Shown here: one piece after another, positions 1 through 64,000 of the stretch
Numbering within the stretch: position 1 is the stretch's first letter
Layout of the letters: every line of letters begins with the position of its first letter
Assembly (NCBI GenBank): GCA_944323075.1
Contig: CALURC010000008.1
Coordinates: forward strand, 1-64,000
Length of the DNA stretch: 64,000 bases
DNA from: an uncultured Alistipes sp.
Lineage (GTDB): Bacteria; Bacteroidota; Bacteroidia; Bacteroidales; Rikenellaceae
Direction: 5' to 3'
The notes under the pieces: generated by a model
Database searches by the model: none
What the model was told of the DNA's origin: nothing
Seen by the model: the letters and a program-made list of their open reading frames with translations, nothing else
Program-made: the position numbers and the translations under genes

Positions 1-119
1 CGCACCCGTGCGCCGGTCGCCGGCAGAAGTAGCAAGCTACTTCATCCGCTGCCCCTCGACTTGCATGTGTTAGGCCTGCCGCTAGCGTTTATCCTGAGCC
101 AGGATCAAACTCTCCATGA
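1..119 (-). rRNA. rrs: 16S ribosomal RNA, 5' end (partial)
   Basis: Read on the minus strand, the segment contains the universal 27F site AGAGTTTGATCCTGGCTCAG (plus-strand 95-114), then GCTAGCGGCAGGCCTAACAC and ATGCAAGTCGAGGGGCAGCG, which are classic 16S start sequences. The V1 helix and the GGCGACCGGCGCACGGGTGCG end lie at the window edge, so only about 119 nt are present. The sequence resembles Alistipes/Rikenellaceae 16S from memory. The exact mature 5' end is estimated. Confidence 0.97.
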
Positions 120-220
120 TATAAAATATAAATTAGATTGTTAGAGTCCTGACTGTTTGCTTCCTGAATTTAGGAATTGATAAGTACTACATTTACCTAT
201 TTTTCTCAATTAATTACCAG

Positions 221-262
221 TAATTCAAAGAACCGTATTTCTTCGAAGCTCTTTCGAGCTCC
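221..262 (-). promoter_or_regulatory. rrn leader antitermination site (boxB/boxA-like)
   Basis: On the minus strand the leader between the rrn promoters and 16S carries a hairpin, GAGCTC-GAAA-GAGCTT (plus 245-262), followed by GGTTCTTTGAATTA (plus 221-234). The second element resembles the boxA of other rrn leaders (for example TGTTCTTTGA in Bacillus). A hairpin followed by boxA upstream of 16S is the expected layout for Nus-factor antitermination. The assignment rests on motif resemblance only. Confidence 0.5.
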
Positions 263-298
263 TCGGTGTCTCTCTTAAAAAATGAAGGAAACGGACTG

Positions 299-329
299 CA
301 AAGATAAATGCTTTTTTTTATTTTCCAAA
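299..329 (-). promoter_or_regulatory. rrn promoter, proximal
   Basis: Minus-strand TTTG (plus 326-329), a 19-bp spacer and TATCTTTG (plus 299-306) match the Bacteroidetes primary sigma consensus exactly. Transcription would start near 292 and run into the 16S gene, giving a leader of about 170 nt. Confidence 0.85.
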
Positions 330-405
330 AAGAAAAATCATTTTTTTGCTGACTTATTCTTTCATTCGTTTTCTTGAGAACTGCCTTATTTCCTTTTGGC
401 GGGTG

Positions 406-436
406 CAAATGTAGAGACTTTTTCTGAATCTACAAA
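406..436 (-). promoter_or_regulatory. rrn promoter, distal
   Basis: Minus-strand TTTG (plus 433-436), a 19-bp spacer and TACATTTG (plus 406-413) form a second consensus promoter 107 bp upstream of the proximal one. Tandem promoters are typical of rRNA operons. Confidence 0.8.
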
Positions 437-554
437 TTATTGCGATCTTTTTTTCATTTTTTTTAAGATTTCTATCTTTAATTCTACGATCTGCAACCAT
501 TAACTAATAGTAAATCAATCACTAATGAAATCCCATGTTCACAAAGTAAAAAGA

Positions 555-592
555 CAAAAAAAAGAGGAAGGATAACACCTTCCCCTCTTCTT
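555..592 (-). terminator. Terminator of proS
   Basis: Downstream of proS on the minus strand, GAGGGGAAGG-TGTTAT-CCTTCCTC forms a stem with one bulge followed by a run of eight T. It separates proS from the rrn promoters. Confidence 0.8.
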
Positions 593-606
593 GTATTGAA
601 AAAAGA

Positions 607-2091
607 TTAATAGCTTCTGGCAAAAATAACGCGTCGATGCGACGGTTTCCCGCTAATAATACAACGGCCTTCTTCTTCCGGAGCGTCCACCGGAATACAA
701 CGAATCGTGGCCTTAGTCTCATTTTTGATCTTCTCTTCTGTTTCTGGCGTTCCATCCCAATGGGCCAAAATAAAGCCACCTTTGTGATCCAGGACATCTT
801 TAAACTCTTCATAAGTATCCACACGAGTAATCATGCTGTCGCGGAATTTAAGAGCTTTTTCGTAAATCCCCTGCTGAATTTCATCAAGTAGTTTTTCGAT
901 ACGGTCTTCGATACCTTCCTGTGAGATGGTCTCTTTTTCGAGGGTATCCCGCCGCATAATCTCAATCGTACCGTTGGCAAAGTCGCGCTGACCCATGGCC
1001 AGTCGGATCGGCACACCCTTGAGCTCATACTCTGCAAATTTAAATCCGGTCCGGACATTGTCTCTCGAATCGATTTTAACACTTACTCCTCGTTTCTTCA
1101 GCTCTGAAGCGATTATTTCCAGACGTTCTACCACACGAGCCAATTCCTCTTCTCCCTTATATATGGGTATCATAACAACTTGGATCGGAGCGAGTTTTGG
1201 CGGAAGAACCAATCCGTTATTGTCAGAATGGGCCATAATAAGCGCCCCCATCAAACGAGTCGATACTCCCCATGAAGTGGCCCAGACATAATCGAGTTTT
1301 CCCTCCTGATTTGTAAACTGCACATCGAATGCCTTCGCAAAATTTTGCCCCAAGAAGTGAGAGGTACCGCTCTGCAGAGCCTTGCCGTCCTGCATCATTG
1401 CTTCAATCGTCAGGGTATCATCGGCACCTGCAAACCGTTCGCTATCGCTCTTGTGTCCAACGATCACAGGAAGGCTCATCCATTTCTCCGCAAATTCGGC
1501 ATATACACCGATCATCTTTTTTGCCTCTTCTAAAGCCTCTTCTTTTGTAGCATGTGCAGTGTGCCCTTCTTGCCACAAAAATTCAGCCGTGCGCAGGAAT
1601 AAACGGGTCCGCATCTCCCAACGGACTACGTTGGCCCATTGATTACACAAGATCGGAAGATCGCGGTAGGATTGAATCCAATTTTTATAGGTATTCCAAA
1701 TGATAGTTTCTGAAGTTGGACGAACGATCAGTTCTTCTTCGAGTTTGGCATCAGGATCGACAACAACGCCTTTCCCCTCCGGATCGTTTTTCAGTCGGTA
1801 GTGAGTGACAACTGCACACTCTTTTGCAAACCCTTCGACATGATGGGCTTCTTTACTAAAGAAAGACTTGGGAATGAAGACCGGGAAATAGGCATTCTCA
1901 TGACCAGTCTCTTTGAACATGCGATCCAACGCGCCTTGCATTTTTTCCCAAATTGCGTATCCATAGGGTTTGATTACCATACAGCCCCGTACGGCCGAGT
2001 TCTCAGCCAATCCAGCTTTCACAACCAGATCGTTATACCACTGCGAGTAGTTCTCTTCTCTCGGAGTTAAATCTTTCAGCTCTTTTGCCAT
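607..2091 (-). CDS. proS: Prolyl-tRNA synthetase, short archaeal/eukaryotic type
   Basis: A 494-residue class II aminoacyl-tRNA synthetase that charges tRNA-Pro in the cytoplasm. Visible landmarks are RPTSET at residues 124-129, motif 2 at 161-180 ([11 protein letters not shown] then GHTAH), a motif 3 region near 265 ([12 protein letters not shown]), an anticodon-binding domain at about 300-400, and a C-terminal domain ending RRVIFARSY. The protein lacks the large editing insertion of the long bacterial type and belongs to the ProS type 3 group common in Bacteroidetes. It is transcribed alone, toward the rrn operon, with a terminator at 555-592 and a TACCTTTG box upstream at 2129-2136. Confidence 0.97.
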
Positions 2092-2128
2092 ATTTTGTCT
2101 TGTTCGGTTATACTATGAATTTCGTTTA

Positions 2129-2136
2129 CAAAGGTA
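2129..2136 (-). promoter_or_regulatory. proS promoter -7 box
   Basis: TACCTTTG on the minus strand lies 37 bp upstream of the proS ATG. No clear TTTG lies at the -33 position, so only the -7 element is supported. Confidence 0.5.
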
Positions 2137-2168
2137 TACTATTTTTCTGATATTATAGAAATATTACC

Positions 2169-2176
2169 TATCTTTG
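2169..2176 (+). promoter_or_regulatory. Candidate promoter -7 box for the Trp-rich lipoprotein gene
   Basis: TATCTTTG on the plus strand in the divergent region between proS and the 2343 gene. A perfect -33 element is not seen, and the implied leader is about 160 nt, so the true start site could lie closer to the gene. Confidence 0.35.
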
Positions 2177-2342
2177 GACGTTGTGTCCCTTTATGAAAAA
2201 ACAAATGATGGAATTTGTCTGGATGCAACGATTCGCAACGATTGTCCATCTATAAAAAAACAGGTATAAAATTGTTTTTGAAGCAACTTTTAGACTTGGT
2301 TTCCGTTATATTAATAGCAAGACAAACATGCGACAGGACAGT

Positions 2343-3614
2343 ATGAAAAATAACAGATTGATCAACGTTTTAGGCGGAATATTCGCAGCACTCCTTTTGG
2401 GAGGATGTAGTGCGACCGTGTATTCCGGGGCATCCTCCGTTAATGATGATTTGTATGCACCGCGGAATCGAAGTGAGCTGATGGCGGCTCGGGCCGAACA
2501 TCAAGCTCGTGTGCTTGCGGAACAACAGGCGGCGGAAGAAGCCGAACAAAAACGCAGAGAGGAGATTGCTCGTACGATCGCCGACTTACAGAAACAAGAA
2601 GCACAACAAGAGGAGCTCTCATATAGCAGTGTTCTCTCCGATGGCATTCAGGATTCCTACGAAAGACGACTCAGGGGAATCAATTCGCCTTCTTACAAAA
2701 TGCCGAGTAGTTATGCAGACGCTGCGACGAGTACTACAGCCCGATATGCATCGGCTTATGATCCTGCCTTTTATAACGTCATGGTATCCGGAGACGAGAT
2801 TTGGGTCGAGCCCAAATATGTCTCTTCGTTTTTCGGAGACTGGGGAGCAACGAATGTAACCGTCAATTTAGGACTGTGGGGGTATCCGTCATGGACGTGG
2901 TGGAACAGTCCCTGGTGGTGGGGATGGAGTCCCACGTGGAGTTGGAACTGGAACTGGGGCTGGAATCATTACGGCTGGTACTCTCCCTGGTATAACGACT
3001 TTTGGTTCTCGTGGGGAGGATGGTACCCCTATTATGGATGGGGAGGCTGGTATGGCCCTCATTGGCCTCATGGTCCGCACTATTGGGGACATGGTGGGTA
3101 TTGGGGACACCCCAAATACAATAGCCATAACACCGTTTATGGAAAGCCCAGAAACTCTTCAGGAGCCTATTATCCTTCCTACATGGGCGGATCAGGGAAT
3201 TCGAGTTACCGTCGGGGAAGCAATTCTTCTTTCCAATCGAATGGAACAGGGATTTCCACCAGTAGCGGTTCTGCTTCCTACCGTAGAGGTACTGTAGGCT
3301 ACGACAACAGTGGAAACACCTCTTATCGAAATGACAACGGAACAAAAGGCAATACTTCTTCATCACCCTACGATGTATATCGCCGTCAACAGAAGAGTGG
3401 AAGTTCGTCTTCGTCATCTTATATGAATGGCACCAAGAGCTCTGGCGGTACAACTACAACATCCCCGTCCTATCGGCGTGGAACAACATCCCCGGCTCCC
3501 TCTTCATCCGGAAGTTTTAACCGAGGTAGTTTTGGAGGCGGCAGCTTCGGAGGTGGAAGCATGGGTGGAGGCGGCGGCGCCCCCCGTTCGGGCGGTGGCA
3601 GTTATCGCCGATAA
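2343..3614 (+). CDS. Trp/Gly/Tyr-rich lipoprotein with YRRG repeats
   Basis: Starting at the second in-frame ATG (2343) gives a clean lipoprotein signal, KNNRLINVL...LLLGGC; an ATG at 2328 adds five residues. After the Cys comes a charged Gln/Glu/Arg-rich helix (about residues 45-100). Next is a region of about 85 residues extraordinarily rich in Trp, Gly, Tyr and His (2875-3120). A Ser/Gly/Asn-rich tail follows, with recurring YRRG, YRN or YRRQ motifs and ending in YRR. The product is probably an envelope-anchored, low-complexity protein. I recognise no catalytic family. It sits 50 bp upstream of an OmpP1-like barrel gene on the same strand, so the two may be co-transcribed. Function unknown. 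Confidence 0.85.
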   Translation: MKNNRLINVLGGIFAALLLGGCSATVYSGASSVNDDLYAPRNRSELMAARAEHQARVLAEQQAAEEAEQKRREEIARTIADLQKQEAQQEELSYSSVLSDGIQDSYERRLRGINSPSYKMPSSYADAATSTTARYASAYDPAFYNVMVSGDEIWVEPKYVSSFFGDWGATNVTVNLGLWGYPSWTWWNSPWWWGWSPTWSWNWNWGWNHYGWYSPWYNDFWFSWGGWYPYYGWGGWYGPHWPHGPHYWGHGGYWGHPKYNSHNTVYGKPRNSSGAYYPSYMGGSGNSSYRRGSNSSFQSNGTGISTSSGSASYRRGTVGYDNSGNTSYRNDNGTKGNTSSSPYDVYRRQQKSGSSSSSSYMNGTKSSGGTTTTSPSYRRGTTSPAPSSSGSFNRGSFGGGSFGGGSMGGGGGAPRSGGGSYRR

Positions 3615-3664
3615 GTATTACACGAATCCCGTGAGGTGTATATAAAAATAAAAATTGTCGATTC

Positions 3665-5236
3665 ATGAAAAAAATCAGTTTGATCATATTTAGTTCGCTT
3701 GTCGTCGCATGGTCTTCAAGTGTAAATGCCCAAACACCGGGCGATCTGCTTAAACTTTCACAGTATGACTACTCGTTGAGCACGGCTCGTTCGGCAGCCA
3801 TGGGAGGTGCATTTGTTTCGCTTGGGGCCGACCTTGCTTCGATTTCGATCAACCCTGCAGGGTTGGGTATGTACCGGGGGTCAGAGGTAGGCATCTCATT
3901 GTCCGTTCTGTCAACCGACATCAGCAGCGATTACCTCAAGCGAACAGGAAACGCATCAAAAACGAAGTTCGCTCCGAACAACATCGGTGCATCGTTCGAA
4001 ATGTACCGTGGACCAGGATCGTTAACCAGCTTTTCATTAGGTGTAGCTTACAACAGAAAAATTGATTTCAGCAGTTCATCAATGGCATTCGGATCGGGAG
4101 CAGCACACTCGATGACCGAATATTTTTCGGAAAAATTGAGGGGACTGCCTGAATCGACATTATTGGGTCCGGAATCACAACCATATATCCCTTTTGAAAA
4201 CTACGGGGTAGATCGATGGGGTGCTATCTTGGGTTATCAAACCGGAATCATGAGCCCGGTTGAAGAGGGAAGCACGTTCTATTCGCCGTGGGGCGTACTG
4301 TCGCAAACGGCAACGATTAATCCGGTTGTAAGAAAATTACAGGAAGGAAGTGTAGGAGAATATTCACTTGCCGGAGGATTCAATTTCCAAAACTCTTTCT
4401 ATTTTGGATTGGCTGTCGGAATTCAGGATATTTACTATAAGAACGAAAGCAACTATTTCGAATCTTACACCGGGAATGAGGCAACATTGCTCAATATGAA
4501 TTACATCCAAAGACTGAAGATGGATGGAACCGGCGTGAACTTCAAGATTGGTTTCGTGGCACGTCCTACCGACAATCTGAGAATCGGATTTGCGGTGCAC
4601 ACGCCTACTTTCATCAACATCAACGAGGAGTATGTCGAATATATGTCGGCAAACTATTCAGGGCAGTCTCCGAACGGCTATTTGGACACCCCTTTTTCAT
4701 TGAACGAGTACAGAATACAGACTCCAACCCGTTTGATGGCCGGACTATCTTATACATTTCCGGGTATCGGTATGATCAGTGCCGATTATGAACGTGTATG
4801 GTACAACGGAATGCGGTTACGTGATATGGCCGGAGGAAACTGGTCCTATGAGACGATGATTCGTGATGAGGTAAAGGAGTTATACAAGGCGGCCAATAAT
4901 TTCCGTGTCGGTGTTGAACTTACTCCGCTATCGAATCTGTTCGTTCGGGCCGGATATGCATATTATGGCGACTGTCAAAACTCATCCGATTTCATTTTCA
5001 GCAACCAGATGAATGTACGTTCATACCAGAGCTATTCTGTCGGTCTTGGGTATCGGTTCAAAGGAAATTTCTATACCGATTTGACCTATGTCTATACGGA
5101 CTATAAATATGCGCCCTATGACATTTTCTATTACGCTGAAGGATCGGGAAGTGATCGATTCGAACTTGCTTCTGAAATCGTACAACCCAAAGCCTCTCGT
5201 CACATCGTAACATTGAGTCTAGGCCTTAAGTTCTGA
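3665..5236 (+). CDS. OmpP1/FadL-like outer membrane protein
   Basis: A 523-residue protein with a signal peptide (KKISLIIFSSLVVAWSSSVNA) and the N-terminal signature RSAAMGGAFVSLGADLASIS plus NPAGLGMYRG. These are typical of OmpP1/FadL/TodX-family beta-barrels, in which the N-terminal segment plugs the barrel. The rest alternates aromatic beta strands and ends in a C-terminal strand with a terminal Phe (LSLGLKF), as expected for BAM-dependent outer membrane insertion. FadL relatives move hydrophobic compounds; in Bacteroidetes this group is often labelled hemin receptor without firm evidence, so the substrate is unknown. A strong terminator follows at 5266-5304. Confidence 0.88.
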   Translation: MKKISLIIFSSLVVAWSSSVNAQTPGDLLKLSQYDYSLSTARSAAMGGAFVSLGADLASISINPAGLGMYRGSEVGISLSVLSTDISSDYLKRTGNASKTKFAPNNIGASFEMYRGPGSLTSFSLGVAYNRKIDFSSSSMAFGSGAAHSMTEYFSEKLRGLPESTLLGPESQPYIPFENYGVDRWGAILGYQTGIMSPVEEGSTFYSPWGVLSQTATINPVVRKLQEGSVGEYSLAGGFNFQNSFYFGLAVGIQDIYYKNESNYFESYTGNEATLLNMNYIQRLKMDGTGVNFKIGFVARPTDNLRIGFAVHTPTFININEEYVEYMSANYSGQSPNGYLDTPFSLNEYRIQTPTRLMAGLSYTFPGIGMISADYERVWYNGMRLRDMAGGNWSYETMIRDEVKELYKAANNFRVGVELTPLSNLFVRAGYAYYGDCQNSSDFIFSNQMNVRSYQSYSVGLGYRFKGNFYTDLTYVYTDYKYAPYDIFYYAEGSGSDRFELASEIVQPKASRHIVTLSLGLKF

Positions 5237-5265
5237 TCATAAGGGAATAATAAACGATAAAAGCA

Positions 5266-5304
5266 AAAAGAGGAGAAAGCTATTTGATGTCTTTCTCCTC
5301 TTTT
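5266..5304 (+). terminator. Terminator after the OmpP1-like gene
   Basis: AAAAGAGGAGAAAG, an 11-nt loop and CTTTCTCCTCTTTT form a perfect 14-bp stem ending in a T run. Confidence 0.9.
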
Positions 5305-5433
5305 GTATTTCAGAAAAAATCATGAATCGTCACCTCTGGATAAGGATACAAAAACATATTATCTCTATGAGTGACTTTATATTGCAATTAAAGAGACACT
5401 TGTGTTTTTCACCAAATGAACATTTCCCTCAGG

Positions 5434-6087
5434 TTAGATCTCAACCAAATGATGTTTGATCGCGTAAACGACCAGATTGGCTGTATTCTTACATCCCGTT
5501 TTTGCCAAAATATTAGAACGATGCTTGTCTACCGTACGTTTCGAGATAAAGAGCGCATCGGCAATTTCGTTGTTTGATTCTCCGCGACAGATATGAAGCA
5601 GAATTTCCGATTCCCGTTGGGAAAGCTGTTCGGGACTATCCTCCGGAACGGACGAAGGAGTAGATTTCAGGTTGCTGACCAGATTGAATAGTAATTCCTG
5701 TGAAAAAAAGCTGCCTCCTTCAGCGACAGCTTCAATGGCTGCGACGACATCCTTTATCTCGGAATTTTTCAGGATGAACCCCTTTACTCCGAGCGAAACC
5801 ATTTTGAAATAGTAATCCTCGTCGCCATACATAGACAACGTAATGATTTTCAAATCGGGCCAACGTTTCAAAGCCTCTTCCGCCGCTGTTATCCCGTTCA
5901 TCCGAGGCATTTCTATGTCGAGCAACAGGACATCAGGAACCGTTTTTTCAAGCAACTCGAGCAATTCTATGCCATCGGAAGCCTCTCCAATGACTTCGAA
6001 TCCAGCAATTCCGCTCAATAAAGTCCGCAATCCATTTCGGAATAGCGTATGATCGTCTGCCAAAATAATATTGCAAGTTCGTTCCAT
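5434..6087 (-). CDS. NarL/FixJ-family response regulator
   Basis: A 217-residue regulator. The receiver domain has the acidic pair D11-D12, the phospho-acceptor D57 (in LLLDIEMPRMNG) and the conserved Lys at about 107. A LuxR-type helix-turn-helix occupies residues 154-217 (LSQRESEIL, then ISKRTVDKHRSNI). Its ATG lies 9 bp after the stop of the histidine kinase at 6097-7029, so the two form one operon and a cognate pair. It should bind DNA as a phosphorylated dimer. The regulon cannot be told from the window. Confidence 0.95.
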   Translation of the reverse strand: MERTCNIILADDHTLFRNGLRTLLSGIAGFEVIGEASDGIELLELLEKTVPDVLLLDIEMPRMNGITAAEEALKRWPDLKIITLSMYGDEDYYFKMVSLGVKGFILKNSEIKDVVAAIEAVAEGGSFFSQELLFNLVSNLKSTPSSVPEDSPEQLSQRESEILLHICRGESNNEIADALFISKRTVDKHRSNILAKTGCKNTANLVVYAIKHHLVEI

Positions 6088-6096
6088 AGTTCGATA

Positions 6097-7029
6097 TTAT
6101 ATATGTATCTCGATTTGCGCAGCCATTCCTTTGCCGGGTGTACTTTTCATCTCCATATTGCCTTTTAAAGAACGGATGCGCGAACGGATATTGACAATTC
6201 CCATTCCTTGCTGTTCCTGCGCAGAAACATCGAATCCACAACCATTGTCCCGATAATCGAGCCGAAGCACTTCATCGGTATATATCAGTGATATGGTAAC
6301 TTGTGTTGCCCCTGAATGTTTCAGACTATTATTAATCAATTCACATATAACCCGATAGAGGATCACTTCTATATCCATATCAAAACGCTCCGTCCGAAGA
6401 TTTGTCGAGTAATTGATCCGCATCGAACTGCGAGGCAATTTGTTGATGAAGTTTGAAACGGCCCGAGAAAGACCGAAATCATTCAGTATATGGGGGCTGA
6501 GGTTGACCGAGATCTCTCGCAGACTTCGAATAGCCTCATCAATCACATAATTTGCATTGCGGAGAATCTCTTTACTCCGTTCGTCTTTGATCTCAGACAG
6601 CGCGGAAATTGACATCTTTGCCGAAGAGAGCAACGGTCCTAAACCATCGTGTAAATCTTTTGAAAAACGTTGTCTCTCCTTCTCTTCGGTTCGCAGAATT
6701 GTATTTAAAATACGCCGTTCACTGATACGTTGTTGAAGCTCCGTTCGGGTGATATAGTCAAAAATTTTCTGCACAAGCAACATTCCCACAGCGAAGCAAA
6801 GCGATACCGCAATACCCAGCCAAAGAGAAACTTCGGAAGGTAGTTGTACACTGGTCCAATTCTTAATCCGAAAATATTCGCCAAGTCGCAAAACGGCTAA
6901 ACAAGTCAAACCTACAGTAAACAACATCCACGAGAGGTTATATTTCGTCCGGCGTGACAACCGAATTGCAACGATCGTTGCGACAATCTGTAATAGTATC
7001 GTTAGGATTAACAGAATCTCTTTAACCAT
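6097..7029 (-). CDS. Membrane sensor histidine kinase, NarX/DegS-like (HisKA_3)
   Basis: A 310-residue protein with three predicted membrane helices (about 4-22, 33-50 and 68-90) and almost no periplasmic domain. A HisKA_3 dimerisation region carries the phosphorylated His127 in FSKDLHDGLGPLL. A HATPase_c domain follows (N box NNSLKHSG, then DNGCGFD and GMGIVNI). Such short-loop kinases usually sense membrane or cytoplasmic cues; the signal is unknown. The partner regulator is encoded 9 bp downstream. Confidence 0.93.
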   Translation of the reverse strand: MVKEILLILTILLQIVATIVAIRLSRRTKYNLSWMLFTVGLTCLAVLRLGEYFRIKNWTSVQLPSEVSLWLGIAVSLCFAVGMLLVQKIFDYITRTELQQRISERRILNTILRTEEKERQRFSKDLHDGLGPLLSSAKMSISALSEIKDERSKEILRNANYVIDEAIRSLREISVNLSPHILNDFGLSRAVSNFINKLPRSSMRINYSTNLRTERFDMDIEVILYRVICELINNSLKHSGATQVTISLIYTDEVLRLDYRDNGCGFDVSAQEQQGMGIVNIRSRIRSLKGNMEMKSTPGKGMAAQIEIHI

Positions 7030-7123
7030 AAGAGCTCAATCGTATTTGTATTCTGCGTAAAGGTACAAAATTTTCGGGAACAGAATCTTTTTTATAAAGA
7101 GATGAACAACCGTATCATTCTAC

Positions 7124-7155
7124 GAAAAAACGGAACCTTTAACAGGTTCCGTTTT
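7124..7155 (-). terminator. Terminator of rplS
   Basis: On the minus strand AAAACGGAACC-TGTTAAA-GGTTCCGTTTT gives an 11-bp stem followed by further T residues. It lies 28 bp downstream of the rplS stop and separates rplS from the kinase gene. Confidence 0.9.
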
Positions 7156-7183
7156 CATATTCATTTTGAGTGATCGGTATGCT

Positions 7184-7555
7184 TTATTTTGCAGTAACGA
7201 CTCTCTTTTTCTCTTTAATACGAGCTTTTTTACCGGTCAGACCGCGCAGATAGTAGATACGTGCACGACGAACGACACCTACTTTATTCACTTCGATGTG
7301 GTCGATGTGAGGAGAGTAGAGCGGGAAAATACGCTCAACGCCGATTCCGTCAGAAATTTTGCGGATCGTAAACATTTTAGTGATACCACTACCTTTAATT
7401 TGAATGACCGTACCTCTAAAACTTTGAAGACGCTCTTTGTTTCCTTCGACGATTCTGTACGTTACAGTGATCGTATCACCACTTTTGAACGAAGGAACAT
7501 CCGGTTTCACCCACATAGAATCCTGGGCGATTTTAATCAACTTGTCCATTTTCAA
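7184..7555 (-). CDS. rplS: 50S ribosomal protein L19
   Basis: A 123-residue protein matching L19, the large-subunit protein at the 30S-50S interface. The family core is plain: FKSGDTITVTYRIVEGNKER, then QSFRGTVIQIKGSG, FTIRKISDGIGVERIFPL and a basic C-terminus (GKKARIKEKKR). The length is normal. It is a single-gene unit here, with its own promoter (7627-7657) and terminator (7124-7155). The usual neighbours in other phyla (rpsP, rimM, trmD) are absent. Confidence 0.98.
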   Translation of the reverse strand: MKMDKLIKIAQDSMWVKPDVPSFKSGDTITVTYRIVEGNKERLQSFRGTVIQIKGSGITKMFTIRKISDGIGVERIFPLYSPHIDHIEVNKVGVVRRARIYYLRGLTGKKARIKEKKRVVTAK

Positions 7556-7626
7556 TCATATTAATTTATAGTGGGAATATTACGGGCCCCTACGTCCTCG
7601 CAAGAGATTCCTGCACTTTGGGAGCA

Positions 7627-7657
7627 CAAAGGTAGTGCTTTCTCCCGAAAAAACAAT
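7627..7657 (-). promoter_or_regulatory. rplS promoter
   Basis: TACCTTTG on the minus strand (plus 7627-7634) with ATTG, one mismatch from TTTG, 19 bp upstream (plus 7654-7657). The leader would be about 65 nt and holds no obvious structure. Confidence 0.6.
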
Positions 7658-7675
7658 ACGTTCCTATAAATTTTG

Positions 7676-7708
7676 TATCTAAAGAGCGATATTTTCGCTC
7701 TTTAGATA
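7676..7708 (-). terminator. Hairpin terminator of acnA
   Basis: A perfect 14-bp stem (TATCTAAAGAGCGA against its complement) with a 5-nt loop, 8 bp past the acnA stop. The T run after it is weak, so termination is likely but not certain. Confidence 0.7.
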
Positions 7709-7715
7709 CTTCTCA

Positions 7716-9959
7716 TTAGCAATTCAGTGCGGCTCCTGCCTTGAACCATCCGATCTGGTGCTCGTTATAGGTGTGGACCGCTTCGAACAATTCGGAAGTT
7801 CCATCACTGTGTTTGAGCGTTACCGTCATCCGGCTTCCCGGTGCAAACGTTGCCAGACCCGTTACCGAGATCCGGTCGTCCTCACGAATCCGATCGTAGT
7901 CTGCCGGATTGGCAAAGGTAAGGGCCAGAACACCTTGTTTTTTGAGGTTTGTCTCGTGGATACGGGCAAACGATTTGACCAAAACGACTTTGACATTCAG
8001 AAAACGTGGCTCCAGTGCGGCATGTTCACGGGAAGAACCTTCTCCATAGTTCTCTTCAGCCACAACGATCGATCCGATTCCCTGGTTCTTGTATTGTTTG
8101 GCAACAGAAGATACGGCATCGTAACTTCCATCTAAAGTATTCAGCACACAATTCGTCTTACCGTTGAACCGATTGACGGCCCCCATCAACAGGTTGTCTG
8201 AAATGTTTTCGAGGTGACCGCGGAAACGAAGCCATGGACCGGCCATCGAGATGTGGTCGGTTGTACATTTTCCTTCGGCCTTGATCAGCAAACGCAGATC
8301 AGTAAAATCTTTCCCATCCCATGCAGCGAAAGGTTGAAGACGTTGCAGACGATTCGATCCCGGAGCGATAACGACTTCTCCAGTGAAATTATCATCCGGT
8401 GCAACGTACCCATTGTTCTCGACGGCAAATCCGGCTGCAGGAAGTTCATCGCCTTTAGGCTCGTCGAGCATAACCCACTCACCATCGTTATTTTGCAGTT
8501 TATCTTTCAGCGGATTGAACGTCAGATCTCCGGCAATAGTCAGAGCCGTAACCAATTCGGGTGATGCGACGAATGCATGTGTGTTCGGATTGCCGTCCGC
8601 ACGTTTGGCAAAGTTACGGTTAAACGACGTAACGATTGAGTTCGGACGAGTATTATCCTTTTCGTGGCGGGCCCACTGTCCGATACAAGGACCGCAAGCG
8701 TTGGTCATCACGACTCCACCGATCTCCAATAACGGTTGAAGAATTCCGTCGCGTTCTGCCGTGTAACGTACTTGCTCCGAACCCGGATTGATCAGCAGTT
8801 TCGCCTGCGTTTTCAATTTTTTATCGATCGCTTGGCGTGCAACAGATGCGGCTCTTCCCAAATCCTGATAAGAGGAGTTCGTACATGATCCGATCAGACC
8901 GACTTCCATCTGTTGAGGAATCCCCTTTTCACGTACCCACGCACCGAATTCGGAAATCGTATGGGCGGCATCCGGAGTAAACGGACCGTTGATATAAGGT
9001 TCGAGTGTCGAAAGATCGATCTCGATTACGCGATCATAATATTTTTCGGGAGCAGCTTCAACTTCGGCATCAGCACGCAGCGAACCACTCAACTGTTTGG
9101 CCACATCGGCCACATCGGGACGTCCCGTTGCCCGCAGGTAGCGGTCCATCGATTCGTCGTATGCAAAGAGAGAGGTCGTTGCCCCGACTTCTGCTCCCAT
9201 GTTGCAGATCGTTGCCTTTCCTGTCGCGGATAATGATGCTGCACCCTCTCCGAAATACTCCAAAATAGCATTAGTTCCTCCTTTAACCGTGAGGATTCCA
9301 GCTACTTTCAGGATGACGTCTTTCGGAGAAGCCCAACCATTAAGTTTTCCAGTCAGTTTGATACCGAAGATCTTGGGCATTTTCAGCTCCCAAGGCATAC
9401 CTGCCATCACATCGACGGCATCGGCTCCCCCGACACCAATGGCAACCATACCCAAACCACCGGCATTAGGAGTATGAGAGTCTGTTCCGATCATCATACC
9501 CCCCGGAAATGCATAGTTTTCCAATACGACCTGATGAATGATACCGGCACCAGCACTCCAGAATCCGATTCCGTAACGGCTGGCCACGCTTTTAAGAAAA
9601 TCGTATACCTCCCGGTTTGTTTCGTTGGCGGTAGCCAGATCGGCAGCAGCACCCCGATCGGCCTGAATCAGGTGATCGCAATGTACCGAAGCGGGAACGG
9701 CCGAACGGTCACGTCCTGCATTCATAAACTGCAGCAAGGCCATCTGCGCCGTTGCATCCTGCATGGCCACACGGTCTGGACGGAAATTGACGTAATCAGT
9801 ACCCCGGACAAACGGCTTGGCCTCGTTTTCGTCATAGAGATGGGCATACAAAATCTTTTCTGCGAGTGTCAGCGGACCTCCTTTTACAGTCCGAGCACGC
9901 TCTACCTTTTCTGCGAACGTTTTATACACGTTCCGGATCATTTCAATATCAAATGCCAT
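7716..9959 (-). CDS. acnA: Aconitate hydratase
   Basis: A 747-residue aconitase that interconverts citrate and isocitrate in the cytoplasm. The 4Fe-4S ligands are visible as Cys359 (GSCTNSS) and Cys422/Cys425 (ACGPCIG). The substrate loop GTDSHTP is at 158-164 and the swivel-domain signature [15 protein letters not shown] is near 640. The length fits the mitochondrial-type enzyme found in Bacteroidetes better than the ~890-residue AcnA/IRP form, so the symbol is family-level. The gene stands alone, with a TATCTTTG box upstream (10031-10038) and a hairpin downstream. Confidence 0.96.
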
Positions 9960-10030
9960 ATCTGTTGTATTTTGTGATTATTTCAACTCGAAAAAAAATA
10001 AGTCCATTGAAATCATAGAACTTCAACGGA

Positions 10031-10038
10031 CAAAGATA
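10031..10038 (-). promoter_or_regulatory. acnA promoter -7 box
   Basis: TATCTTTG on the minus strand, 71 bp upstream of the acnA ATG. No matching -33 TTTG is present. Confidence 0.5.
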
Positions 10039-10067
10039 GCGATTTTGTGATAAACCGTTAGGATGTT

Positions 10068-10652
10068 TTACTGTTTTGTCTCCGGACGATCGGTCTGTGC
10101 GGATTGTAAGGCCGTATGATGCAATATTTCGCTTCTTTTCCGATCGCGAAATTCAAGAGCATGTTTTACAAAAGTTTCCGGATCATCACAACTGATAATA
10201 AATTGATCTTCATAAATATCCTCAATCATAACCAGATGCTTGCGGTCCGAAGCATAAACCTTATACATGGTCCACTCCATGAAATCGAAATAATATCCGT
10301 AATAGCCCCAGAAACCATAACTACCGACCAAAGGCCAAAGCCGTTTAAATTCGTTTTTGCCAAAAACACGTATTTTCTCTATGTCCTCGATATGAATCCG
10401 TGTCATATCGACAATACAATGCACCTCAACGACTGAATCGTCAAGCAAAACATAAAGCGGAATCGACAAGATGTAAAGTATAATGACACAAAACAGGAAA
10501 AAAAGCCCCCATGCAGAGAGATAGGCTCCACTCAACACAAAACCGACACTGACCGACAGCAGTACAACAATTGTCAGAATAACGAAAGTGATGCGATGGC
10601 TGCGGCGATCGTAATGATATTTATATTTTTCCGGAGTCATGCTCTTCTTCAT
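10068..10652 (-). CDS. Hypothetical membrane protein, two helices (194 aa)
   Basis: The N-terminus is basic (EKYKYHYDRRSHR) and is followed by two membrane helices at about 22-45 and 49-68. A soluble C-terminal domain of about 120 residues resembles a PH-like fold (VEVHCIVDMTRIHIEDIEKIRVFG). The pattern of two helices then a beta-rich domain recalls bacterial PH-domain membrane proteins, which is inference. Its ATG starts 1 bp after the stop of the small membrane gene at 10654-10938, so the two are almost certainly translated together. Role unknown. Confidence 0.8.
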   Translation of the reverse strand: MKKSMTPEKYKYHYDRRSHRITFVILTIVVLLSVSVGFVLSGAYLSAWGLFFLFCVIILYILSIPLYVLLDDSVVEVHCIVDMTRIHIEDIEKIRVFGKNEFKRLWPLVGSYGFWGYYGYYFDFMEWTMYKVYASDRKHLVMIEDIYEDQFIISCDDPETFVKHALEFRDRKRSEILHHTALQSAQTDRPETKQ

Positions 10653-10653
10653 T

Positions 10654-10938
10654 CTATTTTTTCAGGTTCTTTTTCTTTTCCTCCTCTTCGGCTTTTTTCC
10701 GGAACTCGGCAAGACGACGTTCACGTAACGCTTCATCACGCTCCTGTTGTATCTGTTGTCTGTGTCCGATCATACTCAGAAAAATGGCAAAGATGATCGC
10801 CGTAACCCCCGATTCGATCAATAATGAAGATAACTCTTTCCCTCTTTTAAACCAGTATACTTCTCCTGCCCATTGAATACCGAATACGATAACAAAGAAA
10901 AGAACTGCACTCAGTATAAAACTCCAAACTTTTTTCAT
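10654..10938 (-). CDS. Small membrane protein with charged coiled-coil tail
   Basis: A 94-residue protein with two predicted membrane helices (about 5-24 and 40-60). A strongly charged tail rich in Glu, Arg and Lys follows (RDEALRERRLAEFRKKAEEEEKKK), likely a cytoplasmic helix. It is coupled to the downstream 10068-10652 membrane gene. Not a recognised family; possibly an accessory or scaffold subunit. Confidence 0.75.
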   Translation of the reverse strand: MKKVWSFILSAVLFFVIVFGIQWAGEVYWFKRGKELSSLLIESGVTAIIFAIFLSMIGHRQQIQQERDEALRERRLAEFRKKAEEEEKKKNLKK

Positions 10939-11021
10939 AACAATCCATTTATTCGGAACGAAGCTTAATTAAAACAATCGATTTACCGAATGACGCACGT
11001 TTTTTATTCTATAGCATCAAA

Positions 11022-12050
11022 TTAAGCTCCAAAATACTCTTTCAAATCTTCTTGAAACTTTTTCAATGTCTCCTCCATCGAAACATACGACCGACCTCCG
11101 GCAGCATTGCGGTGTCCGCCTCCTTCGAAATATCGGCGGGCAAACACGTTGACATCGATGTCGCCCCTTGAACGTAACGATACACGGATGCTGTGTTTGG
11201 TCTGAATAAACATAGCCGACATACGAATGCCCCGTATTGAAAGCGGATAGTTGACAAAACCCTCGCTGTCGCCCTGGATAAAGTTAAAACGGCGCATATC
11301 CTCCTCGGTAAGCGAAACATAGGCAACTCCGTATCGGTAATTAGTGACCATTTTGTCGTTCAACATATATCCCAACAGACGCATTCGGCCTTCGGAGAAG
11401 TTATCATATACGCTACTGTTTACGTGCGGAACGTTAACTCCTCGATCGATCAATACAGCAGCAGCCCGAAACAGATCGGAAGTCAAATAACTGAAGCTGA
11501 AATTACCCGTATCGGTCATGATTCCGACATACAATGCTTCAGCCATTGCCTGATCAATAGCCTCTTCGCCAGCCAATGCAACGATCAGCTGATAGACAAT
11601 ATATGAAGTTGAACAGGAGTATGTGTCCGAAAACTGCAAGGCATATCCATCTACCGGGGGATGCAGGTGATGATCGATCAGAATACGTGTCGCCGTTGTA
11701 TTGGCCATAGCCGTATCAGTCACTCGATCCAATCGGTTGATCTGGTTAAAATCCATACAGAAGATTATTTCCGCTTCACTGATGAAACGAGCCATTTCTC
11801 CATCCGCATCATCCTTGAATACACCGATGTAACCGATATCAGTCATCCATTCGAGAAAATAGGGGTATCGGTTTGGAGCAATACACCGGACGACATGTCC
11901 CAAACGATCGAGATAGGAACGCCATGCCAAAGCGGCACCGATGGTATCGCCATCTGGATTGGTATGGGATAACAGGACTATTTTTTTGGGTGTATCGCCC
12001 AATATGGTGCGTAACTGATCTAATTTTTGCTCTGTAATTACCATAAACAT
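11022..12050 (-). CDS. nrnA: DHH/DHHA1 phosphoesterase, NrnA-like
   Basis: A 342-residue DHH-superfamily enzyme. Motifs are HTNPDGD (29-35), the metal ligand Asp100 (FCMDFN), IDHH (125-128), TDTGNFSFS and the DHHA1 substrate loop GGGHRNAAGG near the C-terminus. Such proteins degrade short RNAs (nanoRNA) and dephosphorylate pAp in the cytoplasm; some members instead hydrolyse cyclic dinucleotides, which sequence alone cannot separate. The length fits NrnA. Its start is 8 bp past the stop of the S41 peptidase gene, suggesting an operon. A start at 12044 is equally possible. Confidence 0.9.
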   Translation of the reverse strand: MFMVITEQKLDQLRTILGDTPKKIVLLSHTNPDGDTIGAALAWRSYLDRLGHVVRCIAPNRYPYFLEWMTDIGYIGVFKDDADGEMARFISEAEIIFCMDFNQINRLDRVTDTAMANTTATRILIDHHLHPPVDGYALQFSDTYSCSTSYIVYQLIVALAGEEAIDQAMAEALYVGIMTDTGNFSFSYLTSDLFRAAAVLIDRGVNVPHVNSSVYDNFSEGRMRLLGYMLNDKMVTNYRYGVAYVSLTEEDMRRFNFIQGDSEGFVNYPLSIRGIRMSAMFIQTKHSIRVSLRSRGDIDVNVFARRYFEGGGHRNAAGGRSYVSMEETLKKFQEDLKEYFGA

Positions 12051-12058
12051 CTATGTTT

Positions 12059-13588
12059 TTATTCGGCTGTTTTTGCCTTAATATCGAGAGTCAGAGAGTC
12101 CGTGAAAATCATTCCTTGAACACCCCGACGAGATTGATTTTTACCCATCCACTCTTTCCCGGACGGAACAGAAGTTGTCGGAAGACTTTTTGTTCCGGGG
12201 ACAGGAGTGTTCGTTATCCGAGCAAGAGCATACCGCATAAGTAACTCTTTTGAATCGCCCAACGGCAAAAGTTGATCCTGATTTTTGATCTCATCGACCT
12301 CTTCATCGGGAATAAATCCTTTGGAATAGTCCGATTTTTTGTTCTTGTTGAAAGCTTGTGAATAGATCGGATGAAGCGTTATGCCGTAAGCCGAAGAGGA
12401 GATCTCGATTGAACCCACATTTTTACCCTCTGTTTGGGTTCCGATCAGATATACATTCATATAGGGGCGGAGTGAATTGATAACCAACTCACTTGCTGAA
12501 GCCGTATACACCCCGCTCAGAACGAATAACCGATCTAAATCGAGGTTGTACGGAGCCATTTCTCCTTCATTGAGAAAATCCATCTCTACCATACCGTATA
12601 TCCGATCCAGGTCCTCATTCATCTTTCTGTAACAAAAGACATCCCCCAATGCACTTCGCGGCGCAATCATACTGCACAATAATTGGCAACTGCTCACATA
12701 TCCGCCCGGATTATACCTCATGTCAAGAATTAGCTCGTCTATTTTTTCTTGTTGAAACGAAGCAAACACCTCTTTAAGCTGATTGTCATATGTTACGTCC
12801 GATACACCACTAGGCCCTGTATTAAACTCATTGTAAACCAGATATCCTATTTTCTTTCCACCATAATTAATAACGGTATCCATTAAAATCGGAGAAACAT
12901 CCATACTTTCCGCTGCCTCAATGGCAACAGTCCCTTTGTATGTCGTTTCGTAGTCATATATTTCAAATCCATCGATCGTATCAATTTGCCGAAGCGCCAT
13001 GCGTTCGATCTGTAATTTTGCAGCACCGCCACTCTCCACCACCGACGTTTGGTTCGCTCCTATAGGAAGTCCATCAACACCCACGATCCAATCGCCACGA
13101 CGAATACCCGCGCGATCGGCCGGCGAACCATCTACAACGAACAGCACTCTTGCACTGACATACTGACGTGATACTCCCGTGTAATAATACACACACTCCA
13201 TTCCATACTCAGATACAATACCCGAAGTAGCTTTCGTTTGGCCGGTACGCTCCATGTACGAATAGAAATAATTCTTATCACCAGTGTGCTTACCGTCATT
13301 ATCGGTCGTGTCACGCGAGAGCAACTGGCTGAAGAACACTTCGCATGTCTGATTATAATTCGGTTTTATACTTTTTGTATAGTCATTGTACAAATACTGG
13401 GTTGCCATTTGAGAATAGATCCACTGATTTGCAGCGGCATCTGCCGTATAAGTTCCGTCCGGATCTCCGGGATTGCCGTCAACCGGATCTTTCGTACAGG
13501 AAATCATCAACAAACAGCACGACAGTACAGAAATGCACCATCGACCCATATCTCCATATACAAAAAATAAAGTTTTTTTCTTTCCCAT
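12059..13588 (-). CDS. S41-family peptidase, lipoprotein
   Basis: A 509-residue protein with a lipobox at Cys31 (LLMISC), an N-terminal cap domain and a degenerate PDZ domain at about 145-205. The C-terminal S41 protease core has RYNPGG at 291-296, the nucleophile Ser366 in TASASEL and the general base Lys389 in TEGKNVGS. It should cleave substrates in the periplasm or at the cell surface. A second ATG at 13549 would also leave a usable lipoprotein signal. It is followed 8 bp later by nrnA; a functional link is not evident. Confidence 0.92.
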   Translation of the reverse strand: MGKKKTLFFVYGDMGRWCISVLSCCLLMISCTKDPVDGNPGDPDGTYTADAAANQWIYSQMATQYLYNDYTKSIKPNYNQTCEVFFSQLLSRDTTDNDGKHTGDKNYFYSYMERTGQTKATSGIVSEYGMECVYYYTGVSRQYVSARVLFVVDGSPADRAGIRRGDWIVGVDGLPIGANQTSVVESGGAAKLQIERMALRQIDTIDGFEIYDYETTYKGTVAIEAAESMDVSPILMDTVINYGGKKIGYLVYNEFNTGPSGVSDVTYDNQLKEVFASFQQEKIDELILDMRYNPGGYVSSCQLLCSMIAPRSALGDVFCYRKMNEDLDRIYGMVEMDFLNEGEMAPYNLDLDRLFVLSGVYTASASELVINSLRPYMNVYLIGTQTEGKNVGSIEISSSAYGITLHPIYSQAFNKNKKSDYSKGFIPDEEVDEIKNQDQLLPLGDSKELLMRYALARITNTPVPGTKSLPTTSVPSGKEWMGKNQSRRGVQGMIFTDSLTLDIKAKTAE

Positions 13589-13620
13589 CGCAATTTTTCG
13601 AAATTTCTGGCCTTATTTCA

Positions 13621-13628
13621 CAAAGATA
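13621..13628 (-). promoter_or_regulatory. S41 peptidase promoter -7 box
   Basis: TATCTTTG on the minus strand, 32 bp upstream of the start codon. A second TACCTTTG lies further up at 13750-13757. Neither has a good -33 element. Confidence 0.45.
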
Positions 13629-13758
13629 GAAATTTTACTCATTCTATTGATCTAAACTTCGATTCTGTTCCTGCGTACAATTCGGCTACAAATCTGTAAT
13701 CTAAAATTACAACGTTTTTTTCATACTTTTGATATACAACTTCCTTTATCAAAGGTAT

Positions 13759-13802
13759 AAAAAATGGATCTTCTGCGTACACGTATCCACGAGAAGATCC
13801 AT
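13759..13802 (-). terminator. Terminator of the osmC-cstA unit
   Basis: ATGGATCTTCT and AGAAGATCCAT form a perfect 11-bp stem with a 17-nt loop. On the minus strand the stem is followed by a run of six T. It lies 26 bp past the cstA stop. Confidence 0.85.
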
Positions 13803-13827
13803 AAAACACTTCGTTATAATATCTTAT

Positions 13828-15258
13828 CTATCCCACTCTCGATATTGCATTACGCTTTTTCCAGAAAAGAAAAAGTCCGAAAACAAACAGGACAACGACA
13901 GCAGCAATAATATAAGCTACGACTTCCGAAAGAGCCAGACCTTCGGGAGCCATCAAAATATAGGTCGTACACACGGCCGTCATAAACAGTGCCGGAATCA
14001 AAGTCACAATATAAGGTTTATTTTCACGCGCCAAATAGACCGTCAGAGCCCACAGAGTAAAGACGGCCAACGTCTGATTACACCAGGCAAAATAACGCCA
14101 CAAAATAGCAAAATTTACATGTAAAATTATGAATCCAACGATAAACAACGGAACTGAAATGAACAACCTTTTCAGGATTGGTTTCTGATCAACATGCAGA
14201 AAATCGGCAACGATCAAACGGGCCGAACGAAATGCTGTATCTCCAGAAGTAATCGGTGCTGCAATTACCCCCAAGACAGCCAGCAAACCACCAATCGTTC
14301 CGAGCCACTCCTTAGTTATCGAATCGACGATTATCGCAGCATTGTCATTCCCCGAATCAGCTACAAACAAGGCGGCACCGGTTTCCGTATGGAAAAAATA
14401 GGTAGCAGCCGCAGCCCATATCAATGCAACGATACCTTCGGTTATCATTGCTCCATAAAATACAGGTCGTCCATACTTCTCATTGGTCATACAACGAGCC
14501 ATCATCGGAGATTGCGTGGCATGGAATCCAGAGATTGCTCCACAGGCAATCGAAATAAACATCATAGGAAAAATAGGAAGTCCTTCTGGATGTGTATTGG
14601 TCAGTCCATCAGTTATCTCGGGCAATTGCGGATGATTCCAGAAAAGCATAACCAAAATTCCGACAGCCATAAAGATCAAGGCCACCGCGAAGATCGGATA
14701 GATTTTCCCGATAATTTTATCAATCGGCAAAAGAGTTGCCAATACATAATAGACAAACACGACAGTCGCCCAGAAAGAGAGGTCGAGACTTTCAGGAGTC
14801 AGTTTGGCCAACAGTCCGGCGGGTCCCGCCACAAACACAGCTCCGACAAGCACCATCAACAACACGGTAAAACCGCGCATGAACTGTTTGAAATTGACAC
14901 CCAAGTAACGTCCGATCGTCTCCGGCAAACTTTCACCTCCATTTCTCAATGAGATCATTCCCGCCAGAAAGTCGTGTACCGCACCGGCAAAAATAGTCCC
15001 CAATACGATCCATAAATAAGATGCCGTACCGAACTTCGCACCCATTATCGCACCAAAAATCGGACCCAATCCGGCAATATTCAGGAACTGAATCATAAAC
15101 ACCTTCCAAGTCGGCATAGGAATATAGTCTACACCGTCTTGTTTCGTGTAGGCAGGGGTTTTACGACTCGGATCAGCACCGAATATCTTCTCGACGAACT
15201 TTCCATAAACGAAATAGCCGCCGATCAGTACAAGCAACGCAACAGTAAAGGTTATCAT
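13828..15258 (-). CDS. cstA: Carbon starvation protein A family transporter
   Basis: A 476-residue polytopic inner membrane protein of the CstA family, with family sequences IAGLGPIFGAIMGAKFGTAS, GAVHDFLAGMISLRNGG and ISGFHATQSPMMARCM. It is the short form (E. coli CstA has about 700 residues), as is usual in Bacteroidetes. CstA relatives take up peptides or pyruvate, and the specific substrate here is unknown. The start is 12 bp after the osmC stop, so the two form an operon, ended by the terminator at 13759-13802. Confidence 0.94.
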   Translation of the reverse strand: MITFTVALLVLIGGYFVYGKFVEKIFGADPSRKTPAYTKQDGVDYIPMPTWKVFMIQFLNIAGLGPIFGAIMGAKFGTASYLWIVLGTIFAGAVHDFLAGMISLRNGGESLPETIGRYLGVNFKQFMRGFTVLLMVLVGAVFVAGPAGLLAKLTPESLDLSFWATVVFVYYVLATLLPIDKIIGKIYPIFAVALIFMAVGILVMLFWNHPQLPEITDGLTNTHPEGLPIFPMMFISIACGAISGFHATQSPMMARCMTNEKYGRPVFYGAMITEGIVALIWAAAATYFFHTETGAALFVADSGNDNAAIIVDSITKEWLGTIGGLLAVLGVIAAPITSGDTAFRSARLIVADFLHVDQKPILKRLFISVPLFIVGFIILHVNFAILWRYFAWCNQTLAVFTLWALTVYLARENKPYIVTLIPALFMTAVCTTYILMAPEGLALSEVVAYIIAAVVVLFVFGLFLFWKKRNAISRVG

Positions 15259-15270
15259 CTCTTTCGCACT

Positions 15271-15678
15271 CTATTCTCCGTAGTAAAAACGTATCGTTTG
15301 TTTACAATCGGGGTGCAAAGAATGAGCTACCGGACAGGTTTCTGCAGCACGCTCCAAGATAGTCCGAAGTTTAGGCTCGTAATCGCTCGGAAAATGAACA
15401 TCGATAACAATCTCTCCAATCCGACGAGGCGAAGCATTCATGATCTTCGTAATGCTTAGTTTCGTTCCCTTCAGTTCGATTCCTTGTGTCTGAGCAGCAA
15501 TTCCCATCAGGGTCATCATACAGCTTCCCAAAGCCGTCGCAACCAAATCGGTAGGAGAAAATGCTTCTCCTTTTCCATGATTATCTACCGGGGCATCGGT
15601 CATAATTTTCGTTCCGGATTGAAGATGAGTCGCTTCGGTCCGAAGGTCTCCCAAATAAATAGTTTCAACAGTTGCCAT
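15271..15678 (-). CDS. OsmC-family peroxiredoxin-like protein
   Basis: A 135-residue OsmC/Ohr-fold protein with both redox cysteines: Cys53 in ALGSCMMTL and Cys115 in AETCPVAHSL. The family reduces organic hydroperoxides as a homodimer in the cytoplasm. The length is normal. It lies 12 bp upstream of cstA and is probably co-transcribed. Assignment to the OsmC or YhfA subgroup is not resolved. Confidence 0.93.
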   Translation of the reverse strand: MATVETIYLGDLRTEATHLQSGTKIMTDAPVDNHGKGEAFSPTDLVATALGSCMMTLMGIAAQTQGIELKGTKLSITKIMNASPRRIGEIVIDVHFPSDYEPKLRTILERAAETCPVAHSLHPDCKQTIRFYYGE

Positions 15679-15861
15679 AATTTTTACTTATTTATAAGTT
15701 ACATTGTTGCAAATGAAAACATCCGTCACACCTCCCCGATCTTCGACACATAACCAAGCTATCGAAAAGTACAGTCGAATCCGTCCTCCCCAAAAACACA
15801 TTACCCCATACATTCTACGGGGAAAACTGTTTCCGGAATATCCGACAGGCCTGTATACCCT

Positions 15862-17664
15862 TTACTTCCCTGCAGCCCGCTTACGTTCCGTCTCGTTCAG
15901 GATAATCTTACGGATCCGGATCGACTTCGGTGTCACTTCTACGTACTCGTCCTCTTTGATGTACTCCAACGCTTCTTCCAGGGTAAAAATAACCGGCGGA
16001 GCAATCGATACCTTTTCATCTGAACCGCTGGCCCGCATATTGGTCAGCTTTTTCGACTTGGTCAGGTTAATCACGATATCGTCTTGACGCGTACTTTCTC
16101 CCACAACCTGTCCACAATAGATTTCGTCTTGAGGAGAGACAAAAAACGTTCCACGATCCTGCAACTTATTAATTGCATAGGCATAAGCCGTTCCGGTCTC
16201 CATAGCGATCAACGAACCGTTCTGACGAACTTCCATATCGCCTTTGTAGGGTTCAAACCCTTTCAACCGATGCGACATAACCGCCTCTCCAGCCGTAGCG
16301 GTCAACAAATTGCTGCGCAAACCGATGATTCCGCGCGACGGAATTTCAAAAATAATCCGCTGGCGATCATAAATGGTCTGCATATCGATCATAGATCCTT
16401 TTCGTTTGGTTACCAGCTCGATCACACGTCCGGAATACTCTTCCGGAATATCTATGGTCAACTCCTCTACCGGTTCGCACTTCTGTCCGTCGATCTCCTT
16501 GATGATAACTTTAGGTTGGCCGACCTGAAGCTCGTAACCCTCTCGACGCATTGTCTCGATCAGGACAGAGAGGTGCAATACGCCTCGTCCATAGACGACA
16601 AAACTGTCCGAAGAGGGACCGGGTTCCACACGCAGAGCCAGATTCTTCTCCAACTCCCGATCGAGTCGCTCTTTTATATGACGCGAGGTAACATATTTTC
16701 CTTCCCGACCGAAGAATGGCGAATCATTGATCGTAAACAACATGCTCATAGTCGGTTCATCGATCGCAATCGGTTCCAACGGTTCGGGATTTTCGAAATC
16801 ACAGATCGTATCTCCGATCTCGAAGCCATCGATCCCAACCAAAGCACATATTTCACCACACTCCACCGAATCCACCTTTTTCTTTCCTAAACCGTCGAAT
16901 ACCATCAGATCCTTGATCCGGGTCTTGACCATCGTTTTCCCGTCACGTTTGGCCAACGTAATCGGCATTCCGGCCTTCAATTCACCCCGGGTCAACTTTC
17001 CGATTGCGATTCGGCCCACATAAGGGGAATATTCCAGCGATGTGATCAACAACTGTGGTGTACCCTCACGTACCTCCGGAGCCGGAATATTATCGATTAT
17101 GGCATCGAGCAGCGGGGTAATGTCGTTTGTCCGTTCCTTCCATACGTGCGACATCCAGCCCTGTTTGGCACTTCCATATATCGTCACAAAGTCCAGCTGT
17201 TCTTCTGTCGCATTCAACGTAAACATCAAATCGAACACTTGCTCGTAAACTTCATCGGGACGACAGTTCGGTTTATCGACCTTATTTACCACAACAAGAG
17301 GTTTTTTCCCGAGAGCCAATGCCTTCTGCAAAACGAACCGTGTCTGAGGCATCGTTCCCTCAAAAGCGTCCACGAGCAACAATACCCCGTCGGCCATATT
17401 CAACACCCGTTCAACCTCACCGCCGAAATCGGAGTGGCCCGGAGTATCGATGATGTTGATTTTGTATCCCTTGTAATTTACCGATACGTTTTTCGAGAGA
17501 ATAGTGATTCCCCGTTCCCGTTCGATATCGTTGTTATCGAGAATCAGTTCTCCCGCTTTTTCATTATTTCTGAACAGATTGCCCTGAAGAATCATCTTAT
17601 CGACCAGCGTAGTTTTTCCGTGATCCACATGGGCGATAATCGCAATATTGCGTAATCTTTGCAT
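15862..17664 (-). CDS. typA: Ribosome-associated GTPase TypA/BipA
   Basis: A 600-residue translational GTPase. I chose the ATG at 17664 ([19 protein letters not shown]), which matches the family N-terminus; a GTG at 17685 would add seven residues. G1 is AHVDHGKT (residues 11-18), G2/G3 are RERGITI and [12 protein letters not shown], and G4 is NKVDKPN. EF-G-like domains II, III and V and the BipA-specific C-terminal domain follow ([20 protein letters not shown]). It binds the 70S ribosome and helps 50S assembly and stress adaptation. It is divergent from aroB, with back-to-back promoter boxes between the two. Confidence 0.97.
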
Positions 17665-17684
17665 AGAATGACTTTTTATTGCCA

Positions 17685-17712
17685 CAAAGGTACGAAATAA
17701 AATTTATCTTTG
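17685..17712. promoter_or_regulatory. Divergent overlapping promoters for typA and aroB
   Basis: CAAAGGTA at 17685-17692 is TACCTTTG for leftward transcription of typA. TATCTTTG at 17705-17712 points right toward aroB. The two -7 boxes are only 12 bp apart, so each promoter's -33 region falls on or next to the other's -7 box. Polymerase binding at the two is likely mutually exclusive. No clean TTTG is seen for either. Confidence 0.65.
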
Positions 17713-17772
17713 TACGAATGAAACTGTCGCGTTTACCGACACTACATTCGGGGAAACGATATTTTTTGTCAA

Positions 17773-18816
17773 ATGAAACAGGAAATCGAAGTTAAACGCC
17801 GCGAGAATTCGCCGTCACGGGTCGTTGTCGGCGATGTAATACACTCTTTGGACAATTACCTGCCTGAAGGGAAACAGGTTATCGTCATTACCGATTCGAA
17901 CGTACACCGTCGATACAAAGAGATAATCAATCGTTACGACTACTGTTTGATTGGTCTGGGTGAAACAATCAAGACCATGCAGACCGTAGAGAAATTATAC
18001 GGAGAACTATTGGCACGGGATGCCGACAGAACAACCTTCATTTTGGGAATCGGAGGGGGAATCGTCACCGATATCACAGGATATGTAGCTTCCACTTACA
18101 TGCGAGGATTGCGTTTCGGGTTCGTTGCGACCACCCTGCTCGCACAGGTAGATGCCAGTGTTGGTGGTAAAAATGGCGTCAATTTCGAAGGATATAAAAA
18201 TATGGTCGGGACTTTCAACCAGCCCGATTTCGTACTGTGTGACCTCTCAATGCTCCGTACACTGCCTGACCGGGAGTTCCGTGCCGGGATGGCCGAAATC
18301 ATCAAAGCCGGACTGATTGCAGACCGGGAACTTTTCGAATTGTTCGAAAACCATCCGTTCGAGATGTTCCGTAACGATTCTCAACTGTTAACGGAGGCAA
18401 TAACCCGAGCCATTCGGGTAAAAGCCGATATCGTGGAACGTGACGAACGCGAAAGCGGCGAACGCCGGAAACTCAACTTAGGTCACACATTCGCTCACGC
18501 CATCGAAAAATGCGGCAATCAACGGTTCCTTCACGGAGAAGCCGTAGCCATAGGTACAGCAATGATAGCCCATCTTTCGGCTCATTTAGGAAACATATCC
18601 GAACAAGATGCAGAGCGGGTTCGTCGAGTATTCGAACAGATGGGACTCCCCATCCGTTCCGAAATTGACTACAAACATCTCTTAAGGGCCTTGAAACACG
18701 ATAAAAAGAAACAATCCGATTCGGTCAATTTTGTACTAATGGAGGGTATAGGCTCCTGTTCCATTCGCCGTTTCTCGTTCAGCGAGATCGACTCGTTGCC
18801 GAATCTATCCCTTTAG
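17773..18816 (+). CDS. aroB: 3-dehydroquinate synthase
   Basis: A 347-residue enzyme of the shikimate pathway converting DAHP to 3-dehydroquinate in the cytoplasm. It shows the NAD-binding GGGIVTD (94-100), the substrate loop DASVGGKNGVN (127-137), AGMAEIIKAG, and the zinc-binding histidines in LNLGHTFAHA and HGEAVAIG. The length is typical. A single gene with a bidirectional terminator behind it. Confidence 0.97.
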   Translation: MKQEIEVKRRENSPSRVVVGDVIHSLDNYLPEGKQVIVITDSNVHRRYKEIINRYDYCLIGLGETIKTMQTVEKLYGELLARDADRTTFILGIGGGIVTDITGYVASTYMRGLRFGFVATTLLAQVDASVGGKNGVNFEGYKNMVGTFNQPDFVLCDLSMLRTLPDREFRAGMAEIIKAGLIADRELFELFENHPFEMFRNDSQLLTEAITRAIRVKADIVERDERESGERRKLNLGHTFAHAIEKCGNQRFLHGEAVAIGTAMIAHLSAHLGNISEQDAERVRRVFEQMGLPIRSEIDYKHLLRALKHDKKKQSDSVNFVLMEGIGSCSIRRFSFSEIDSLPNLSL

Positions 18817-18836
18817 AATAAAATCCTCAACAAAAT

Positions 18837-18874
18837 AATTAGAGAGGGTCGGAATTTTCCGACCCTCTCTAATT
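18837..18874. terminator. Bidirectional terminator between aroB and gdhA
   Basis: A perfect 18-bp stem around AGAGAGGGTCGGAA with a TT loop. It lies between the convergent aroB and gdhA genes and can serve both strands. Confidence 0.9.
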
Positions 18875-18926
18875 TATTAACTATCGATTCGGGGTCGACA
18901 CATGGTCCAGCACCCGAGACGATCGA

Positions 18927-20282
18927 TTAAACGCAACCTTGTGCCAACATAGCATTGGCCACTTTCATGAACCCTGCGATATTTGCACCCTTCACATAGT
19001 TAACATATCCATCAGGTTCAGTTCCGTATTTCACGCAAGCTGCATGGATATCTTTCATGATCGAATGAAGTTTCTGATCAACCTCTTCGGGAGTCCACAT
19101 CAAACGGATCGAGTTCTGAGTCATCTCAAGACCCGAAGTGGCTACACCACCCGCATTCGAAGCCTTACCCGGAGAGTAGAGCAATTTATGTTTCTGGAAG
19201 ATTGTGATCGCTTCAGGAGTAGAAGGCATGTTCGCACCCTCTGCAACACAGATACAACCGTTGTTGACCAAAGCCTGAGCCTGCTCACCGTTCAACTCGT
19301 TCTGGGTTGCGCAAGGCATGGCGATATCGCACTTCACACCCCAAGGACGTTCGCCAGGATAGTAGGTTGCTTCGGGATACTTCTCGGCGTACTCTTTGAT
19401 ACGGCCACGGAATACGTTCTTCAACTCCATAACATAAGCGAGTTTGTCAGCATCGATTCCGGTCGGATCATAGATATATCCCGACGAATCGGAGAGCGTA
19501 ACGACCTTTGCACCCAGTTGAGTAGCCTTCTCGCAAGCATATTGAGCCACATTTCCCGATCCGGAGATCGTCACGGTCTTACCTTGGAAGCTTTCACCGC
19601 GCGTTGCAAGCATTTCCTGTGCAAAATAGCAGGTACCGTAACCGGTAGCTTCGGGACGCAACGGGCTACCACCCCATCCGAGACCTTTTCCGGTCAATGT
19701 TCCGGTAAATTCGTTGCGCAGACGTTTGTATTGTCCGAACATGAAACCGATTTCACGGCCACCCACTCCGATATCACCGGCAGGCACGTCGGTATTTTCT
19801 CCGATATGGCGTTGCAATTCGGTCATGAACGATTGACAGAATCTCATAACTTCATTATCTGATTTACCTTTAGGGTTGAAATCAGAACCACCTTTACCGC
19901 CACCCATAGGGAGTGTGGTCAAGCTGTTTTTGAAAGTCTGTTCGAAAGCGAGGAACTTCAGGATACTGAGGTTCACCGAAGAGTGGAAACGGATACCGCC
20001 CTTGTAGGGACCGATAGCGCTGTTCATCTCCACGCGATAGCCTTTATTGATCTCGATCTCGCCCTTATCGTTGAGCCAAGGCACACGGAACATGATCACG
20101 CGTTCGGGTTCAGCGATACGTTCCAGAATCTTCATCTTCTGAAGCACGGGATTTTCCAGAATGTAGGGGGCCAAGGACTCTACGACCTCCTGTACGGCTT
20201 GGTGAAACTCTTTTTCACCCGGATTTTTGGCGATCAGGTTCGCCATAAAATCATCTACGTACTTTTGAACGTGTTTTTCCAT
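18927..20282 (-). CDS. gdhA: Glutamate dehydrogenase, hexameric NAD(P)-dependent
   Basis: A 451-residue enzyme that interconverts 2-oxoglutarate plus ammonia and glutamate. The start at 20282 (MEKHVQKYVDDFMANL) matches the family N-terminus; the reading frame extends 45 codons further up without family support. Landmarks are GPYKGGIRFH, PMGGGKGGSDF, DVPAGDIGVGGREIGFM and the nucleotide fold VTISGSGNVAQYA. It is the main ammonia-assimilating enzyme in Bacteroidales. No promoter box matching the consensus is seen in the 280 bp upstream. Confidence 0.96.
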   Translation of the reverse strand: MEKHVQKYVDDFMANLIAKNPGEKEFHQAVQEVVESLAPYILENPVLQKMKILERIAEPERVIMFRVPWLNDKGEIEINKGYRVEMNSAIGPYKGGIRFHSSVNLSILKFLAFEQTFKNSLTTLPMGGGKGGSDFNPKGKSDNEVMRFCQSFMTELQRHIGENTDVPAGDIGVGGREIGFMFGQYKRLRNEFTGTLTGKGLGWGGSPLRPEATGYGTCYFAQEMLATRGESFQGKTVTISGSGNVAQYACEKATQLGAKVVTLSDSSGYIYDPTGIDADKLAYVMELKNVFRGRIKEYAEKYPEATYYPGERPWGVKCDIAMPCATQNELNGEQAQALVNNGCICVAEGANMPSTPEAITIFQKHKLLYSPGKASNAGGVATSGLEMTQNSIRLMWTPEEVDQKLHSIMKDIHAACVKYGTEPDGYVNYVKGANIAGFMKVANAMLAQGCV

Positions 20283-20561
20283 AGACTTTTTATGAGTATG
20301 ATAATTTATAAAACCTTTTCGAGGCGTAAAAATAGTGAATAAAATCCGAACTGACAACATCCAGTAATCGTGCAAACAGCAGGCTTTCCCTTCACAAACA
20401 CCACCAATAATGCCCAATAAATTATCAAACGGACCTCATTTGTCAAAATCGATTTCAAATAATAAGCCGAATTTAGAAATCGGAATAAATTTTTAACTTA
20501 TAAGCTCAGAGGAAAAGAAAATAAATTTTTTTGATCTTGATCGAAATCCAGACCAGAATGT

Positions 20562-22115
20562 TTACGATTTCGGATTCTCCCGCAAAAAGCGTTTGCGGAT
20601 GATCTCCGCCACCGAGACCCCTTTTTGTTTACTTTCGAGCCACGACAGGATATCCAAATAATAGAACGTACGCTGCTCATAGGGATGATGTTCGTACGGC
20701 TTCAGACGTTCATATAATTTATACAGCTCCTCTTTGAGCGAGGTAGCATAAATCGAATTAAGCCGCTTCAGGAAGGCGATCAACTCTTTTTGGACCTCGT
20801 GCATGTCGTTCATTTTCACCAGGAACATACAGACAGAACGCACCTGATAATCCAGATTATAATCGATTCCCGCCTCATAAGAGGCGATCAGATTCAGTAT
20901 TCGGGCAAAACATTGCAGGTCACGGTGTATACGGGCATCCCGCGTACTGATGATCTTGCCCAAATAATTCATACACTTGCGATAATCCCCATTCCCGAAA
21001 TAAAGACAGGCTATTTTGTAATAAAAGACCATCCGATGATGGATGTTCAGTTGGGTCGAGTAACTGCGGATGTAGGTTTCAACTTCGGGAATAATCCGGA
21101 TTCCTTCAGCAAAAGTACCTTCCCAAAAGTGACGGTTTATCTCATTGATATAATACACCTGCAAGTAAAACATCCGTGCCGTTTCATTGATACTGCCAAT
21201 CGCATCCGCTTCACTCTCGAACTGAGAAAAACACTGCATGAAACGACGATAGCTCCGCAACAGATAGAGGCCTTCGAGCAACCGAGAATATCCGCGCAGA
21301 TATGAGTCATACATCAAGGTTTTCATATGCGGAGCACTATCAAAAAGCTTCAGCCATCGGCATACATTCCGGTAACAGGCCAACATATCATGACGGATAT
21401 AATTGTACCATGCCTGCGCCTCGCAAAAATAGATGTGCTCCAAGAAAGAGAACTGACAATTATTATACTTGGCCAGAACTCCTCCGAAAGCCTGTTCGAT
21501 CAGATCCAAATCCCGCTGTGTCCGTGCATAACCCAACTGTAAGTAAAGTGCATAAAGTTGTGAACAGGCATTCGACAACTCGTTGATGTTCGCTATTTTG
21601 ATACTCAGTTCCGCCACCTGACGACTAGCCGCACCACTTTTAACAATCAATCCGCGTGACACGTCCTGCGTATTGAGCATCTTCTGGAATTCGATAATCT
21701 CAATTGCTGTGGTATGCTGTTCATACAACAGAGCCTGTCCCTTTGCCTTTTCCAAAATTTTAGCCGACTGCCGAAACAACCCTTTATTATAAAGTATCCG
21801 GGCAAAATCGATCTGTTCTCTCAACTGCATCGGCACAGTCCGCTGTACATCGAGCAAACGGATACTGACCAGAATCTGTTTATACAGATGCGCCTTCATA
21901 TTGGGCAACTGTTCCTTTTTGATCGGACAACGCTGCAGAATTTTAGACTCGTCATACTCCTCCAGCGTATCCATACAATCAAACAGCGAGATAAATTTGG
22001 CCTCCTGATTTCCAGACAAACGGGTTGCGTAAAGCTTGAAATTCCGTTTTTCAGCTTTACTCATACTCCGTATCAGATCGAATACCGGCTCCTGTTTTCC
22101 GCTTAACAAATTCAT
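20562..22115 (-). CDS. Conserved Bacteroidetes alpha-helical protein, unknown function (517 aa)
   Basis: A long soluble protein with no signal peptide or membrane helix. Repeated amphipathic helix pairs (for example ILEKAKGQALLYEQ and LIEQAFGGVLAKYNNCQ) suggest a TPR-like solenoid. The N-terminus (FDLIRSMSKAEKRNFKLY) looks conserved in related genomes from memory. No catalytic motif is visible. It is divergent from purM, with a TAATTTTG box at 22136-22143. It may act as a scaffold or regulator; I cannot assign a role. Confidence 0.8.
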   Translation of the reverse strand: MNLLSGKQEPVFDLIRSMSKAEKRNFKLYATRLSGNQEAKFISLFDCMDTLEEYDESKILQRCPIKKEQLPNMKAHLYKQILVSIRLLDVQRTVPMQLREQIDFARILYNKGLFRQSAKILEKAKGQALLYEQHTTAIEIIEFQKMLNTQDVSRGLIVKSGAASRQVAELSIKIANINELSNACSQLYALYLQLGYARTQRDLDLIEQAFGGVLAKYNNCQFSFLEHIYFCEAQAWYNYIRHDMLACYRNVCRWLKLFDSAPHMKTLMYDSYLRGYSRLLEGLYLLRSYRRFMQCFSQFESEADAIGSINETARMFYLQVYYINEINRHFWEGTFAEGIRIIPEVETYIRSYSTQLNIHHRMVFYYKIACLYFGNGDYRKCMNYLGKIISTRDARIHRDLQCFARILNLIASYEAGIDYNLDYQVRSVCMFLVKMNDMHEVQKELIAFLKRLNSIYATSLKEELYKLYERLKPYEHHPYEQRTFYYLDILSWLESKQKGVSVAEIIRKRFLRENPKS

Positions 22116-22175
22116 GGCCTACTATTACACACAAGCAAAATTATCAAAAAATGGGAATAAACGGAAATTAATGGT

Positions 22176-22183
22176 TATCTTTG
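22176..22183 (+). promoter_or_regulatory. purM promoter -7 box
   Basis: TATCTTTG on the plus strand, 27 bp upstream of the purM ATG, giving a leader of roughly 20 nt. No -33 TTTG is present. Confidence 0.5.
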
Positions 22184-22210
22184 TAAAATAATATAATTCG
22201 GTATTTCATT

Positions 22211-23392
22211 ATGTCTAATCCATCATCGCGTTACGCAGGGCGCGGCGTATCCTCCTCAAAAGAGGATGTTCACGCAGCGATCAAAAATATCGACAAAGGT
22301 CTTTACCCCAAAGCCTTCTGTAAAATCATTCCAGACTATCTGTCTGGCTCCGAAGAAGCATGCCTGATCATGCATGCAGACGGAGCCGGCACCAAATCCT
22401 CCTTAGCCTACGCTTATTGGCGTGAAACAGGCGACATGTCGGTTTGGAAAGGAATCGCACAAGATGCTATCGTGATGAATACAGACGATCTGCTGTGCGT
22501 CGGGGCTACGGATAACATCCTGCTCTCTTCAACCATTGGAAGAAATAAACAGCTGATCCCGGGCAAAGTGATCGCTGCAATCATCAACGGAACCGAAGAG
22601 TTTTTGCAACAGTTGCGAGATCTCGGTATCGGAATCTATTCGACTGGAGGCGAGACAGCCGATGTCGGAGATCTGGTACGAACGATTATCGTAGACAGTA
22701 CGGTTACAGCCCGCATGAAACGCAAGGATGTAATCGATAATGCCCGCATACACAGCGGCTGTTTGATCGTTGGGCTCAGTTCATCGGGGCAAGCCACCTA
22801 CGAAACCGAATATAACGGAGGTACGGGAAGTAACGGACTAACGTCAGCCCGACACGATGTATTCGCAAAAATCGTCGGAGAGAAATACCCCGAAACTTAC
22901 GACCCATCCGTTCCGAACGACCTGGTCTACACTGGAAAATTCCGACTGACGGATACTGTTCCCGGATGTCCGCTAACAGTTGGCAAGTTGGTACTCTCCC
23001 CAACCCGGACCTATGCTCCTGTAATCAAAGCCATGTTGGAAGAGCACCGAGGTGACATCTGTGGTATGATTCACTGCAGCGGAGGGGCTCAAACCAAAGT
23101 GCTCCATTTTATCGATCAGCTCCATGTTGTAAAAGATCACTTGTTTGACACTCCATTATTATTCCGTCTGATTCAACGCGAATCGCAAACACCGTGGAAA
23201 GAGATGTTCAGCGTATTCAACATGGGACACCGGATGGAACTTTATATAGATAACGAATCGGTTGCCGACGACTTGATCCGGATATCGCAAAGTTTTGGAA
23301 TCGATGCCCAGATCGTAGGGCACGTCGAAACATCGGACAAAGCCTCTGTAACCATTCTACACGAAGGTCAAGAATACACTTATTTCAAATAG
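22211..23392 (+). CDS. purM: Phosphoribosylformylglycinamidine cyclo-ligase (AIR synthase)
   Basis: A 393-residue PurM-type ATP-dependent ligase forming aminoimidazole ribonucleotide in purine synthesis. Family features are MHADGAGTKSSLAY, MNTDDLLCVGA, the STGGETADVGDLV loop, and the C-terminal ATP-binding domain with GMIHCSGGAQTKVL and FNMGHRMELY. It is longer than the ~345-residue enterobacterial enzyme, as in other Bacteroidetes. A perfect terminator follows at 23413-23447 and marks the edge of the AT-rich island. Confidence 0.95.
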   Translation: MSNPSSRYAGRGVSSSKEDVHAAIKNIDKGLYPKAFCKIIPDYLSGSEEACLIMHADGAGTKSSLAYAYWRETGDMSVWKGIAQDAIVMNTDDLLCVGATDNILLSSTIGRNKQLIPGKVIAAIINGTEEFLQQLRDLGIGIYSTGGETADVGDLVRTIIVDSTVTARMKRKDVIDNARIHSGCLIVGLSSSGQATYETEYNGGTGSNGLTSARHDVFAKIVGEKYPETYDPSVPNDLVYTGKFRLTDTVPGCPLTVGKLVLSPTRTYAPVIKAMLEEHRGDICGMIHCSGGAQTKVLHFIDQLHVVKDHLFDTPLLFRLIQRESQTPWKEMFSVFNMGHRMELYIDNESVADDLIRISQSFGIDAQIVGHVETSDKASVTILHEGQEYTYFK

Positions 23393-23412
23393 AATTCTTT
23401 TCTATAAAGAAT

Positions 23413-23447
23413 AGTAAAAAGGATGAGAATATCTCATCCTTTTTACT
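23413..23447 (+). terminator. Terminator of purM
   Basis: AGTAAAAAGGATGAGA, a 3-nt loop and its exact complement form a 16-bp stem containing an internal T run. Confidence 0.9.
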
Positions 23448-23496
23448 TTATGTAATGATTATAACAGGAACATACTTTACAACTAACGTTTAAAAG

Positions 23497-23685
23497 CTAT
23501 ATTTCATCTACCGCCTCAGAATAACTGCTTTCAACTTTTAATGTATCGTTTTTTTCGATTTGTACGAGAAAAGGCTCAAAGAACTTATCGTAATACTTAC
23601 AGCAACAAAATTTCACTTTATTTATAAAAATCCCATTCTGACTCCAACCCCACAAAAACCTTTTTATCAGCATTAAAAATGACAA
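23497..23685 (-). pseudogene. Remnant related to the membrane-anchored island gene
   Basis: A 62-codon minus-strand frame whose C-terminal half (KYYDKFFEPFLVQIEKNDTL) aligns with the tail of the broken gene at 24233-24613 (KYYKKLGVPFPEQIGKINTL). They share KYY, K, PF, QI, K and TLK, about 12 of 24 positions. The first 30 codons look unrelated to that family and no promoter is seen. I read it as the 3' fragment of a second copy rather than a working gene. It fills the otherwise empty interval between the purM terminator and 23788. Confidence 0.45.
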
Positions 23686-23754
23686 GTCTTTTATTTGTCT
23701 ACATATAACAAATATGGAAAAACATTAAAAAATACTCTTTTAAAACAAAATTAC

Positions 23755-23762
23755 TATCTTTG
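23755..23762 (+). promoter_or_regulatory. Promoter -7 box for the 84-residue orphan
   Basis: TATCTTTG lies 25 bp upstream of the ATG at 23788. It favours that start over an upstream in-frame ATG at 23695, which lies before the box. Confidence 0.55.
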
Positions 23763-23787
23763 TTGTGTAACTAAAACTGGCAAGGCA

Positions 23788-24042
23788 ATGCTTACAAAAC
23801 ATTCAATGTCACCGACTTTATTAGACTATAACGGGGCGAGATTCAAAGGAGAGATATGCGGCAAGTGGATGTCTGGTAGAATAAGTGTTGAAGATGATGG
23901 AGTATACCTTTGTCAAAATGTAGTAGATGGATCTGACTGCAAAGAAAAACATGGATATAGATACTCTTGGTTTTGTGGCTCAGGTTTATTTTCAGATTTG
24001 CCAAAATATTTTGTCGGTGGTTTCAGGATACTTGGTTATTAA
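23788..24042 (+). CDS. Orphan small protein with several cysteines (84 aa)
   Basis: The start was chosen from the -7 box at 23755-23762. The protein has four Cys residues (in GEICGKW, YLCQN, SDCKEK and WFCGSG) and a compact beta-rich look: ARFKGEICGKWMSGRISV, then DGVYLCQNVVDG and HGYRYSWFCG. Similar short proteins with YLCQN and GYKYSW motifs occur in Bacteroidales mobile regions from memory; no function is known to me. The context is the AT-rich island. It could be a real accessory gene or a cargo remnant. Confidence 0.6.
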   Translation: MLTKHSMSPTLLDYNGARFKGEICGKWMSGRISVEDDGVYLCQNVVDGSDCKEKHGYRYSWFCGSGLFSDLPKYFVGGFRILGY

Positions 24043-24066
24043 TAATTGATATTAATTATAGGTTGA

Positions 24067-24267
24067 AGAAATGCAAGAAAGGGCGCCGGCCAGAAACGCC
24101 TTGAAAGGAAGCCGAAACAAATATCGCTTCATCCGGCTGTATTAAAGCGTCTGGATGAAGCGACAAATAACAGGAGTAGATATATCAACATCTCTTGGAT
24201 TGCGTGCTACCGAAGGGAGATGAAGGGCAGCCTTAGAACAGCTGTTCCAAATCCTTCAACGTATTAA
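24067..24267 (+). pseudogene. Decayed ribbon-helix-helix (CopG-like) gene
   Basis: An open frame without a start codon reads RKGAGQKRLERKPKQ, then ISLHPAVLKRLDEATNNRS, then RYINIS. The shape is a basic leader, a short beta strand and two helices, as in CopG/MetJ-type DNA-binding domains. The frame before it is interrupted: the upstream KKCKKGRRP lies in another frame, and the sequence after RYINIS loses resemblance. I infer a broken antitoxin or plasmid-type repressor. Its 3' end overlaps the tail of the opposite-strand pseudogene. Confidence 0.4.
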
Positions 24268-24613
24268 TTTTTCCGATTTGCTCGGGGAAAGGAACCCCGA
24301 GCTTTTTGTAATATTTTGGTAACGGTTCTTTATAGACTGGATAACATTATCAGTTGTTTCACCGCCCCAACGTGTCGCTTCGATTAACTCAGAAGACAAA
24401 TTGCAATTCAGAAATTCAATAGCTTTATCTTTTTTGTTTTCCAAAAGAAACTGCCATATTGATTTCTCTAATTGGGAATAGTTGTTATTAGATCGACCCC
24501 CCAATTTTTTCACTAATATGCCGAACATCGTTTGTCATCCCCCACAATTTGAAGAACAGGATAATCTGGAGAATTCCGAAAATGATTAAAATTACAGACA
24601 GAAATGTGTACAT
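24233..24613 (-). pseudogene. Frameshifted small membrane-anchored protein gene
   Basis: Joining three frames recovers a protein of about 125 residues. First is an N-terminal membrane helix (MYTFLSVILIIFGILQIILF) with FKLWGMTNDVRHISEKIG. The middle is helical (SQLEKSIWQFLLENKKDKA, then IEFLNCNLSSELIEATRWGG). The tail is KEPLPKYYKKLGVPFPEQIG, then KINTLKDLEQLF and a stop. The first shift falls at a run of six G (near 24497), where five would keep frame; the second lies near 24340. The start is 21 bp after the HNH stop on the same strand, so both once formed an operon. Sequencing error at the G run cannot be excluded. Function unknown. Confidence 0.65.
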
Positions 24614-24634
24614 AATAATTTATAAATTAAATGT

Positions 24635-25306
24635 TTATCCTATTTTATTTGATTTCTCTCTATTACATTTTTGACAGAGTAATTGTATGTTTCTTACAGT
24701 ATTCGAACCTCCTTTAGACAATGGTATAATATGATCAAATTCCAAATTCTCTTGACTTCCACATTTAACACACCTTCCTCCATCTCTTCTCCACACTGTA
24801 TCTTGTACATGCTGAGGTATGGGTTCTCTTCTTTTTGTATTCTCTATTAAACCTTCAGCTATCAATTCTTCTTTTGCTTTTTTGCGTAATTCCCTTAACT
24901 CTCGTTGTTTTAATATGTTTTCTTTTATTCTTTGTTTCTCTTGTTCCATCCATATTTTTCTTGAATCTGGCTCTGTGTCAACATTAACCTCATTTTGCGT
25001 AACTACTTTATCTGTTAATATAATAGATGATTCATTATTAAATATTGCGTCTATTTCTTCAAAAGAACTAACGGATAGCTCTTTGATAAATGGATGATTT
25101 CTGATTGAACGAATGATACCCATCTTTTCTAACTCATCCATTATTTTGCTGGTCTGTCTGTATGAAAAATTAAAATACCTTTTTATGCAACTCGTTTGCG
25201 TATTATTTTCTCTCAAACAATAATAAGCTACTTGTTTTATAATATCAGTATCTATAGATAAATCCGACTTATCTTGTAATACATATAAATAAGGTTTTGT
25301 TTTCAT
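24635..25306 (-). CDS. HNH endonuclease with FtsK-gamma-like winged helix
   Basis: A 223-residue protein from the ATG at 25306; a further ATG at 25336 adds 10 residues. Residues about 22-70 (QVAYYCLRENNTQTSCIKR, FNFSYRQTSKIMDELEKMGII) resemble the FtsK gamma winged helix. A charged helical linker follows (about 115-165). The last 55 residues form an HNH nuclease: RRDGGRCVKCGS, NLEFDHIIPLSKGGSN, LLCQKCNREKSN, with two CxxC zinc pairs and the DH catalytic core. It presumably cuts DNA at sites chosen by the winged helix. The region is AT-rich with codon use unlike the neighbours, suggesting horizontal acquisition. Confidence 0.85.
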   Translation of the reverse strand: MKTKPYLYVLQDKSDLSIDTDIIKQVAYYCLRENNTQTSCIKRYFNFSYRQTSKIMDELEKMGIIRSIRNHPFIKELSVSSFEEIDAIFNNESSIILTDKVVTQNEVNVDTEPDSRKIWMEQEKQRIKENILKQRELRELRKKAKEELIAEGLIENTKRREPIPQHVQDTVWRRDGGRCVKCGSQENLEFDHIIPLSKGGSNTVRNIQLLCQKCNREKSNKIG

Positions 25307-25458
25307 TTTTATCATTTTAATGACACACAACATCACTTTATATACTGTAAATATCGGAAAAATTTACGAAAACAGCTCACGTTTCAACTCCGAATTTCAG
25401 AAAACAACACGTCAATGACTACCTCTTTTACTAATATACACGTTCGTTATAAGACAAA

Positions 25459-25489
25459 AAAATAAAGGGTCCTTTCGAGGATCCTTTAT
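25459..25489 (-). terminator. Terminator of the Ala-rich lipoprotein gene
   Basis: On the minus strand AAAGGATCC and GGACCCTTT pair with one mismatch around a 6-nt loop, followed by ATTTTTTTG. It lies about 45 bp past the stop of the 25533 gene. Confidence 0.7.
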
Positions 25490-25532
25490 GCATTTAATCT
25501 GTAATATCCGTCCAGACAGACGGAAATCAACC

Positions 25533-25754
25533 TTACTCTGCAACAACAGTTGAGTCAGCAGCAGTTGAATCAGCAGCAGCGGCAGCAGCAGCAGCAGCGG
25601 CGGCAGCTTCAGCAGCAGCGATAGAATCAGCAGCAGCGGCAGCAGCAATAGAATCAGCTTTAGCTTTTTCAGCACCGGCATTACCACAAGATGCAAACGA
25701 TACACAAGCAGCAACAACTGCGAGCATCATTACAGATTTAGCAAAAGTCTTCAT
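25533..25754 (-). CDS. Ala-rich low-complexity lipoprotein (73 aa)
   Basis: Starting at the ATG at 25754 gives a standard lipoprotein signal (MKTFAKSVMMLAVVAACVSFASC). The mature part is almost only Ala with Asp-Ser and Lys, built from repeats of ADSIAAA, EAAAAAAA and ADST, and ending VVAE. The DNA beneath is a near-perfect GCA/GCG triplet repeat. The mature chain should form one long Ala-rich helix on a lipid anchor, somewhat like Lpp in concept; that comparison is inference. An upstream in-frame ATG (25793) would overlap the promoter box at 25791-25798. Confidence 0.75.
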   Translation of the reverse strand: MKTFAKSVMMLAVVAACVSFASCGNAGAEKAKADSIAAAAAADSIAAAEAAAAAAAAAAAADSTAADSTVVAE

Positions 25755-25790
25755 AATAATACGTATTAAAAAGTTGAATTTATTCGGGCG

Positions 25791-25798
25791 CAAAGATA
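25791..25798 (-). promoter_or_regulatory. Promoter -7 box of the Ala-rich lipoprotein gene
   Basis: TATCTTTG on the minus strand, 36 bp upstream of the chosen ATG at 25754. Confidence 0.55.
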
Positions 25799-25893
25799 CA
25801 ACTTCGTTCTACTTATTGTACTTTTTTTTATCATTTTTTTTAATTTTTTTTCAAAAACAAACACCCGCTATTTGTCCCGTTTCTTTCAAAACA

Positions 25894-26406
25894 TTACTCA
25901 ACTTTCTGTTGAACACCATCCGGATGCTCCGATGAATTTTCTTCTTGAGGCAAAGTACTCTTCTTCAAATCATCCAAGGTAATATCTGCACGGATAACCA
26001 AAGCCCTTTCAAATTCACCCTTAATCTTTCCCCACAAGACAAGCGCCTCTTCGGATGTCAAGAAATATCCGACCATCACTTTAAAGTTCGGCAACTCATA
26101 AACCATATTCACGGGAACCGTAGGATATAAATTTTTAAAACGAGCAACCGTAGCCTCCGCTTCTGTCCGAGCATTTTGTGTATTCGCCGAATAAATCAAA
26201 ATACGATATCCTCTTAATTTTGAACCAGACAATGCCGTTCGTGCCGATTGCACGGCCGTAGCCGCCTCACCGTGTTCCGTTGCAACAACTCTACTCTGAT
26301 AATTCGGATCAGGCGAAGAGAGCCGATTTTTGAATGCGTTCAGCCCTTGCCCAACGGCCACACCGTAAGTCACACTCAAAATACACAACATCAACCACTT
26401 TTTCAT
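25894..26406 (-). CDS. Exported SPOR-like domain protein
   Basis: A 170-residue protein with a signal peptide (KKWLMLCILSVTYGVAVGQ). A domain at about 65-140 looks SPOR-like: GYRILIYSANTQNARTEAEA, then YPTVPVNMVYELPNFKVMVG, then TSEEALVLWGKI. SPOR domains bind denuded peptidoglycan at division sites. The assignment is by pattern, since SPOR sequences are weakly conserved. Its ATG overlaps the stop of the LEA-like gene by 4 bp (26403-26406), so it is translationally coupled at the end of an apparent four-gene operon. Confidence 0.75.
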   Translation of the reverse strand: MKKWLMLCILSVTYGVAVGQGLNAFKNRLSSPDPNYQSRVVATEHGEAATAVQSARTALSGSKLRGYRILIYSANTQNARTEAEATVARFKNLYPTVPVNMVYELPNFKVMVGYFLTSEEALVLWGKIKGEFERALVIRADITLDDLKKSTLPQEENSSEHPDGVQQKVE

Positions 26407-26900
26407 AAGCCAATTCCTTTAACAATATCTTCCGGATCAATTCCGAACTGACGCAGAAAGCGTCCGGTATCCATATTATCTATTTTATACTTCTTTTTTG
26501 CCAACCCGGCCTTCACAACAACTTCCCCCGAAACCGTAGTTCCGACTCCTCTGTTGGACAATACCGAAGCAATTGAAGCCATACCCAACAATCCTCCGTC
26601 AATCCGAAATTTAACCGGAATCCGCACCGTTCCATCAAAACGTTTGGGTAATTTAACCTTCTCATCGACTTCGGCCTGAGCCAGCCGGACTCCGTCACGA
26701 TTCAACGTCAACTCGGCTTTCACTACCGAAAGATTGGTTCCCGAAGCATTCGATGCCCGAACAAACAGATCGACTGCAGACTGATTCATGCCAACCGATA
26801 CGACTTCTACCGACTCTATTCCATCGTACGACAGATCGCTCATCCGAACACAGGAAGCGAACAAAACCATCGACAACAGCAGCCATCCATATCTTTTCAT
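26403..26900 (-). CDS. LEA-2/WHy-like lipoprotein
   Basis: A 165-residue protein with a lipobox (LLLSMVLFASC). A beta-rich domain follows in which SVEVVSVGMNQSAVDLFVRASN, KAELTLNRDGVRLAQAEVDE and KLPKRFDGTVRIPVKFRI recall the Water-stress/hypersensitive (WHy, LEA type 2) fold. Such domains occur in bacterial envelope lipoproteins of unknown role. It sits in an operon after menaquinone methyltransferase and overlaps the SPOR-like gene by 4 bp. Confidence 0.75.
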   Translation of the reverse strand: MKRYGWLLLSMVLFASCVRMSDLSYDGIESVEVVSVGMNQSAVDLFVRASNASGTNLSVVKAELTLNRDGVRLAQAEVDEKVKLPKRFDGTVRIPVKFRIDGGLLGMASIASVLSNRGVGTTVSGEVVVKAGLAKKKYKIDNMDTGRFLRQFGIDPEDIVKGIGL

Positions 26901-26926
26901 ACTATAGAGGTTTAAACAAAGATATC

Positions 26927-27676
26927 CTATTTTCCCAAAACCGTCTTCTGTTCAGAAGGCTTTTCAGCCCAATAGATTTGGGCTATTCCACCCGAAAGGT
27001 TTCGAAATCCGCCATTTCGGAAACCACCCACATGCAACAGCTCCACAAACCGCTCTCCATACGGGAACTCCCGAACCGAATCGGGCAGATATGTATATGC
27101 CGCCTTGTCTTTCGAGATCCATCCACCTATACGAGGCAGGACTTGCCTGAAATAAAAATTGTAACAGGCACCGAACAGTCCATTTTGCGGCATACCGAAC
27201 TCCAACACAAAAAGGTGTCCTCCAGGTTTCAAAGCGCGGAACATACCGGCAATTCCGGCGGGAATGTTTTCAAAATTTCTCACACCGAACGCAACCGTCG
27301 CCACATCGAACCGCTCTGTCCCGTAAGCTGCACTCTCCGCATCGCCGCTTACGAAATCGATCCGTTCGGACAGACCTTTTTTTTGCGCCTTTTCCCTTCC
27401 GATCGACAGCATTCCCTCCGACAGGTCGACTCCTGTGACATGAGCCTGCGGGATACGTTGTGCCAACTGAATCGCCAGATCTCCAGTACCGGTAGCCATA
27501 TCGAGAATCTCGTTCGGATGTAACCGGAGTACCCGATCCACCGTACGACGTCGCCATCCCCGATCAATTCCAAAGGAGAGCATGCGGTTCAACAAGTCGT
27601 AGTGATCTGCAATACCATCGAACATGGTCTGCACCTGCTTCTTTTTCGTCTCCGCACTCTGATAAGGTTTTGTCAT
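26927..27676 (-). CDS. ubiE: Demethylmenaquinone/ubiquinone methyltransferase
   Basis: A 249-residue class I SAM-dependent methyltransferase. The SAM motif is LDMATGTGDLAIQLA, and UbiE/MenG signatures are ADHYDLLNRMLSFGIDRGWRR, VDLSEGMLSIGR and VAFGVRNFENI. In Bacteroidetes, which make menaquinone, it does the last methylation of demethylmenaquinone at the membrane (also called menG). The start lies 10 bp after the upstream permease gene, within a leftward operon. Confidence 0.95.
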   Translation of the reverse strand: MTKPYQSAETKKKQVQTMFDGIADHYDLLNRMLSFGIDRGWRRRTVDRVLRLHPNEILDMATGTGDLAIQLAQRIPQAHVTGVDLSEGMLSIGREKAQKKGLSERIDFVSGDAESAAYGTERFDVATVAFGVRNFENIPAGIAGMFRALKPGGHLFVLEFGMPQNGLFGACYNFYFRQVLPRIGGWISKDKAAYTYLPDSVREFPYGERFVELLHVGGFRNGGFRNLSGGIAQIYWAEKPSEQKTVLGK

Positions 27677-27686
27677 ATCCGACTGA

Positions 27687-28934
27687 TTATTCGAACCGAA
27701 TCGTTTTCTCCGGCAAAATTAATGAAATTATCATCGTAGGCAATGCCATCAAAGCTACGATCACCAAGAAGGTAGCTCCATCGAGCAACAACAGCCAACG
27801 CCAGTCCATACTGATTGGAACGGTCGTCAAGAAATAGCCCTCCTCATTCAGAGTGACCCATCCGGTATAGTGTTGCAACAGACACAATCCTATCCCGACG
27901 ATATTTCCCCACAAGAGTCCTTTCAACACAACGAACGACGAACGAATGACAAACATTTTTTGCAACGCCCGATTATCCATACCCAACGTCTTAAGGATTC
28001 CGATCATCGAGGTCCGTTCGAGCAGGATGATCAACAGAGCCGCCACCATATTGAACAGCGCGACCAGCAACATGATGGTTATGATCACACCAACGTTGAC
28101 GTTGTGCGCATTCAACCAGTCGAAAATCATCGGGAAACGTTCCCGGAGGTTGACCACCCGAACCGGATCATGATCCTCTGCCGGCACGTTATCCATAATG
28201 GCCTGATATATCGAATCAGTAAACTGATCCAGCTTACTGAAATCCGACACGGTTACCTCGTACCCCGTAATCTGCGTCGAATCCCAACCGTTGAGCCGTT
28301 GAACGTTTCTCAAGTCGGTCAGGGCGACCGTCTGATCCAACTCACCGAAATGGGTATCATAAATTCCCGATATACGGAACCTGTCACGCGGCCGAGAGTC
28401 CTGGATAAACAACATCTCCAATGGGTCACCCACTGAGACCTCTAACAGATCGGCCAGAGAACGGGAGATCAGAATATCCTTGTTTCGCTCTCCCCGAACA
28501 TCAGGAACCGCTCCCTCCACCAGATTTTTCTGAAAAAACGACCAATTATACGTGCTGTCTACCCCTTTGAGCATAATTCCCTGCAACGCCCGCTCCCCCC
28601 GGGGAATCCCGATCTTCTGTGCATACGGAACCATCCGCACACATCCCGGAATCCGACGCACTTGCGATAAAAAAGGCATATCCCGATCAATGGGTATCGT
28701 TTCGTTCGACGTATAGGCATCGATATGGACGATCTGGATATGCGCATCGAATCCGGTCAGTTTTGCGGTGATCTCTTTTCTGAAACCCAAAATCACCGCC
28801 AACGAAACGATCATCACCGCCACACTGATCGTCACACTCAACGTTGCGATACGAATCATCACGTTTTTGCGCATCCCTTTTGTAGAAGAGGCAATCCGCC
28901 GGGCCAAAAAATATTCCAGATTCAATTTACCCAT
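27687..28934 (-). CDS. ABC transporter permease, LolC/LolE-like
   Basis: A 415-residue permease with an N-terminal membrane helix after FLARRIASSTKGMRKNVMIRIA, a periplasmic MacB-like domain (about 45-260) and three C-terminal FtsX-domain helices (about 285-400). ARRIASS near the start, MVALFNMVAALLIILLERT and GILKTLGM are typical of the LolC/E group that releases lipoproteins from the inner membrane. No ATPase gene is adjacent. It is first in the operon leading to ubiE and the two small envelope genes. Confidence 0.88.
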   Translation of the reverse strand: MGKLNLEYFLARRIASSTKGMRKNVMIRIATLSVTISVAVMIVSLAVILGFRKEITAKLTGFDAHIQIVHIDAYTSNETIPIDRDMPFLSQVRRIPGCVRMVPYAQKIGIPRGERALQGIMLKGVDSTYNWSFFQKNLVEGAVPDVRGERNKDILISRSLADLLEVSVGDPLEMLFIQDSRPRDRFRISGIYDTHFGELDQTVALTDLRNVQRLNGWDSTQITGYEVTVSDFSKLDQFTDSIYQAIMDNVPAEDHDPVRVVNLRERFPMIFDWLNAHNVNVGVIITIMLLVALFNMVAALLIILLERTSMIGILKTLGMDNRALQKMFVIRSSFVVLKGLLWGNIVGIGLCLLQHYTGWVTLNEEGYFLTTVPISMDWRWLLLLDGATFLVIVALMALPTMIISLILPEKTIRFE

Positions 28935-28980
28935 CGGTCATCAAAAAACATTAACCCGCACAAAGTAACGTAAAATTTCA

Positions 28981-28988
28981 TATTTTTG
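28981..28988 (+). promoter_or_regulatory. SDR gene promoter -7 box
   Basis: TATTTTTG on the plus strand, 107 bp upstream of the SDR start. No clear -33 element is present. Confidence 0.4.
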
Positions 28989-29095
28989 CGAGAAATGGGG
29001 CAGAAAGAATCCGAAATTTTCCGTATTCTACGGAGCCGAACCATTCCCGAAAGTTCGGGGAGGCGATAGTCTTCTGCCAACAAAAGAACCTCGTT

Positions 29096-29857
29096 ATGAA
29101 AAAAACGGCATTAATCACCGGAGCATCATCCGGTATCGGAGCAGCCACCGCACGGGTATTGGCTGAGATGGGCTATAACCTGGTCATCACCGGACGCCGC
29201 ACGAACCGACTCAAGAGTCTGAACGACGAATTGGAAGAAAAATATCACGTAAAAGTTCATGTTCTGGGTTTCGACATACAAGACCGATTCCAAACCCAAA
29301 GTGCTCTCGACGGACTTCCGGAAACTTTTCGCCGTATAGATCTTTTAATTAACAATGCCGGATTGGCTGCAGGTCTTGAACATATCGACGAGGGCGACTG
29401 GCGCGACTGGGAAGCGATGATCGATACCAACATAAAGGGTCTGCTATGTGTAACCCGGATCGTATCGCAGTGGATGATCGACCAACACATCAAAGGGCAC
29501 ATCATCAACATGGGATCAATAGCCGGTCGACAGACTTACGAAAACGGAGCGGTTTATTGTGCCACGAAACATGCGGTCCATGCCCTTTCGGAAGGAATGC
29601 GCATGGATCTGCTAAAACACGAAATCAAGGTAACCGAGATCCGACCGGGTATGGTTGAAACCGAATTTTCGATCGTACGCTTCCACGGCGATAAGAGTCG
29701 TGCCGATCAAGTATACGAAGGGATAGAACCCTTAACGGGGAAAGATATAGCACGAGTCATCGCATGGATTGTCTCGCTTCCTGAACACATGAACATCAAT
29801 GACATTGAGGTCATGCCGGCACGTCAGGCCAACGCCTTTCTCACATACCGTGGATAA
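29096..29857 (+). CDS. Short-chain dehydrogenase/reductase, YdfG-like
   Basis: A 253-residue classical SDR. The cofactor motif is TGASSGIGAAT (residues 8-18), NNAG is at 86-89, and the catalytic Ser141, Tyr154 and Lys158 sit in NMGSIAG and YCATKHA. An Arg-Arg pair after the second strand (TGRRTNR) suggests NADP(H). The C-terminal pattern (RPGMVETEFSIVRF, then ALTxxDIA-like GKDIARVIAWIVSLPEH) is that of YdfG, a 3-hydroxy acid dehydrogenase acting on serine-like substrates. Specificity is inferred. Confidence 0.9.
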   Translation: MKKTALITGASSGIGAATARVLAEMGYNLVITGRRTNRLKSLNDELEEKYHVKVHVLGFDIQDRFQTQSALDGLPETFRRIDLLINNAGLAAGLEHIDEGDWRDWEAMIDTNIKGLLCVTRIVSQWMIDQHIKGHIINMGSIAGRQTYENGAVYCATKHAVHALSEGMRMDLLKHEIKVTEIRPGMVETEFSIVRFHGDKSRADQVYEGIEPLTGKDIARVIAWIVSLPEHMNINDIEVMPARQANAFLTYRG

Positions 29858-29938
29858 ACACACCCCCCTCGAAACATAAAGTAAAATAATAAAGTAATCG
29901 ATACAATCGTTAATTGACAAAACAACACAAAAAAAGTT

Positions 29939-30625
29939 ATGGTAGGACCCATGAATGCACAATGGATACTGGTCATCGCGATCGGTATTATCGGACTGAT
30001 CGTACAGATGAAACTCCAGTCAGTTTTTAAGAAATACTCCCGAGTAATGTTCCCCGGCGGTCTCACAGGGAAGGAGGTTGCCGAGAAGATGTTGCGGGAC
30101 AACGGAATCTATGACGTAAAAGTCATTTCAACACCAGGTCATTTGACCGACCATTATAACCCGGCCACCAAAACGGTCAACCTGAGCGAATCGGTATACG
30201 GTAGCAACAGTGTAGCTGCCGCAGCCGTCGCCGCCCACGAGTGCGGACACGCCGTACAACATGCCCGGGAATACGCCCCGCTGAAAATGCGTTCTGCTTT
30301 GGTGCCGGTTGTAAGCGTCGCTTCACAATGGTCGCTATGGGTCGTTCTGGCAGGGATTCTGCTACTTCATTCTTTCCCTGCTCTGTTCTGGATCGGGATT
30401 GCAATGATTGCAGCCTCGGCTCTTTTTAGCATCATAACGCTTCCGGTCGAATACAACGCTTCGGCACGGGCAATGAATTGGTTGACAGGAGCCCGAATCC
30501 TTCAAGGCGAACAGGTCGCTCAAGCAAGAGAGGCTCTTTCATGGGCTGCCCGCACATATCTGGTCGCAGCTCTCTCCGCCATTGCCACCTTGATCTATTA
30601 TCTCGGATTTGCCCGCAGAGAATAA
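29939..30625 (+). CDS. Zinc metallopeptidase, YugP family
   Basis: A 228-residue membrane protein with an N-terminal helix (about 8-25), the zinc-binding HECGHAVQH at residues 100-108 and C-terminal helices (about 115-165 and 200-222). It matches the neutral zinc metallopeptidase_2 (YugP) family, for example VNLSESVYGSNSVAAAAVAA before the zinc site and LPVEYNASARAM after it. Its natural substrate is unknown. It may be co-transcribed with the SDR gene 80 bp upstream. A strong terminator follows. Confidence 0.93.
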   Translation: MVGPMNAQWILVIAIGIIGLIVQMKLQSVFKKYSRVMFPGGLTGKEVAEKMLRDNGIYDVKVISTPGHLTDHYNPATKTVNLSESVYGSNSVAAAAVAAHECGHAVQHAREYAPLKMRSALVPVVSVASQWSLWVVLAGILLLHSFPALFWIGIAMIAASALFSIITLPVEYNASARAMNWLTGARILQGEQVAQAREALSWAARTYLVAALSAIATLIYYLGFARRE

Positions 30626-30643
30626 GACCAGCATTTTTTATTA

Positions 30644-30685
30644 AAATAAACAGGTATCGTTTTAAAAACGATACCTGTTTATTTT
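30644..30685 (+). terminator. Terminator of the YugP-like gene
   Basis: A perfect stem (AAATAAACAGGTATCGTTTT against its complement) ending in a T run. Confidence 0.9.
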
Positions 30686-30754
30686 TCTCATAATCACCAC
30701 TATTCAGAAAATTTAGCTGATTACAAATCTCACACCGTAATAGACAATACAAAA

Positions 30755-30787
30755 TAAAAAGTGGAGGATGAAATTCATCCTCCACTT
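30755..30787 (-). terminator. Terminator of pckA
   Basis: AAGTGGAGGATGA pairs with TCATCCTCCACTT. On the minus strand the stem is followed by TTTATTTT. It lies about 40 bp past the pckA stop. Confidence 0.85.
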
Positions 30788-30825
30788 CACTTCTTAATGT
30801 TACTAAAACTACTTCAGATTGTTCA

Positions 30826-32433
30826 TTACAATTTCGGACCGAAAGCAACCAATGCTTTACCGGCTTCGTTTCCTGTAAACTTCTCGAAGTTCTTGATGAA
30901 ACGGTTGGCCAAGTCTTTCGCTTTCTCTTCCCACTGAGCTGCATCAGCATAGGTATCGCGCGGATCGAGAATCTTCGGATCTACACCGGGCAGAGCGGTC
31001 GGCACTACGAAATCGAAATACGGAATCGTCTTGGTCGGAGCGCTGTCGATCGAATCATTGAGGATCGCATCGATAATTCCTCTCGTATCTTTGATCGAGA
31101 TACGTTTGCCCGTACCATTCCATCCCGTGTTAACCAAATAAGCCTTGGCTCCTGAAGCCTGCATTTTCTTCACGAGTTCCTCTCCGTATTTGGTCGGATG
31201 CAGCGACAAGAAAGCAGCTCCGAAACATGCTGAGAATGTCGGGGTCGGTTCGGTAATACCGCGTTCCGTTCCGGCCAATTTTGCGGTGAATCCTGACAGG
31301 AAGTAATATTTGGTCTGCTCAGGCGAGAGGATCGAAACCGGAGGCAATACACCGAAGGCATCTGCAGACAAGAAGATCACTTTCTTAGCAGCAGGAGCTT
31401 TCGAAACCGGTTTAACGATATTCTTGATGTGATAAATCGGGTAAGATACACGAGTATTTTCCGTTACTGATTTGTCGGAGAAATCGATTGAACCATCCTC
31501 ATGTACAGTAACGTTTTCAAGCAATGCATCACGTTTGATCGCATTCCAGATATCTGGTTCACTGTCTTTATCCAAATTGATCACTTTCGCATAGCAACCA
31601 CCTTCGAAGTTGAAGACACCTTCGTCATCCCAACCGTGTTCGTCATCACCGATCAACAACCGTTTCGGATCTGTCGACAATGTGGTTTTACCAGTACCCG
31701 AAAGTCCGAAGAAGATAGCGGTGTTTTTACCTTCGAGATCGGCATTGGCCGAGCAGTGCATCGAGGCCATACCTTTCAGCGGAAGCAGATAGTTCATATA
31801 GGAGAACATACCCTTCTTCATTTCACCGCCGTACCAAGTGTTGATGATCACCTGAATCTTTTCCGTGAGGTTAAATACTACTGCCGTTTCCGAGTTAAGA
31901 CCCAGCTCTTTGTAGTTCTCTACTTTTGCTTTCGAAGCGTTCAATACCACGAAATCGGGTTCACCGTAAGCAGCCAACTCCTCTTCCGTAGGACGGATAA
32001 ACATATTCTTAACGAAATGAGCCTGCCATGCCACTTCCATGATGAAACGGATTTTCAGCCGGCTGTTTTCATTTGCACCGCAGAACGTATCAACAACGAA
32101 AAGCCGTTTATTCGAAAGTTCGTCCGTTGCGATTTTTTTGAGGGTTTTCCAGCTTTCAGGACTGATGGGTTTGTTATCGTTTTTATACTGATCCGAAGTC
32201 CACCAGATGGTATTTTCGGTTACAGCATCTTTAACGAAAAATTTATCTTTCGGAGAACGACCGGTATAAACACCCGTCATTACGTTCACCGCACCCATAT
32301 CGGTAACCTGTCCCTTTTCGAATCCTTGCAAACCGGGTTTCGTCTCTTCCTCGAAAAGTTGTTCGTAAGAAGGATTGTGTACGATTTCGGTCACGCCCGA
32401 AATACCGTACTTGCTTAAATCAATCTTTGACAT
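30826..32433 (-). CDS. pckA: Phosphoenolpyruvate carboxykinase (ATP)
   Basis: A 535-residue ATP-type PEPCK. It has the P-loop GLSGTGKT (243-250), the metal-binding GDDEHGW after it, RSPKDKF near residue 60 and NTGWNGTG in the C-terminal half. It interconverts oxaloacetate and PEP. In Bacteroidales it usually runs toward oxaloacetate, conserving ATP on the way to succinate; that direction is family knowledge. A consensus promoter (32516-32548) and a palindrome in the leader (32461-32480) suggest specific regulation. Confidence 0.97.
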
Positions 32434-32460
32434 ACCTTTACTATATTTAGTTAATACTAC

Positions 32461-32480
32461 TTTTCACACGTTTGTGAAAA
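32461..32480. promoter_or_regulatory. Palindrome in the pckA leader
   Basis: TTTTCACA-N4-TGTGAAAA is a perfect 8-bp inverted repeat between the pckA promoter and start codon, with another TTTTTCACA half-site at about 32488-32496. Placed just downstream of the likely start site, it could be a repressor operator or a leader hairpin. The order TCACA-N4-TGTGA is the reverse of the classical CRP site (TGTGA-N6-TCACA). Confidence 0.55.
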
Positions 32481-32515
32481 AATTTACTTTTTCACATCTC
32501 TACAATATCGAGCGA

Positions 32516-32548
32516 CAAAGATAAGAATTATTTATATTGTTACCCAAA
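32516..32548 (-). promoter_or_regulatory. pckA promoter
   Basis: TATCTTTG on the minus strand (plus 32516-32523) with TTTG 21 bp upstream (plus 32545-32548). The spacer is slightly longer than the usual 19-20 bp. Confidence 0.6.
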
Positions 32549-32607
32549 TAACAGTGTTAAAATATTAAAAAAAATTAGAATAGCCATATAGCCACAAGGT
32601 TACTATA

Positions 32608-33033
32608 TTACAGCCCATTATGTCCGGTTGTAGTTTGGCTGTTCACCTCTCGTTTTTTTCTGCTAAAAATTCTAAGAATCAATCCAGTTAGAGGAACTCC
32701 CAGCAAAGCGCCAAACGAATTTGCGGCAAAGTCCATCCAATCCGTACTCCTCGCAAAAAATTCCCCCTGTATCAACTCTATGATCCCGGAAAATATGATA
32801 CATGGTACGGCAACCCATATACGATTCTGCCGCGACGGACGAATCCACAACGACAACCACACAACCTGACCCAAATAGAACCCGAAATGGATCCATTTAT
32901 CATAATAGGGAATCCGAGTGAGCCATCCCATCGGAGGCAAGTCCTCTCCCGGAGCGAGAGACCCATACAATATTCCCGCTGTCCACATGAAAAAAAGGAT
33001 CATGGCGATCACAGTGTGACTCTCTTTTTTCAT
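32608..33033 (-). CDS. VanZ-like membrane protein
   Basis: A 141-residue protein with four predicted helices. VanZ-family landmarks are YDKWIHFGFYLGQVVW, FSGIIELIQGEFFARSTDWMD and DFAANSFGALLG. VanZ proteins are small inner membrane proteins of unclear role; the founding member gives low-level teicoplanin resistance, but most chromosomal copies are not resistance genes. It has a consensus promoter (33074-33104) and is divergent from hemW. Confidence 0.9.
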   Translation of the reverse strand: MKKESHTVIAMILFFMWTAGILYGSLAPGEDLPPMGWLTRIPYYDKWIHFGFYLGQVVWLSLWIRPSRQNRIWVAVPCIIFSGIIELIQGEFFARSTDWMDFAANSFGALLGVPLTGLILRIFSRKKREVNSQTTTGHNGL

Positions 33034-33073
33034 AATTTTGTACGTTCTATAAGCCCCCGTTGGGATCGTGCTG

Positions 33074-33104
33074 CAAAACTACAAATAATCGGAACACGAC
33101 CAAA
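33074..33104 (-). promoter_or_regulatory. Promoter of the VanZ-like gene
   Basis: Minus-strand TTTG (plus 33101-33104), a 19-bp spacer and TAGTTTTG (plus 33074-33081): an exact consensus fit. Confidence 0.75.
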
Positions 33105-33134
33105 CGGTAGCAAAAGATTCCGACCGACTCTCGT

Positions 33135-34259
33135 ATGGCAGGTATTTATATCCATATTCCCTTTTGCAAAAGCAAGTGTTATTACTGCGATTTTTACTCC
33201 TGCACATTGCTTGCCAAAAAGGAAGAAGTATTGGCCGCCATCTGCGACGAGCTAGAACGTCGCGCCAACTTTCTTCAAGGAGAAACCATAGAAACAATCT
33301 ATATTGGCGGAGGTACTCCCTCCCTCTGTACTCCTTCCGAAATAGGAGCTTTGTTAGAAAAAATTTCTCGAACCTACGGACTCCTCTCCGTAAAAGAGAT
33401 TACAGTCGAAGCCAATCCGGATGACCTCACTCCCGAGTACCTGCAAGGACTTCATGCCAACGGAGTCAACCGGTTAAGTATCGGCATACAATCCTTTATC
33501 GATCGCGATCTACGCTGGATGCACCGACGGCACAATGCCTCGACAGCCATACGTGCAATCGACAATGCCCACAACGCCGGATTCGACAACCTGACCATCG
33601 ACCTCATTTACGGAATTCCACAGATGAGTCTTGCCGAATGGGAATACAACCTACGACAAGCATTCAGACACGAAATTACCCATTTGTCGGCCTATCACCT
33701 TACACTGGAAGATGGCACTGTTTTCGGACGCTGGCTCCGCACCGGAAAAATTCACGAAATCGATTCCGAGTCGAGTCAATCTGCATACCTATTATTACAC
33801 GACATGGCTACCTCCGCAGGATTCGAACATTATGAGATTTCAAATTTTGCCCGGCCGGGCTTCCGTGCACACCACAACAGCAACTATTGGAACGGGTCAC
33901 ATTATCTAGGAGTCGGTCCTTCAGCCCACTCCTATGATGGGAAACGACGGACATGGAACATCGCTAATCTCCATCAATACTTGCTTCTCGAGCCACAAGA
34001 CAGACATTTCGATTCGGAAACACTTTCCGACCAAGATCTATACAACGAATTCATTATGACCTCATTGCGACGAGCAGAAGGGATAAATACCGAAGAGCTT
34101 GAACGTCGTTTCGGGGCACGGAAATTGCACTACTTTTCGCAGCGTGCCCAAAAATTTATCAATCAAGGCATACTGATTTATCAACATAATACGTTCTACA
34201 TTCCTGCAGTACACTATTTAATATCGGATTCCATTATTTCTGATCTTTTTGAAGTGTAA
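33135..34259 (+). CDS. hemW: HemW-like radical SAM protein
   Basis: A 374-residue radical SAM protein. The 4Fe-4S cysteines are Cys11, Cys15 and Cys18 in PFCKSKCYYCDF, where the extra Tyr-Cys spacing is the HemW/HemN pattern. GGGTPS, GIQSF, NLTIDLIYGIP and SAYHLTLEDGT follow, plus a HemN C-terminal domain. HemW is a heme chaperone and was long misnamed coproporphyrinogen III oxidase. The length fits HemW rather than the ~450-residue HemN. It lies 86 bp upstream of the glycogen cluster but probably forms a separate unit. Confidence 0.93.
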   Translation: MAGIYIHIPFCKSKCYYCDFYSCTLLAKKEEVLAAICDELERRANFLQGETIETIYIGGGTPSLCTPSEIGALLEKISRTYGLLSVKEITVEANPDDLTPEYLQGLHANGVNRLSIGIQSFIDRDLRWMHRRHNASTAIRAIDNAHNAGFDNLTIDLIYGIPQMSLAEWEYNLRQAFRHEITHLSAYHLTLEDGTVFGRWLRTGKIHEIDSESSQSAYLLLHDMATSAGFEHYEISNFARPGFRAHHNSNYWNGSHYLGVGPSAHSYDGKRRTWNIANLHQYLLLEPQDRHFDSETLSDQDLYNEFIMTSLRRAEGINTEELERRFGARKLHYFSQRAQKFINQGILIYQHNTFYIPAVHYLISDSIISDLFEV

Positions 34260-34289
34260 AAAAATCGGAAGCGCGACTGATAAAAAACG

Positions 34290-34297
34290 TATATTTG
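34290..34297 (+). promoter_or_regulatory. Promoter -7 box upstream of the glycogen fusion gene
   Basis: TATATTTG, 48 bp upstream of the ATG at 34346, fits TAnnTTTG. No -33 TTTG is found. Confidence 0.45.
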
Positions 34298-34345
34298 CAT
34301 TGAACAACAGAGATGATACAAAACAGATACTTAAACCGATAAGAT

Positions 34346-37300
34346 ATGTCAAAACACGAAGAACTTAAAATGGTTCCGGACTACTTGTTCGAAGTCAGTT
34401 GGGAAGTTTGCAACAAAGTTGGCGGTATCCATACGGTGATCGCAACCAAGGTGTTGACCCTCTCTCGTGAGTTGGCCGATCGATACATCTTGATCGGGCC
34501 CGACGTTCATCGAGAAGACGTAAATCTCGAATTCGAGGAGGATCCCGAACTTCTGAAAAACTGGAAACAGTCGCTATTGGCCAACGACAACATCCGTGTA
34601 AAAATCGGACGATGGAAAGTCAAAGGAAATCCCATTACAGTATTGGTCGATTTCAGCCAATTCTTCTCCAGCAAAGACGACATTCTAAAATACCTTTGGG
34701 AAAGTTACCGCGTCGACTCAATCAGCGGACAATGGGATTACATCGAACCCGTACTGTTCGGAACGGCAGCCGGCAAAGTAATTGAAAGCTATGTAAATTA
34801 CTTCTGTTCTCCAACCGATCGCATCGTATCTCATTTTCACGAATGGATGACCGCAAGCGGTGGTTTGTACCTTCAGAACCATTCACCATATGTCGCAACG
34901 GTATTCACCACACATGCAACCGTCATGGGACGTTGTATCGCAGGTAACGGCTTGCCTCTATATAGCGATATGACCCGGCTAAATGCCGATGAGCAGGCCC
35001 GTCGTTTCAATGTGGTAGCCAAACATTCGCTGGAAAAGATCGCAGCAGGCAATATGGACTGTTTTGCAACGGTGAGCAACCTTACTGCACGTGAATGCCG
35101 TTATCTCCTCGGCAAGGAGGTCGACATCGTTACGCCGAACGGTTTCGAAGATGATTTCGTGTGGGAACAACCGGAATTGGACCAAAAACGAACCGAAGCT
35201 CGCCGGATGATGATCCGAGTTGCTGAAGCCTGTCTGGGTATCCATTATGACACGGAACCTATGATCGTAGGTACGAGCGGACGGTACGAATTTAAAAATA
35301 AGGGACTGGACATCTTCATCGACTCTCTGCTTGCCCTTGCAGAATCGAACGACCTGAATCGTCCCATATTGGCCTACGTAACCGTACCGGCAGGAAATAA
35401 CGGCCCGCGCAAAGACCTTCAGGCTCATTTGGCAGATCCGAATAACCCGATCGATCCGAACGTTCTGCGCAACACGACCCACTATCTCGAGAATCAAGAC
35501 TGGGACCCGATTATCAACCGTATCAAAAACACCCGATTGGTAGATCCCTCTTCGCCGGTTCAGGTTATTTTCGTTCCGTCGTACCTCAACCAAACCGACG
35601 GAATATTCAACAAAAGCTACTATGAACTTTTGTGCGGAATGGATGTTACCGTATTCCCTTCGTACTACGAACCATGGGGCTACACTCCGCTTGAAAGTAT
35701 CGCATTTTCGGTCCCGACGATCACCACTTCGCTTACGGGCTTCGGACTGTGGGTTGACAGCAAGCTCAAAAAACATGAAGGTGTCGCCGTCATTTCCCGA
35801 AACGACACAAACGATGCCGAAGTCGTAAGCAACATTGCAGAGGTCCTGAAAAAATATGTAACCATGGGATCCGAGGAGTATGTTGCACACCGTGCATCAG
35901 CCCTCGATATTTCGAGAATCGCCCTATGGGAAAATCTGATCGAATATTATTACGAAGCTTACAAGAAAGCATACGACCGTGCCATAAGCCGGAACAACAG
36001 ATCCTTGTACGACGGAAACTCGCATAACGAAGCCACAACCAGCTTCGTAAAGCCGCAAATCAGTAACTCTCCGTCATGGACCCGAATCATGGTCAAACGC
36101 CAACTTCCCGAACGTCTTCATCCACTTGAAGAGTTATCAAAAAACCTGTGGTGGTCATGGACATTGGAAGCTTACGAAGTGTTCGAATATATCGATCGTG
36201 CACTATGGGTCAAATGCGAAAAAAATCCGATCGATTTTCTGGACAAGCTGACCCACTCGCGCATTCTTGCATTGGAAAAGGACGAACTGTTTTTGGGGAA
36301 ACTGGACGCAGTATATACGCAGTTCAAGAACTACATGAAAGAGAAAAAACATGCTTCTGGACCTCGTATAGCCTACTTCAGTATGGAGTATGGCCTGCAT
36401 AGTTCACTGAAGATCTACTCTGGAGGCTTGGGTATCCTGGCCGGCGACTACCTTAAGGAGGCCAGCGACAAAAATGTTCCGATGGTTGCCGTAGGTTTGC
36501 TGTATCGATACGGCTATTTTACCCAGAAATTATCGAATTCTGGTGCCCAAGAGGCCAGCTACGAAGCCCAAAACTTTTCGAAACTTCCCATCTCGCCCGT
36601 TCTGGACGCCAACGGCAACTGGATGGATATTCAGGTCGCTCTCCCGGGCCGAATCGTTACAGCCCGTATATGGCGATGCGATGTCGGACGAACCGAGCTG
36701 TACCTGCTGGATACAGACCATGAACTGAATCAGGACGAAGACCGTTCGATCACCTACCACCTCTACGGAGGTGACTGGGAAAACCGGTTAAAGCAGGAGA
36801 TGCTGCTGGGCATCGGCGGTATCCGTGCATTGAAGGCTCTGAATATCAAACAGGATGTATATCATTGCAACGAAGGACATGCCGCATTTATCGGCATAGA
36901 GAGAATCCGCAACCTGATCCACAATCAGAAACTCTCGTTCGATGAAGCCCTCGAAGTAGTACGGTCCTCATCGCTGTTTACAACGCATACACCTGTGCCT
37001 GCAGGACACGATGCCTTCCCCGAGTCGATGATCCGCCAATATATGTCCCACTATCCGGATCGTTTGGGTATCACTTGGGAACAGTTCATCAGTCTGGGTC
37101 GGGCCTGTCCGGGTGATTCGAATGAAAAATTCTCGATGAGTTTTCTGGCTTGCAACCTCTCCCAAGAGGTCAATGGCGTGAGCTGGTTGCACGGAGAGGT
37201 CAGCAAAGATATCTTTAAAAACATGTGGCCGGGCTACTTCAAAGACGAACTGCATATCGGCTATGTAACCAATGGTGTACACTTCCCTACTTGGTGTGCG

Positions 37301-38605
37301 GCCAATATGCGTCGGCTTTACTCCAAATATTTTAGTGAAGGATTCACTCAGCAGGAATATAACATCGATGCTTGGCAGAAAGTCCGTCAAATCAGCAACC
37401 GCGAATTGTGGGATGCCCGACTGGTATTGAAAAACAAGCTGATCGACCACATCAAACAACGGGTAAGCGATCCTAAACAGTTCCGGTTCGACTCGCCACG
37501 CCAGATGATTCGCATCAAAGAGTCGCTCAATCCGGATGTACTGACAATCGGATTTGCCCGTCGATTCGCCACATACAAACGAGCCAACCTTCTTTTTACC
37601 AACCTCGATCGATTAGACAGCATTGTCAATAACCCGAAATGTCCGGTACAATTTATTTTTGCAGGAAAGGCTCACCCGAATGACAAACCCGGTCAGGATC
37701 TGATCAAACACATTGTCGAAGTGGCTGCCATGCCGCAATTCGTCGGAAAAATCATTTTCCTGCAAAACTACGATATGGAACTAGCACGACGCATGGTGCA
37801 AGGCGTAGACGTATGGCTCAACACGCCGACACGTCCATTGGAGGCTTCCGGCACGAGCGGAGAAAAAGCCGTCATGAACGGAGTCATGCATTTCAGTGTC
37901 CTGGACGGTTGGTGGGTCGAAGGTTACAAAGAAGGCGGCGGCTGGATGTTACCGATGGAACGGACATTCGAGGATCAAAATTTCCAGAATGAAATGGATG
38001 CTGAAATGATCTACAACACGATCGAGGAGCAAATCGTCCCGAAATATTATAAACGTGACGAAGAGAATATCCCGAACGAATGGATCGAGTCGGTAAAAAC
38101 CTGCATCGCAGATATCGCTTCACATTTTACAACCAACCGCATGCTGAACGATTACCAGGAACGGTTCTATTCGAAACTACACGAACGGAATCTGAAACTG
38201 TGTGCCGATGAGTTCAAACTGACGCATGACATCGTTGCATGGAAGAGACGGATCAGCCAGCACTGGGACAAAATACACGTAGTCGATGTCAAACAAGCCG
38301 ACACGGGAAAAGGTTCGATCCTGATGGGACACAGCTACAATGTCGAAGTAACAGTCGACATCGACGGATTGTCACCTGAGGATATCGGAGTCGAAATGAT
38401 TCTTTCCGATCAGATTACCGAAGGCAATGTCCACGTAATAGCCAAGGTCGAACTGAAATACACTCACCGCGAGAACTCACTCGCATACTTCTCTGGGAAA
38501 ACAACTCCGGAAGCAACCGGCTCGTTCGATATGGCCATCCGTGTATTCCCTAAAAATTCGAATCTGCCTCACCGTATGGATTTCGCCTTGGTCAAATGGG
38601 CGTAA
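34346..38605 (+). CDS. Glycogen synthase / alpha-glucan phosphorylase fusion
   Basis: A 1419-residue two-enzyme protein. Residues 1 to about 560 are a GT3-like glycogen synthase (VSWEVCNKVGGIHTVIATK, SHFHEWMTASGGLYL, FPSYYEPWGYTPLES). Residues about 580-1419 are a GT35 short-type alpha-glucan phosphorylase (LHPLEELSKNLWWSW, CNEGHAAFIGIER, FTTHTPVPAGHDAF), with the pyridoxal phosphate Lys1174 in ASGTSGEKAVMNG. One half builds glucan from a sugar nucleotide, the other releases glucose 1-phosphate. The linker (about 560-580) is short. Fusions of this kind are known in Bacteroidetes. It opens the cluster with debranching enzyme, GT4 and GH57, but a terminator follows it directly. Confidence 0.93.
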   Translation: MSKHEELKMVPDYLFEVSWEVCNKVGGIHTVIATKVLTLSRELADRYILIGPDVHREDVNLEFEEDPELLKNWKQSLLANDNIRVKIGRWKVKGNPITVLVDFSQFFSSKDDILKYLWESYRVDSISGQWDYIEPVLFGTAAGKVIESYVNYFCSPTDRIVSHFHEWMTASGGLYLQNHSPYVATVFTTHATVMGRCIAGNGLPLYSDMTRLNADEQARRFNVVAKHSLEKIAAGNMDCFATVSNLTARECRYLLGKEVDIVTPNGFEDDFVWEQPELDQKRTEARRMMIRVAEACLGIHYDTEPMIVGTSGRYEFKNKGLDIFIDSLLALAESNDLNRPILAYVTVPAGNNGPRKDLQAHLADPNNPIDPNVLRNTTHYLENQDWDPIINRIKNTRLVDPSSPVQVIFVPSYLNQTDGIFNKSYYELLCGMDVTVFPSYYEPWGYTPLESIAFSVPTITTSLTGFGLWVDSKLKKHEGVAVISRNDTNDAEVVSNIAEVLKKYVTMGSEEYVAHRASALDISRIALWENLIEYYYEAYKKAYDRAISRNNRSLYDGNSHNEATTSFVKPQISNSPSWTRIMVKRQLPERLHPLEELSKNLWWSWTLEAYEVFEYIDRALWVKCEKNPIDFLDKLTHSRILALEKDELFLGKLDAVYTQFKNYMKEKKHASGPRIAYFSMEYGLHSSLKIYSGGLGILAGDYLKEASDKNVPMVAVGLLYRYGYFTQKLSNSGAQEASYEAQNFSKLPISPVLDANGNWMDIQVALPGRIVTARIWRCDVGRTELYLLDTDHELNQDEDRSITYHLYGGDWENRLKQEMLLGIGGIRALKALNIKQDVYHCNEGHAAFIGIERIRNLIHNQKLSFDEALEVVRSSSLFTTHTPVPAGHDAFPESMIRQYMSHYPDRLGITWEQFISLGRACPGDSNEKFSMSFLACNLSQEVNGVSWLHGEVSKDIFKNMWPGYFKDELHIGYVTNGVHFPTWCAANMRRLYSKYFSEGFTQQEYNIDAWQKVRQISNRELWDARLVLKNKLIDHIKQRVSDPKQFRFDSPRQMIRIKESLNPDVLTIGFARRFATYKRANLLFTNLDRLDSIVNNPKCPVQFIFAGKAHPNDKPGQDLIKHIVEVAAMPQFVGKIIFLQNYDMELARRMVQGVDVWLNTPTRPLEASGTSGEKAVMNGVMHFSVLDGWWVEGYKEGGGWMLPMERTFEDQNFQNEMDAEMIYNTIEEQIVPKYYKRDEENIPNEWIESVKTCIADIASHFTTNRMLNDYQERFYSKLHERNLKLCADEFKLTHDIVAWKRRISQHWDKIHVVDVKQADTGKGSILMGHSYNVEVTVDIDGLSPEDIGVEMILSDQITEGNVHVIAKVELKYTHRENSLAYFSGKTTPEATGSFDMAIRVFPKNSNLPHRMDFALVKWA

Positions 38606-38648
38606 TTCAATGAATCCAAGTCTCGGAAAAAGGTCGAAAAACATTTTC

Positions 38649-38684
38649 AAAAGACGCTTCCCAATGTTGGGAAGCGTCTTTTTT
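38649..38684 (+). terminator. Terminator after the synthase-phosphorylase fusion
   Basis: AAAAGACGCTTCCCAA-TG-TTGGGAAGCGTCTTTT is a perfect 16-bp stem ending in a T run. It splits the cluster into two transcription units. Confidence 0.92.
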
Positions 38685-38734
38685 CATAAAATCAAACCCG
38701 TCAAAAACAGGACAAAATATTAACATATTTTTAT

Positions 38735-38765
38735 TTTGAAATGATATAATTTTTCGATAGATTTA
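38735..38765 (+). promoter_or_regulatory. Promoter of the debranching enzyme-GT4-GH57 unit
   Basis: TTTG (38735-38738), a 19-bp spacer and TAGATTTA (38758-38765), one base off the -7 consensus. It would start transcription about 20 bp before the ATG at 38794. Confidence 0.6.
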
Positions 38766-38793
38766 CACGTAAGATTAGAAAATCTTTTCAAGT

Positions 38794-40728
38794 ATGGCTG
38801 TTTTACATTTTGACAAAAACGAATTAGGCAACTTGGAGTACTCGCTTCAACGTGAAATGCTCAGTACCAATCGTGCAGGCGGATATATGAGTACGACTAT
38901 CGTGTGCTGCAACACACGTAAATATCACGGATTGATGGTTTGTCCCAAAAACGATGACGACGAAAACAATTACGTCCTGCTCTCATCGGTCGACGAAACT
39001 ATCGTCCAACACGAGCAATCCTTCAATTTAGCCATTCATCGTTTTCCCGGCGTATACGAACCTCGAGGACACAAATACATCACAGATTTTACATACACCC
39101 CCTGTCCGGCCATAACCTATCGGGTCGGAGGTGTGATCCTGAAAAAAGAGTTGCTTTGGATTCACTCCAGAACCCAACTGTTGATTCGTTATACACTGCT
39201 GAATGCCCGGTCACAAACCTTACTGAGACTAAGACCATTCCTTGCATTCCGCGATCGACATGCACTCAGCAAAGCCAATTTCTATGCCGACGGACATAGT
39301 TACCCGATTGCCAATGGGGTTAAAAATCGGCTGTATGAAGGTTTCCCATGGCTACACCTTCAGACAAACGTCCCATCGGAGTTCATTGCCGCTCCCGACT
39401 GGTACTACTCGTTCGAATATGCAGAGGAGATCGACCGCGGATATCCCGGCCATGAGGATCTTTTGACGACAGGCTATTTCGAAATGGAAATCAAAAAGGG
39501 ACAAAGTATCATCTTCTCCGGATCGACCGAAGAGATTGATCCCAATAAGTTGGATCAAGTATTCGAAGAAGAGTTGGCCCGTCGATCAAAAAAAATCGAC
39601 TTCCTCTCCTGCCTTCGTCACTCCGCACGACAATTCATTGTCCGGCATGGCGACAAAACAGAAGTCGTAGCCGGCTATCCATGGTTCGGGCGGTGGGGTC
39701 GCGACACCTTCATTTCGCTTCCCGGTATTACCCTGACACAAGGAGACAAGGAGTCGTGCCGCGACGTGCTCGACACAATGGTCCGCGAAATGAAAGACGG
39801 TATGTTTCCCAACATGGGCAACGCCTACAATTCGGTAGACGCCCCGCTGTGGTTCTTCTGGACTTTACAAAACTTCGAAAAAGCCGCGGGCGGTGCAAAG
39901 AATATATGGCAAATGTACGGAAACGCGATGAAAGATATTCTGAACTCCTATGTCAAGGGTGGCGATTACGTACAGGTCAAGGAAAACGGTCTGGTGTGGG
40001 CATTTCATCCCAACTACGCCATGACATGGATGGACGCCGTTGTCGACGGTCATCCAGTAACAGGACGCGAAGGCTACCAAGTCGAAATCAACGCTCTGTG
40101 GTACAACGCAGTATGCTACACGATCGAATTAGCCCGGAAAAACGGAGACAAAGATTTCGTGGCAAAATGGAAATCACTCCCTGATCGAATCAAAGAGTCG
40201 TTTCTCCAGTTGTTCTGGTACGAGAAAGAAGAGTTCCTCGCAGACTATGTAAATGAAAACGGCCAAAACACAGATATCCGGCCCAATCAGATTATTGCAT
40301 GTGCCATGCCTTATGGGATGCTTAGCGACACGCTTAAACAAAAAGTTATCGACAAAGTTCGTCGTCATTTGCTTACACCTCATGGGCTGCGGACGCTTTC
40401 TCCACGCAACCCTATGTACAAAGGGCACTACAAAGGCGACCAACCCTCTCGCGATCGGGCTTATCATCAGGGAACCGTATGGCCGTGGCTATTGGAACAC
40501 TATGTGAAGGCAAACTTCGACCTCTATGGCAAAGATTTCCTCAATGAAGCAATAGAGATCCTTCAAAACTTCGAAGAAGATATCAGCATAAGCGGCATCG
40601 CTTCGATCAACGAAATCTATGACGGAGATCCTCCTCACAATCCACGAGGCGCAATCTCTCAGGCATGGAGTGTCGGAGCCATACTACGCATCGATCAGAT
40701 GATCAAGCTATACTCCAAATCGAGATAG
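38794..40728 (+). CDS. Glycogen debranching enzyme (amylo-alpha-1,6-glucosidase, GH133-like)
   Basis: A 644-residue protein with an N-terminal beta domain (LSTNRAGGYMSTTIVCC, TRKYHGLMV) and a C-terminal (alpha/alpha)6 catalytic domain. The latter shows VAGYPWFGRWGRDTFISLPG, MFPNMGNAYNSVDAPLWFFW and GTVWPWLLEHYV. It removes alpha-1,6-linked glucose left after phosphorylase action. Its place between the phosphorylase fusion and GT4/GH57 supports a role in glycogen turnover. It has its own promoter. Confidence 0.94.
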   Translation: MAVLHFDKNELGNLEYSLQREMLSTNRAGGYMSTTIVCCNTRKYHGLMVCPKNDDDENNYVLLSSVDETIVQHEQSFNLAIHRFPGVYEPRGHKYITDFTYTPCPAITYRVGGVILKKELLWIHSRTQLLIRYTLLNARSQTLLRLRPFLAFRDRHALSKANFYADGHSYPIANGVKNRLYEGFPWLHLQTNVPSEFIAAPDWYYSFEYAEEIDRGYPGHEDLLTTGYFEMEIKKGQSIIFSGSTEEIDPNKLDQVFEEELARRSKKIDFLSCLRHSARQFIVRHGDKTEVVAGYPWFGRWGRDTFISLPGITLTQGDKESCRDVLDTMVREMKDGMFPNMGNAYNSVDAPLWFFWTLQNFEKAAGGAKNIWQMYGNAMKDILNSYVKGGDYVQVKENGLVWAFHPNYAMTWMDAVVDGHPVTGREGYQVEINALWYNAVCYTIELARKNGDKDFVAKWKSLPDRIKESFLQLFWYEKEEFLADYVNENGQNTDIRPNQIIACAMPYGMLSDTLKQKVIDKVRRHLLTPHGLRTLSPRNPMYKGHYKGDQPSRDRAYHQGTVWPWLLEHYVKANFDLYGKDFLNEAIEILQNFEEDISISGIASINEIYDGDPPHNPRGAISQAWSVGAILRIDQMIKLYSKSR

Positions 40729-40766
40729 AATATTTATTGTATAATATATTAAAACGCAAACGTGAA

Positions 40767-42062
40767 ATGAAGGTATTGATGTTCGGATGGGAGTTCCCTC
40801 CCCACATTGCAGGAGGTCTCGGTACGGCATGTTATGGATTAACTCGAGGGCTCGCCAAACAGGGTACGGAAGTTATTTTTGTCGTACCCAAAGCTTATGG
40901 CGACGAAGACAAACGGTTCGTACACGTCGTCAATGCGAGCGACATTGAAATTCCGGCAGGCGAAATCATCGATGCCGAAATGCGCGATAAACTGACCTTT
41001 ATTCACATTGATTCGAATCTGATCCCGTATGTGTCGCCCGAAGAGTTCGACGAGCAGACACAGGAGATTCACTCTCATGAGACCCAATATACGGTACGTG
41101 ATGCATGGAAAGAACGATATGTTTTTTCCGGGAAATACGGTCCGAACCTGATGGAAGAGGTAGCTCGTTTTGCCATGGTTGCAGGACAAATCGCTCGGAA
41201 TATGGAAGGCCAATTCGATGTAATCCACGCACACGACTGGCTGACCTATTATGCAGGCATAGCGGCAAAACGAATCTCCGGGAAACCGCTGGTAGTACAT
41301 ATGCACGCGACCGAATTCGACCGAAGCGGCGAACACATCAATCAGGAGGTCTATAATATCGAGCGTGCCGGAATGGAGGCTGCCGATCGTGTGATCGCAG
41401 TAAGTAATCTGACACGAAATATTGTCATTGAAAAGTATGGTATTCCGGCCGAGAAGGTTATAACGGTACATAATGCCGTACGCTTCGAAACTCGTGAAGC
41501 CGACGAAGCGGAACGAGGCGTATCCGATAAGATCGTCACATTTTTGGGTCGCATCACTTATCAGAAAGGTCCCGATTATTTCGTCGAGGCAGCTGCCAAA
41601 GTTCTCAAACGAATGAACAACGTCCGTTTTGTAATGGCCGGCAGCGGAGATATGCTGAAACACATCGTCCGTCGTGTCGCGAAACTGGGTATCGCCGACC
41701 GGTTCCACTTTACCGGATTTCTAAAAGGCGATGAAGTTCAGAAAATGTTCGGTATGAGCGACGTGTATGTTATGCCATCCGTTTCAGAACCTTTCGGGAT
41801 CTCTCCGCTCGAGGCTATGAAATCGAATGTTCCTGTAATCATCTCCAAACAATCAGGAGTGGCAGAAGTTTTGGATTATGCGCTGAAAGTGGATTACTGG
41901 GATGTCGACGCTTTGGCCGATGCAATATACGGACTATTGCAGTACCCATCTTTGGCCGCCATGTCAGCTACCCGAGGGAAGAATGAGGTTGTCAATCTAA
42001 AATGGAGCGATGCAGCAAGAAAGGTCATTGATGTATATCGCTCCGCAATAGAAAATAAATGA
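40767..42062 (+). CDS. GT4-family glycosyltransferase, glycogen synthase-like
   Basis: A 431-residue retaining GT-B enzyme. The start at 40767 gives MKVLMFGWEFPPHIAGGLGT, the normal N-terminus; the frame is open 34 codons further up but overlaps the debranching gene. Landmarks are HAHDWLTYYAG, ITYQKGPDYFVEAA and the E-x7-E motif PSVSEPFGISPLEAM with FGMSDVYVMP. Members in this context are thought to make or extend alpha-glucan; donor and acceptor are inferred. It lies 38 bp after the debranching gene and 56 bp before GH57. Confidence 0.92.
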   Translation: MKVLMFGWEFPPHIAGGLGTACYGLTRGLAKQGTEVIFVVPKAYGDEDKRFVHVVNASDIEIPAGEIIDAEMRDKLTFIHIDSNLIPYVSPEEFDEQTQEIHSHETQYTVRDAWKERYVFSGKYGPNLMEEVARFAMVAGQIARNMEGQFDVIHAHDWLTYYAGIAAKRISGKPLVVHMHATEFDRSGEHINQEVYNIERAGMEAADRVIAVSNLTRNIVIEKYGIPAEKVITVHNAVRFETREADEAERGVSDKIVTFLGRITYQKGPDYFVEAAAKVLKRMNNVRFVMAGSGDMLKHIVRRVAKLGIADRFHFTGFLKGDEVQKMFGMSDVYVMPSVSEPFGISPLEAMKSNVPVIISKQSGVAEVLDYALKVDYWDVDALADAIYGLLQYPSLAAMSATRGKNEVVNLKWSDAARKVIDVYRSAIENK

Positions 42063-42118
42063 TCGAACAATCGCACAGAAAAGTATTTAAGTAGTCGAAT
42101 TATCAAAAAAAGATCGAT

Positions 42119-43366
42119 ATGAAAACGATTTGCATCTATTTTCAGGTACACCAACCGCTACGATTGAAAAAGTATCGGTTTTTCAATATGGGGAAAGATC
42201 ACACGTATCTCGACGATTATACGAATCGAACCATTACACAAAAAATAGCAAGAAACTGCTATCTGCCGATGAATGGCTTGTTGCTGGACCTGATCCGGAA
42301 ATACGGCAAAAAGTTCAAGGTCGCTTTCTCCATATCGGGAATAGCCATCGAACAGTTCAGAATGTACGCTCCGGAGGTCCTCGACAGTTTCCAGCAACTG
42401 GCCCATACGGGAAACGTCGAATTTCTCGCCGAAACATATTCCCACTCCCTGGCCTCATTGACTGACAGAGATGAATTCATCACTCAAGTCAAACAGCATT
42501 GCAAAGTTATCGAATCGGAATTTGGAATAAAACCCAAAGCCTTTCGTAATACGGAATTGATCTATTCGGACGAAATCGGAGAAACGGTCGCATCAATGGG
42601 TTTCCGGACCATGCTGACCGAAGGGGCCAAACACATTTTGGGATGGAAAAGCCCCAATTACCTTTATGCCAACGCATTAGACCAAAAATTACATCTTCTG
42701 CTACGGAATTTCAAATTGAGTGATGACATCGCTTTTCGTTTCTCGGATCGAAGCTGGAATGAATGGCCTTTGACAGCCGAAAAATATGTCGGTTGGCTTA
42801 GTAATCCCGACGTTCCTGGAGAGATGATCAACCTTTTCATGGATTACGAAACTTTCGGTGAACACCAAAAAGCAGAGAGCGGTATCTTCGATTTTATGCG
42901 ATACTTTCCACAAAAAGCATTGGAAGCAGGACTTCATTTTGCCACTCCAAGTGAGGTTTCAAAGAAATTCCAACCGGTAGGCATTCTTTATTCACCCTAT
43001 CCGATCTCGTGGGCCGACGAAGAACGGGACATCACAGCTTGGTTGGGAAATGATCTGCAAAACGAAGCCTTTTCGAAACTATATGCGATGAAAGATAAAA
43101 TTCACGCTATCAATCATCCTGACTACAATCATGTTTGGAACTTCATGCAGGAGTCGGACCATTTCTATTACATGGCAACCAAATGGTTCTCGGATGGAGA
43201 TGTACACAGCTACTTCAACCCGTATGATTCTCCTTATGAGGCCTTTATCAACTACATGAATGTATTGAGCGATTTTGAAATCGAGGTGGAGAAAAAATAC
43301 GAACAGATCTCCAAAGAGAAAAAAACGAAATCGGCTTTACGCTCAAAAGTTCCTGTGACCCAGTAA
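42119..43366 (+). CDS. GH57 alpha-amylase-like enzyme
   Basis: A 415-residue GH57 protein with the family opening CIYFQVHQPLRLKKYRFF, AETYSHSLASL, the nucleophile region FRNTELIYSDEIGE and the acid region NLFMDYETFGEHQ. GH57 enzymes act on alpha-1,4 or alpha-1,6 glucan as amylase, 4-alpha-glucanotransferase or branching enzyme; which applies is unclear. It is the last gene of the cluster. It lacks a signal peptide, so it acts inside the cell. Confidence 0.93.
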   Translation: MKTICIYFQVHQPLRLKKYRFFNMGKDHTYLDDYTNRTITQKIARNCYLPMNGLLLDLIRKYGKKFKVAFSISGIAIEQFRMYAPEVLDSFQQLAHTGNVEFLAETYSHSLASLTDRDEFITQVKQHCKVIESEFGIKPKAFRNTELIYSDEIGETVASMGFRTMLTEGAKHILGWKSPNYLYANALDQKLHLLLRNFKLSDDIAFRFSDRSWNEWPLTAEKYVGWLSNPDVPGEMINLFMDYETFGEHQKAESGIFDFMRYFPQKALEAGLHFATPSEVSKKFQPVGILYSPYPISWADEERDITAWLGNDLQNEAFSKLYAMKDKIHAINHPDYNHVWNFMQESDHFYYMATKWFSDGDVHSYFNPYDSPYEAFINYMNVLSDFEIEVEKKYEQISKEKKTKSALRSKVPVTQ

Positions 43367-43414
43367 ACAAAAAGAAAAATAGACAAAAAAAGAGGGTAAA
43401 TCGAAGAATAATTT

Positions 43415-43422
43415 TACTTTTG
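43415..43422 (+). promoter_or_regulatory. Candidate promoter -7 box for the TlpA-like/lpxH/thyA/folA unit
   Basis: TACTTTTG, 62 bp upstream of the ATG at 43485. No -33 element is seen. Confidence 0.4.
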
Positions 43423-43484
43423 TAATCCAAAACAGGAAACGGCCATCAAAAATGGAGCCGTTTGCGCGAAGTGAGTATTAGGAG

Positions 43485-44657
43485 ATGATGAACAGGTTGA
43501 AAACATACGGTTGGGTCTCATTATTTGTTTTTCTTGTTGTATCCTGCGGGAAAAACCCCAAAGCCAAAATTGAAGGAACATTTTCCGGGGTTTCCGAAGA
43601 TACAGTCGTATTGGAGATGATTTCGGCTCGTGAACGAATCGTAATCGACACGGTATTAACGGATCACAAAGGATTTTATAAATTCAAAGTAGACATTCCC
43701 GAAAAGGCTCCGATGTTTTTTAATCTGATCTGTGACGGCAGTACAATTCCGCTTATCGTCGCACCGGGTGAAAAGCTCACTGTAAATTCGCTGTGCGACC
43801 TGGGCCGAAACTACACCGTTGAAGGATCGGAAAGTTCTCGTTTGCTCCGTGAGTTCAATACATTTTATAACCAGAGTGTTTCGACTTTGGATTCATTGTC
43901 ACAACTCTTCACGAATATCCCTTCGGACAAAGAACACGAAGCAAACAAAAAAGAGATCCTCGATAAATATCTCAAAGAGTATTATCGGATCAAACGCGAA
44001 CATATCAAATTCATTCTGTCCAATGCCAGCTCAATGGCAGCAATTTACGCTCTATACCAACGGCTGCCCAACGACACATGGCTCTACAACGAGACCAGCG
44101 ATTTGATCTATTACCAAACAGTTGCAGACTCGCTTTCCACTCACTATCCTACTTCATCGCGAGTCAAGGCCCTTCAGAACGAAATCGACCAACGCAAAAA
44201 GACGATCGATTTAATACAACAAATTTCTACGTTAGAGGAAAGTGACAGTTTGAGTTTCCCCGAAATAGAACTTCAAGATGTTAATGGGAAAAACAGGAAA
44301 CTGACCGACTACCAAGGGAAAACAATCCTTTTGGACTTCTGGAGCCTGAAAGATACACACAGTAGCGTCAATAACGCCGAAATGAAAGAGCTCCATAAAC
44401 TCTATGCAGATAAAGATCTGGTCATTTTCCAGGTCTCTTTAGGCGACGAAAAAGCCGACTGGATCGCTACTGTCAGAGAACAGAAATTGCCATGGATCTG
44501 CGTTTACGACTCAAAAGGAGCATCCGGAATTGCCGCCATGAGTTACAATATCCAATCCGTACCGGCCAATGTATTGATCGACAGTGAGGGTAAAATTGTC
44601 GGACGAAACATTTTCGGCGAAGAGTTGAAAGACAAGATTGCCGAACTGATCCGATAA
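43485..44657 (+). CDS. Thioredoxin-fold (TlpA-like) lipoprotein lacking the CxxC motif
   Basis: A 390-residue protein with a lipobox (VFLVVSCGKN). An N-terminal DUF4369-like beta domain (about 28-125) includes KIEGTFSGVSEDTVVLE and PLIVAPGEKL. A helical middle follows, then a C-terminal thioredoxin fold (about 262-390: FPEIELQDVNGKNRKLTDY, TILLDFWSLKDTHSS). Where TlpA/ResA enzymes have WCxPC it reads WSLKDTHSS with no Cys, so thiol redox activity is unlikely. Two ATGs in tandem make the first residue uncertain. It lies 4 bp upstream of lpxH and probably starts the lpxH-thyA-folA operon. Confidence 0.9.
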   Translation: MMNRLKTYGWVSLFVFLVVSCGKNPKAKIEGTFSGVSEDTVVLEMISARERIVIDTVLTDHKGFYKFKVDIPEKAPMFFNLICDGSTIPLIVAPGEKLTVNSLCDLGRNYTVEGSESSRLLREFNTFYNQSVSTLDSLSQLFTNIPSDKEHEANKKEILDKYLKEYYRIKREHIKFILSNASSMAAIYALYQRLPNDTWLYNETSDLIYYQTVADSLSTHYPTSSRVKALQNEIDQRKKTIDLIQQISTLEESDSLSFPEIELQDVNGKNRKLTDYQGKTILLDFWSLKDTHSSVNNAEMKELHKLYADKDLVIFQVSLGDEKADWIATVREQKLPWICVYDSKGASGIAAMSYNIQSVPANVLIDSEGKIVGRNIFGEELKDKIAELIR

Positions 44658-44661
44658 TTCG

Positions 44662-45408
44662 ATGTACTACTTTGCCTCAGACATTCATTTGGGGTTAGCC
44701 GTCGGGCAAACCGCCACATACCGCGAACGACTCTTCATTCAATGGTTGGATGAAGTTTCGCTCGATGCAGAGGCAATCTATCTCGTCGGTGACATTTTCG
44801 ACTTCTGGTATGAATACAAACGGGTCGTACCGAAAGGATTCACCCGTCTTCTCGGAAAATTTTCCGAACTTACGGATCGAGGAGTTAAAATTCATTTTTT
44901 CCCAGGCAACCACGACTTATGGGCTTATGACTATTTACAAACCGAATGTGGTTTGATTCTGCATCCGGTCGATTATGAAATCATAGAATTGGCCGGACAC
45001 CGTATCTTTATCGGACACGGAGACACTCTTGGGAAACGGAATATACAAGGACGACTTTTATGTCGCATTTTCAGAAGCCGTCCTCTGCGATGGGCTTTTT
45101 CGAACTTTATACATCCCAACGCCGCCATGCGTTTCGGACAATGGTGGAGCGGATCAAACAGACGCTCCAAACCAATCAAACATCCGTTTCGAGGTCTTGA
45201 AGAGCCCATTGTCCGATTTGCAGCTGATTTCGCAAAACACCATCCCGAAATCGATCTGTTTATCTGCGGACATATCCACTGTAACGAAGTCTTTCCATTG
45301 ACCGAAAAATGCGATATTGCTTTTCTGGGCGAATGGATCGACCAGCCGACTTACGGAAAACTGGATCGAAATGGATTCTCATTAGAAACCTACCAGGTAA
45401 AAATATAG
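44662..45408 (+). CDS. lpxH: UDP-2,3-diacylglucosamine diphosphatase
   Basis: A 248-residue calcineurin-like phosphoesterase. The metal motifs are [39 protein letters not shown] and CGHIHCNEV. LpxH cleaves UDP-diacylglucosamine to lipid X in lipid A synthesis at the inner membrane face. The full motif order and length fit LpxH rather than LpxG/LpxI. Spaced 4 bp from both neighbours. Confidence 0.93.
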
Positions 45409-45412
45409 TACC

Positions 45413-46207
45413 ATGCAACAATATCTCGACTTGCTACGACATATCAAAGCCAATGGAACCATAAAAAGCGACCGGACCGGGACTGGAACGATCAGTACGT
45501 TCGGATATCAAATGAGGTTCGACCTGTCACAAGGATTTCCGCTACTGACTACAAAAAAGCTGCATCTTCGCTCGATCATATATGAATTGCTGTGGTTCCT
45601 GCGGGGCGATACAAACATTCGCTATCTACACGACCACAAGGTTACAATTTGGGACGAATGGGCAGATCAAAACGGAGACTTGGGACACATATACGGCTAT
45701 CAATGGCGTAGCTGGCCGACTCCGGACGGAAAACACATCGACCAGATTACGCAGGTCATCGATCAAATCCGGAAAAACCCCGATTCTCGACGTCTGATCG
45801 TCAGTGCATGGAATGTTGCCGAAATCGACACGATGGCTCTCCCCCCGTGTCATACGCTTTTCCAATTCTACGTTGCCGACAACAAGCTCTCTTGTCAGCT
45901 CTACCAACGCAGTGCCGACGTATTTTTAGGAGTTCCGTTCAACATTGCCTCCTACGCCTTGCTGACCCAGATGGTTGCACAAGTAACCGGACTGGAGGTC
46001 GGAACATTCGTACATACGTTAGGTGACGCTCATATCTACCTGAACCATACAGAGCAGGTTGACCTGCAACTTTCACGCACACCAAGAGCCTTGCCTGTCA
46101 TGAAGATAAATCCCGACGTACGGTCGATCTTCGATTTCCAGTACGAAGACTTCTCGTTGGAAAACTACGATCCCTATCCGTCGATCAAAGCACCTATTGC
46201 CGTATGA
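45413..46207 (+). CDS. thyA: Thymidylate synthase
   Basis: A 264-residue ThyA that makes dTMP from dUMP and methylene-tetrahydrofolate. The nucleophile Cys146 lies in [13 protein letters not shown] at the same position as in E. coli. DRTGTGT and [12 protein letters not shown] are near the start, and [19 protein letters not shown] binds dUMP. The C-terminus is PIAV. It overlaps folA by 4 bp, so the thyA-folA pair is translationally coupled. Confidence 0.98.
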
Positions 46208-46692
46208 TTTCACTAATCGTTGCCGTAGCCCGGAATCGAGTGATTGGAGACGGCAATCGCCTAATTTGGCACATATCGGAAGACCTGAAGCACTTCAAAA
46301 CGATCACTTCAGGTCATCCGGTCATTATGGGGCGAAAGACTTACGAATCACTCGGACGTCCCCTCCCCAACCGTACCAATGTCGTCATCTCGCGACAAAA
46401 GAACTATCAAGCTGAAGGATGTATCGTTGTCCATTCATTAATAGAAGCCCTGCTGCTGTTCCCTGCTGCAGAAGAGGTATTCATCATTGGCGGAGCACAA
46501 ATATATGCTCAGGCTCTGCCTTTGGCAGATCGGTTTTATCTCACCGAAGTCGATGCCGATTACTCAGGTGATACCTATTTTCCCGAATGGGACCGATCCG
46601 AATGGAGATTAACGGAACAAGAATCATTCCCTCATGGAGAAAAATTCCCGCATCCTTTTACTTTTCTCCGCTACGACCGCATCCGCGGATAG
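46204..46692 (+). CDS. folA: Dihydrofolate reductase
   Basis: A 162-residue DHFR that regenerates tetrahydrofolate after ThyA. Motifs are [43 protein letters not shown] and [15 protein letters not shown]. The length is typical of the chromosomal enzyme. The ATG overlaps the thyA stop. There is no terminator hairpin in the short gap before the convergent transporter gene. Confidence 0.97.
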
Positions 46693-46761
46693 ACATCAAT
46701 TCATCCGGATACAGCCCGTCCCCTGTGCAACTGCAATGCCGTGCTTGCCCGCCAATAGGAT

Positions 46762-47676
46762 CTAACCGAAGTAAAGCAACATGACGCCGCACAACACGAC
46801 GGCCAAAATGACAGCCTTCCTTTTGATTTGCCGTTCATGAAAGAGAAGCGCCCCAACAACGAACGTCACAACAACGCCCGATCGACGAATTGTCGACACA
46901 ACCGATAACAAGGCATCGGGATCGCTCAGCGCATAGAAATAGAGAAAATCGGCAACCGTCAACAAAAATGCAGTCAGGAAAATAGAAGGCTTCCACCGGA
47001 AGGGAGTAGTCCGCTTTCGGGTAGGATACCACATAAGTCCGACCACAACAACCATCATCAATGATTGATAGTAATTCGTATAGGCCTGTACAGCCATACG
47101 ATCGAAATGCGCAATCAAATATTTGTCCCAAAGCGCACTTGCCGCACCCAATAGAGTAGATGCGATCAGAAAATAGATCCACAACATCTTTCGCCGTGGT
47201 GATTCCCGATCATCTGCTCCGTCCTTTTTGTCCATATTGGACAGAACGACCAACGCTGTCAAAACAGTCACAACCCCAATCCATTGAAGCAGATCGAGGC
47301 GTTCACTGAAGATCAAAATAGCCCCTAATACGACAAAAACGGGACGTGTTGCCTTAACCGATGCGGAAATAGTTAACGGAAGATGTTTGGTGGCAAAAAA
47401 ACCGAAAATCCATGACCCGAGTACAATAACGGCCTTTAACAAGATACCCCAATGTGCCTGTGTCGAGACGGGAGGGATGTAAAACATGGTATCGCGCAGG
47501 GTATCCGGAGCAAAAAGACTCAAAAACTGGAACGGGAGAAAGAGGACCGCACTAATCACGATACTAAGCCCCAAAACAGGCAGTACCGCATTATCCTTCA
47601 ATGCACTTTTTTTGGTTACTTCGTTCAAACCAAGAAAAACGGCAGAAAAAAGAGCCAGAGTCAACCACATAATCAA
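46762..47676 (-). CDS. EamA/DMT-superfamily membrane transporter
   Basis: A 304-residue protein with about ten hydrophobic helices in two EamA-type halves (for example SASVKATRPVFVVLGAILIFSERLDLLQWIGV in the first and STIRRSGVVVTFVVGALLFHE in the second). DMT members export or import metabolites; the substrate cannot be deduced. It is convergent with folA and divergent from the galM lipoprotein gene. A TAAGTTTG box lies just upstream (47693-47700). Confidence 0.9.
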   Translation of the reverse strand: MIMWLTLALFSAVFLGLNEVTKKSALKDNAVLPVLGLSIVISAVLFLPFQFLSLFAPDTLRDTMFYIPPVSTQAHWGILLKAVIVLGSWIFGFFATKHLPLTISASVKATRPVFVVLGAILIFSERLDLLQWIGVVTVLTALVVLSNMDKKDGADDRESPRRKMLWIYFLIASTLLGAASALWDKYLIAHFDRMAVQAYTNYYQSLMMVVVVGLMWYPTRKRTTPFRWKPSIFLTAFLLTVADFLYFYALSDPDALLSVVSTIRRSGVVVTFVVGALLFHERQIKRKAVILAVVLCGVMLLYFG

Positions 47677-47692
47677 TAGAACTTTTTCGGGG

Positions 47693-47700
47693 CAAACTTA
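47693..47700 (-). promoter_or_regulatory. DMT transporter promoter -7 box
   Basis: TAAGTTTG on the minus strand, 16 bp upstream of the ATG, so the transcript would have a very short leader. Confidence 0.45.
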
Positions 47701-47791
47701 CAACATTTTTCAGAATTATCAGGTAAAATTTACCGTTGTCAGGGAACGAGATTTCCATATTTTTCCCAAAACGAGTTTCGTCTATTTTTCC

Positions 47792-47799
47792 TAATTTTG
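47792..47799 (+). promoter_or_regulatory. galM promoter -7 box
   Basis: TAATTTTG on the plus strand, 26 bp upstream of the ATG at 47826. Confidence 0.5.
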
Positions 47800-47825
47800 T
47801 ATCAAGCAAATAAAAAACGATTCAT

Positions 47826-48974
47826 ATGAACAAACTTATCACACTTTCCGCATTTGTACTCATGATTTTGAGTGCATGCACCCAGACGCCGCAACAAAAG
47901 GGTCCTGTCGCCCTGCCTACTGCAGCATTCGACACGGTCCTCAACGGCGACTCCGTAACCCTCTACACCCTGACCAACGACAGCGGCATGATGGTACAGC
48001 TGACCAACTACGGTGCCCGTATCGTAGCACTGTGGGTACCCGACGCTACAAGAGAGTTCAAGGATGTCGTTTTGGGCTACGAATCGATCGCGGAATACCT
48101 CTCGTCGACCGACCACTTCTGCGGGCCAATCGTCGGACGCTACGGGAACCGGATCAACAAAGGGGCCTTCACATTAGATGACAAAACGTACCAGCTGACC
48201 ATCAACGACGGAGAGAACCATCTGCACGGAGGAACACACGGATTCTGGGATAAAGTATGGAAAGCACGGACTGTCAACAATAACACAGGAGAACCTGCAG
48301 TCGAAATGAGTTATCTATCAGCTGACGGAGAAGAAGGGTATCCGGGAAATCTCGCGATTACGGTAACCTACACCCTGACACAAGATAATGCTTTAAAAAT
48401 CGAATATCAGGCGACAACCGACAGTACCACAATCCTCAATCCGACCAGCCACAGCTACTTCAATCTGCACGGGACGACAGCTGGAAGTACGAATACCCAT
48501 CTGTTGACCCTCAACGCCGACCGGTTTACTCCGACCGATGCAGGATTGATTCCGACAGGAGAGTTGGATTCAGTAGCCGGAACCCCTATGGACTTTACAC
48601 AACCCACGCTTATTGGCGAACGCATTGATGCCGATTTCGAACCGATGAAGTTGGCAAAAGGTTATGACCACAACTGGGTTTTGAATAAAACAGGTAAAGA
48701 GATCTCATTAGCCGCAGAAGTGTATGAGCCCTCAACAGGAATCGTCATGCAGGTCAAAACAGATCAACCGGCCATACAGTTTTACAGCGGGAATTTCATG
48801 GATGGCAGTCAAATCGGGAAACGAGGCGAAGCTCACAACTACCGGACTGGAATTGCCCTCGAAACTCAAAACTATCCTGATGCTCCGAACCACGAAAATT
48901 TCCCTTCTGCAGTGTTACGCCCAGGAGAGACTTATACACAAACTTGCATATACTCGTTTAGCGTTCGAAAATAA
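47826..48974 (+). CDS. galM: Aldose 1-epimerase, lipoprotein form
   Basis: A 382-residue mutarotase with a lipobox (LMILSACTQ), so it acts outside the cytoplasm. Family residues are visible: NYGARIVALWVPD, FCGPIVGRYGNRI, INDGENHLHGGTHGFWDKVW, the catalytic His in NPTSHSYFNLHG, and a C-terminal FPSAVLRPGETY containing no extra domain. It equilibrates alpha and beta anomers of galactose or glucose. A secreted GalM fits extracellular glycan use; it faces the GH63-like gene across a shared terminator. Confidence 0.94.
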   Translation: MNKLITLSAFVLMILSACTQTPQQKGPVALPTAAFDTVLNGDSVTLYTLTNDSGMMVQLTNYGARIVALWVPDATREFKDVVLGYESIAEYLSSTDHFCGPIVGRYGNRINKGAFTLDDKTYQLTINDGENHLHGGTHGFWDKVWKARTVNNNTGEPAVEMSYLSADGEEGYPGNLAITVTYTLTQDNALKIEYQATTDSTTILNPTSHSYFNLHGTTAGSTNTHLLTLNADRFTPTDAGLIPTGELDSVAGTPMDFTQPTLIGERIDADFEPMKLAKGYDHNWVLNKTGKEISLAAEVYEPSTGIVMQVKTDQPAIQFYSGNFMDGSQIGKRGEAHNYRTGIALETQNYPDAPNHENFPSAVLRPGETYTQTCIYSFSVRK

Positions 48975-49040
48975 AAGAGCTCGACTGAAAACCAGAGCTG
49001 GGACTGTTCCCTCCTGGAATTCTTTCCTATGGACATATAA

Positions 49041-49076
49041 AAAAGCCTTTGTTCCAGATTAGAACAAAGGCTTTTT
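49041..49076. terminator. Bidirectional terminator between galM and the GH63-like gene
   Basis: AAAAGCCTTTGTTC, a 7-nt loop and GAACAAAGGCTTTT form a 14-bp stem flanked by A and T runs. It lies between two convergent genes. Confidence 0.9.
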
Positions 49077-49118
49077 ATTGATCGTTTTTTATAAACCTCT
49101 ATCTTCGTCCAATTTTTA

Positions 49119-50513
49119 TTAATATCCGTCCTGAGAAAGCTGGGTACTTATTGGACGAGGATTCTCCGATGCTGGAAATTCTTTCTGGAAAAGCTCTTTT
49201 CCTAACGGTTTAATCTCACTTCCGTCCAGTTTACTCGGATCATATCCCAGCTCACACTCGAACGGCATAACATAAGCCAATACGGACCATCCCCAAAAAC
49301 GTTTCAGACCAAGACCTTCCCCACTCTCTCCGTTATAAAATTCCCGAGTTACATCATTGCATTTATAAACCAGATCCAGTGTTTTACGAGCCAACTCGCG
49401 AGCCTCATCCATATATCCGTAGTCGATCAGTCCGTGCATGATCATATAGTTGGTCGGAATCCACGTTGTACCACGCCAGTTGCATCCCCAATCACGAATG
49501 TCTCCCTGTACGTAATCAGGCTCCGTCTGTGCATAACATGCTACCGGATATTTTGTCCAGAACTCTTCAGGATTGATCAGATGCTCTTTTACTAACCGCT
49601 CAGCCCGACGAGGAGGTACGATACCTGTCCACAAAGGAATAAATCCGGCTACGGACTTCACTTTAACCAATTCACCCGTATGCTCATCGCGATCATAATA
49701 GAATCCATCTTCTTCATCCCAAAAGATCGTATTGATCTTATCGGCTAAAGCCGTTGCACGTAGGTGGAATTTCTTTGCATCTTCTGTTTTCCCAAGTTTG
49801 ATTGCGATCTGTTCCATCGCTTGCAGCTCCCGATAAATATAACAAGCCAAATCTACACCTTCGAACCGGAATTCGTCCAACCGTCCTGCACGACTGATCT
49901 GGTTATCCATACCACTATGATCAGAACTGTTCCATACCGGTAATCCGTTCCGGTCGAAATCGCAGTAACGCAGCCAGTAATCGATACTCAGAATCAACTG
50001 TTCATAATAGGAAATCGACTTGAATGCGGAACCGATTTGCATTCTTCCCCGATCGCCACGCTCTTCGAGCCATGTGTAATCACCCGTTTGCCGTGAACCC
50101 AGCTCTGCAATCTGCGCCAAGAAAGGCTTAAAATGTTGCCGTTCCCGTTTGTCGATCAACGTTCTTGAGATGAAACCATTGACGCACTGTTGATTCAAGA
50201 AGCTTTTCAAATTCGTAAAACAATAATCCGGAATACCGAAATAACTCATATACAGATTCTCGAAATAGAGATCCCAATCATACATTTCATGATAGGCATA
50301 TCCGGTCATCAATTTTCGATTATCCGGCTCATAGAGAACAATTCCCCGTGTCGCAATATCGTGATTCACCTCATCGATCCGGTTCAAAAAGGCCTCCTTA
50401 TCACCGATGTCGTATTGCCGCATAACCTGATGCATCAATTTTTCATTCGATTGAGCCCGGGCACCCGAACATAAGACACAGCAACCCGCAAGTAAAAAAT
50501 ACAAAAATTTCAT
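49119..50513 (-). CDS. Secreted (alpha/alpha)6 glycoside hydrolase, GH63/trehalase-like
   Basis: A 464-residue protein with a signal peptide ending near GARAQ. The catalytic domain carries the GH63/GH37-clan landmarks AYHEMYDWDLYFENLYM, WNSSDHSGMDNQ, RGTTWIPTNYMIMHGL and EFYNGESGEGLGLKRFWGW. Enzymes of this clan invert alpha-glucosidic bonds (mannosylglycerate, trehalose, glucosyl-mannose). The Asp in MYDWD and a Glu late in the domain are the likely catalytic pair. The substrate is unknown. A dyad at 50553-50576 in its leader suggests control by a sugar-responsive regulator. Confidence 0.88.
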   Translation of the reverse strand: MKFLYFLLAGCCVLCSGARAQSNEKLMHQVMRQYDIGDKEAFLNRIDEVNHDIATRGIVLYEPDNRKLMTGYAYHEMYDWDLYFENLYMSYFGIPDYCFTNLKSFLNQQCVNGFISRTLIDKRERQHFKPFLAQIAELGSRQTGDYTWLEERGDRGRMQIGSAFKSISYYEQLILSIDYWLRYCDFDRNGLPVWNSSDHSGMDNQISRAGRLDEFRFEGVDLACYIYRELQAMEQIAIKLGKTEDAKKFHLRATALADKINTIFWDEEDGFYYDRDEHTGELVKVKSVAGFIPLWTGIVPPRRAERLVKEHLINPEEFWTKYPVACYAQTEPDYVQGDIRDWGCNWRGTTWIPTNYMIMHGLIDYGYMDEARELARKTLDLVYKCNDVTREFYNGESGEGLGLKRFWGWSVLAYVMPFECELGYDPSKLDGSEIKPLGKELFQKEFPASENPRPISTQLSQDGY

Positions 50514-50552
50514 TCTTTATTTAGATTAAGTTAATGAATAAACGACAAACTT

Positions 50553-50576
50553 GAGAATAGCATTCATACTATTCTC
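50553..50576. promoter_or_regulatory. Dyad in the leader of the GH63-like gene
   Basis: GAGAATAG-N8-CTATTCTC is a perfect 8-bp inverted repeat 40 bp upstream of the start codon and downstream of a TATATTTG box (50605-50612, minus strand). Its position fits an operator, or a leader hairpin. Confidence 0.45.
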
Positions 50577-50604
50577 CACCCTCAAAAATTACTTTGCTTG
50601 ATAA

Positions 50605-50612
50605 CAAATATA
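50605..50612 (-). promoter_or_regulatory. Promoter -7 box of the GH63-like gene
   Basis: TATATTTG on the minus strand, 92 bp upstream of the start codon. No -33 element is seen. Confidence 0.4.
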
Positions 50613-50826
50613 ACCTTTTCTGCGCCATTTCGGGCATCAGACACGACTCGAATTCAGGTCGAGTACACTAAGTCCGAAACGATTTCCCCCATTGACAGCC
50701 CTTCCCAACTAAGGAAAACCCACATACGGACAAGCTCTGCCCGATGTGAAAAGTCCAAAAGTACAACCGTAAAGAAAAATTATGACAAGCCCTTTCGTAA
50801 CGTTATCTTCGGCGCAACACTTAGCG

Positions 50827-51921
50827 TTATTTTGGCGCTTTCTTATAGAGATAAAACGCGATAAAGGCATAAAGAATATTAGGTATCCACACAGAAATTT
50901 CTGGAGGCAACAACCCTCCTTTGGCAAACTCCTCTCCGAATTTACTGAATAAAATAAACGAGAAGGCTAAAACAATTCCCAATCCTATATGCAATCCGGT
51001 TCCACCGCGCACTTTACGGGAAGATAGTGAAACACCTATCACCGTAAGAATAAATGTCGATATCGGGTAGGCGAACCGGTTATACTTTTCCACCTCAAAC
51101 CGGACAATCATATCCGAACCTTTCGCTTTCTGCTGATCGATAAAACGACTCAAACTTACAATGTCCATTGTCTTGACCAGTTCCTCGACACGTCCCAACT
51201 CATTATCTCTCAAATTAATCAACGTATCGAGCGATCGTTCGCTATTAAAAATTTCTTTACCGTCTTTAAATTCTCGATAAAGACATTTCGGAGCACTCCA
51301 TCGGCCCGTCTCGGGATCAAACTTAACATTGGCTGCTTCAAGTGCCGATACCACTGTTCCGTCCTCATAAGTTTCCAATGCAAAAAACGACGCAGCATGA
51401 TCCTGCTCCGTATATCCGCGGATATAGGCAAATGTTCCAGGCTCTATCTGACGATAGATGTGCGGGTCATACTGTGCCCCCTTGACATTCTTGATATAAT
51501 TCATCTCGAATTTCAGACGATTCCCGTTTGCAATCGGAATAATCACCAGATTGAGCATCAGGCTAAGCAAGGTAATAACGCTCGCACTTACGAAATAGGG
51601 CCACATCAACCTGCGAAAACTGACCCCTGCCGAGAGCATCGCGATAATCTCCGTATTATAGGCCATCTTTGAAGTAAAGAAGATTACCGCAATAAACGTA
51701 AACAGGCCACTGAACTGATTGACAAAGAAAGGAATAAAATTCAGATAATACTGAAAGATAATCTTCGACAGCGGAGCTTTCAGTTCGATGAAGTCGTCCA
51801 TCTTTTCCGCAGCATCGAAAATCACCACTACGACGATAATCAATGCAATAGCAAAAATATAAGTCCCTAAAAATTTACGGATGATGTATCGATCCAATAT
51901 TTTGATTCCGGGAAACTTCAT
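50827..51921 (-). CDS. LptF/LptG-family permease
   Basis: A 364-residue YjgP/YjgQ-family membrane protein with three N-terminal helices (about 15-37, 55-77 and 97-120), a periplasmic beta-jellyroll (about 135-270) and three C-terminal helices (about 278-360). Landmarks are LDRYIIRKFLGTYIFAIALI near the start and AYPISTFILTVIGVSLSSRK. LptF/G with LptB drive LPS from the inner membrane onto the Lpt bridge. Which of the two this is cannot be told. It lies 90 bp downstream of tgt, probably co-transcribed. Confidence 0.9.
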   Translation of the reverse strand: MKFPGIKILDRYIIRKFLGTYIFAIALIIVVVVIFDAAEKMDDFIELKAPLSKIIFQYYLNFIPFFVNQFSGLFTFIAVIFFTSKMAYNTEIIAMLSAGVSFRRLMWPYFVSASVITLLSLMLNLVIIPIANGNRLKFEMNYIKNVKGAQYDPHIYRQIEPGTFAYIRGYTEQDHAASFFALETYEDGTVVSALEAANVKFDPETGRWSAPKCLYREFKDGKEIFNSERSLDTLINLRDNELGRVEELVKTMDIVSLSRFIDQQKAKGSDMIVRFEVEKYNRFAYPISTFILTVIGVSLSSRKVRGGTGLHIGLGIVLAFSFILFSKFGEEFAKGGLLPPEISVWIPNILYAFIAFYLYKKAPK

Positions 51922-52010
51922 CTTTTTATTGTTTACTCCCTATGACAAACGCTTCTGAAAGCGACCAAAATTAATAATTTTATACGGAACCGGCCACATT
52001 TTTGGCAAAA

Positions 52011-53141
52011 TTACAACCTCCTGGAGAGTTTTTCAACCATGACCGATTTCCACGTATAGAAGGTTCCGTCAAGAATTCTTTTGCGAGCCTCTCCGACCAA
52101 CCATAAATAGAAAGCAAGATTATGCATACTGGCAATTTGTGCTGCCAGCATTTCACCGGCTATGGTCAAATGACGCAGATAGGCCTTTGTATAAACACGA
52201 TCGACAAAACAGAGACCTGCTGGATCGATCGGAGAAAAATCATCGATCCATTTCCGGTTACGAATATTGATTATTCCTTCGCTGGTAAACAGCATGCCGT
52301 TCCGACCATTTCGCGTAGGCATAACACAGTCAAACATATCAACACCTCGTTCGATCGCCTCCAAAAGATTAATCGGCGTACCGACTCCCATCAGATAACG
52401 GGGACGATCCTTGGGCAGAATCGAATTGACCAGTTCGATCATCTCATACATCACGGGGGCAGGCTCTCCAACGGCCAACCCTCCAATCGCATAACCATCA
52501 GCGTCGAATTGTTGAACAAATTCAGCCGAACGACTCCTTAAATCGGGATAGGTACATCCCTGCACAATCGGGAACAGAGACTGCCGATGTCCGTACAGTG
52601 GCTGTGTCTTCTCATATTGATCAAAACAGCGCTCCAGCCAACGACAGGTCAGATTCAACGACCGTGCCGCATAATCATACTCCGAGTCTCCCGGCGGACA
52701 CTCATCAAATGCCATCATGATATCGGCTCCGATACTTCGTTGAATATCGATCACATTTTCGGGCGTAAACAGATGTTTCGAGCCATCGATATGAGAGCTG
52801 AAACGACACCCCTCTTCTGTAAGTTTCCGGCATGCCGCCAACGAAAAGACCTGAAACCCTCCGCTGTCGGTCAGGATCGGACGGTTCCAATTACAGAAAC
52901 GATGTAATCCTCCTGCCCGTTCCAAAATCTCGACTCCCGGTCGCAAATAGAGATGATATGTATTTCCCAGAATAATCTGAGCCCCGACTTCCTGCTCCAA
53001 ATCACGATGAAACACACCTTTCACACTTCCCACTGTACCTACAGGCATAAAAATCGGCGTTTCGATCGTTCCGTGATCGGTGGCAATACGCCCGGCTCGT
53101 GCTGCACTTTGCGAGTCGGTATGTAACAATTCAAATTCCAT
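52011..53141 (-). CDS. tgt: tRNA-guanine (queuine) transglycosylase lacking the usual zinc cysteines
   Basis: A 376-residue enzyme that swaps guanine 34 for preQ1 in tRNAs with GUN anticodons. I use the ATG at 53141 (MEFELLHTDS); a TTG at 53150 would add three codons but lies inside the promoter box. Asp92 is in TDSGGFQVFSL, and the nucleophile Asp is in MFDCVMPTRNGRNG. The region that binds zinc in most homologues (CxCxxC) reads PAGLCFVDRVYTKAYLRHL, with one Cys. I recall the same loss in other Bacteroidetes. Followed by the LptF/G-like gene. Confidence 0.95.
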   Translation of the reverse strand: MEFELLHTDSQSAARAGRIATDHGTIETPIFMPVGTVGSVKGVFHRDLEQEVGAQIILGNTYHLYLRPGVEILERAGGLHRFCNWNRPILTDSGGFQVFSLAACRKLTEEGCRFSSHIDGSKHLFTPENVIDIQRSIGADIMMAFDECPPGDSEYDYAARSLNLTCRWLERCFDQYEKTQPLYGHRQSLFPIVQGCTYPDLRSRSAEFVQQFDADGYAIGGLAVGEPAPVMYEMIELVNSILPKDRPRYLMGVGTPINLLEAIERGVDMFDCVMPTRNGRNGMLFTSEGIINIRNRKWIDDFSPIDPAGLCFVDRVYTKAYLRHLTIAGEMLAAQIASMHNLAFYLWLVGEARKRILDGTFYTWKSVMVEKLSRRL

Positions 53142-53147
53142 AATCGG

Positions 53148-53155
53148 CAAAGGTA
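53148..53155 (-). promoter_or_regulatory. tgt promoter -7 box, implying a leaderless mRNA
   Basis: TACCTTTG on the minus strand ends 6 bp before the tgt ATG, so transcription would begin at or within a base or two of the start codon. Confidence 0.55.
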
Positions 53156-53181
53156 AATAATTTTCCGTTCATCGAGAAACG

Positions 53182-53213
53182 TTTGGGGATTCTCTCAAAA
53201 TCGCGTAATTTTG
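53182..53213 (+). promoter_or_regulatory. Promoter of the GT2-ECF sigma unit
   Basis: TTTG (53182-53185), a 20-bp spacer and TAATTTTG (53206-53213) on the plus strand match the consensus. The leader to the GTG at 53300 would be about 80 nt. Confidence 0.75.
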
Positions 53214-53299
53214 TGGATTATATCAGTCCATCCGGTCCGCAATAGAAAGAATCATTGCGAGCTGTCGACGCAAGGGACACATTTCAAATAAAGATTACT

Positions 53300-54481
53300 G
53301 TGGAATATTTGAATCTATTATACAACGATCTGATAGAGTTAGGGATAGCACATCCCTATCTGGCTTTAGGACTTAATACGATCCTGATCGCACTCTTTTT
53401 CATTCAGCTCTATTATTATTTGTCCGTATACGGTTCTATCCCCCATTTCCGCAACAATCGTGGAATTCGGAAAGACATGCCGACTCCTCCGATCTCCGTT
53501 ATCATCGTAATTCGTGAGAATTCATATTATTTCATCGAAGAGACTCTTCCCTTACTGCTACAACAACAATACGATGCATTTGAAATTGTTCTTGTTGATT
53601 GCAGTTATGACGATGAAATTGCCGAAATATTAGCTGAAAAGAGGGCCGAATACCCCGAATTGCTACACGTAACCCGATTCAAGCAACAACTGCAACACGA
53701 GCACAGCATCAAATTAGCATTAACCGTGGGAATCAAGGCTGCACGATACGAGCACCTGCTTTTCACAACACCTGACTGCGTTCCTACATCAGACAAATGG
53801 ATAGCATTGATGGCCAAAGGATTTATCAGCGGCGACATCGTCATCGGATACTGCGGTATAGAACAGAAAAAAGGAGGAGCCAACCGGTGGATCCGCTGCA
53901 GCCGATTCATCTCATCAGTTCGCTATCTGGCCTCTGCAGTACGTGGATACACCTACCGCGGAACATTGTACAACATCGGATATACCAAATCTCTCTATTT
54001 CGGGAATAAAGGATTTACCCATTTGAATATGGGTATCGGAGTGGATGATCTATTCATACAAAAAATTGCTACTCCGGACAACGTCAGTGTAATCATGAAT
54101 CCCAATGCTACCGTACGACAATTTCAGTATGGAGGGATCGGTTGGTGGTACGCACTTTGCAAATATTTCGGATACGCTTACCGTTATTACCCGGGAAAGG
54201 CCAAACGGGCCCTCCGATCCGAATTGGTTTTCCGTTTCCTCTTTTTCGGAGCAGTTGCCGGATCGATTATTGTGCTGCCTCTGCTATGGATGGCAATTCC
54301 ATTGTTTTTCCTTTTTATACGGTTACTACTCGTTGAACTGACTCTCCGTAAAATAGGGAAACGACTCGGTGAACACAAATTTTTGGGAACTTACGTCTTA
54401 TACGATATCTGGGCTCCCATCGGTGGACTAATAATCGGCATTGACCGTATGTTTCGTCGCAACAAAGCAATATGGCGCTAG
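53300..54481 (+). CDS. Membrane-bound GT2-family glycosyltransferase
   Basis: A 393-residue protein from the GTG at 53300 (V-EYLNLLYNDL); a TTG at 53255 is also in frame. An N-terminal helix (about 18-42) is followed by a GT-A domain: PPISVIIVIRENS, FEIVLVDCSYDDE and LLFTTPDCVPTSDKWI in the donor-binding region. Two C-terminal helices follow (about 300-345). No DxD motif is plain, TPD being the nearest. It probably adds a sugar to a lipid or envelope glycan. Its last 10 bp overlap the sigma factor gene, so the two are co-translated. Confidence 0.88.
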   Translation: MEYLNLLYNDLIELGIAHPYLALGLNTILIALFFIQLYYYLSVYGSIPHFRNNRGIRKDMPTPPISVIIVIRENSYYFIEETLPLLLQQQYDAFEIVLVDCSYDDEIAEILAEKRAEYPELLHVTRFKQQLQHEHSIKLALTVGIKAARYEHLLFTTPDCVPTSDKWIALMAKGFISGDIVIGYCGIEQKKGGANRWIRCSRFISSVRYLASAVRGYTYRGTLYNIGYTKSLYFGNKGFTHLNMGIGVDDLFIQKIATPDNVSVIMNPNATVRQFQYGGIGWWYALCKYFGYAYRYYPGKAKRALRSELVFRFLFFGAVAGSIIVLPLLWMAIPLFFLFIRLLLVELTLRKIGKRLGEHKFLGTYVLYDIWAPIGGLIIGIDRMFRRNKAIWR

Positions 54482-55047
54482 AAGATTACATCATAGCCTC
54501 CGATCAACAACTGATCGAACGGGTCCTGGATGGAGATTCATCGGCATTCGAGCATCTCTTCAATCGGTATAGGGATTCGATCCATCAGCTTTATCTCCAA
54601 AAAACAGGAGGTAATATCGACGATTCGGACGATCTGCTGCAAGAGACCTTCGTCAAAGTGTATTTGAATCTGCAACGTTACTCAGCCCAATATACCTTCG
54701 GACAATGGATCTACACCATCGCTCGTAATACGTTTATCGATTACGTGCGCCGCAAACGGGATGACACTGTCCCGATCGACAACCTTCGTGAAACCGGAGG
54801 GCTCTCGACATGGAGTGAACTAAATCCGGAAGAACGCATGATCACCCACCAGAATCGAGCCCGTATTGAGGCTTTTCTCGACCGCATGCCACCTCGTTAT
54901 AAAGAGCTGATCGAATTGCGTTTTTTTAAAGAATACTCTTATGAAGAGATAGCCTCACACTTGAATCTTCCGATGGGTACTGTAAAGACCCAGATCCACC
55001 GAGCCAGAGAGCGGCTCTGCAGATATATTTTAAATGATAACGAATAG
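54472..55047 (+). CDS. ECF-type RNA polymerase sigma factor
   Basis: A 191-residue sigma-70-family protein. Region 2 covers about 20-95 (AFEHLFNRYRDSIHQLY, DLLQETFVKVYLNLQRY, FGQWIYTIARNTFIDYVRRKR). Region 4 is at about 130-185 (MPPRYKELIELRFFKEYSYEEIA, MGTVKTQIHRARERL). Regions 1.1 and 3 are missing, as in ECF sigmas. The ATG overlaps the GT2 gene by 10 bp. No anti-sigma gene follows, the next feature being a tRNA on the other strand, so control may be by level or by a distant partner. Confidence 0.94.
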   Translation: MALEDYIIASDQQLIERVLDGDSSAFEHLFNRYRDSIHQLYLQKTGGNIDDSDDLLQETFVKVYLNLQRYSAQYTFGQWIYTIARNTFIDYVRRKRDDTVPIDNLRETGGLSTWSELNPEERMITHQNRARIEAFLDRMPPRYKELIELRFFKEYSYEEIASHLNLPMGTVKTQIHRARERLCRYILNDNE

Positions 55048-55149
55048 ACCCTTTGCAAACAGTAGCGTCGATTCTGTTTTCTTACTCTATTGGAGAGTCT
55101 TTCAAAACAGATAACATCAGTTACCCGCATCTCATACTATGAAATAGAA

Positions 55150-55178
55150 AAAGCTTCTGCCTTTCAGGCAAAAGCTTT
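55150..55178 (-). terminator. Terminator of tRNA-Glu
   Basis: On the minus strand AAAGCTTTTGCC-TGAAA-GGCAGAAGCTTT pairs fully, with one G-U, and is followed by TTCTATTT. It lies 10 bp past the tRNA. It may also stop transcription from the sigma gene on the plus strand. Confidence 0.75.
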
Positions 55179-55187
55179 ATGTTCCAG

Positions 55188-55259
55188 TACTGTATAAGGG
55201 AATCGAACCCTTATTTGTAGACTGAGAATCTACCGTCCTAACCGTTAGACGAATACAGC
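55188..55259 (-). tRNA. tRNA-Glu (anticodon CTC)
   Basis: A full 72-nt cloverleaf on the minus strand. The acceptor stem GCTGTAT/ATACAGT has a G1-U72 wobble. The D stem is GTC/GAC, the anticodon stem GTAGA/TCTAC with loop TTCTCAG gives CTC, the variable loop is AAAT, the T stem AAGGG/CCCTT holds loop TTCGATT, and the discriminator is A. CCA is not encoded. CTC reads GAG only, so a TTC isoacceptor is expected elsewhere. It has its own consensus promoter and terminator. Confidence 0.92.
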
Positions 55260-55268
55260 ATCACAGCA

Positions 55269-55299
55269 CAAAGATAGGTAAAAAAAATTGACCTGCAAA
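55269..55299 (-). promoter_or_regulatory. tRNA-Glu promoter
   Basis: Minus-strand TTTG (plus 55296-55299), a 19-bp spacer and TATCTTTG (plus 55269-55276), directly upstream of the tRNA: an exact consensus fit. Confidence 0.85.
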
Positions 55300-55328
55300 T
55301 TTTTTTGTAAAAGGTTCGATTTAAAAAA

Positions 55329-55365
55329 TTCGGACCGGAGGAAACGTACAATCCTCCGGTCCGAA
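55329..55365 (-). terminator. Terminator of the lipoprotein cluster
   Basis: TTCGGACCGGAGGA, a 9-nt loop and its exact complement give a 14-bp GC-rich stem followed on the minus strand by a T run. It ends the 55391 gene. Confidence 0.9.
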
Positions 55366-55390
55366 AAAATATCGATTTTTGAACTATCTG

Positions 55391-57694
55391 TTACCAGTTG
55401 ATTTTAGCCCAACGGGTATTCCATACACCCCAAGTTCCTATACCATATGCATAGGCAATATATTGTTGCTGATCAGGACGAATATGACCTTGACGGTCTC
55501 CACTCCATCCGCAATTATGGCAACCGGGCATAATATTATCCCGTATTTCGGCAATCTTTTCAAATTTCAATCCGTCATCCGACTGCCACAGCACGATATA
55601 CCCATTGGCTGTCATACGCGATGCCGTATTGATAGCTTGAAATTTACCGATATCATCACGGTATTTTACATCAGAGTGATCAGCACCCTCAATACCACCT
55701 TTATCGATAGCTGTTCCATGATGAACCAGACTACCGGGCCAATTAGGATCATTCGTACTTGCCGTAGCCACCCGGGTAGTCACAGAACCGTCATTCCATG
55801 AGTAATAGAAATAGATGGTCTCATCTAATATAACAATAGAAGGTTCCCCTGCACCGAATTGTGTAGGTGTTCCATCAAACACAACAATTGGTTCAGGATT
55901 TCCACCCCATCCATTACCGTTCCATTTTTCCCACGGACCGTCCGGATTATGACTTCGTGCTACATATGCATAATTTTCCGTCATTCCCGGATTCTCGGTC
56001 GACGTATAGCCAATATAATAATACCCATTCCAATAGGCAGCCCCGGGATCACAAACAGAAAAATGATCCGATGAAAATTCTGTGGGCAAAAGTGTCATGA
56101 TCTCTTCAGACCAGGTACGTCCGCCATCGGTCGAATGCTGATATGAAGCCTGATCCCAGAAAATTTCACCAGTCGTCTTTTCTTCCATCCATTGAGCTTT
56201 CCAGTTACCGTTAATCGGAGTTCCATCTCGATAACTGACTACTCCATTGACATTTCCTTCTGCCAGCCATACGCCTGATTGCTGTGTTTTCCCATCGGAC
56301 AACACCCACAAATAGGTTCCTGCCGGGAATTTATCCTCCTTACTCAACGTTAAATTGGCTCCATCCTCATACTCATCGAATCGATCTGTCGCGATAGGCT
56401 CTTGGCTTACCACTTCATCATACGTATTTCCATTCCAAGAATATAAACTCAGTGTCAACCCACAAGAACTCCCATTCCAGTTAGGACTAGTTACCGAAAC
56501 ACCCCAAAAGGGAACATCAGCAGTAAATTTTTGAGCTACCGTTTTATCGCCAAAAATCCCTTCTGCTGTCGTTGCCCCATCTTTATTGTATAGATCGTTA
56601 TACTCGCCGTATGCCCCACCTGGCGCAGCAAACCAAGCATCGATCGACCCATCATCATTAATGATAATAGAAGGACCATAGCGATAAGCACCTCCGGAAT
56701 AGATATCCCAGCCGCTATCCTCCAAGGTAAATACGCACACTGAATTTTGAGAGATCACCAGCTCAGCACTTAGGTAATCGCCCTGAACCTGTTCTTTACT
56801 TTTTGCTGTAATTTTTGCCTCTCGCATGCTGTTTTCGCCGTTAGCCAACACTTCGAAATAGAGAGAATCTTCTACCAAAACTTTAGACGATTCAACAGGA
56901 ATAATCCACGATTTGGCGCTTTCTGGTGTGATTTCAATTTCATAATCCACCGTACTTTGCAAAGAGACACCTATAGTTTCACCCTTTGACGCTGCTTTAA
57001 GGCTTTCTTCAGAAAAATAAAGCGCACTAAAAACATCCTGCGAAACTGTTACGGTATCAGCTAAATAACTACCTTGAACCGGCTCCTTACTTTTAGCAGT
57101 AATTTTCGCTTCACGCACATCATTTCCGTCATTTTCCGATACTTCGAAGTAAAGCGAATCTTCCACTAAACCTTTCGTTGACTCGACAGGTTTGATCCAC
57201 GATTGCGCATTTTCTGGAATAATTTCAATTTCATACTCTACTGTACTTTGCAAAGCCAAAGCAATAATTTCCCCTTCCGATGCAGGTTTTATACTTTTTT
57301 GAGAAAAAGCTAGCAGATGATCTGCAGTCCATGTCACTTCAATATCTTCCGATACGGACGACTGATCCGATGACGCGACAATCGTAATAACAGCTGCCAA
57401 GTGATCATACGGGGAAGCATTTTCATCTGTTGTTATCGTAATTCGATGAGTACCTTTCTCCCCCTGCGTCGGTGAAATACGGCACCATGAAGAAGCCGTG
57501 CCATCCGAATCCTTTACCGACACTGTCCATGAAACATTTGTTGTAAAAGTAAACGTTCCTGTTCCTGTAATCGGTAGTGTAACTTGCGATTGCCCTCCAA
57601 TCTCTATCTCTGGAACTATTTCAGGCTCTTCATTTGTCTTATCGCACGAATACACGCACAACAACAAAAAAGATAAAAACAATAATTTTTTCAT
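55391..57694 (-). CDS. Surface lipoprotein: three Ig/BACON domains, beta-sandwich, propeller (767 aa)
   Basis: A lipobox (LLLCVYSC, Cys17) begins the chain. Domains in order are a BACON-like domain (about 28-125: FTTNVSWTVSV, SPTQGEKGTHRITI), two closely similar Ig/BACON repeats (129-219 and 226-316), a beta-sandwich (about 318-470: LTLSLYSWNGN, FPAGTYLWVL) and a C-terminal propeller-like domain (about 490-767: PWEKWNGNGWGG, FGAGEPSIVI, YFYYSWNDG). The last resembles GH43/GH32-clan or sialidase-type blades, but I see no certain catalytic triad. BACON domains are linkers or mucin/glycan binders in Bacteroidetes. Last of four leftward genes; a terminator precedes it. Confidence 0.85.
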   Translation of the reverse strand: MKKLLFLSFLLLCVYSCDKTNEEPEIVPEIEIGGQSQVTLPITGTGTFTFTTNVSWTVSVKDSDGTASSWCRISPTQGEKGTHRITITTDENASPYDHLAAVITIVASSDQSSVSEDIEVTWTADHLLAFSQKSIKPASEGEIIALALQSTVEYEIEIIPENAQSWIKPVESTKGLVEDSLYFEVSENDGNDVREAKITAKSKEPVQGSYLADTVTVSQDVFSALYFSEESLKAASKGETIGVSLQSTVDYEIEITPESAKSWIIPVESSKVLVEDSLYFEVLANGENSMREAKITAKSKEQVQGDYLSAELVISQNSVCVFTLEDSGWDIYSGGAYRYGPSIIINDDGSIDAWFAAPGGAYGEYNDLYNKDGATTAEGIFGDKTVAQKFTADVPFWGVSVTSPNWNGSSCGLTLSLYSWNGNTYDEVVSQEPIATDRFDEYEDGANLTLSKEDKFPAGTYLWVLSDGKTQQSGVWLAEGNVNGVVSYRDGTPINGNWKAQWMEEKTTGEIFWDQASYQHSTDGGRTWSEEIMTLLPTEFSSDHFSVCDPGAAYWNGYYYIGYTSTENPGMTENYAYVARSHNPDGPWEKWNGNGWGGNPEPIVVFDGTPTQFGAGEPSIVILDETIYFYYSWNDGSVTTRVATASTNDPNWPGSLVHHGTAIDKGGIEGADHSDVKYRDDIGKFQAINTASRMTANGYIVLWQSDDGLKFEKIAEIRDNIMPGCHNCGWSGDRQGHIRPDQQQYIAYAYGIGTWGVWNTRWAKINW

Positions 57695-57717
57695 TTTAAG
57701 TTCTTTTTTTAGGTAAA

Positions 57718-57745
57718 AAAGGGGGAAATAAATATTTCCCCCTTT
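57718..57745 (-). terminator. Terminator inside the lipoprotein cluster
   Basis: AAAGGGGGAAATA-N2-TATTTCCCCCTTT is a perfect 13-bp stem, followed on the minus strand by TTTACC and later T runs. It lies between the 57777 and 55391 genes and should reduce transcription of the latter. Confidence 0.8.
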
Positions 57746-57776
57746 ACTTTAAGGATAATATCTGGACTTCCAAATA

Positions 57777-59735
57777 CTATTCAAGCACTTTGATATACAT
57801 ACCTTTACTTTGCGAATAAGTCAAGAATTGTCCATTACCTTTCACGGTTCCATCACTTGAGACAACATAACGAGGTTTCGCAGCATTCGGATACATATAT
57901 TCAATCACACATTCAGGCTCTTTTGAAGAGAACGAAACTCCGTCAGAAGCCGAAATTGTGTACATCTGGTTATTTTGGATATAAGTAATCACTATTTCAT
58001 CTCTGTCCTCATGATACTTAGCATCTATTGACAGAGAAGAACCTAACGTTTCATCAAAAGTATAACATTTCTGAGCTGAGAACATATTCATAGGCCACAA
58101 ATCATCCGAAGCATCAGCTGTTTGAGTCATCAGATTATAGCCCTGCAAATAATAAACGCGAATAGTCCCTTTATGCTCAACCAATGAAACAGCCGGGGTA
58201 TTCTTCCAAACAGTAGTACTTGTATAAGATCTCCACTCTTCTTTTGTCCCGTTCCACATCTGATACGGTCCATACGGTTTTTCACTACGTGCTATACAAA
58301 TATTCTGATCTCCTGCTTTATCAAATGTAGCATAATAATACTTACTTCCTTTTGTAATAACCATATCAGATGGAGAATAGCTTGCTACCCAATCATCATT
58401 CAATGAGAATATAGTTTTCTGATCGCTCCAAGTCTTACCACCATCTTTTGAAGTTTTATAAGCAGCTCCAGAAATACCACCACGACTCGATCCAATATAA
58501 GAGAACTGCCATTTAGCCACATCATTTGTTTTTCCACCGTTTTTGTAATTGTCATAACCGGCTACCGTAGCATTTGCACTTGCAGGGAAATACCAAACAC
58601 CTGAATGAACTTTATCAGAAGAAAGCTCAACCAAATAGTCACCAGCGGCAAATTTCGAGGAACCGATCAGCTCGATATCATTCTGATTATCATTATATTC
58701 CACAGTATTCTCATACACAGCACCTCCAGCGATAGTTGTACTGTAATCAGTATCCCACATATACAGCTTAACCGTCATAATACCACCATTACCATTTTCA
58801 GTAGGTGTATCATTACTCCACGTACAACCGGCACCATTCGTTAGCTTAAGATTAGACCATGCAGTCGTCATAACCATATGTTGCGCAATAGGTCCATCAT
58901 GCAAATCCCACGGTTGATGTGCACCTGCATTTACGTGTGTTTGAACATCACCATTCTGACTTCCCGTTGTATAAAGATAGAAAGCATCTAAATTTCCTGC
59001 CTCATCCATAACAACAGAAGGTACTGTACATCCTGAATTTAATCCATCTATGATATAATATCCTACATCCTCTCCTCCTGCTTGAGTAATCTCAACCAAT
59101 TGCGAAAGATCGGCGGGATTACCTTCTTCGTCAACTTCCGTAATTTGAACAAAACCAGATCGAGAAGTCAACATTGGTGTCGGCTCCACTTTAATAGATA
59201 CTGTATAATTCTCTAAAGAAGAAGATTTATCTGTTACTACGGAAAGCCACTCTGAATACAAAGTATCAATTGTTACAGAATATGCACGATTTGTTACAAA
59301 TTTAATATCCACGATACCCCCTTCAGCACCAATATTATAAACAGTTGAATCAAAATCTTGCACTGGCAAAGTCGTCTGACTAACAGTCAAGACTTTGGTT
59401 TCAGAACCTGACGTAATCGTTATAGTTGCCACTCGATCATCATATCCACCGTTCTCCAACAAATCAAGTGTTAAATAGTGGTGACCAGCTTTACCGCTTT
59501 GTGGAGTTATTGTCAACCACTCATCAGCTTCAGCAGTAGGAACGGCATAATCTACTACAGCCGTCCAATCGGTAGCAGTAGAAAAACCTATCACTTTGAT
59601 ACCACCTTCTTTAGGAGCATCATATTCAGACAAAGGAACCTTAAAAGTCAAAACCTCTGTTTCTTCCTCTTCATTACATGCCCCAAATACAAGTACAGCA
59701 GCACAGCAGAGCATGGTATAGAAAAATTTCTTCAT
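57777..59735 (-). CDS. Surface lipoprotein: two BACON domains, beta-sandwich, propeller (652 aa)
   Basis: A lipobox (VLVFGAC, Cys20) and an acidic stretch EEEE. BACON 1 is about 30-120 (STATDWTAVVDY, WLTITPQSGKAGHHYLTL) and BACON 2 about 125-220 (TNRAYSVTIDT, SEWLSVVTDKSSS). The beta-sandwich is about 225-400 (MTVKLYMWDTDYSTTIAG, KFAAGDYLVELSSDKVHSGVWYF) and the propeller-like part about 420-652 (ICIARSEKPYGPYQMWNG, DASDDLWPMN). It parallels the 767- and 530-residue neighbours but lacks FGAGEPS, reading TPAVSLVEHKG there. Probably exposed on the surface; function unknown. Confidence 0.85.
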   Translation of the reverse strand: MKKFFYTMLCCAAVLVFGACNEEEETEVLTFKVPLSEYDAPKEGGIKVIGFSTATDWTAVVDYAVPTAEADEWLTITPQSGKAGHHYLTLDLLENGGYDDRVATITITSGSETKVLTVSQTTLPVQDFDSTVYNIGAEGGIVDIKFVTNRAYSVTIDTLYSEWLSVVTDKSSSLENYTVSIKVEPTPMLTSRSGFVQITEVDEEGNPADLSQLVEITQAGGEDVGYYIIDGLNSGCTVPSVVMDEAGNLDAFYLYTTGSQNGDVQTHVNAGAHQPWDLHDGPIAQHMVMTTAWSNLKLTNGAGCTWSNDTPTENGNGGIMTVKLYMWDTDYSTTIAGGAVYENTVEYNDNQNDIELIGSSKFAAGDYLVELSSDKVHSGVWYFPASANATVAGYDNYKNGGKTNDVAKWQFSYIGSSRGGISGAAYKTSKDGGKTWSDQKTIFSLNDDWVASYSPSDMVITKGSKYYYATFDKAGDQNICIARSEKPYGPYQMWNGTKEEWRSYTSTTVWKNTPAVSLVEHKGTIRVYYLQGYNLMTQTADASDDLWPMNMFSAQKCYTFDETLGSSLSIDAKYHEDRDEIVITYIQNNQMYTISASDGVSFSSKEPECVIEYMYPNAAKPRYVVSSDGTVKGNGQFLTYSQSKGMYIKVLE

Positions 59736-59774
59736 AATTGTTTGCTGTTTATAGATTCGATATTATTTAAAAAG

Positions 59775-59819
59775 AGAAGGAAAGTACCCTCGACTAATTC
59801 AAGGGCAACTCCTCCTTCT
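59775..59819 (-). terminator. Weak intergenic hairpin in the lipoprotein cluster
   Basis: On the minus strand an imperfect hairpin (GAAGGA with TCCTTC, inner CCCT with AGGG) is followed by TCTTTTT between the 59825 and 57777 genes. It could attenuate transcription; support is weak. Confidence 0.35.
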
Positions 59820-59824
59820 ATTAT

Positions 59825-61417
59825 TTATTGCGCAAAAGAGAACGAACTCATATACGTTTGCCAGTTAGCTTGCGATTCTCCGAATTGATATAGGATCTTA
59901 TGAGGAGTAGAGGCCTGTATATGACCTTCTTCGTTAACTATGAAGCGAGGATATTTTGCCCGAACTCGAGTATTACTATATATTGTTCCGACATGAGACC
60001 AACCGGAAACGCCATCAGCCGACTGCCAAATTGCAAAATAACTGTTTACCTCGTTGTTGTTTACACTATGAAGAGCGACGAAACTATTCAACTCTTCTGC
60101 ATATACAACAGAGGCTCCATCCATAGCAGTTGTTGCAAATGCACTACGGTCCATTACCAATCCCTTATCCGATAAATTAGCCGGCCAATTTTCATCTGTA
60201 GCATCTGCTGTCATAAGATATGTATTTAGCGCCCCATCTTCAGTCGTACAATAAGTATAGTACAGATAAATTACTCCGTCTTTTATAACTAAGCTAGGTT
60301 CTCCAGCTCCAAAATAAAGTTCTGGCTCGGATATATCAACACTAAACAATGGAGCTGGATCTCCACCCCAATCTGTTCCGTTCCATTTTTCCCAATCTAT
60401 GGCATCCTTCGTCTCTGCTCTTGCAACGAAAATATAGTTATCCGTCTTTTCACTAAAGGTTTCTGAACCTTGATAAGCCATATAATAATAGTTGCCTGCT
60501 TTAACTACAGAGCCACACTTAGCATAATACTTATCCGCCTTATCTGATGTAGGAGCAACTGTTGGATCATCAGGTTGTTCTGTCCATTCAGCATTAATAT
60601 CACTTGATGAAGCAGTGTTATACTTAATCTGTCCAGAAAAGCCTAACTCCGCAGGCGAGGTATACTGAACTGCATGCCGGAAACCTTCATTTCCTGTTGT
60701 TTTTTCACCTCCCTTATACCATACTCTAGCCTTATCACCTCGGCCACCGCCCCAAAATCCAGGCTCATTCTTACTGACACCACTTACGTCTAAACGTTGA
60801 CCATACCAAAGATATTCACCTGCTGGAAACTTAGCATTTCCTGTCGCATCGCCATATCCACTATTAGTTACATTTATTTCCAACCACGTATTATCCGGAT
60901 AAGGAGCAAAATCAACAGTTCCCAGCGGAGTTTCAGCAATTGTAGAATTATAATCTCCAGCCCACTGATATATGGACACAGTCATATAAGCTGGGGCACT
61001 CCATCCCGGACATTCAACAGCCCATCCATAAAACGATTCGTCAAATGGATAATAAATAGCACCAGCATCTGTACCTGATTGTCCCAAACTATATGGTCCT
61101 CCTCCACCATCTCCGCTATCTAACCTCACACGTGCAGGTAAAGAAGCATCCGAAGTACCTCCGGCAGTTGTAAACCATGCAGATAGTGTACCATCTGCAT
61201 TCGCAAATACCGTTCCTGCATAACGGAAATTTCCGTCCGAAGGAGTATAAATAGGTTTCCCGTCTGCATTGATCACAGGAACTCCAGCAGCTATTACTTC
61301 GTCAGGGCGCGCATACTTATCCGAAATAGGTTCCGGATCAGGCATACTTGCACAACTACTCAATACCAGCAGCAATAGCACCGCAAACGATTGTGTAATG
61401 TAAGTAAACTTTTTCAT
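59825..61417 (-). CDS. Surface lipoprotein: beta-sandwich plus propeller, no BACON domain (530 aa)
   Basis: A lipobox (LLLVLSSC, Cys22) is followed at once by the shared domains. The beta-sandwich is about 50-215 (MTVSIYQWAGDYNSTIAE, KFPAGEYLWYG) and the propeller-like domain about 230-530 (IDWEKWNGTDWGGDP, FGAGEPSLVIKDGVIYLYYTY, DENWPANL). It is the shortest of three paralogues and most like the 767-residue protein in the propeller. Followed by a weak hairpin and the 652-residue gene. A carbohydrate-active or carbohydrate-binding role is inferred from fold resemblance only. Confidence 0.85.
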   Translation of the reverse strand: MKKFTYITQSFAVLLLLVLSSCASMPDPEPISDKYARPDEVIAAGVPVINADGKPIYTPSDGNFRYAGTVFANADGTLSAWFTTAGGTSDASLPARVRLDSGDGGGGPYSLGQSGTDAGAIYYPFDESFYGWAVECPGWSAPAYMTVSIYQWAGDYNSTIAETPLGTVDFAPYPDNTWLEINVTNSGYGDATGNAKFPAGEYLWYGQRLDVSGVSKNEPGFWGGGRGDKARVWYKGGEKTTGNEGFRHAVQYTSPAELGFSGQIKYNTASSSDINAEWTEQPDDPTVAPTSDKADKYYAKCGSVVKAGNYYYMAYQGSETFSEKTDNYIFVARAETKDAIDWEKWNGTDWGGDPAPLFSVDISEPELYFGAGEPSLVIKDGVIYLYYTYCTTEDGALNTYLMTADATDENWPANLSDKGLVMDRSAFATTAMDGASVVYAEELNSFVALHSVNNNEVNSYFAIWQSADGVSGWSHVGTIYSNTRVRAKYPRFIVNEEGHIQASTPHKILYQFGESQANWQTYMSSFSFAQ

Positions 61418-61472
61418 AATTAAAACTAGTTAATGAACATTTAAATTTAGTAATTTTTAGTATTTGTTTTCG

Positions 61473-63209
61473 TTATTGGTAGACATAATTTATCGTAACC
61501 CACCGAACAGGATCTGCTCTAAACGACTCAAGCATCTCTTTTGCAGTCGGATTCCCATATATATTTTCAGCTATGCCTTTCGATTGATTCGCTATATCAA
61601 GTTGCATTACATTTTCAAAACGACGAATTAAATCCAGAGGAATCTGATTTCCTTCCTCCACATGTTTACGCATAAGATAGGTCAAATTAGCCTCTCTGCA
61701 ATAACAACGAATTGCAGTCACCATCTGTTCCAACACGGCCAACTGCTCTTTATTCTCTTTCAGATAAGAAACATAAGGCTCTATATCTATCTTATCCGAA
61801 GCGTTTTTATAATGCTTTATCGCCTCTAACAATTTTTCTGAACTTGTCGCACACCGCAATTCTATATCTTCAAAGAACCACGGATCAAGCATTTCACTCT
61901 CTGTCGTCATAAACAGACTACGCCGCGTTGATTTCCAACTCGGCGATGGAGCAACCGCCCCTTCGATATGCGCAATGTTCCATTTATGATAGACTTCAAT
62001 CCCTGCTAAATTATTCGGCAGACTGCGGAAACGCCATGTCGCATCCCAAGGGAATACAGACAATCCAACTGCACTCGACTCCCATGCGGCCAGCACATCC
62101 TTCGATGCAGGACCATATGGTTCCACCATCTCTTGCAACACTTGCTCGGTAGCTATGTCAAGATTCTGCATTTTCGCAGCAGCCATCAATAAATTAGGAT
62201 CGTAGCTATCTGGCACCATCCCAAAATACTCTTTCACTCCAGCAATCTGGGACACATGACCTACTGCCTCCAACTCCTCTGCAACCAACCGTGGTGCTGC
62301 AATACGAGTCAACGGAGCCACCTCTTCGTTAACGCTGGCCATAAATATCTCTCCGACGACTGGAATATTCCGTTCTGCACAAAGCCGAACAGTATTTTTA
62401 AACCACACATCCACAGGACGGCTCAACTGGACCTCCGCAATATTGGAATGTAGGAAGAGACCAAAATTTTCAGTTGGCAACGAAGGTATCATTGCATAGA
62501 TCTGTCCCGCCGAAATCTCCCATGGCTCCCACCAAACCATACCATTGGGACTCAATTCAGCCCAAGTATCAGTCAATGTCTTTAAAAACAAGGGAATCCG
62601 CTCGGCCAATGGAATATCCCGATCGCTCGCTCCATTTCCGAACTCATTGCCAACCCATGCATCCTGATCGAATGTATAAATCTCTATATCATCCAACTCG
62701 GGGACCTCTTGTTTCAAGCGTTTTAACAATGAAACATATTTATCGACAATCTCTTTTTTCTGAATACTATTTTTCTCCGTAGCGACATCGATCAGCTCCG
62801 GAGTCAATATTTTATAGAGAGAATCCACCCGTGGAGCTCCGAAATGGAATAGGGTCCGGAAACCCCATTGCTTGGCTATTCGGGCACGGTCTTTGATGTT
62901 TTTCAGACGCACTGCAATTTTTTCGGGATCTCCAATTCCATCTACATAAAGAATATCCTCCAAATTCAGAGGTTCATCTGCAGGGCGGGCTCCCCATGCG
63001 ATATTCAGCTGAAGGGTATTGAAGCCCATATCTTTTAAGGCCTGCATTTGCGCACTGTCATAACGAATATCGGGGTCGGACGGATTACCGACAATAGCAA
63101 TCTTGTACTTGAAAGGGTCATCTTGTCGTTCACAACAAGCCCCTACCAAGAACAACAAAGCCAACAAAGCCGCCCACTTTAATCGAAGTAAAGCTTTACC
63201 CATACACAC
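61473..63209 (-). CDS. Lipoprotein, probable TIM-barrel glycoside hydrolase (578 aa)
   Basis: A lipobox (LFLVGAC, Cys25); an ATG two codons in (63203) is equally good. The mature protein begins KIAIVGNPSDPDIRYDSAQM, followed by MQALKDMGFNTLQLNIAWGA. That pattern and the run of alternating strands and helices suggest a (beta/alpha)8 barrel. Possible catalytic acids lie in IYTFDQDAW, GMVWWEPWEIS and IPVVGEIFMAS. The C-terminal 150 residues are helical. I cannot name the GH family. First gene of the leftward four-gene lipoprotein cluster, with a TATCTTTG box at 63388-63395. Confidence 0.8.
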   Translation of the reverse strand: MCMGKALLRLKWAALLALLFLVGACCERQDDPFKYKIAIVGNPSDPDIRYDSAQMQALKDMGFNTLQLNIAWGARPADEPLNLEDILYVDGIGDPEKIAVRLKNIKDRARIAKQWGFRTLFHFGAPRVDSLYKILTPELIDVATEKNSIQKKEIVDKYVSLLKRLKQEVPELDDIEIYTFDQDAWVGNEFGNGASDRDIPLAERIPLFLKTLTDTWAELSPNGMVWWEPWEISAGQIYAMIPSLPTENFGLFLHSNIAEVQLSRPVDVWFKNTVRLCAERNIPVVGEIFMASVNEEVAPLTRIAAPRLVAEELEAVGHVSQIAGVKEYFGMVPDSYDPNLLMAAAKMQNLDIATEQVLQEMVEPYGPASKDVLAAWESSAVGLSVFPWDATWRFRSLPNNLAGIEVYHKWNIAHIEGAVAPSPSWKSTRRSLFMTTESEMLDPWFFEDIELRCATSSEKLLEAIKHYKNASDKIDIEPYVSYLKENKEQLAVLEQMVTAIRCYCREANLTYLMRKHVEEGNQIPLDLIRRFENVMQLDIANQSKGIAENIYGNPTAKEMLESFRADPVRWVTINYVYQ

Positions 63210-63387
63210 GTTTCAACAGTTCAATTTCTCCTAACAAATAGCCACCAACTCACTGTTTCACAAGGCGGAAGGTACAAACTACACCTTTCCGGACGCTTAG
63301 CAAAACGTCTCCTGGCAAACTATTTTTCTATTCGAAACACACCTTTAATTATATATACGCATCCCAAAAATATGTATAGACGCGTAA

Positions 63388-63395
63388 CAAAGATA
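63388..63395 (-). promoter_or_regulatory. Candidate -7 box of the four-gene lipoprotein cluster
   Basis: TATCTTTG on the minus strand in the 391-bp divergent region (63210-63600), giving a leader of about 170 nt. A second box, TATTTTTG, lies at plus 63365-63372. Neither has a clear -33. Nothing else recognisable lies in this AT-rich interval besides the rightward box at 63570. Confidence 0.45.
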
Positions 63396-63569
63396 ATAAT
63401 TCGACTATAAATAAAAAATTTTTTCTTGATTTATTTTGCATTTTCAACCATAATTTTTTCGTGAAAATACTACTCTGTCTTCGAAAATGCGCTAATCTTT
63501 TTTACAAGATCACGACAAAAAAACGACCTCGAATATCAAAAAAGAGACTATAGATCGTAAGCTCCTTTA

Positions 63570-63577
63570 TATTTTTG
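63570..63577 (+). promoter_or_regulatory. Promoter -7 box of the GH106-like gene
   Basis: TATTTTTG on the plus strand, 23 bp upstream of the ATG at 63601. Confidence 0.45.
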
Positions 63578-63600
63578 TAAAAAATCAACGAACACCTATT

Positions 63601-64000
63601 ATGAAAAACTTCATTACACCGCTCGTCGGAATAGTATTGGCTACGGTTTCATTTGCACAAAACCCGGCCGACTTCAAGAATCCGCCACAAAAATTTCGTC
63701 CTGAACCGCTTTGGTTTTGGAACAACACCACGATCTCCCGCGAAGAAATCGATGAACAAATGACCGGATTCCGAGACCAGTGTGGATATGGAGGTTTTGC
63801 GATACTCCCTTTCGGACAGAATTTGGCCCCGAAATATCTTACCGAGGAATACTTCGATTTATATAAATACACAGCGGAACGTGCTGCAGAAATGGGGTTA
63901 ACACTTTCATTATACGATGAATACGGATTCCCAACAGGAAGTGGGGGTGCAATCAATGCAGACGGGATACCACGGTTTCATAATCGATTTCCCAGTCTAA
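63601..64000 (+). CDS. GH106-like glycosyl hydrolase, 5' part (runs off the window)
   Basis: 133 codons are open to the window edge. A signal peptide (KNFITPLVGIVLATVSFAQ) is followed by FRPEPLWFWNNTTISREEID, then GYGGFAILPFGQNLAPKYL, AAEMGLTLSLYDEYGFPTGS and GGAINADG. Trp-Phe-Trp-Asn near the start, the (beta/alpha)8-type spacing and DEYGFPTGSGG are characteristic of GH106 alpha-L-rhamnosidase-like proteins. Family assignment is from motif memory. It is divergent from the lipoprotein cluster and may belong to the same glycan locus continuing past 64000. Confidence 0.8.
   Translation, partial: MKNFITPLVGIVLATVSFAQNPADFKNPPQKFRPEPLWFWNNTTISREEIDEQMTGFRDQCGYGGFAILPFGQNLAPKYLTEEYFDLYKYTAERAAEMGLTLSLYDEYGFPTGSGGAINADGIPRFHNRFPSL

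Follow-up and report, generated by a model that had tools for sequence, protein, structure and literature searches.

A tRNA-flanked row of lipoprotein genes with BACON stalks and propeller heads in Alistipes, a candidate glycan cassette

The gene row and its surroundings

Four minus-strand open reading frames (P0004, P0003, P0002 and P0001) follow one another in the last part of the window, i.e. the whole stretch of 64,000 nucleotides that was analysed, with intergenic gaps of 55, 89 and 82 bp (Table 1). Three of them code for lipoproteins with paralogous C-terminal heads, and the lipoprotein row reported in the preliminary description was therefore real. As a quartet, however, it was drawn too narrowly, since a divergent gene of the GH106 family also belongs to the unit, which lies between two tRNA genes. 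No full Bacteroidetes-type promoter (TTTG, 17-23 bases, TAnnTTTG) was found in the interval 63210-63600. The row displayed a G+C content of 41.8%, against 45.2% for positions 1-55000 of the window, and lay below all 39 sliding segments of 7.8 kb. Base composition was nevertheless rejected as proof of a genomic island; the case is weak because the lowest background segment already reached 41.85%.

Table 1. Features of the row and its edges. Positions are those of the window unless stated otherwise.
Feature	Position	Strand	Remarks
tRNA-Glu (CTC)	55187-55259	-	Left edge of the cassette
P0001	55391-57694	-	767 aa lipoprotein; three BACON domains and head with full conserved constellation
P0001 head	55394-56734	-	GH43/117/130-type propeller with nested sandwich; GH117 and GH130 chains matched in profile searches
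P0001 beta-sandwich insert	56159-56617	-	153 residues
P0001 BACON 3	56747-56926	-	Local HMM and third Pfam stretch
P0001 BACON 2	57038-57217	-	Local HMM
P0001 BACON 1	57332-57505	-	Pfam, local HMM
P0002	57777-59735	-	652 aa lipoprotein; two BACON domains and most diverged head
P0002 beta-sandwich insert	58476-58961	-	
P0002 BACON 2	59082-59267	-	Local HMM
P0002 BACON 1	59376-59537	-	Pfam, local HMM
P0003	59825-61417	-	530 aa lipoprotein; head, no BACON stalk; some of the conserved polar residues missing
P0003 beta-sandwich insert	60638-61159	-	
P0004	61473-63209	-	578 aa; N-terminus resembling that of a lipoprotein; unnamed family
GH106-family gene (start)	63601-64000	+	734 aa, to contig position 65805; divergent; PF17132 match
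tRNA-Gln (CTG)	contig 66047-66118		Beyond the window; right edge of the cassette

The ladder of zero, two and three stalk domains held when BACON domains were counted with Pfam and a local HMM in P0003, P0002 and P0001, respectively, and none was present in the five P0003 orthologues. BACON stalks are described in PMC11216935 as spacers, the C-terminal part behind them being either a binding or a catalytic one. Behind the pattern-called lipobox, PF13004 (cut-off 25) matched P0001 with 58.2 bits and P0002 with 65.2 bits. Surface export is uncertain: compared with the signal given in excerpts of PMC5080379 (a polar or basic residue, then an acidic run after the Cys), only P0002 (C-N-E-E-E-E) showed a resemblance, while P0001 has an acidic pair at +6/+7 and P0003 did not fit.

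P0004 was listed with a GTG start, an ATG two codons on (63203) being equally likely. It gave no Pfam or NCBIfam match and no convincing relative among PDB sequences, and hhalign comparisons with GH106, GH99-like, GH36, DUF4838 and TDALGR sets yielded probabilities of 0.1-1.0 (controls 0.7 and 1.4). The TIM barrel proposed for it is unproven. Orthologues occurred in three genomes (71-84%) and in G221, from another family (66%), where the homologue lies beside GH106-like and GH36-like genes. The divergent neighbour matched PF17132 with 118.2 bits (gathering cut-off 29); its score against the BT4145 equivalog was far below the cut-off (84.4 versus 1300 bits).

Nested sandwich and propeller relationships of the heads

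The three heads were homologous (29% over 493 positions and E 2e-48 for P0001/P0003; E 5e-16 for P0001/P0002 and 3e-14 for P0002/P0003). Judged from sequence profiles, both a beta-sandwich and a propeller were present in each, as previously proposed, although not side by side: the sandwich, 152-174 residues long, is nested within the first blade. At this place the 57 clostridial relatives in the alignment have only 3-15 residues. The motifs first used to link the proteins were retained in part. FGAGEPS occurred in two of the three, as claimed, and each of the others was complete in two proteins, the variants being YQMWNG for WxKWNG and FAAGDYL for FPAGxYL in P0002, and IYQW for LYxW in P0003.

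GH43-type propellers proved to be the right comparison. A profile of the heads searched against PDB chain sequences retrieved the GH117 chain 3p2n (E 2.5e-8) and, once clostridial rows had been added, 5ta7 (1.4e-7), 3p2n (1.3e-6) and the GH130 chain 9fj8 (2.2e-4). The GH117 matches were partial (profile positions 45-163 or 15-164 of 296, at E 1.4e-7 and 1.3e-6) and stopped short of the third catalytic residue of GH117 (Glu310 or the neighbouring His). At the sequence level the heads are shown to be propellers related to GH117, GH130 and GH43, with the sandwich in the first blade. Membership in established families was another matter. PF04616 (GH43) reached at best 21.8 bits, in the C16 and G207 copies, against a gathering cut-off of 32.2, and the Pfam scan reported no match to it in P0001-P0003, nor any to PF04041 (GH130) at E values up to 1. 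Among seven clostridial relatives scanned, one (L025) passed the PF04041 cut-off (30.4 versus 26 bits), the other six falling below it or giving no match. The clostridial rows go back to 86 relatives found, of which 80 loci were kept and 77 less redundant propeller pieces trimmed, two proteins without the start motif being dropped; 57 of the 77 pieces entered alignment A3 and the residue counts.

A constellation of seven polar residues (D194, D229, E297, D355, H406, N407 and H417) was complete in all 57 clostridial rows and in six of seven P0001-type heads; the exception, from G207, does not have H406, so that the constellation is not universal among P0001-type heads. D229, D355, H406 and N407 were missing from P0003 of the window, and E297, H406 and N407 from P0002. 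Their orthologues behaved similarly: H406/N407 were lost in 5/5 P0003-type and 4/4 P0002-type sequences, whereas E297 was kept in the five former (with D229 in three) and lost in the four latter. E297 of P0001 aligned with Asp252 of the GH117 chain, named as catalytic in PMC13118177, and an acid also stands there in P0003 but not in P0002. The counterpart of D229 in GH130 was the Asp of "EDPR", a motif of that family. The position of the GH117 general base, Asp97, was by contrast occupied by Gly (YRYG) in 57/57 clostridial rows and 7/7 P0001-type heads. The catalytic set is thus not the GH117 one, and the heads may catalyse in another way or not at all. Membership in GH117 was rejected, as was membership in GH43.

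In the tree, the heads formed three separate ortholog groups (P0001, P0002 and P0003 types), the P0002-type branches being long. Since the groups are separate and only P0001 retains the constellation, the suggestion that one and the same head is held at different distances from the membrane was abandoned.

Distribution of the cassette and links to SusC/SusD loci

The complete quintet (GH106-family gene, P0004, P0003, P0002 and P0001) was found in three of nine genomes of the genus (G000, G001 and G004), flanked in all three by the tRNA-Glu/tRNA-Gln pair, and four of the five genes lay together in G005. The divergent GH106 gene stayed with the row in all four genomes that have P0004. Cassette parts are separable, as G006 displayed a GH106 homologue near the same tRNA without P0004 or heads, and G002 a P0001-type head without P0004. 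Single P0001-type copies were seen apart from glycosidases, beside a DUF4493 lipoprotein on contig C16 of G000, and in G002 (neighbours judged by eye). Scans of viral contigs revealed no relative of the head or of P0004, phages gave no near match to positions 54000-64000, and P0004 and the P0001 head had no match among plasmids. The open-access literature searched does not name the cassette.

Head-profile matches were obtained in 27 of the 393 genomes drawn at the order level. Near full-length heads were confined to G000 and G207, the sandwich alone occurred at five places in four genomes, and the remaining 21 genomes gave short propeller matches (E 3.0e-8 to 8.6e-4). The sandwich is nested in three unrelated hosts, namely the propeller, a SusD and a GH99-like protein. 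In the draw from the phylum it was present in only one of 395 genomes, the window's own (six copies), which counts against a wide spread.

The reported absence of a SusC/SusD pair extended past position 64000: a whole-genome search found no TonB/SusC-plug and no SusD_RagB match on the 301,080-bp contig C8, all 13 plug and four SusD matches lying on other contigs. Likewise, no hybrid regulator was recognised with the cassette. Such a lack beside BACON proteins is not unusual, since only 38% of BACON domains lie within PULs according to PMC11216935. In G207, from another family, a head homologue (47% to P0001) belongs to an ordinary HTCS/SusC/SusD locus with two GH110-type genes and adjoins a PKD lipoprotein and SusC. 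Homologues in ordinary SusC/SusD loci with known substrates had been proposed as the finding that would speak against an undescribed system; the G207 locus amounts to half of such a finding.

Proposed function and known systems compared

Our preferred reading, to which we give an even chance, is a glycan cassette of five genes that has no SusCD of its own, in which P0001 would be the cutter and P0002 and P0003 decayed binders. In this scheme the row would form one arm of a cassette lying between tRNA-Glu and tRNA-Gln. P0001 is a probable exo-glycosidase of a GH43/117/130-type family not classified in Pfam or NCBIfam, and would act as a membrane-tethered exo-acting glycosidase or related phosphorylase-like enzyme. 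P0003 and P0002 are probably decayed, non-catalytic paralogues whose ligand would be the glycan cut by P0001 or one akin to it. The GH106-family enzyme may cut alpha-L-rhamnose from the P0001 glycan, and products would be imported either through a SusCD pair with genes at another place or along different routes. The cassette is built of PUL-type parts, since a P0001-type head lies within the regulator/SusC/SusD/GH110 locus of G207. It is an offshoot of known biology with an apparently unclassified enzyme family as its core, because the copy that looks functional has a relative in an ordinary sugar-uptake cluster of another bacterium.

The chief alternative, possible but on the unlikely side, is that all three heads are non-catalytic glycan binders (SGBP or SusE/F-like) and that the conserved residues of P0001 hold ligand or metal. 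SGBPs are often encoded in the region beside SusC, and the G207 head occupies just such a place, next to the PKD lipoprotein and SusC. The Gly at the general-base position across the family points the same way, as do the BACON stalks, spacers that according to PMC11216935 carry binding or catalytic C-termini. Seven scattered polar residues identical in 57/57 clostridial relatives, some of them with SLH or Big_2 fusions and one above the Pfam cut-off for GH130, nevertheless suggest an active site more than a lectin site.

That all three heads are active with different specificities, the catalytic residues of P0002 and P0003 having moved, is improbable. Maintenance of each paralogue group across species and the acids kept in P0003 orthologues (E297 in 5/5, D229 in 3/5) would suit it, but H406/N407 are gone from all orthologues of both types, E297 from all those of P0002, and the long P0002-type branches are as expected under relaxed constraint. 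Even less probable is a role as adhesins or another surface function apart from glycan breakdown, with an incidental GH106-family neighbour. It would account for the single P0001-type copies apart from glycosidases in G000 (C16) and G002, yet not for the divergent GH106 gene accompanying the row in 4/4 P0004-bearing genomes, a GH106-like gene near P0004 in G221 as well, or the head within the GH110/SusCD locus of G207.

Extending the preferred reading of P0001 as cutter leads to a speculative proposal that we consider unlikely to hold as a whole. P0001-type heads would be the founders of a new family within the GH43/117/130 superfamily, active on glycosides and common to rumen Clostridia and Bacteroidales, and the sandwich would be a portable glycan-grip domain entering loops of unrelated folds (propeller, SusD, GH99-like) and taken in by the Bacteroidales heads. 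Tripling of the head in the genus would then have produced one cutter and two decayed binders on three, two and zero Ig-like spacers, forming an array for capture and trimming that is free of SusCD.

Should the P0001-type head prove to be an enzyme, an activity could be tested for dozens of rumen clostridial proteins that now have no annotation and for several from Bacteroidales, with the conserved residues as the choice of mutants. The nested sandwich would represent a type of binding module that linear domain annotation misses, and the trio with its single intact and two decayed members on unequal stalks would offer a natural test of decayed glycosidases as glycan-capture arms outside SusCD loci.

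Among known systems, GH117 (alpha-1,3-L-neoagarooligosaccharide hydrolases) and the five-bladed propellers of GH43/62/32/68/117/130 resemble the heads in sequence profile and in the acid at the Asp252 place. The heads differ from GH117 by Gly at the base Asp97, the nested sandwich of 152-174 residues and the BACON stalk, the matches being of partial length only. GH130 (mannoside phosphorylases and hydrolases) shares the EDPR Asp at D229 and is the family whose Pfam cut-off clostridial L025 passes, whereas P0001-P0003, secreted lipoproteins with a nested sandwich, gave no reported GH130 match. Sus-type PULs with SGBPs on BACON/DUF1735 spacers have in common with the cassette the BACON-stalked lipoproteins, a GH neighbour and the G207 head homologue, but the cassette has no recognised SusC/SusD or hybrid regulator. 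GH106 alpha-L-rhamnosidases of the BT4145 type are represented by the neighbour gene through its PF17132 match, far under the equivalog cut-off. Closest to the P0001 head are clostridial single-propeller proteins from ruminant guts (L011-L090), 44-53% identical over aligned positions and with the same conserved residues, which in contrast have no nested sandwich and differ in their terminal regions at both ends (SLH, Big_2, short leaders).

Organisation of the row and architecture of its heads

The four lipoprotein-type genes P0004, P0003, P0002 and P0001 were found where the preliminary description had placed them, with intergenic gaps of 55, 89 and 82 bp in that order, on contig C8 (bases 1-64000) of a genome, G000, of 2.54 Mb in 19 contigs. 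That description had also proposed paralogy of the last three proteins, a ladder of BACON stalks and a lack of SusC/SusD, all of which were borne out, the last for contig C8. The C-terminal heads proved homologous in pairwise comparison, with E values well below chance level (2e-48, 5e-16 and 3e-14), and a local BACON model detected three, two and zero N-terminal domains in P0001, P0002 and P0003, respectively. None of the 13 TonB-plug and 4 SusD_RagB matches of a whole-genome search lay on contig C8. Both P0001 and P0002 also had BACON matches in Pfam, which assigned no family to P0003 and P0004 at E values up to 1. The heads of P0001-P0003 passed no Pfam or NCBIfam model.

Features of the row, its borders and related loci (G000 unless stated)
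Feature	Position	Strand	Length	Remark
P0004		minus	578 aa	
P0003		minus	530 aa	
P0002		minus	652 aa	
P0001		minus	767 aa	
GH106-family gene	63601 to contig 65805			divergent from P0004; extends beyond window
tRNA-Glu(CTC)	55187-55259			one flank of five-gene cassette
tRNA-Gln(CTG)	contig 66047-66118			other flank, outside window
MGH1-like/GH63-type glycosidase	49119-50513			about 5 kb left of row
Head copy	C16:400 kb			no BACON; 56% to P0001
Head copy	C1:177 kb			2 BACON
Head copy	C16:375 kb			3 BACON
Unstalked P0001-type head, then DUF4493 lipoprotein	C16:398416-401072 (L106:8415-11072)			the C16:400 kb copy; 6 bp between it and the lipoprotein
GH99-like 'TDALGR'-type protein	L182 (C16:366001-386000), 4835-6916			near sixth, stalked head
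GH110-type chain, G207	L193 (G207:C4:62001-82000), 5597-10492		1631 aa	
SusD homologue with sandwich, G496	L142/L197 (G496:C282), 303-2519			

Head profiles matched GH117, GH130 and GH43 chains in profile comparison, and the head is therefore likely to be a five-bladed propeller of this superfamily, which has been described (PMC9728383) and in which GH117 is five-bladed (PMC5849685). Clostridial relatives (86 found, 80 kept) displayed an uninterrupted propeller with a continuous first blade. At this place Bacteroidales heads had 152-174 residues versus 3-15 (median 4) in 57 clostridial rows, and the Bacteroidales insert corresponds to the beta-sandwich of the preliminary description, a label drawn from sequence pattern. 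One clostridial subgroup (L058, L062, L080, L082, L087 and L089; about 543-548 aa) may be intracellular, since its proteins begin directly with the propeller and showed no obvious signal peptide. Immediately next to the propeller gene of two clostridial loci, L014 and L015, stood an apparent major-facilitator transporter gene (by eye), a possible uptake partner.

Residue conservation and paralogue relationships

Seven residues, numbered from the first residue of the head (D194, D229, E297, D355, H406, N407 and H417), were identical in all 57 clostridial rows aligned out of 77 available pieces. All seven were kept in P0001 of G000, G004, G001 and G002 as well as in the C16/C28 copies from the first two of these genomes; the head of G207, a genome from another family, lacked H406. 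P0003 of the window had lost D229, D355, H406 and N407 and retained E297, while its orthologues kept D229 in three of five cases and D355 in one (the second G001 copy). E297, H406 and N407 were missing from all four P0002 orthologues.

In HMMER alignments, E297 aligned to residue 252 (Asp) of chain 3p2n, whose residue 97 (Asp) aligned to Gly of the YRYG motif in the heads; we take 3p2n to be Zg4663, with agreeing numbering. D229 aligned to Asp of EDPR in GH130 chain 9fj8, presumably the GH130 proton donor. The GH117 set of Zg4663 consists of Asp97, Asp252 and Glu310 (PMC13118177). With an Asp252-like E297 and an EDPR-like D229, but Gly at Asp97, the head family thus displays parts of the GH117 and GH130 sets and neither in full.

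The head tree (27 rows, midpoint root) formed three groups, P0002-type (100/100), P0003-type (100/100) and P0001-type (94/90), caution being due over the long P0002-type branches. G000 encoded six heads, three of them outside the row. The unstalked head and DUF4493 lipoprotein pair recurred in G004 (L113). Stalk length was nearly, not wholly, constant among orthologues: P0001 carried three BACON domains in G000 and G004 and two in G001 and G002 (start uncertain in the latter), all four P0002 orthologues carried two (the second weak in G001, 0.023, and G005, 0.0022), and none was found in five P0003 orthologues.

Distribution, borders and links to PULs

The divergent GH106-family gene (PF17132, 118.2 bits, cut-off 29) completed a quintet that occurred in the same order in G004 and G001, with identities for P0001-P0004 and GH106 of 82, 84, 67, 84 and 86%, and of 60, 35, 51, 76 and 71%, respectively. 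G005 grouped P0002, P0003, P0004 and GH106 (35, 57, 72 and 64%); P0001 was not found beside them, its P0001-type head lying on a separate contig. Both flanking tRNAs were common to G000, G001 and G004, the latter having one additional gene between GH106 and tRNA-Gln. G006 had a GH106 homologue (58%) one gene away from tRNA-Gln and no row, and different genes adjoined this tRNA in G002, G003, G005, G007 and G008. Beyond it in G000 lay housekeeping genes (tsaB, radC, rnc and fabF, named by eye). P0004 occurred in four and the P0001-type head in five of nine genus genomes, and neither in the 191 other family genomes drawn. The MGH1-like/GH63-type glycosidase was recognised by its N-terminal sequence left of the row in G004 too, and in G001 phage-like genes (by eye) immediately followed tRNA-Glu, the left border (L107, 15458 onward).

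The P0001-type head of G207 (47% identity) belonged to a locus ordered as hybrid two-component regulator, GLAA-B/beta-lactamase protein, head, PKD protein, SusC, SusD and GH110-like gene, where a GH110A chain matched at E 3.9e-79. In the 1631-aa protein of this locus, GLAA-B domains of GH110 type share one chain with a beta-helix, a serine hydrolase domain of beta-lactamase type and an unassigned stretch at the C-terminus. The sandwich was also nested in four proteins of G213, G221, G551 and G496, a set that aligned with a protein having a sub-threshold GH99 match (22.3 bits versus 33). In G496 it also split the SusD_RagB domain of a SusD homologue (PF07980 positions 8-61 ahead, 111-297 behind), and the preceding ORF resembled SusC by eye. 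In G221, a P0004 homologue (66%) lay near GH106-like and GH36-like genes on a 31.8-kb contig, where no SusC/SusD was seen by eye among the part of its ORFs tested. GH99-like 'TDALGR'-type proteins were also near it, paralleling L182.

Proposed roles and comparison with known systems

P0001 is best read as a putative membrane-tethered, exo-acting glycosidase-like enzyme, and P0003 and P0002 as decayed paralogues that would bind glycan. The GH106-family enzyme may act on the same glycan as P0001. The lipoproteins would stand at the surface, and the products may be imported by a distant SusCD. Sequence comparison itself shows the kinship of the heads, the nested insert, the lost residues, the conservation of the genes as a set, the tRNA borders and the lack of SusCD on the contig, whereas catalysis, binding, a shared substrate, surface location and the uptake route are deduced from these. 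By geometry, the stalks would hold P0001 farthest out and P0003 closest to the membrane. BACON has been described as a spacer, with only 38% of these domains in PULs (PMC11216935). The known alternative for such proteins is a lipoprotein assembly around SusCD, or utilisome (PMC7618045). Stalked surface lipoproteins, propeller glycosidases and decayed kin of these are already known kinds; new in the present case are the nesting of the sandwich, the set of conserved residues and a cassette bounded by tRNAs and free of SusCD.
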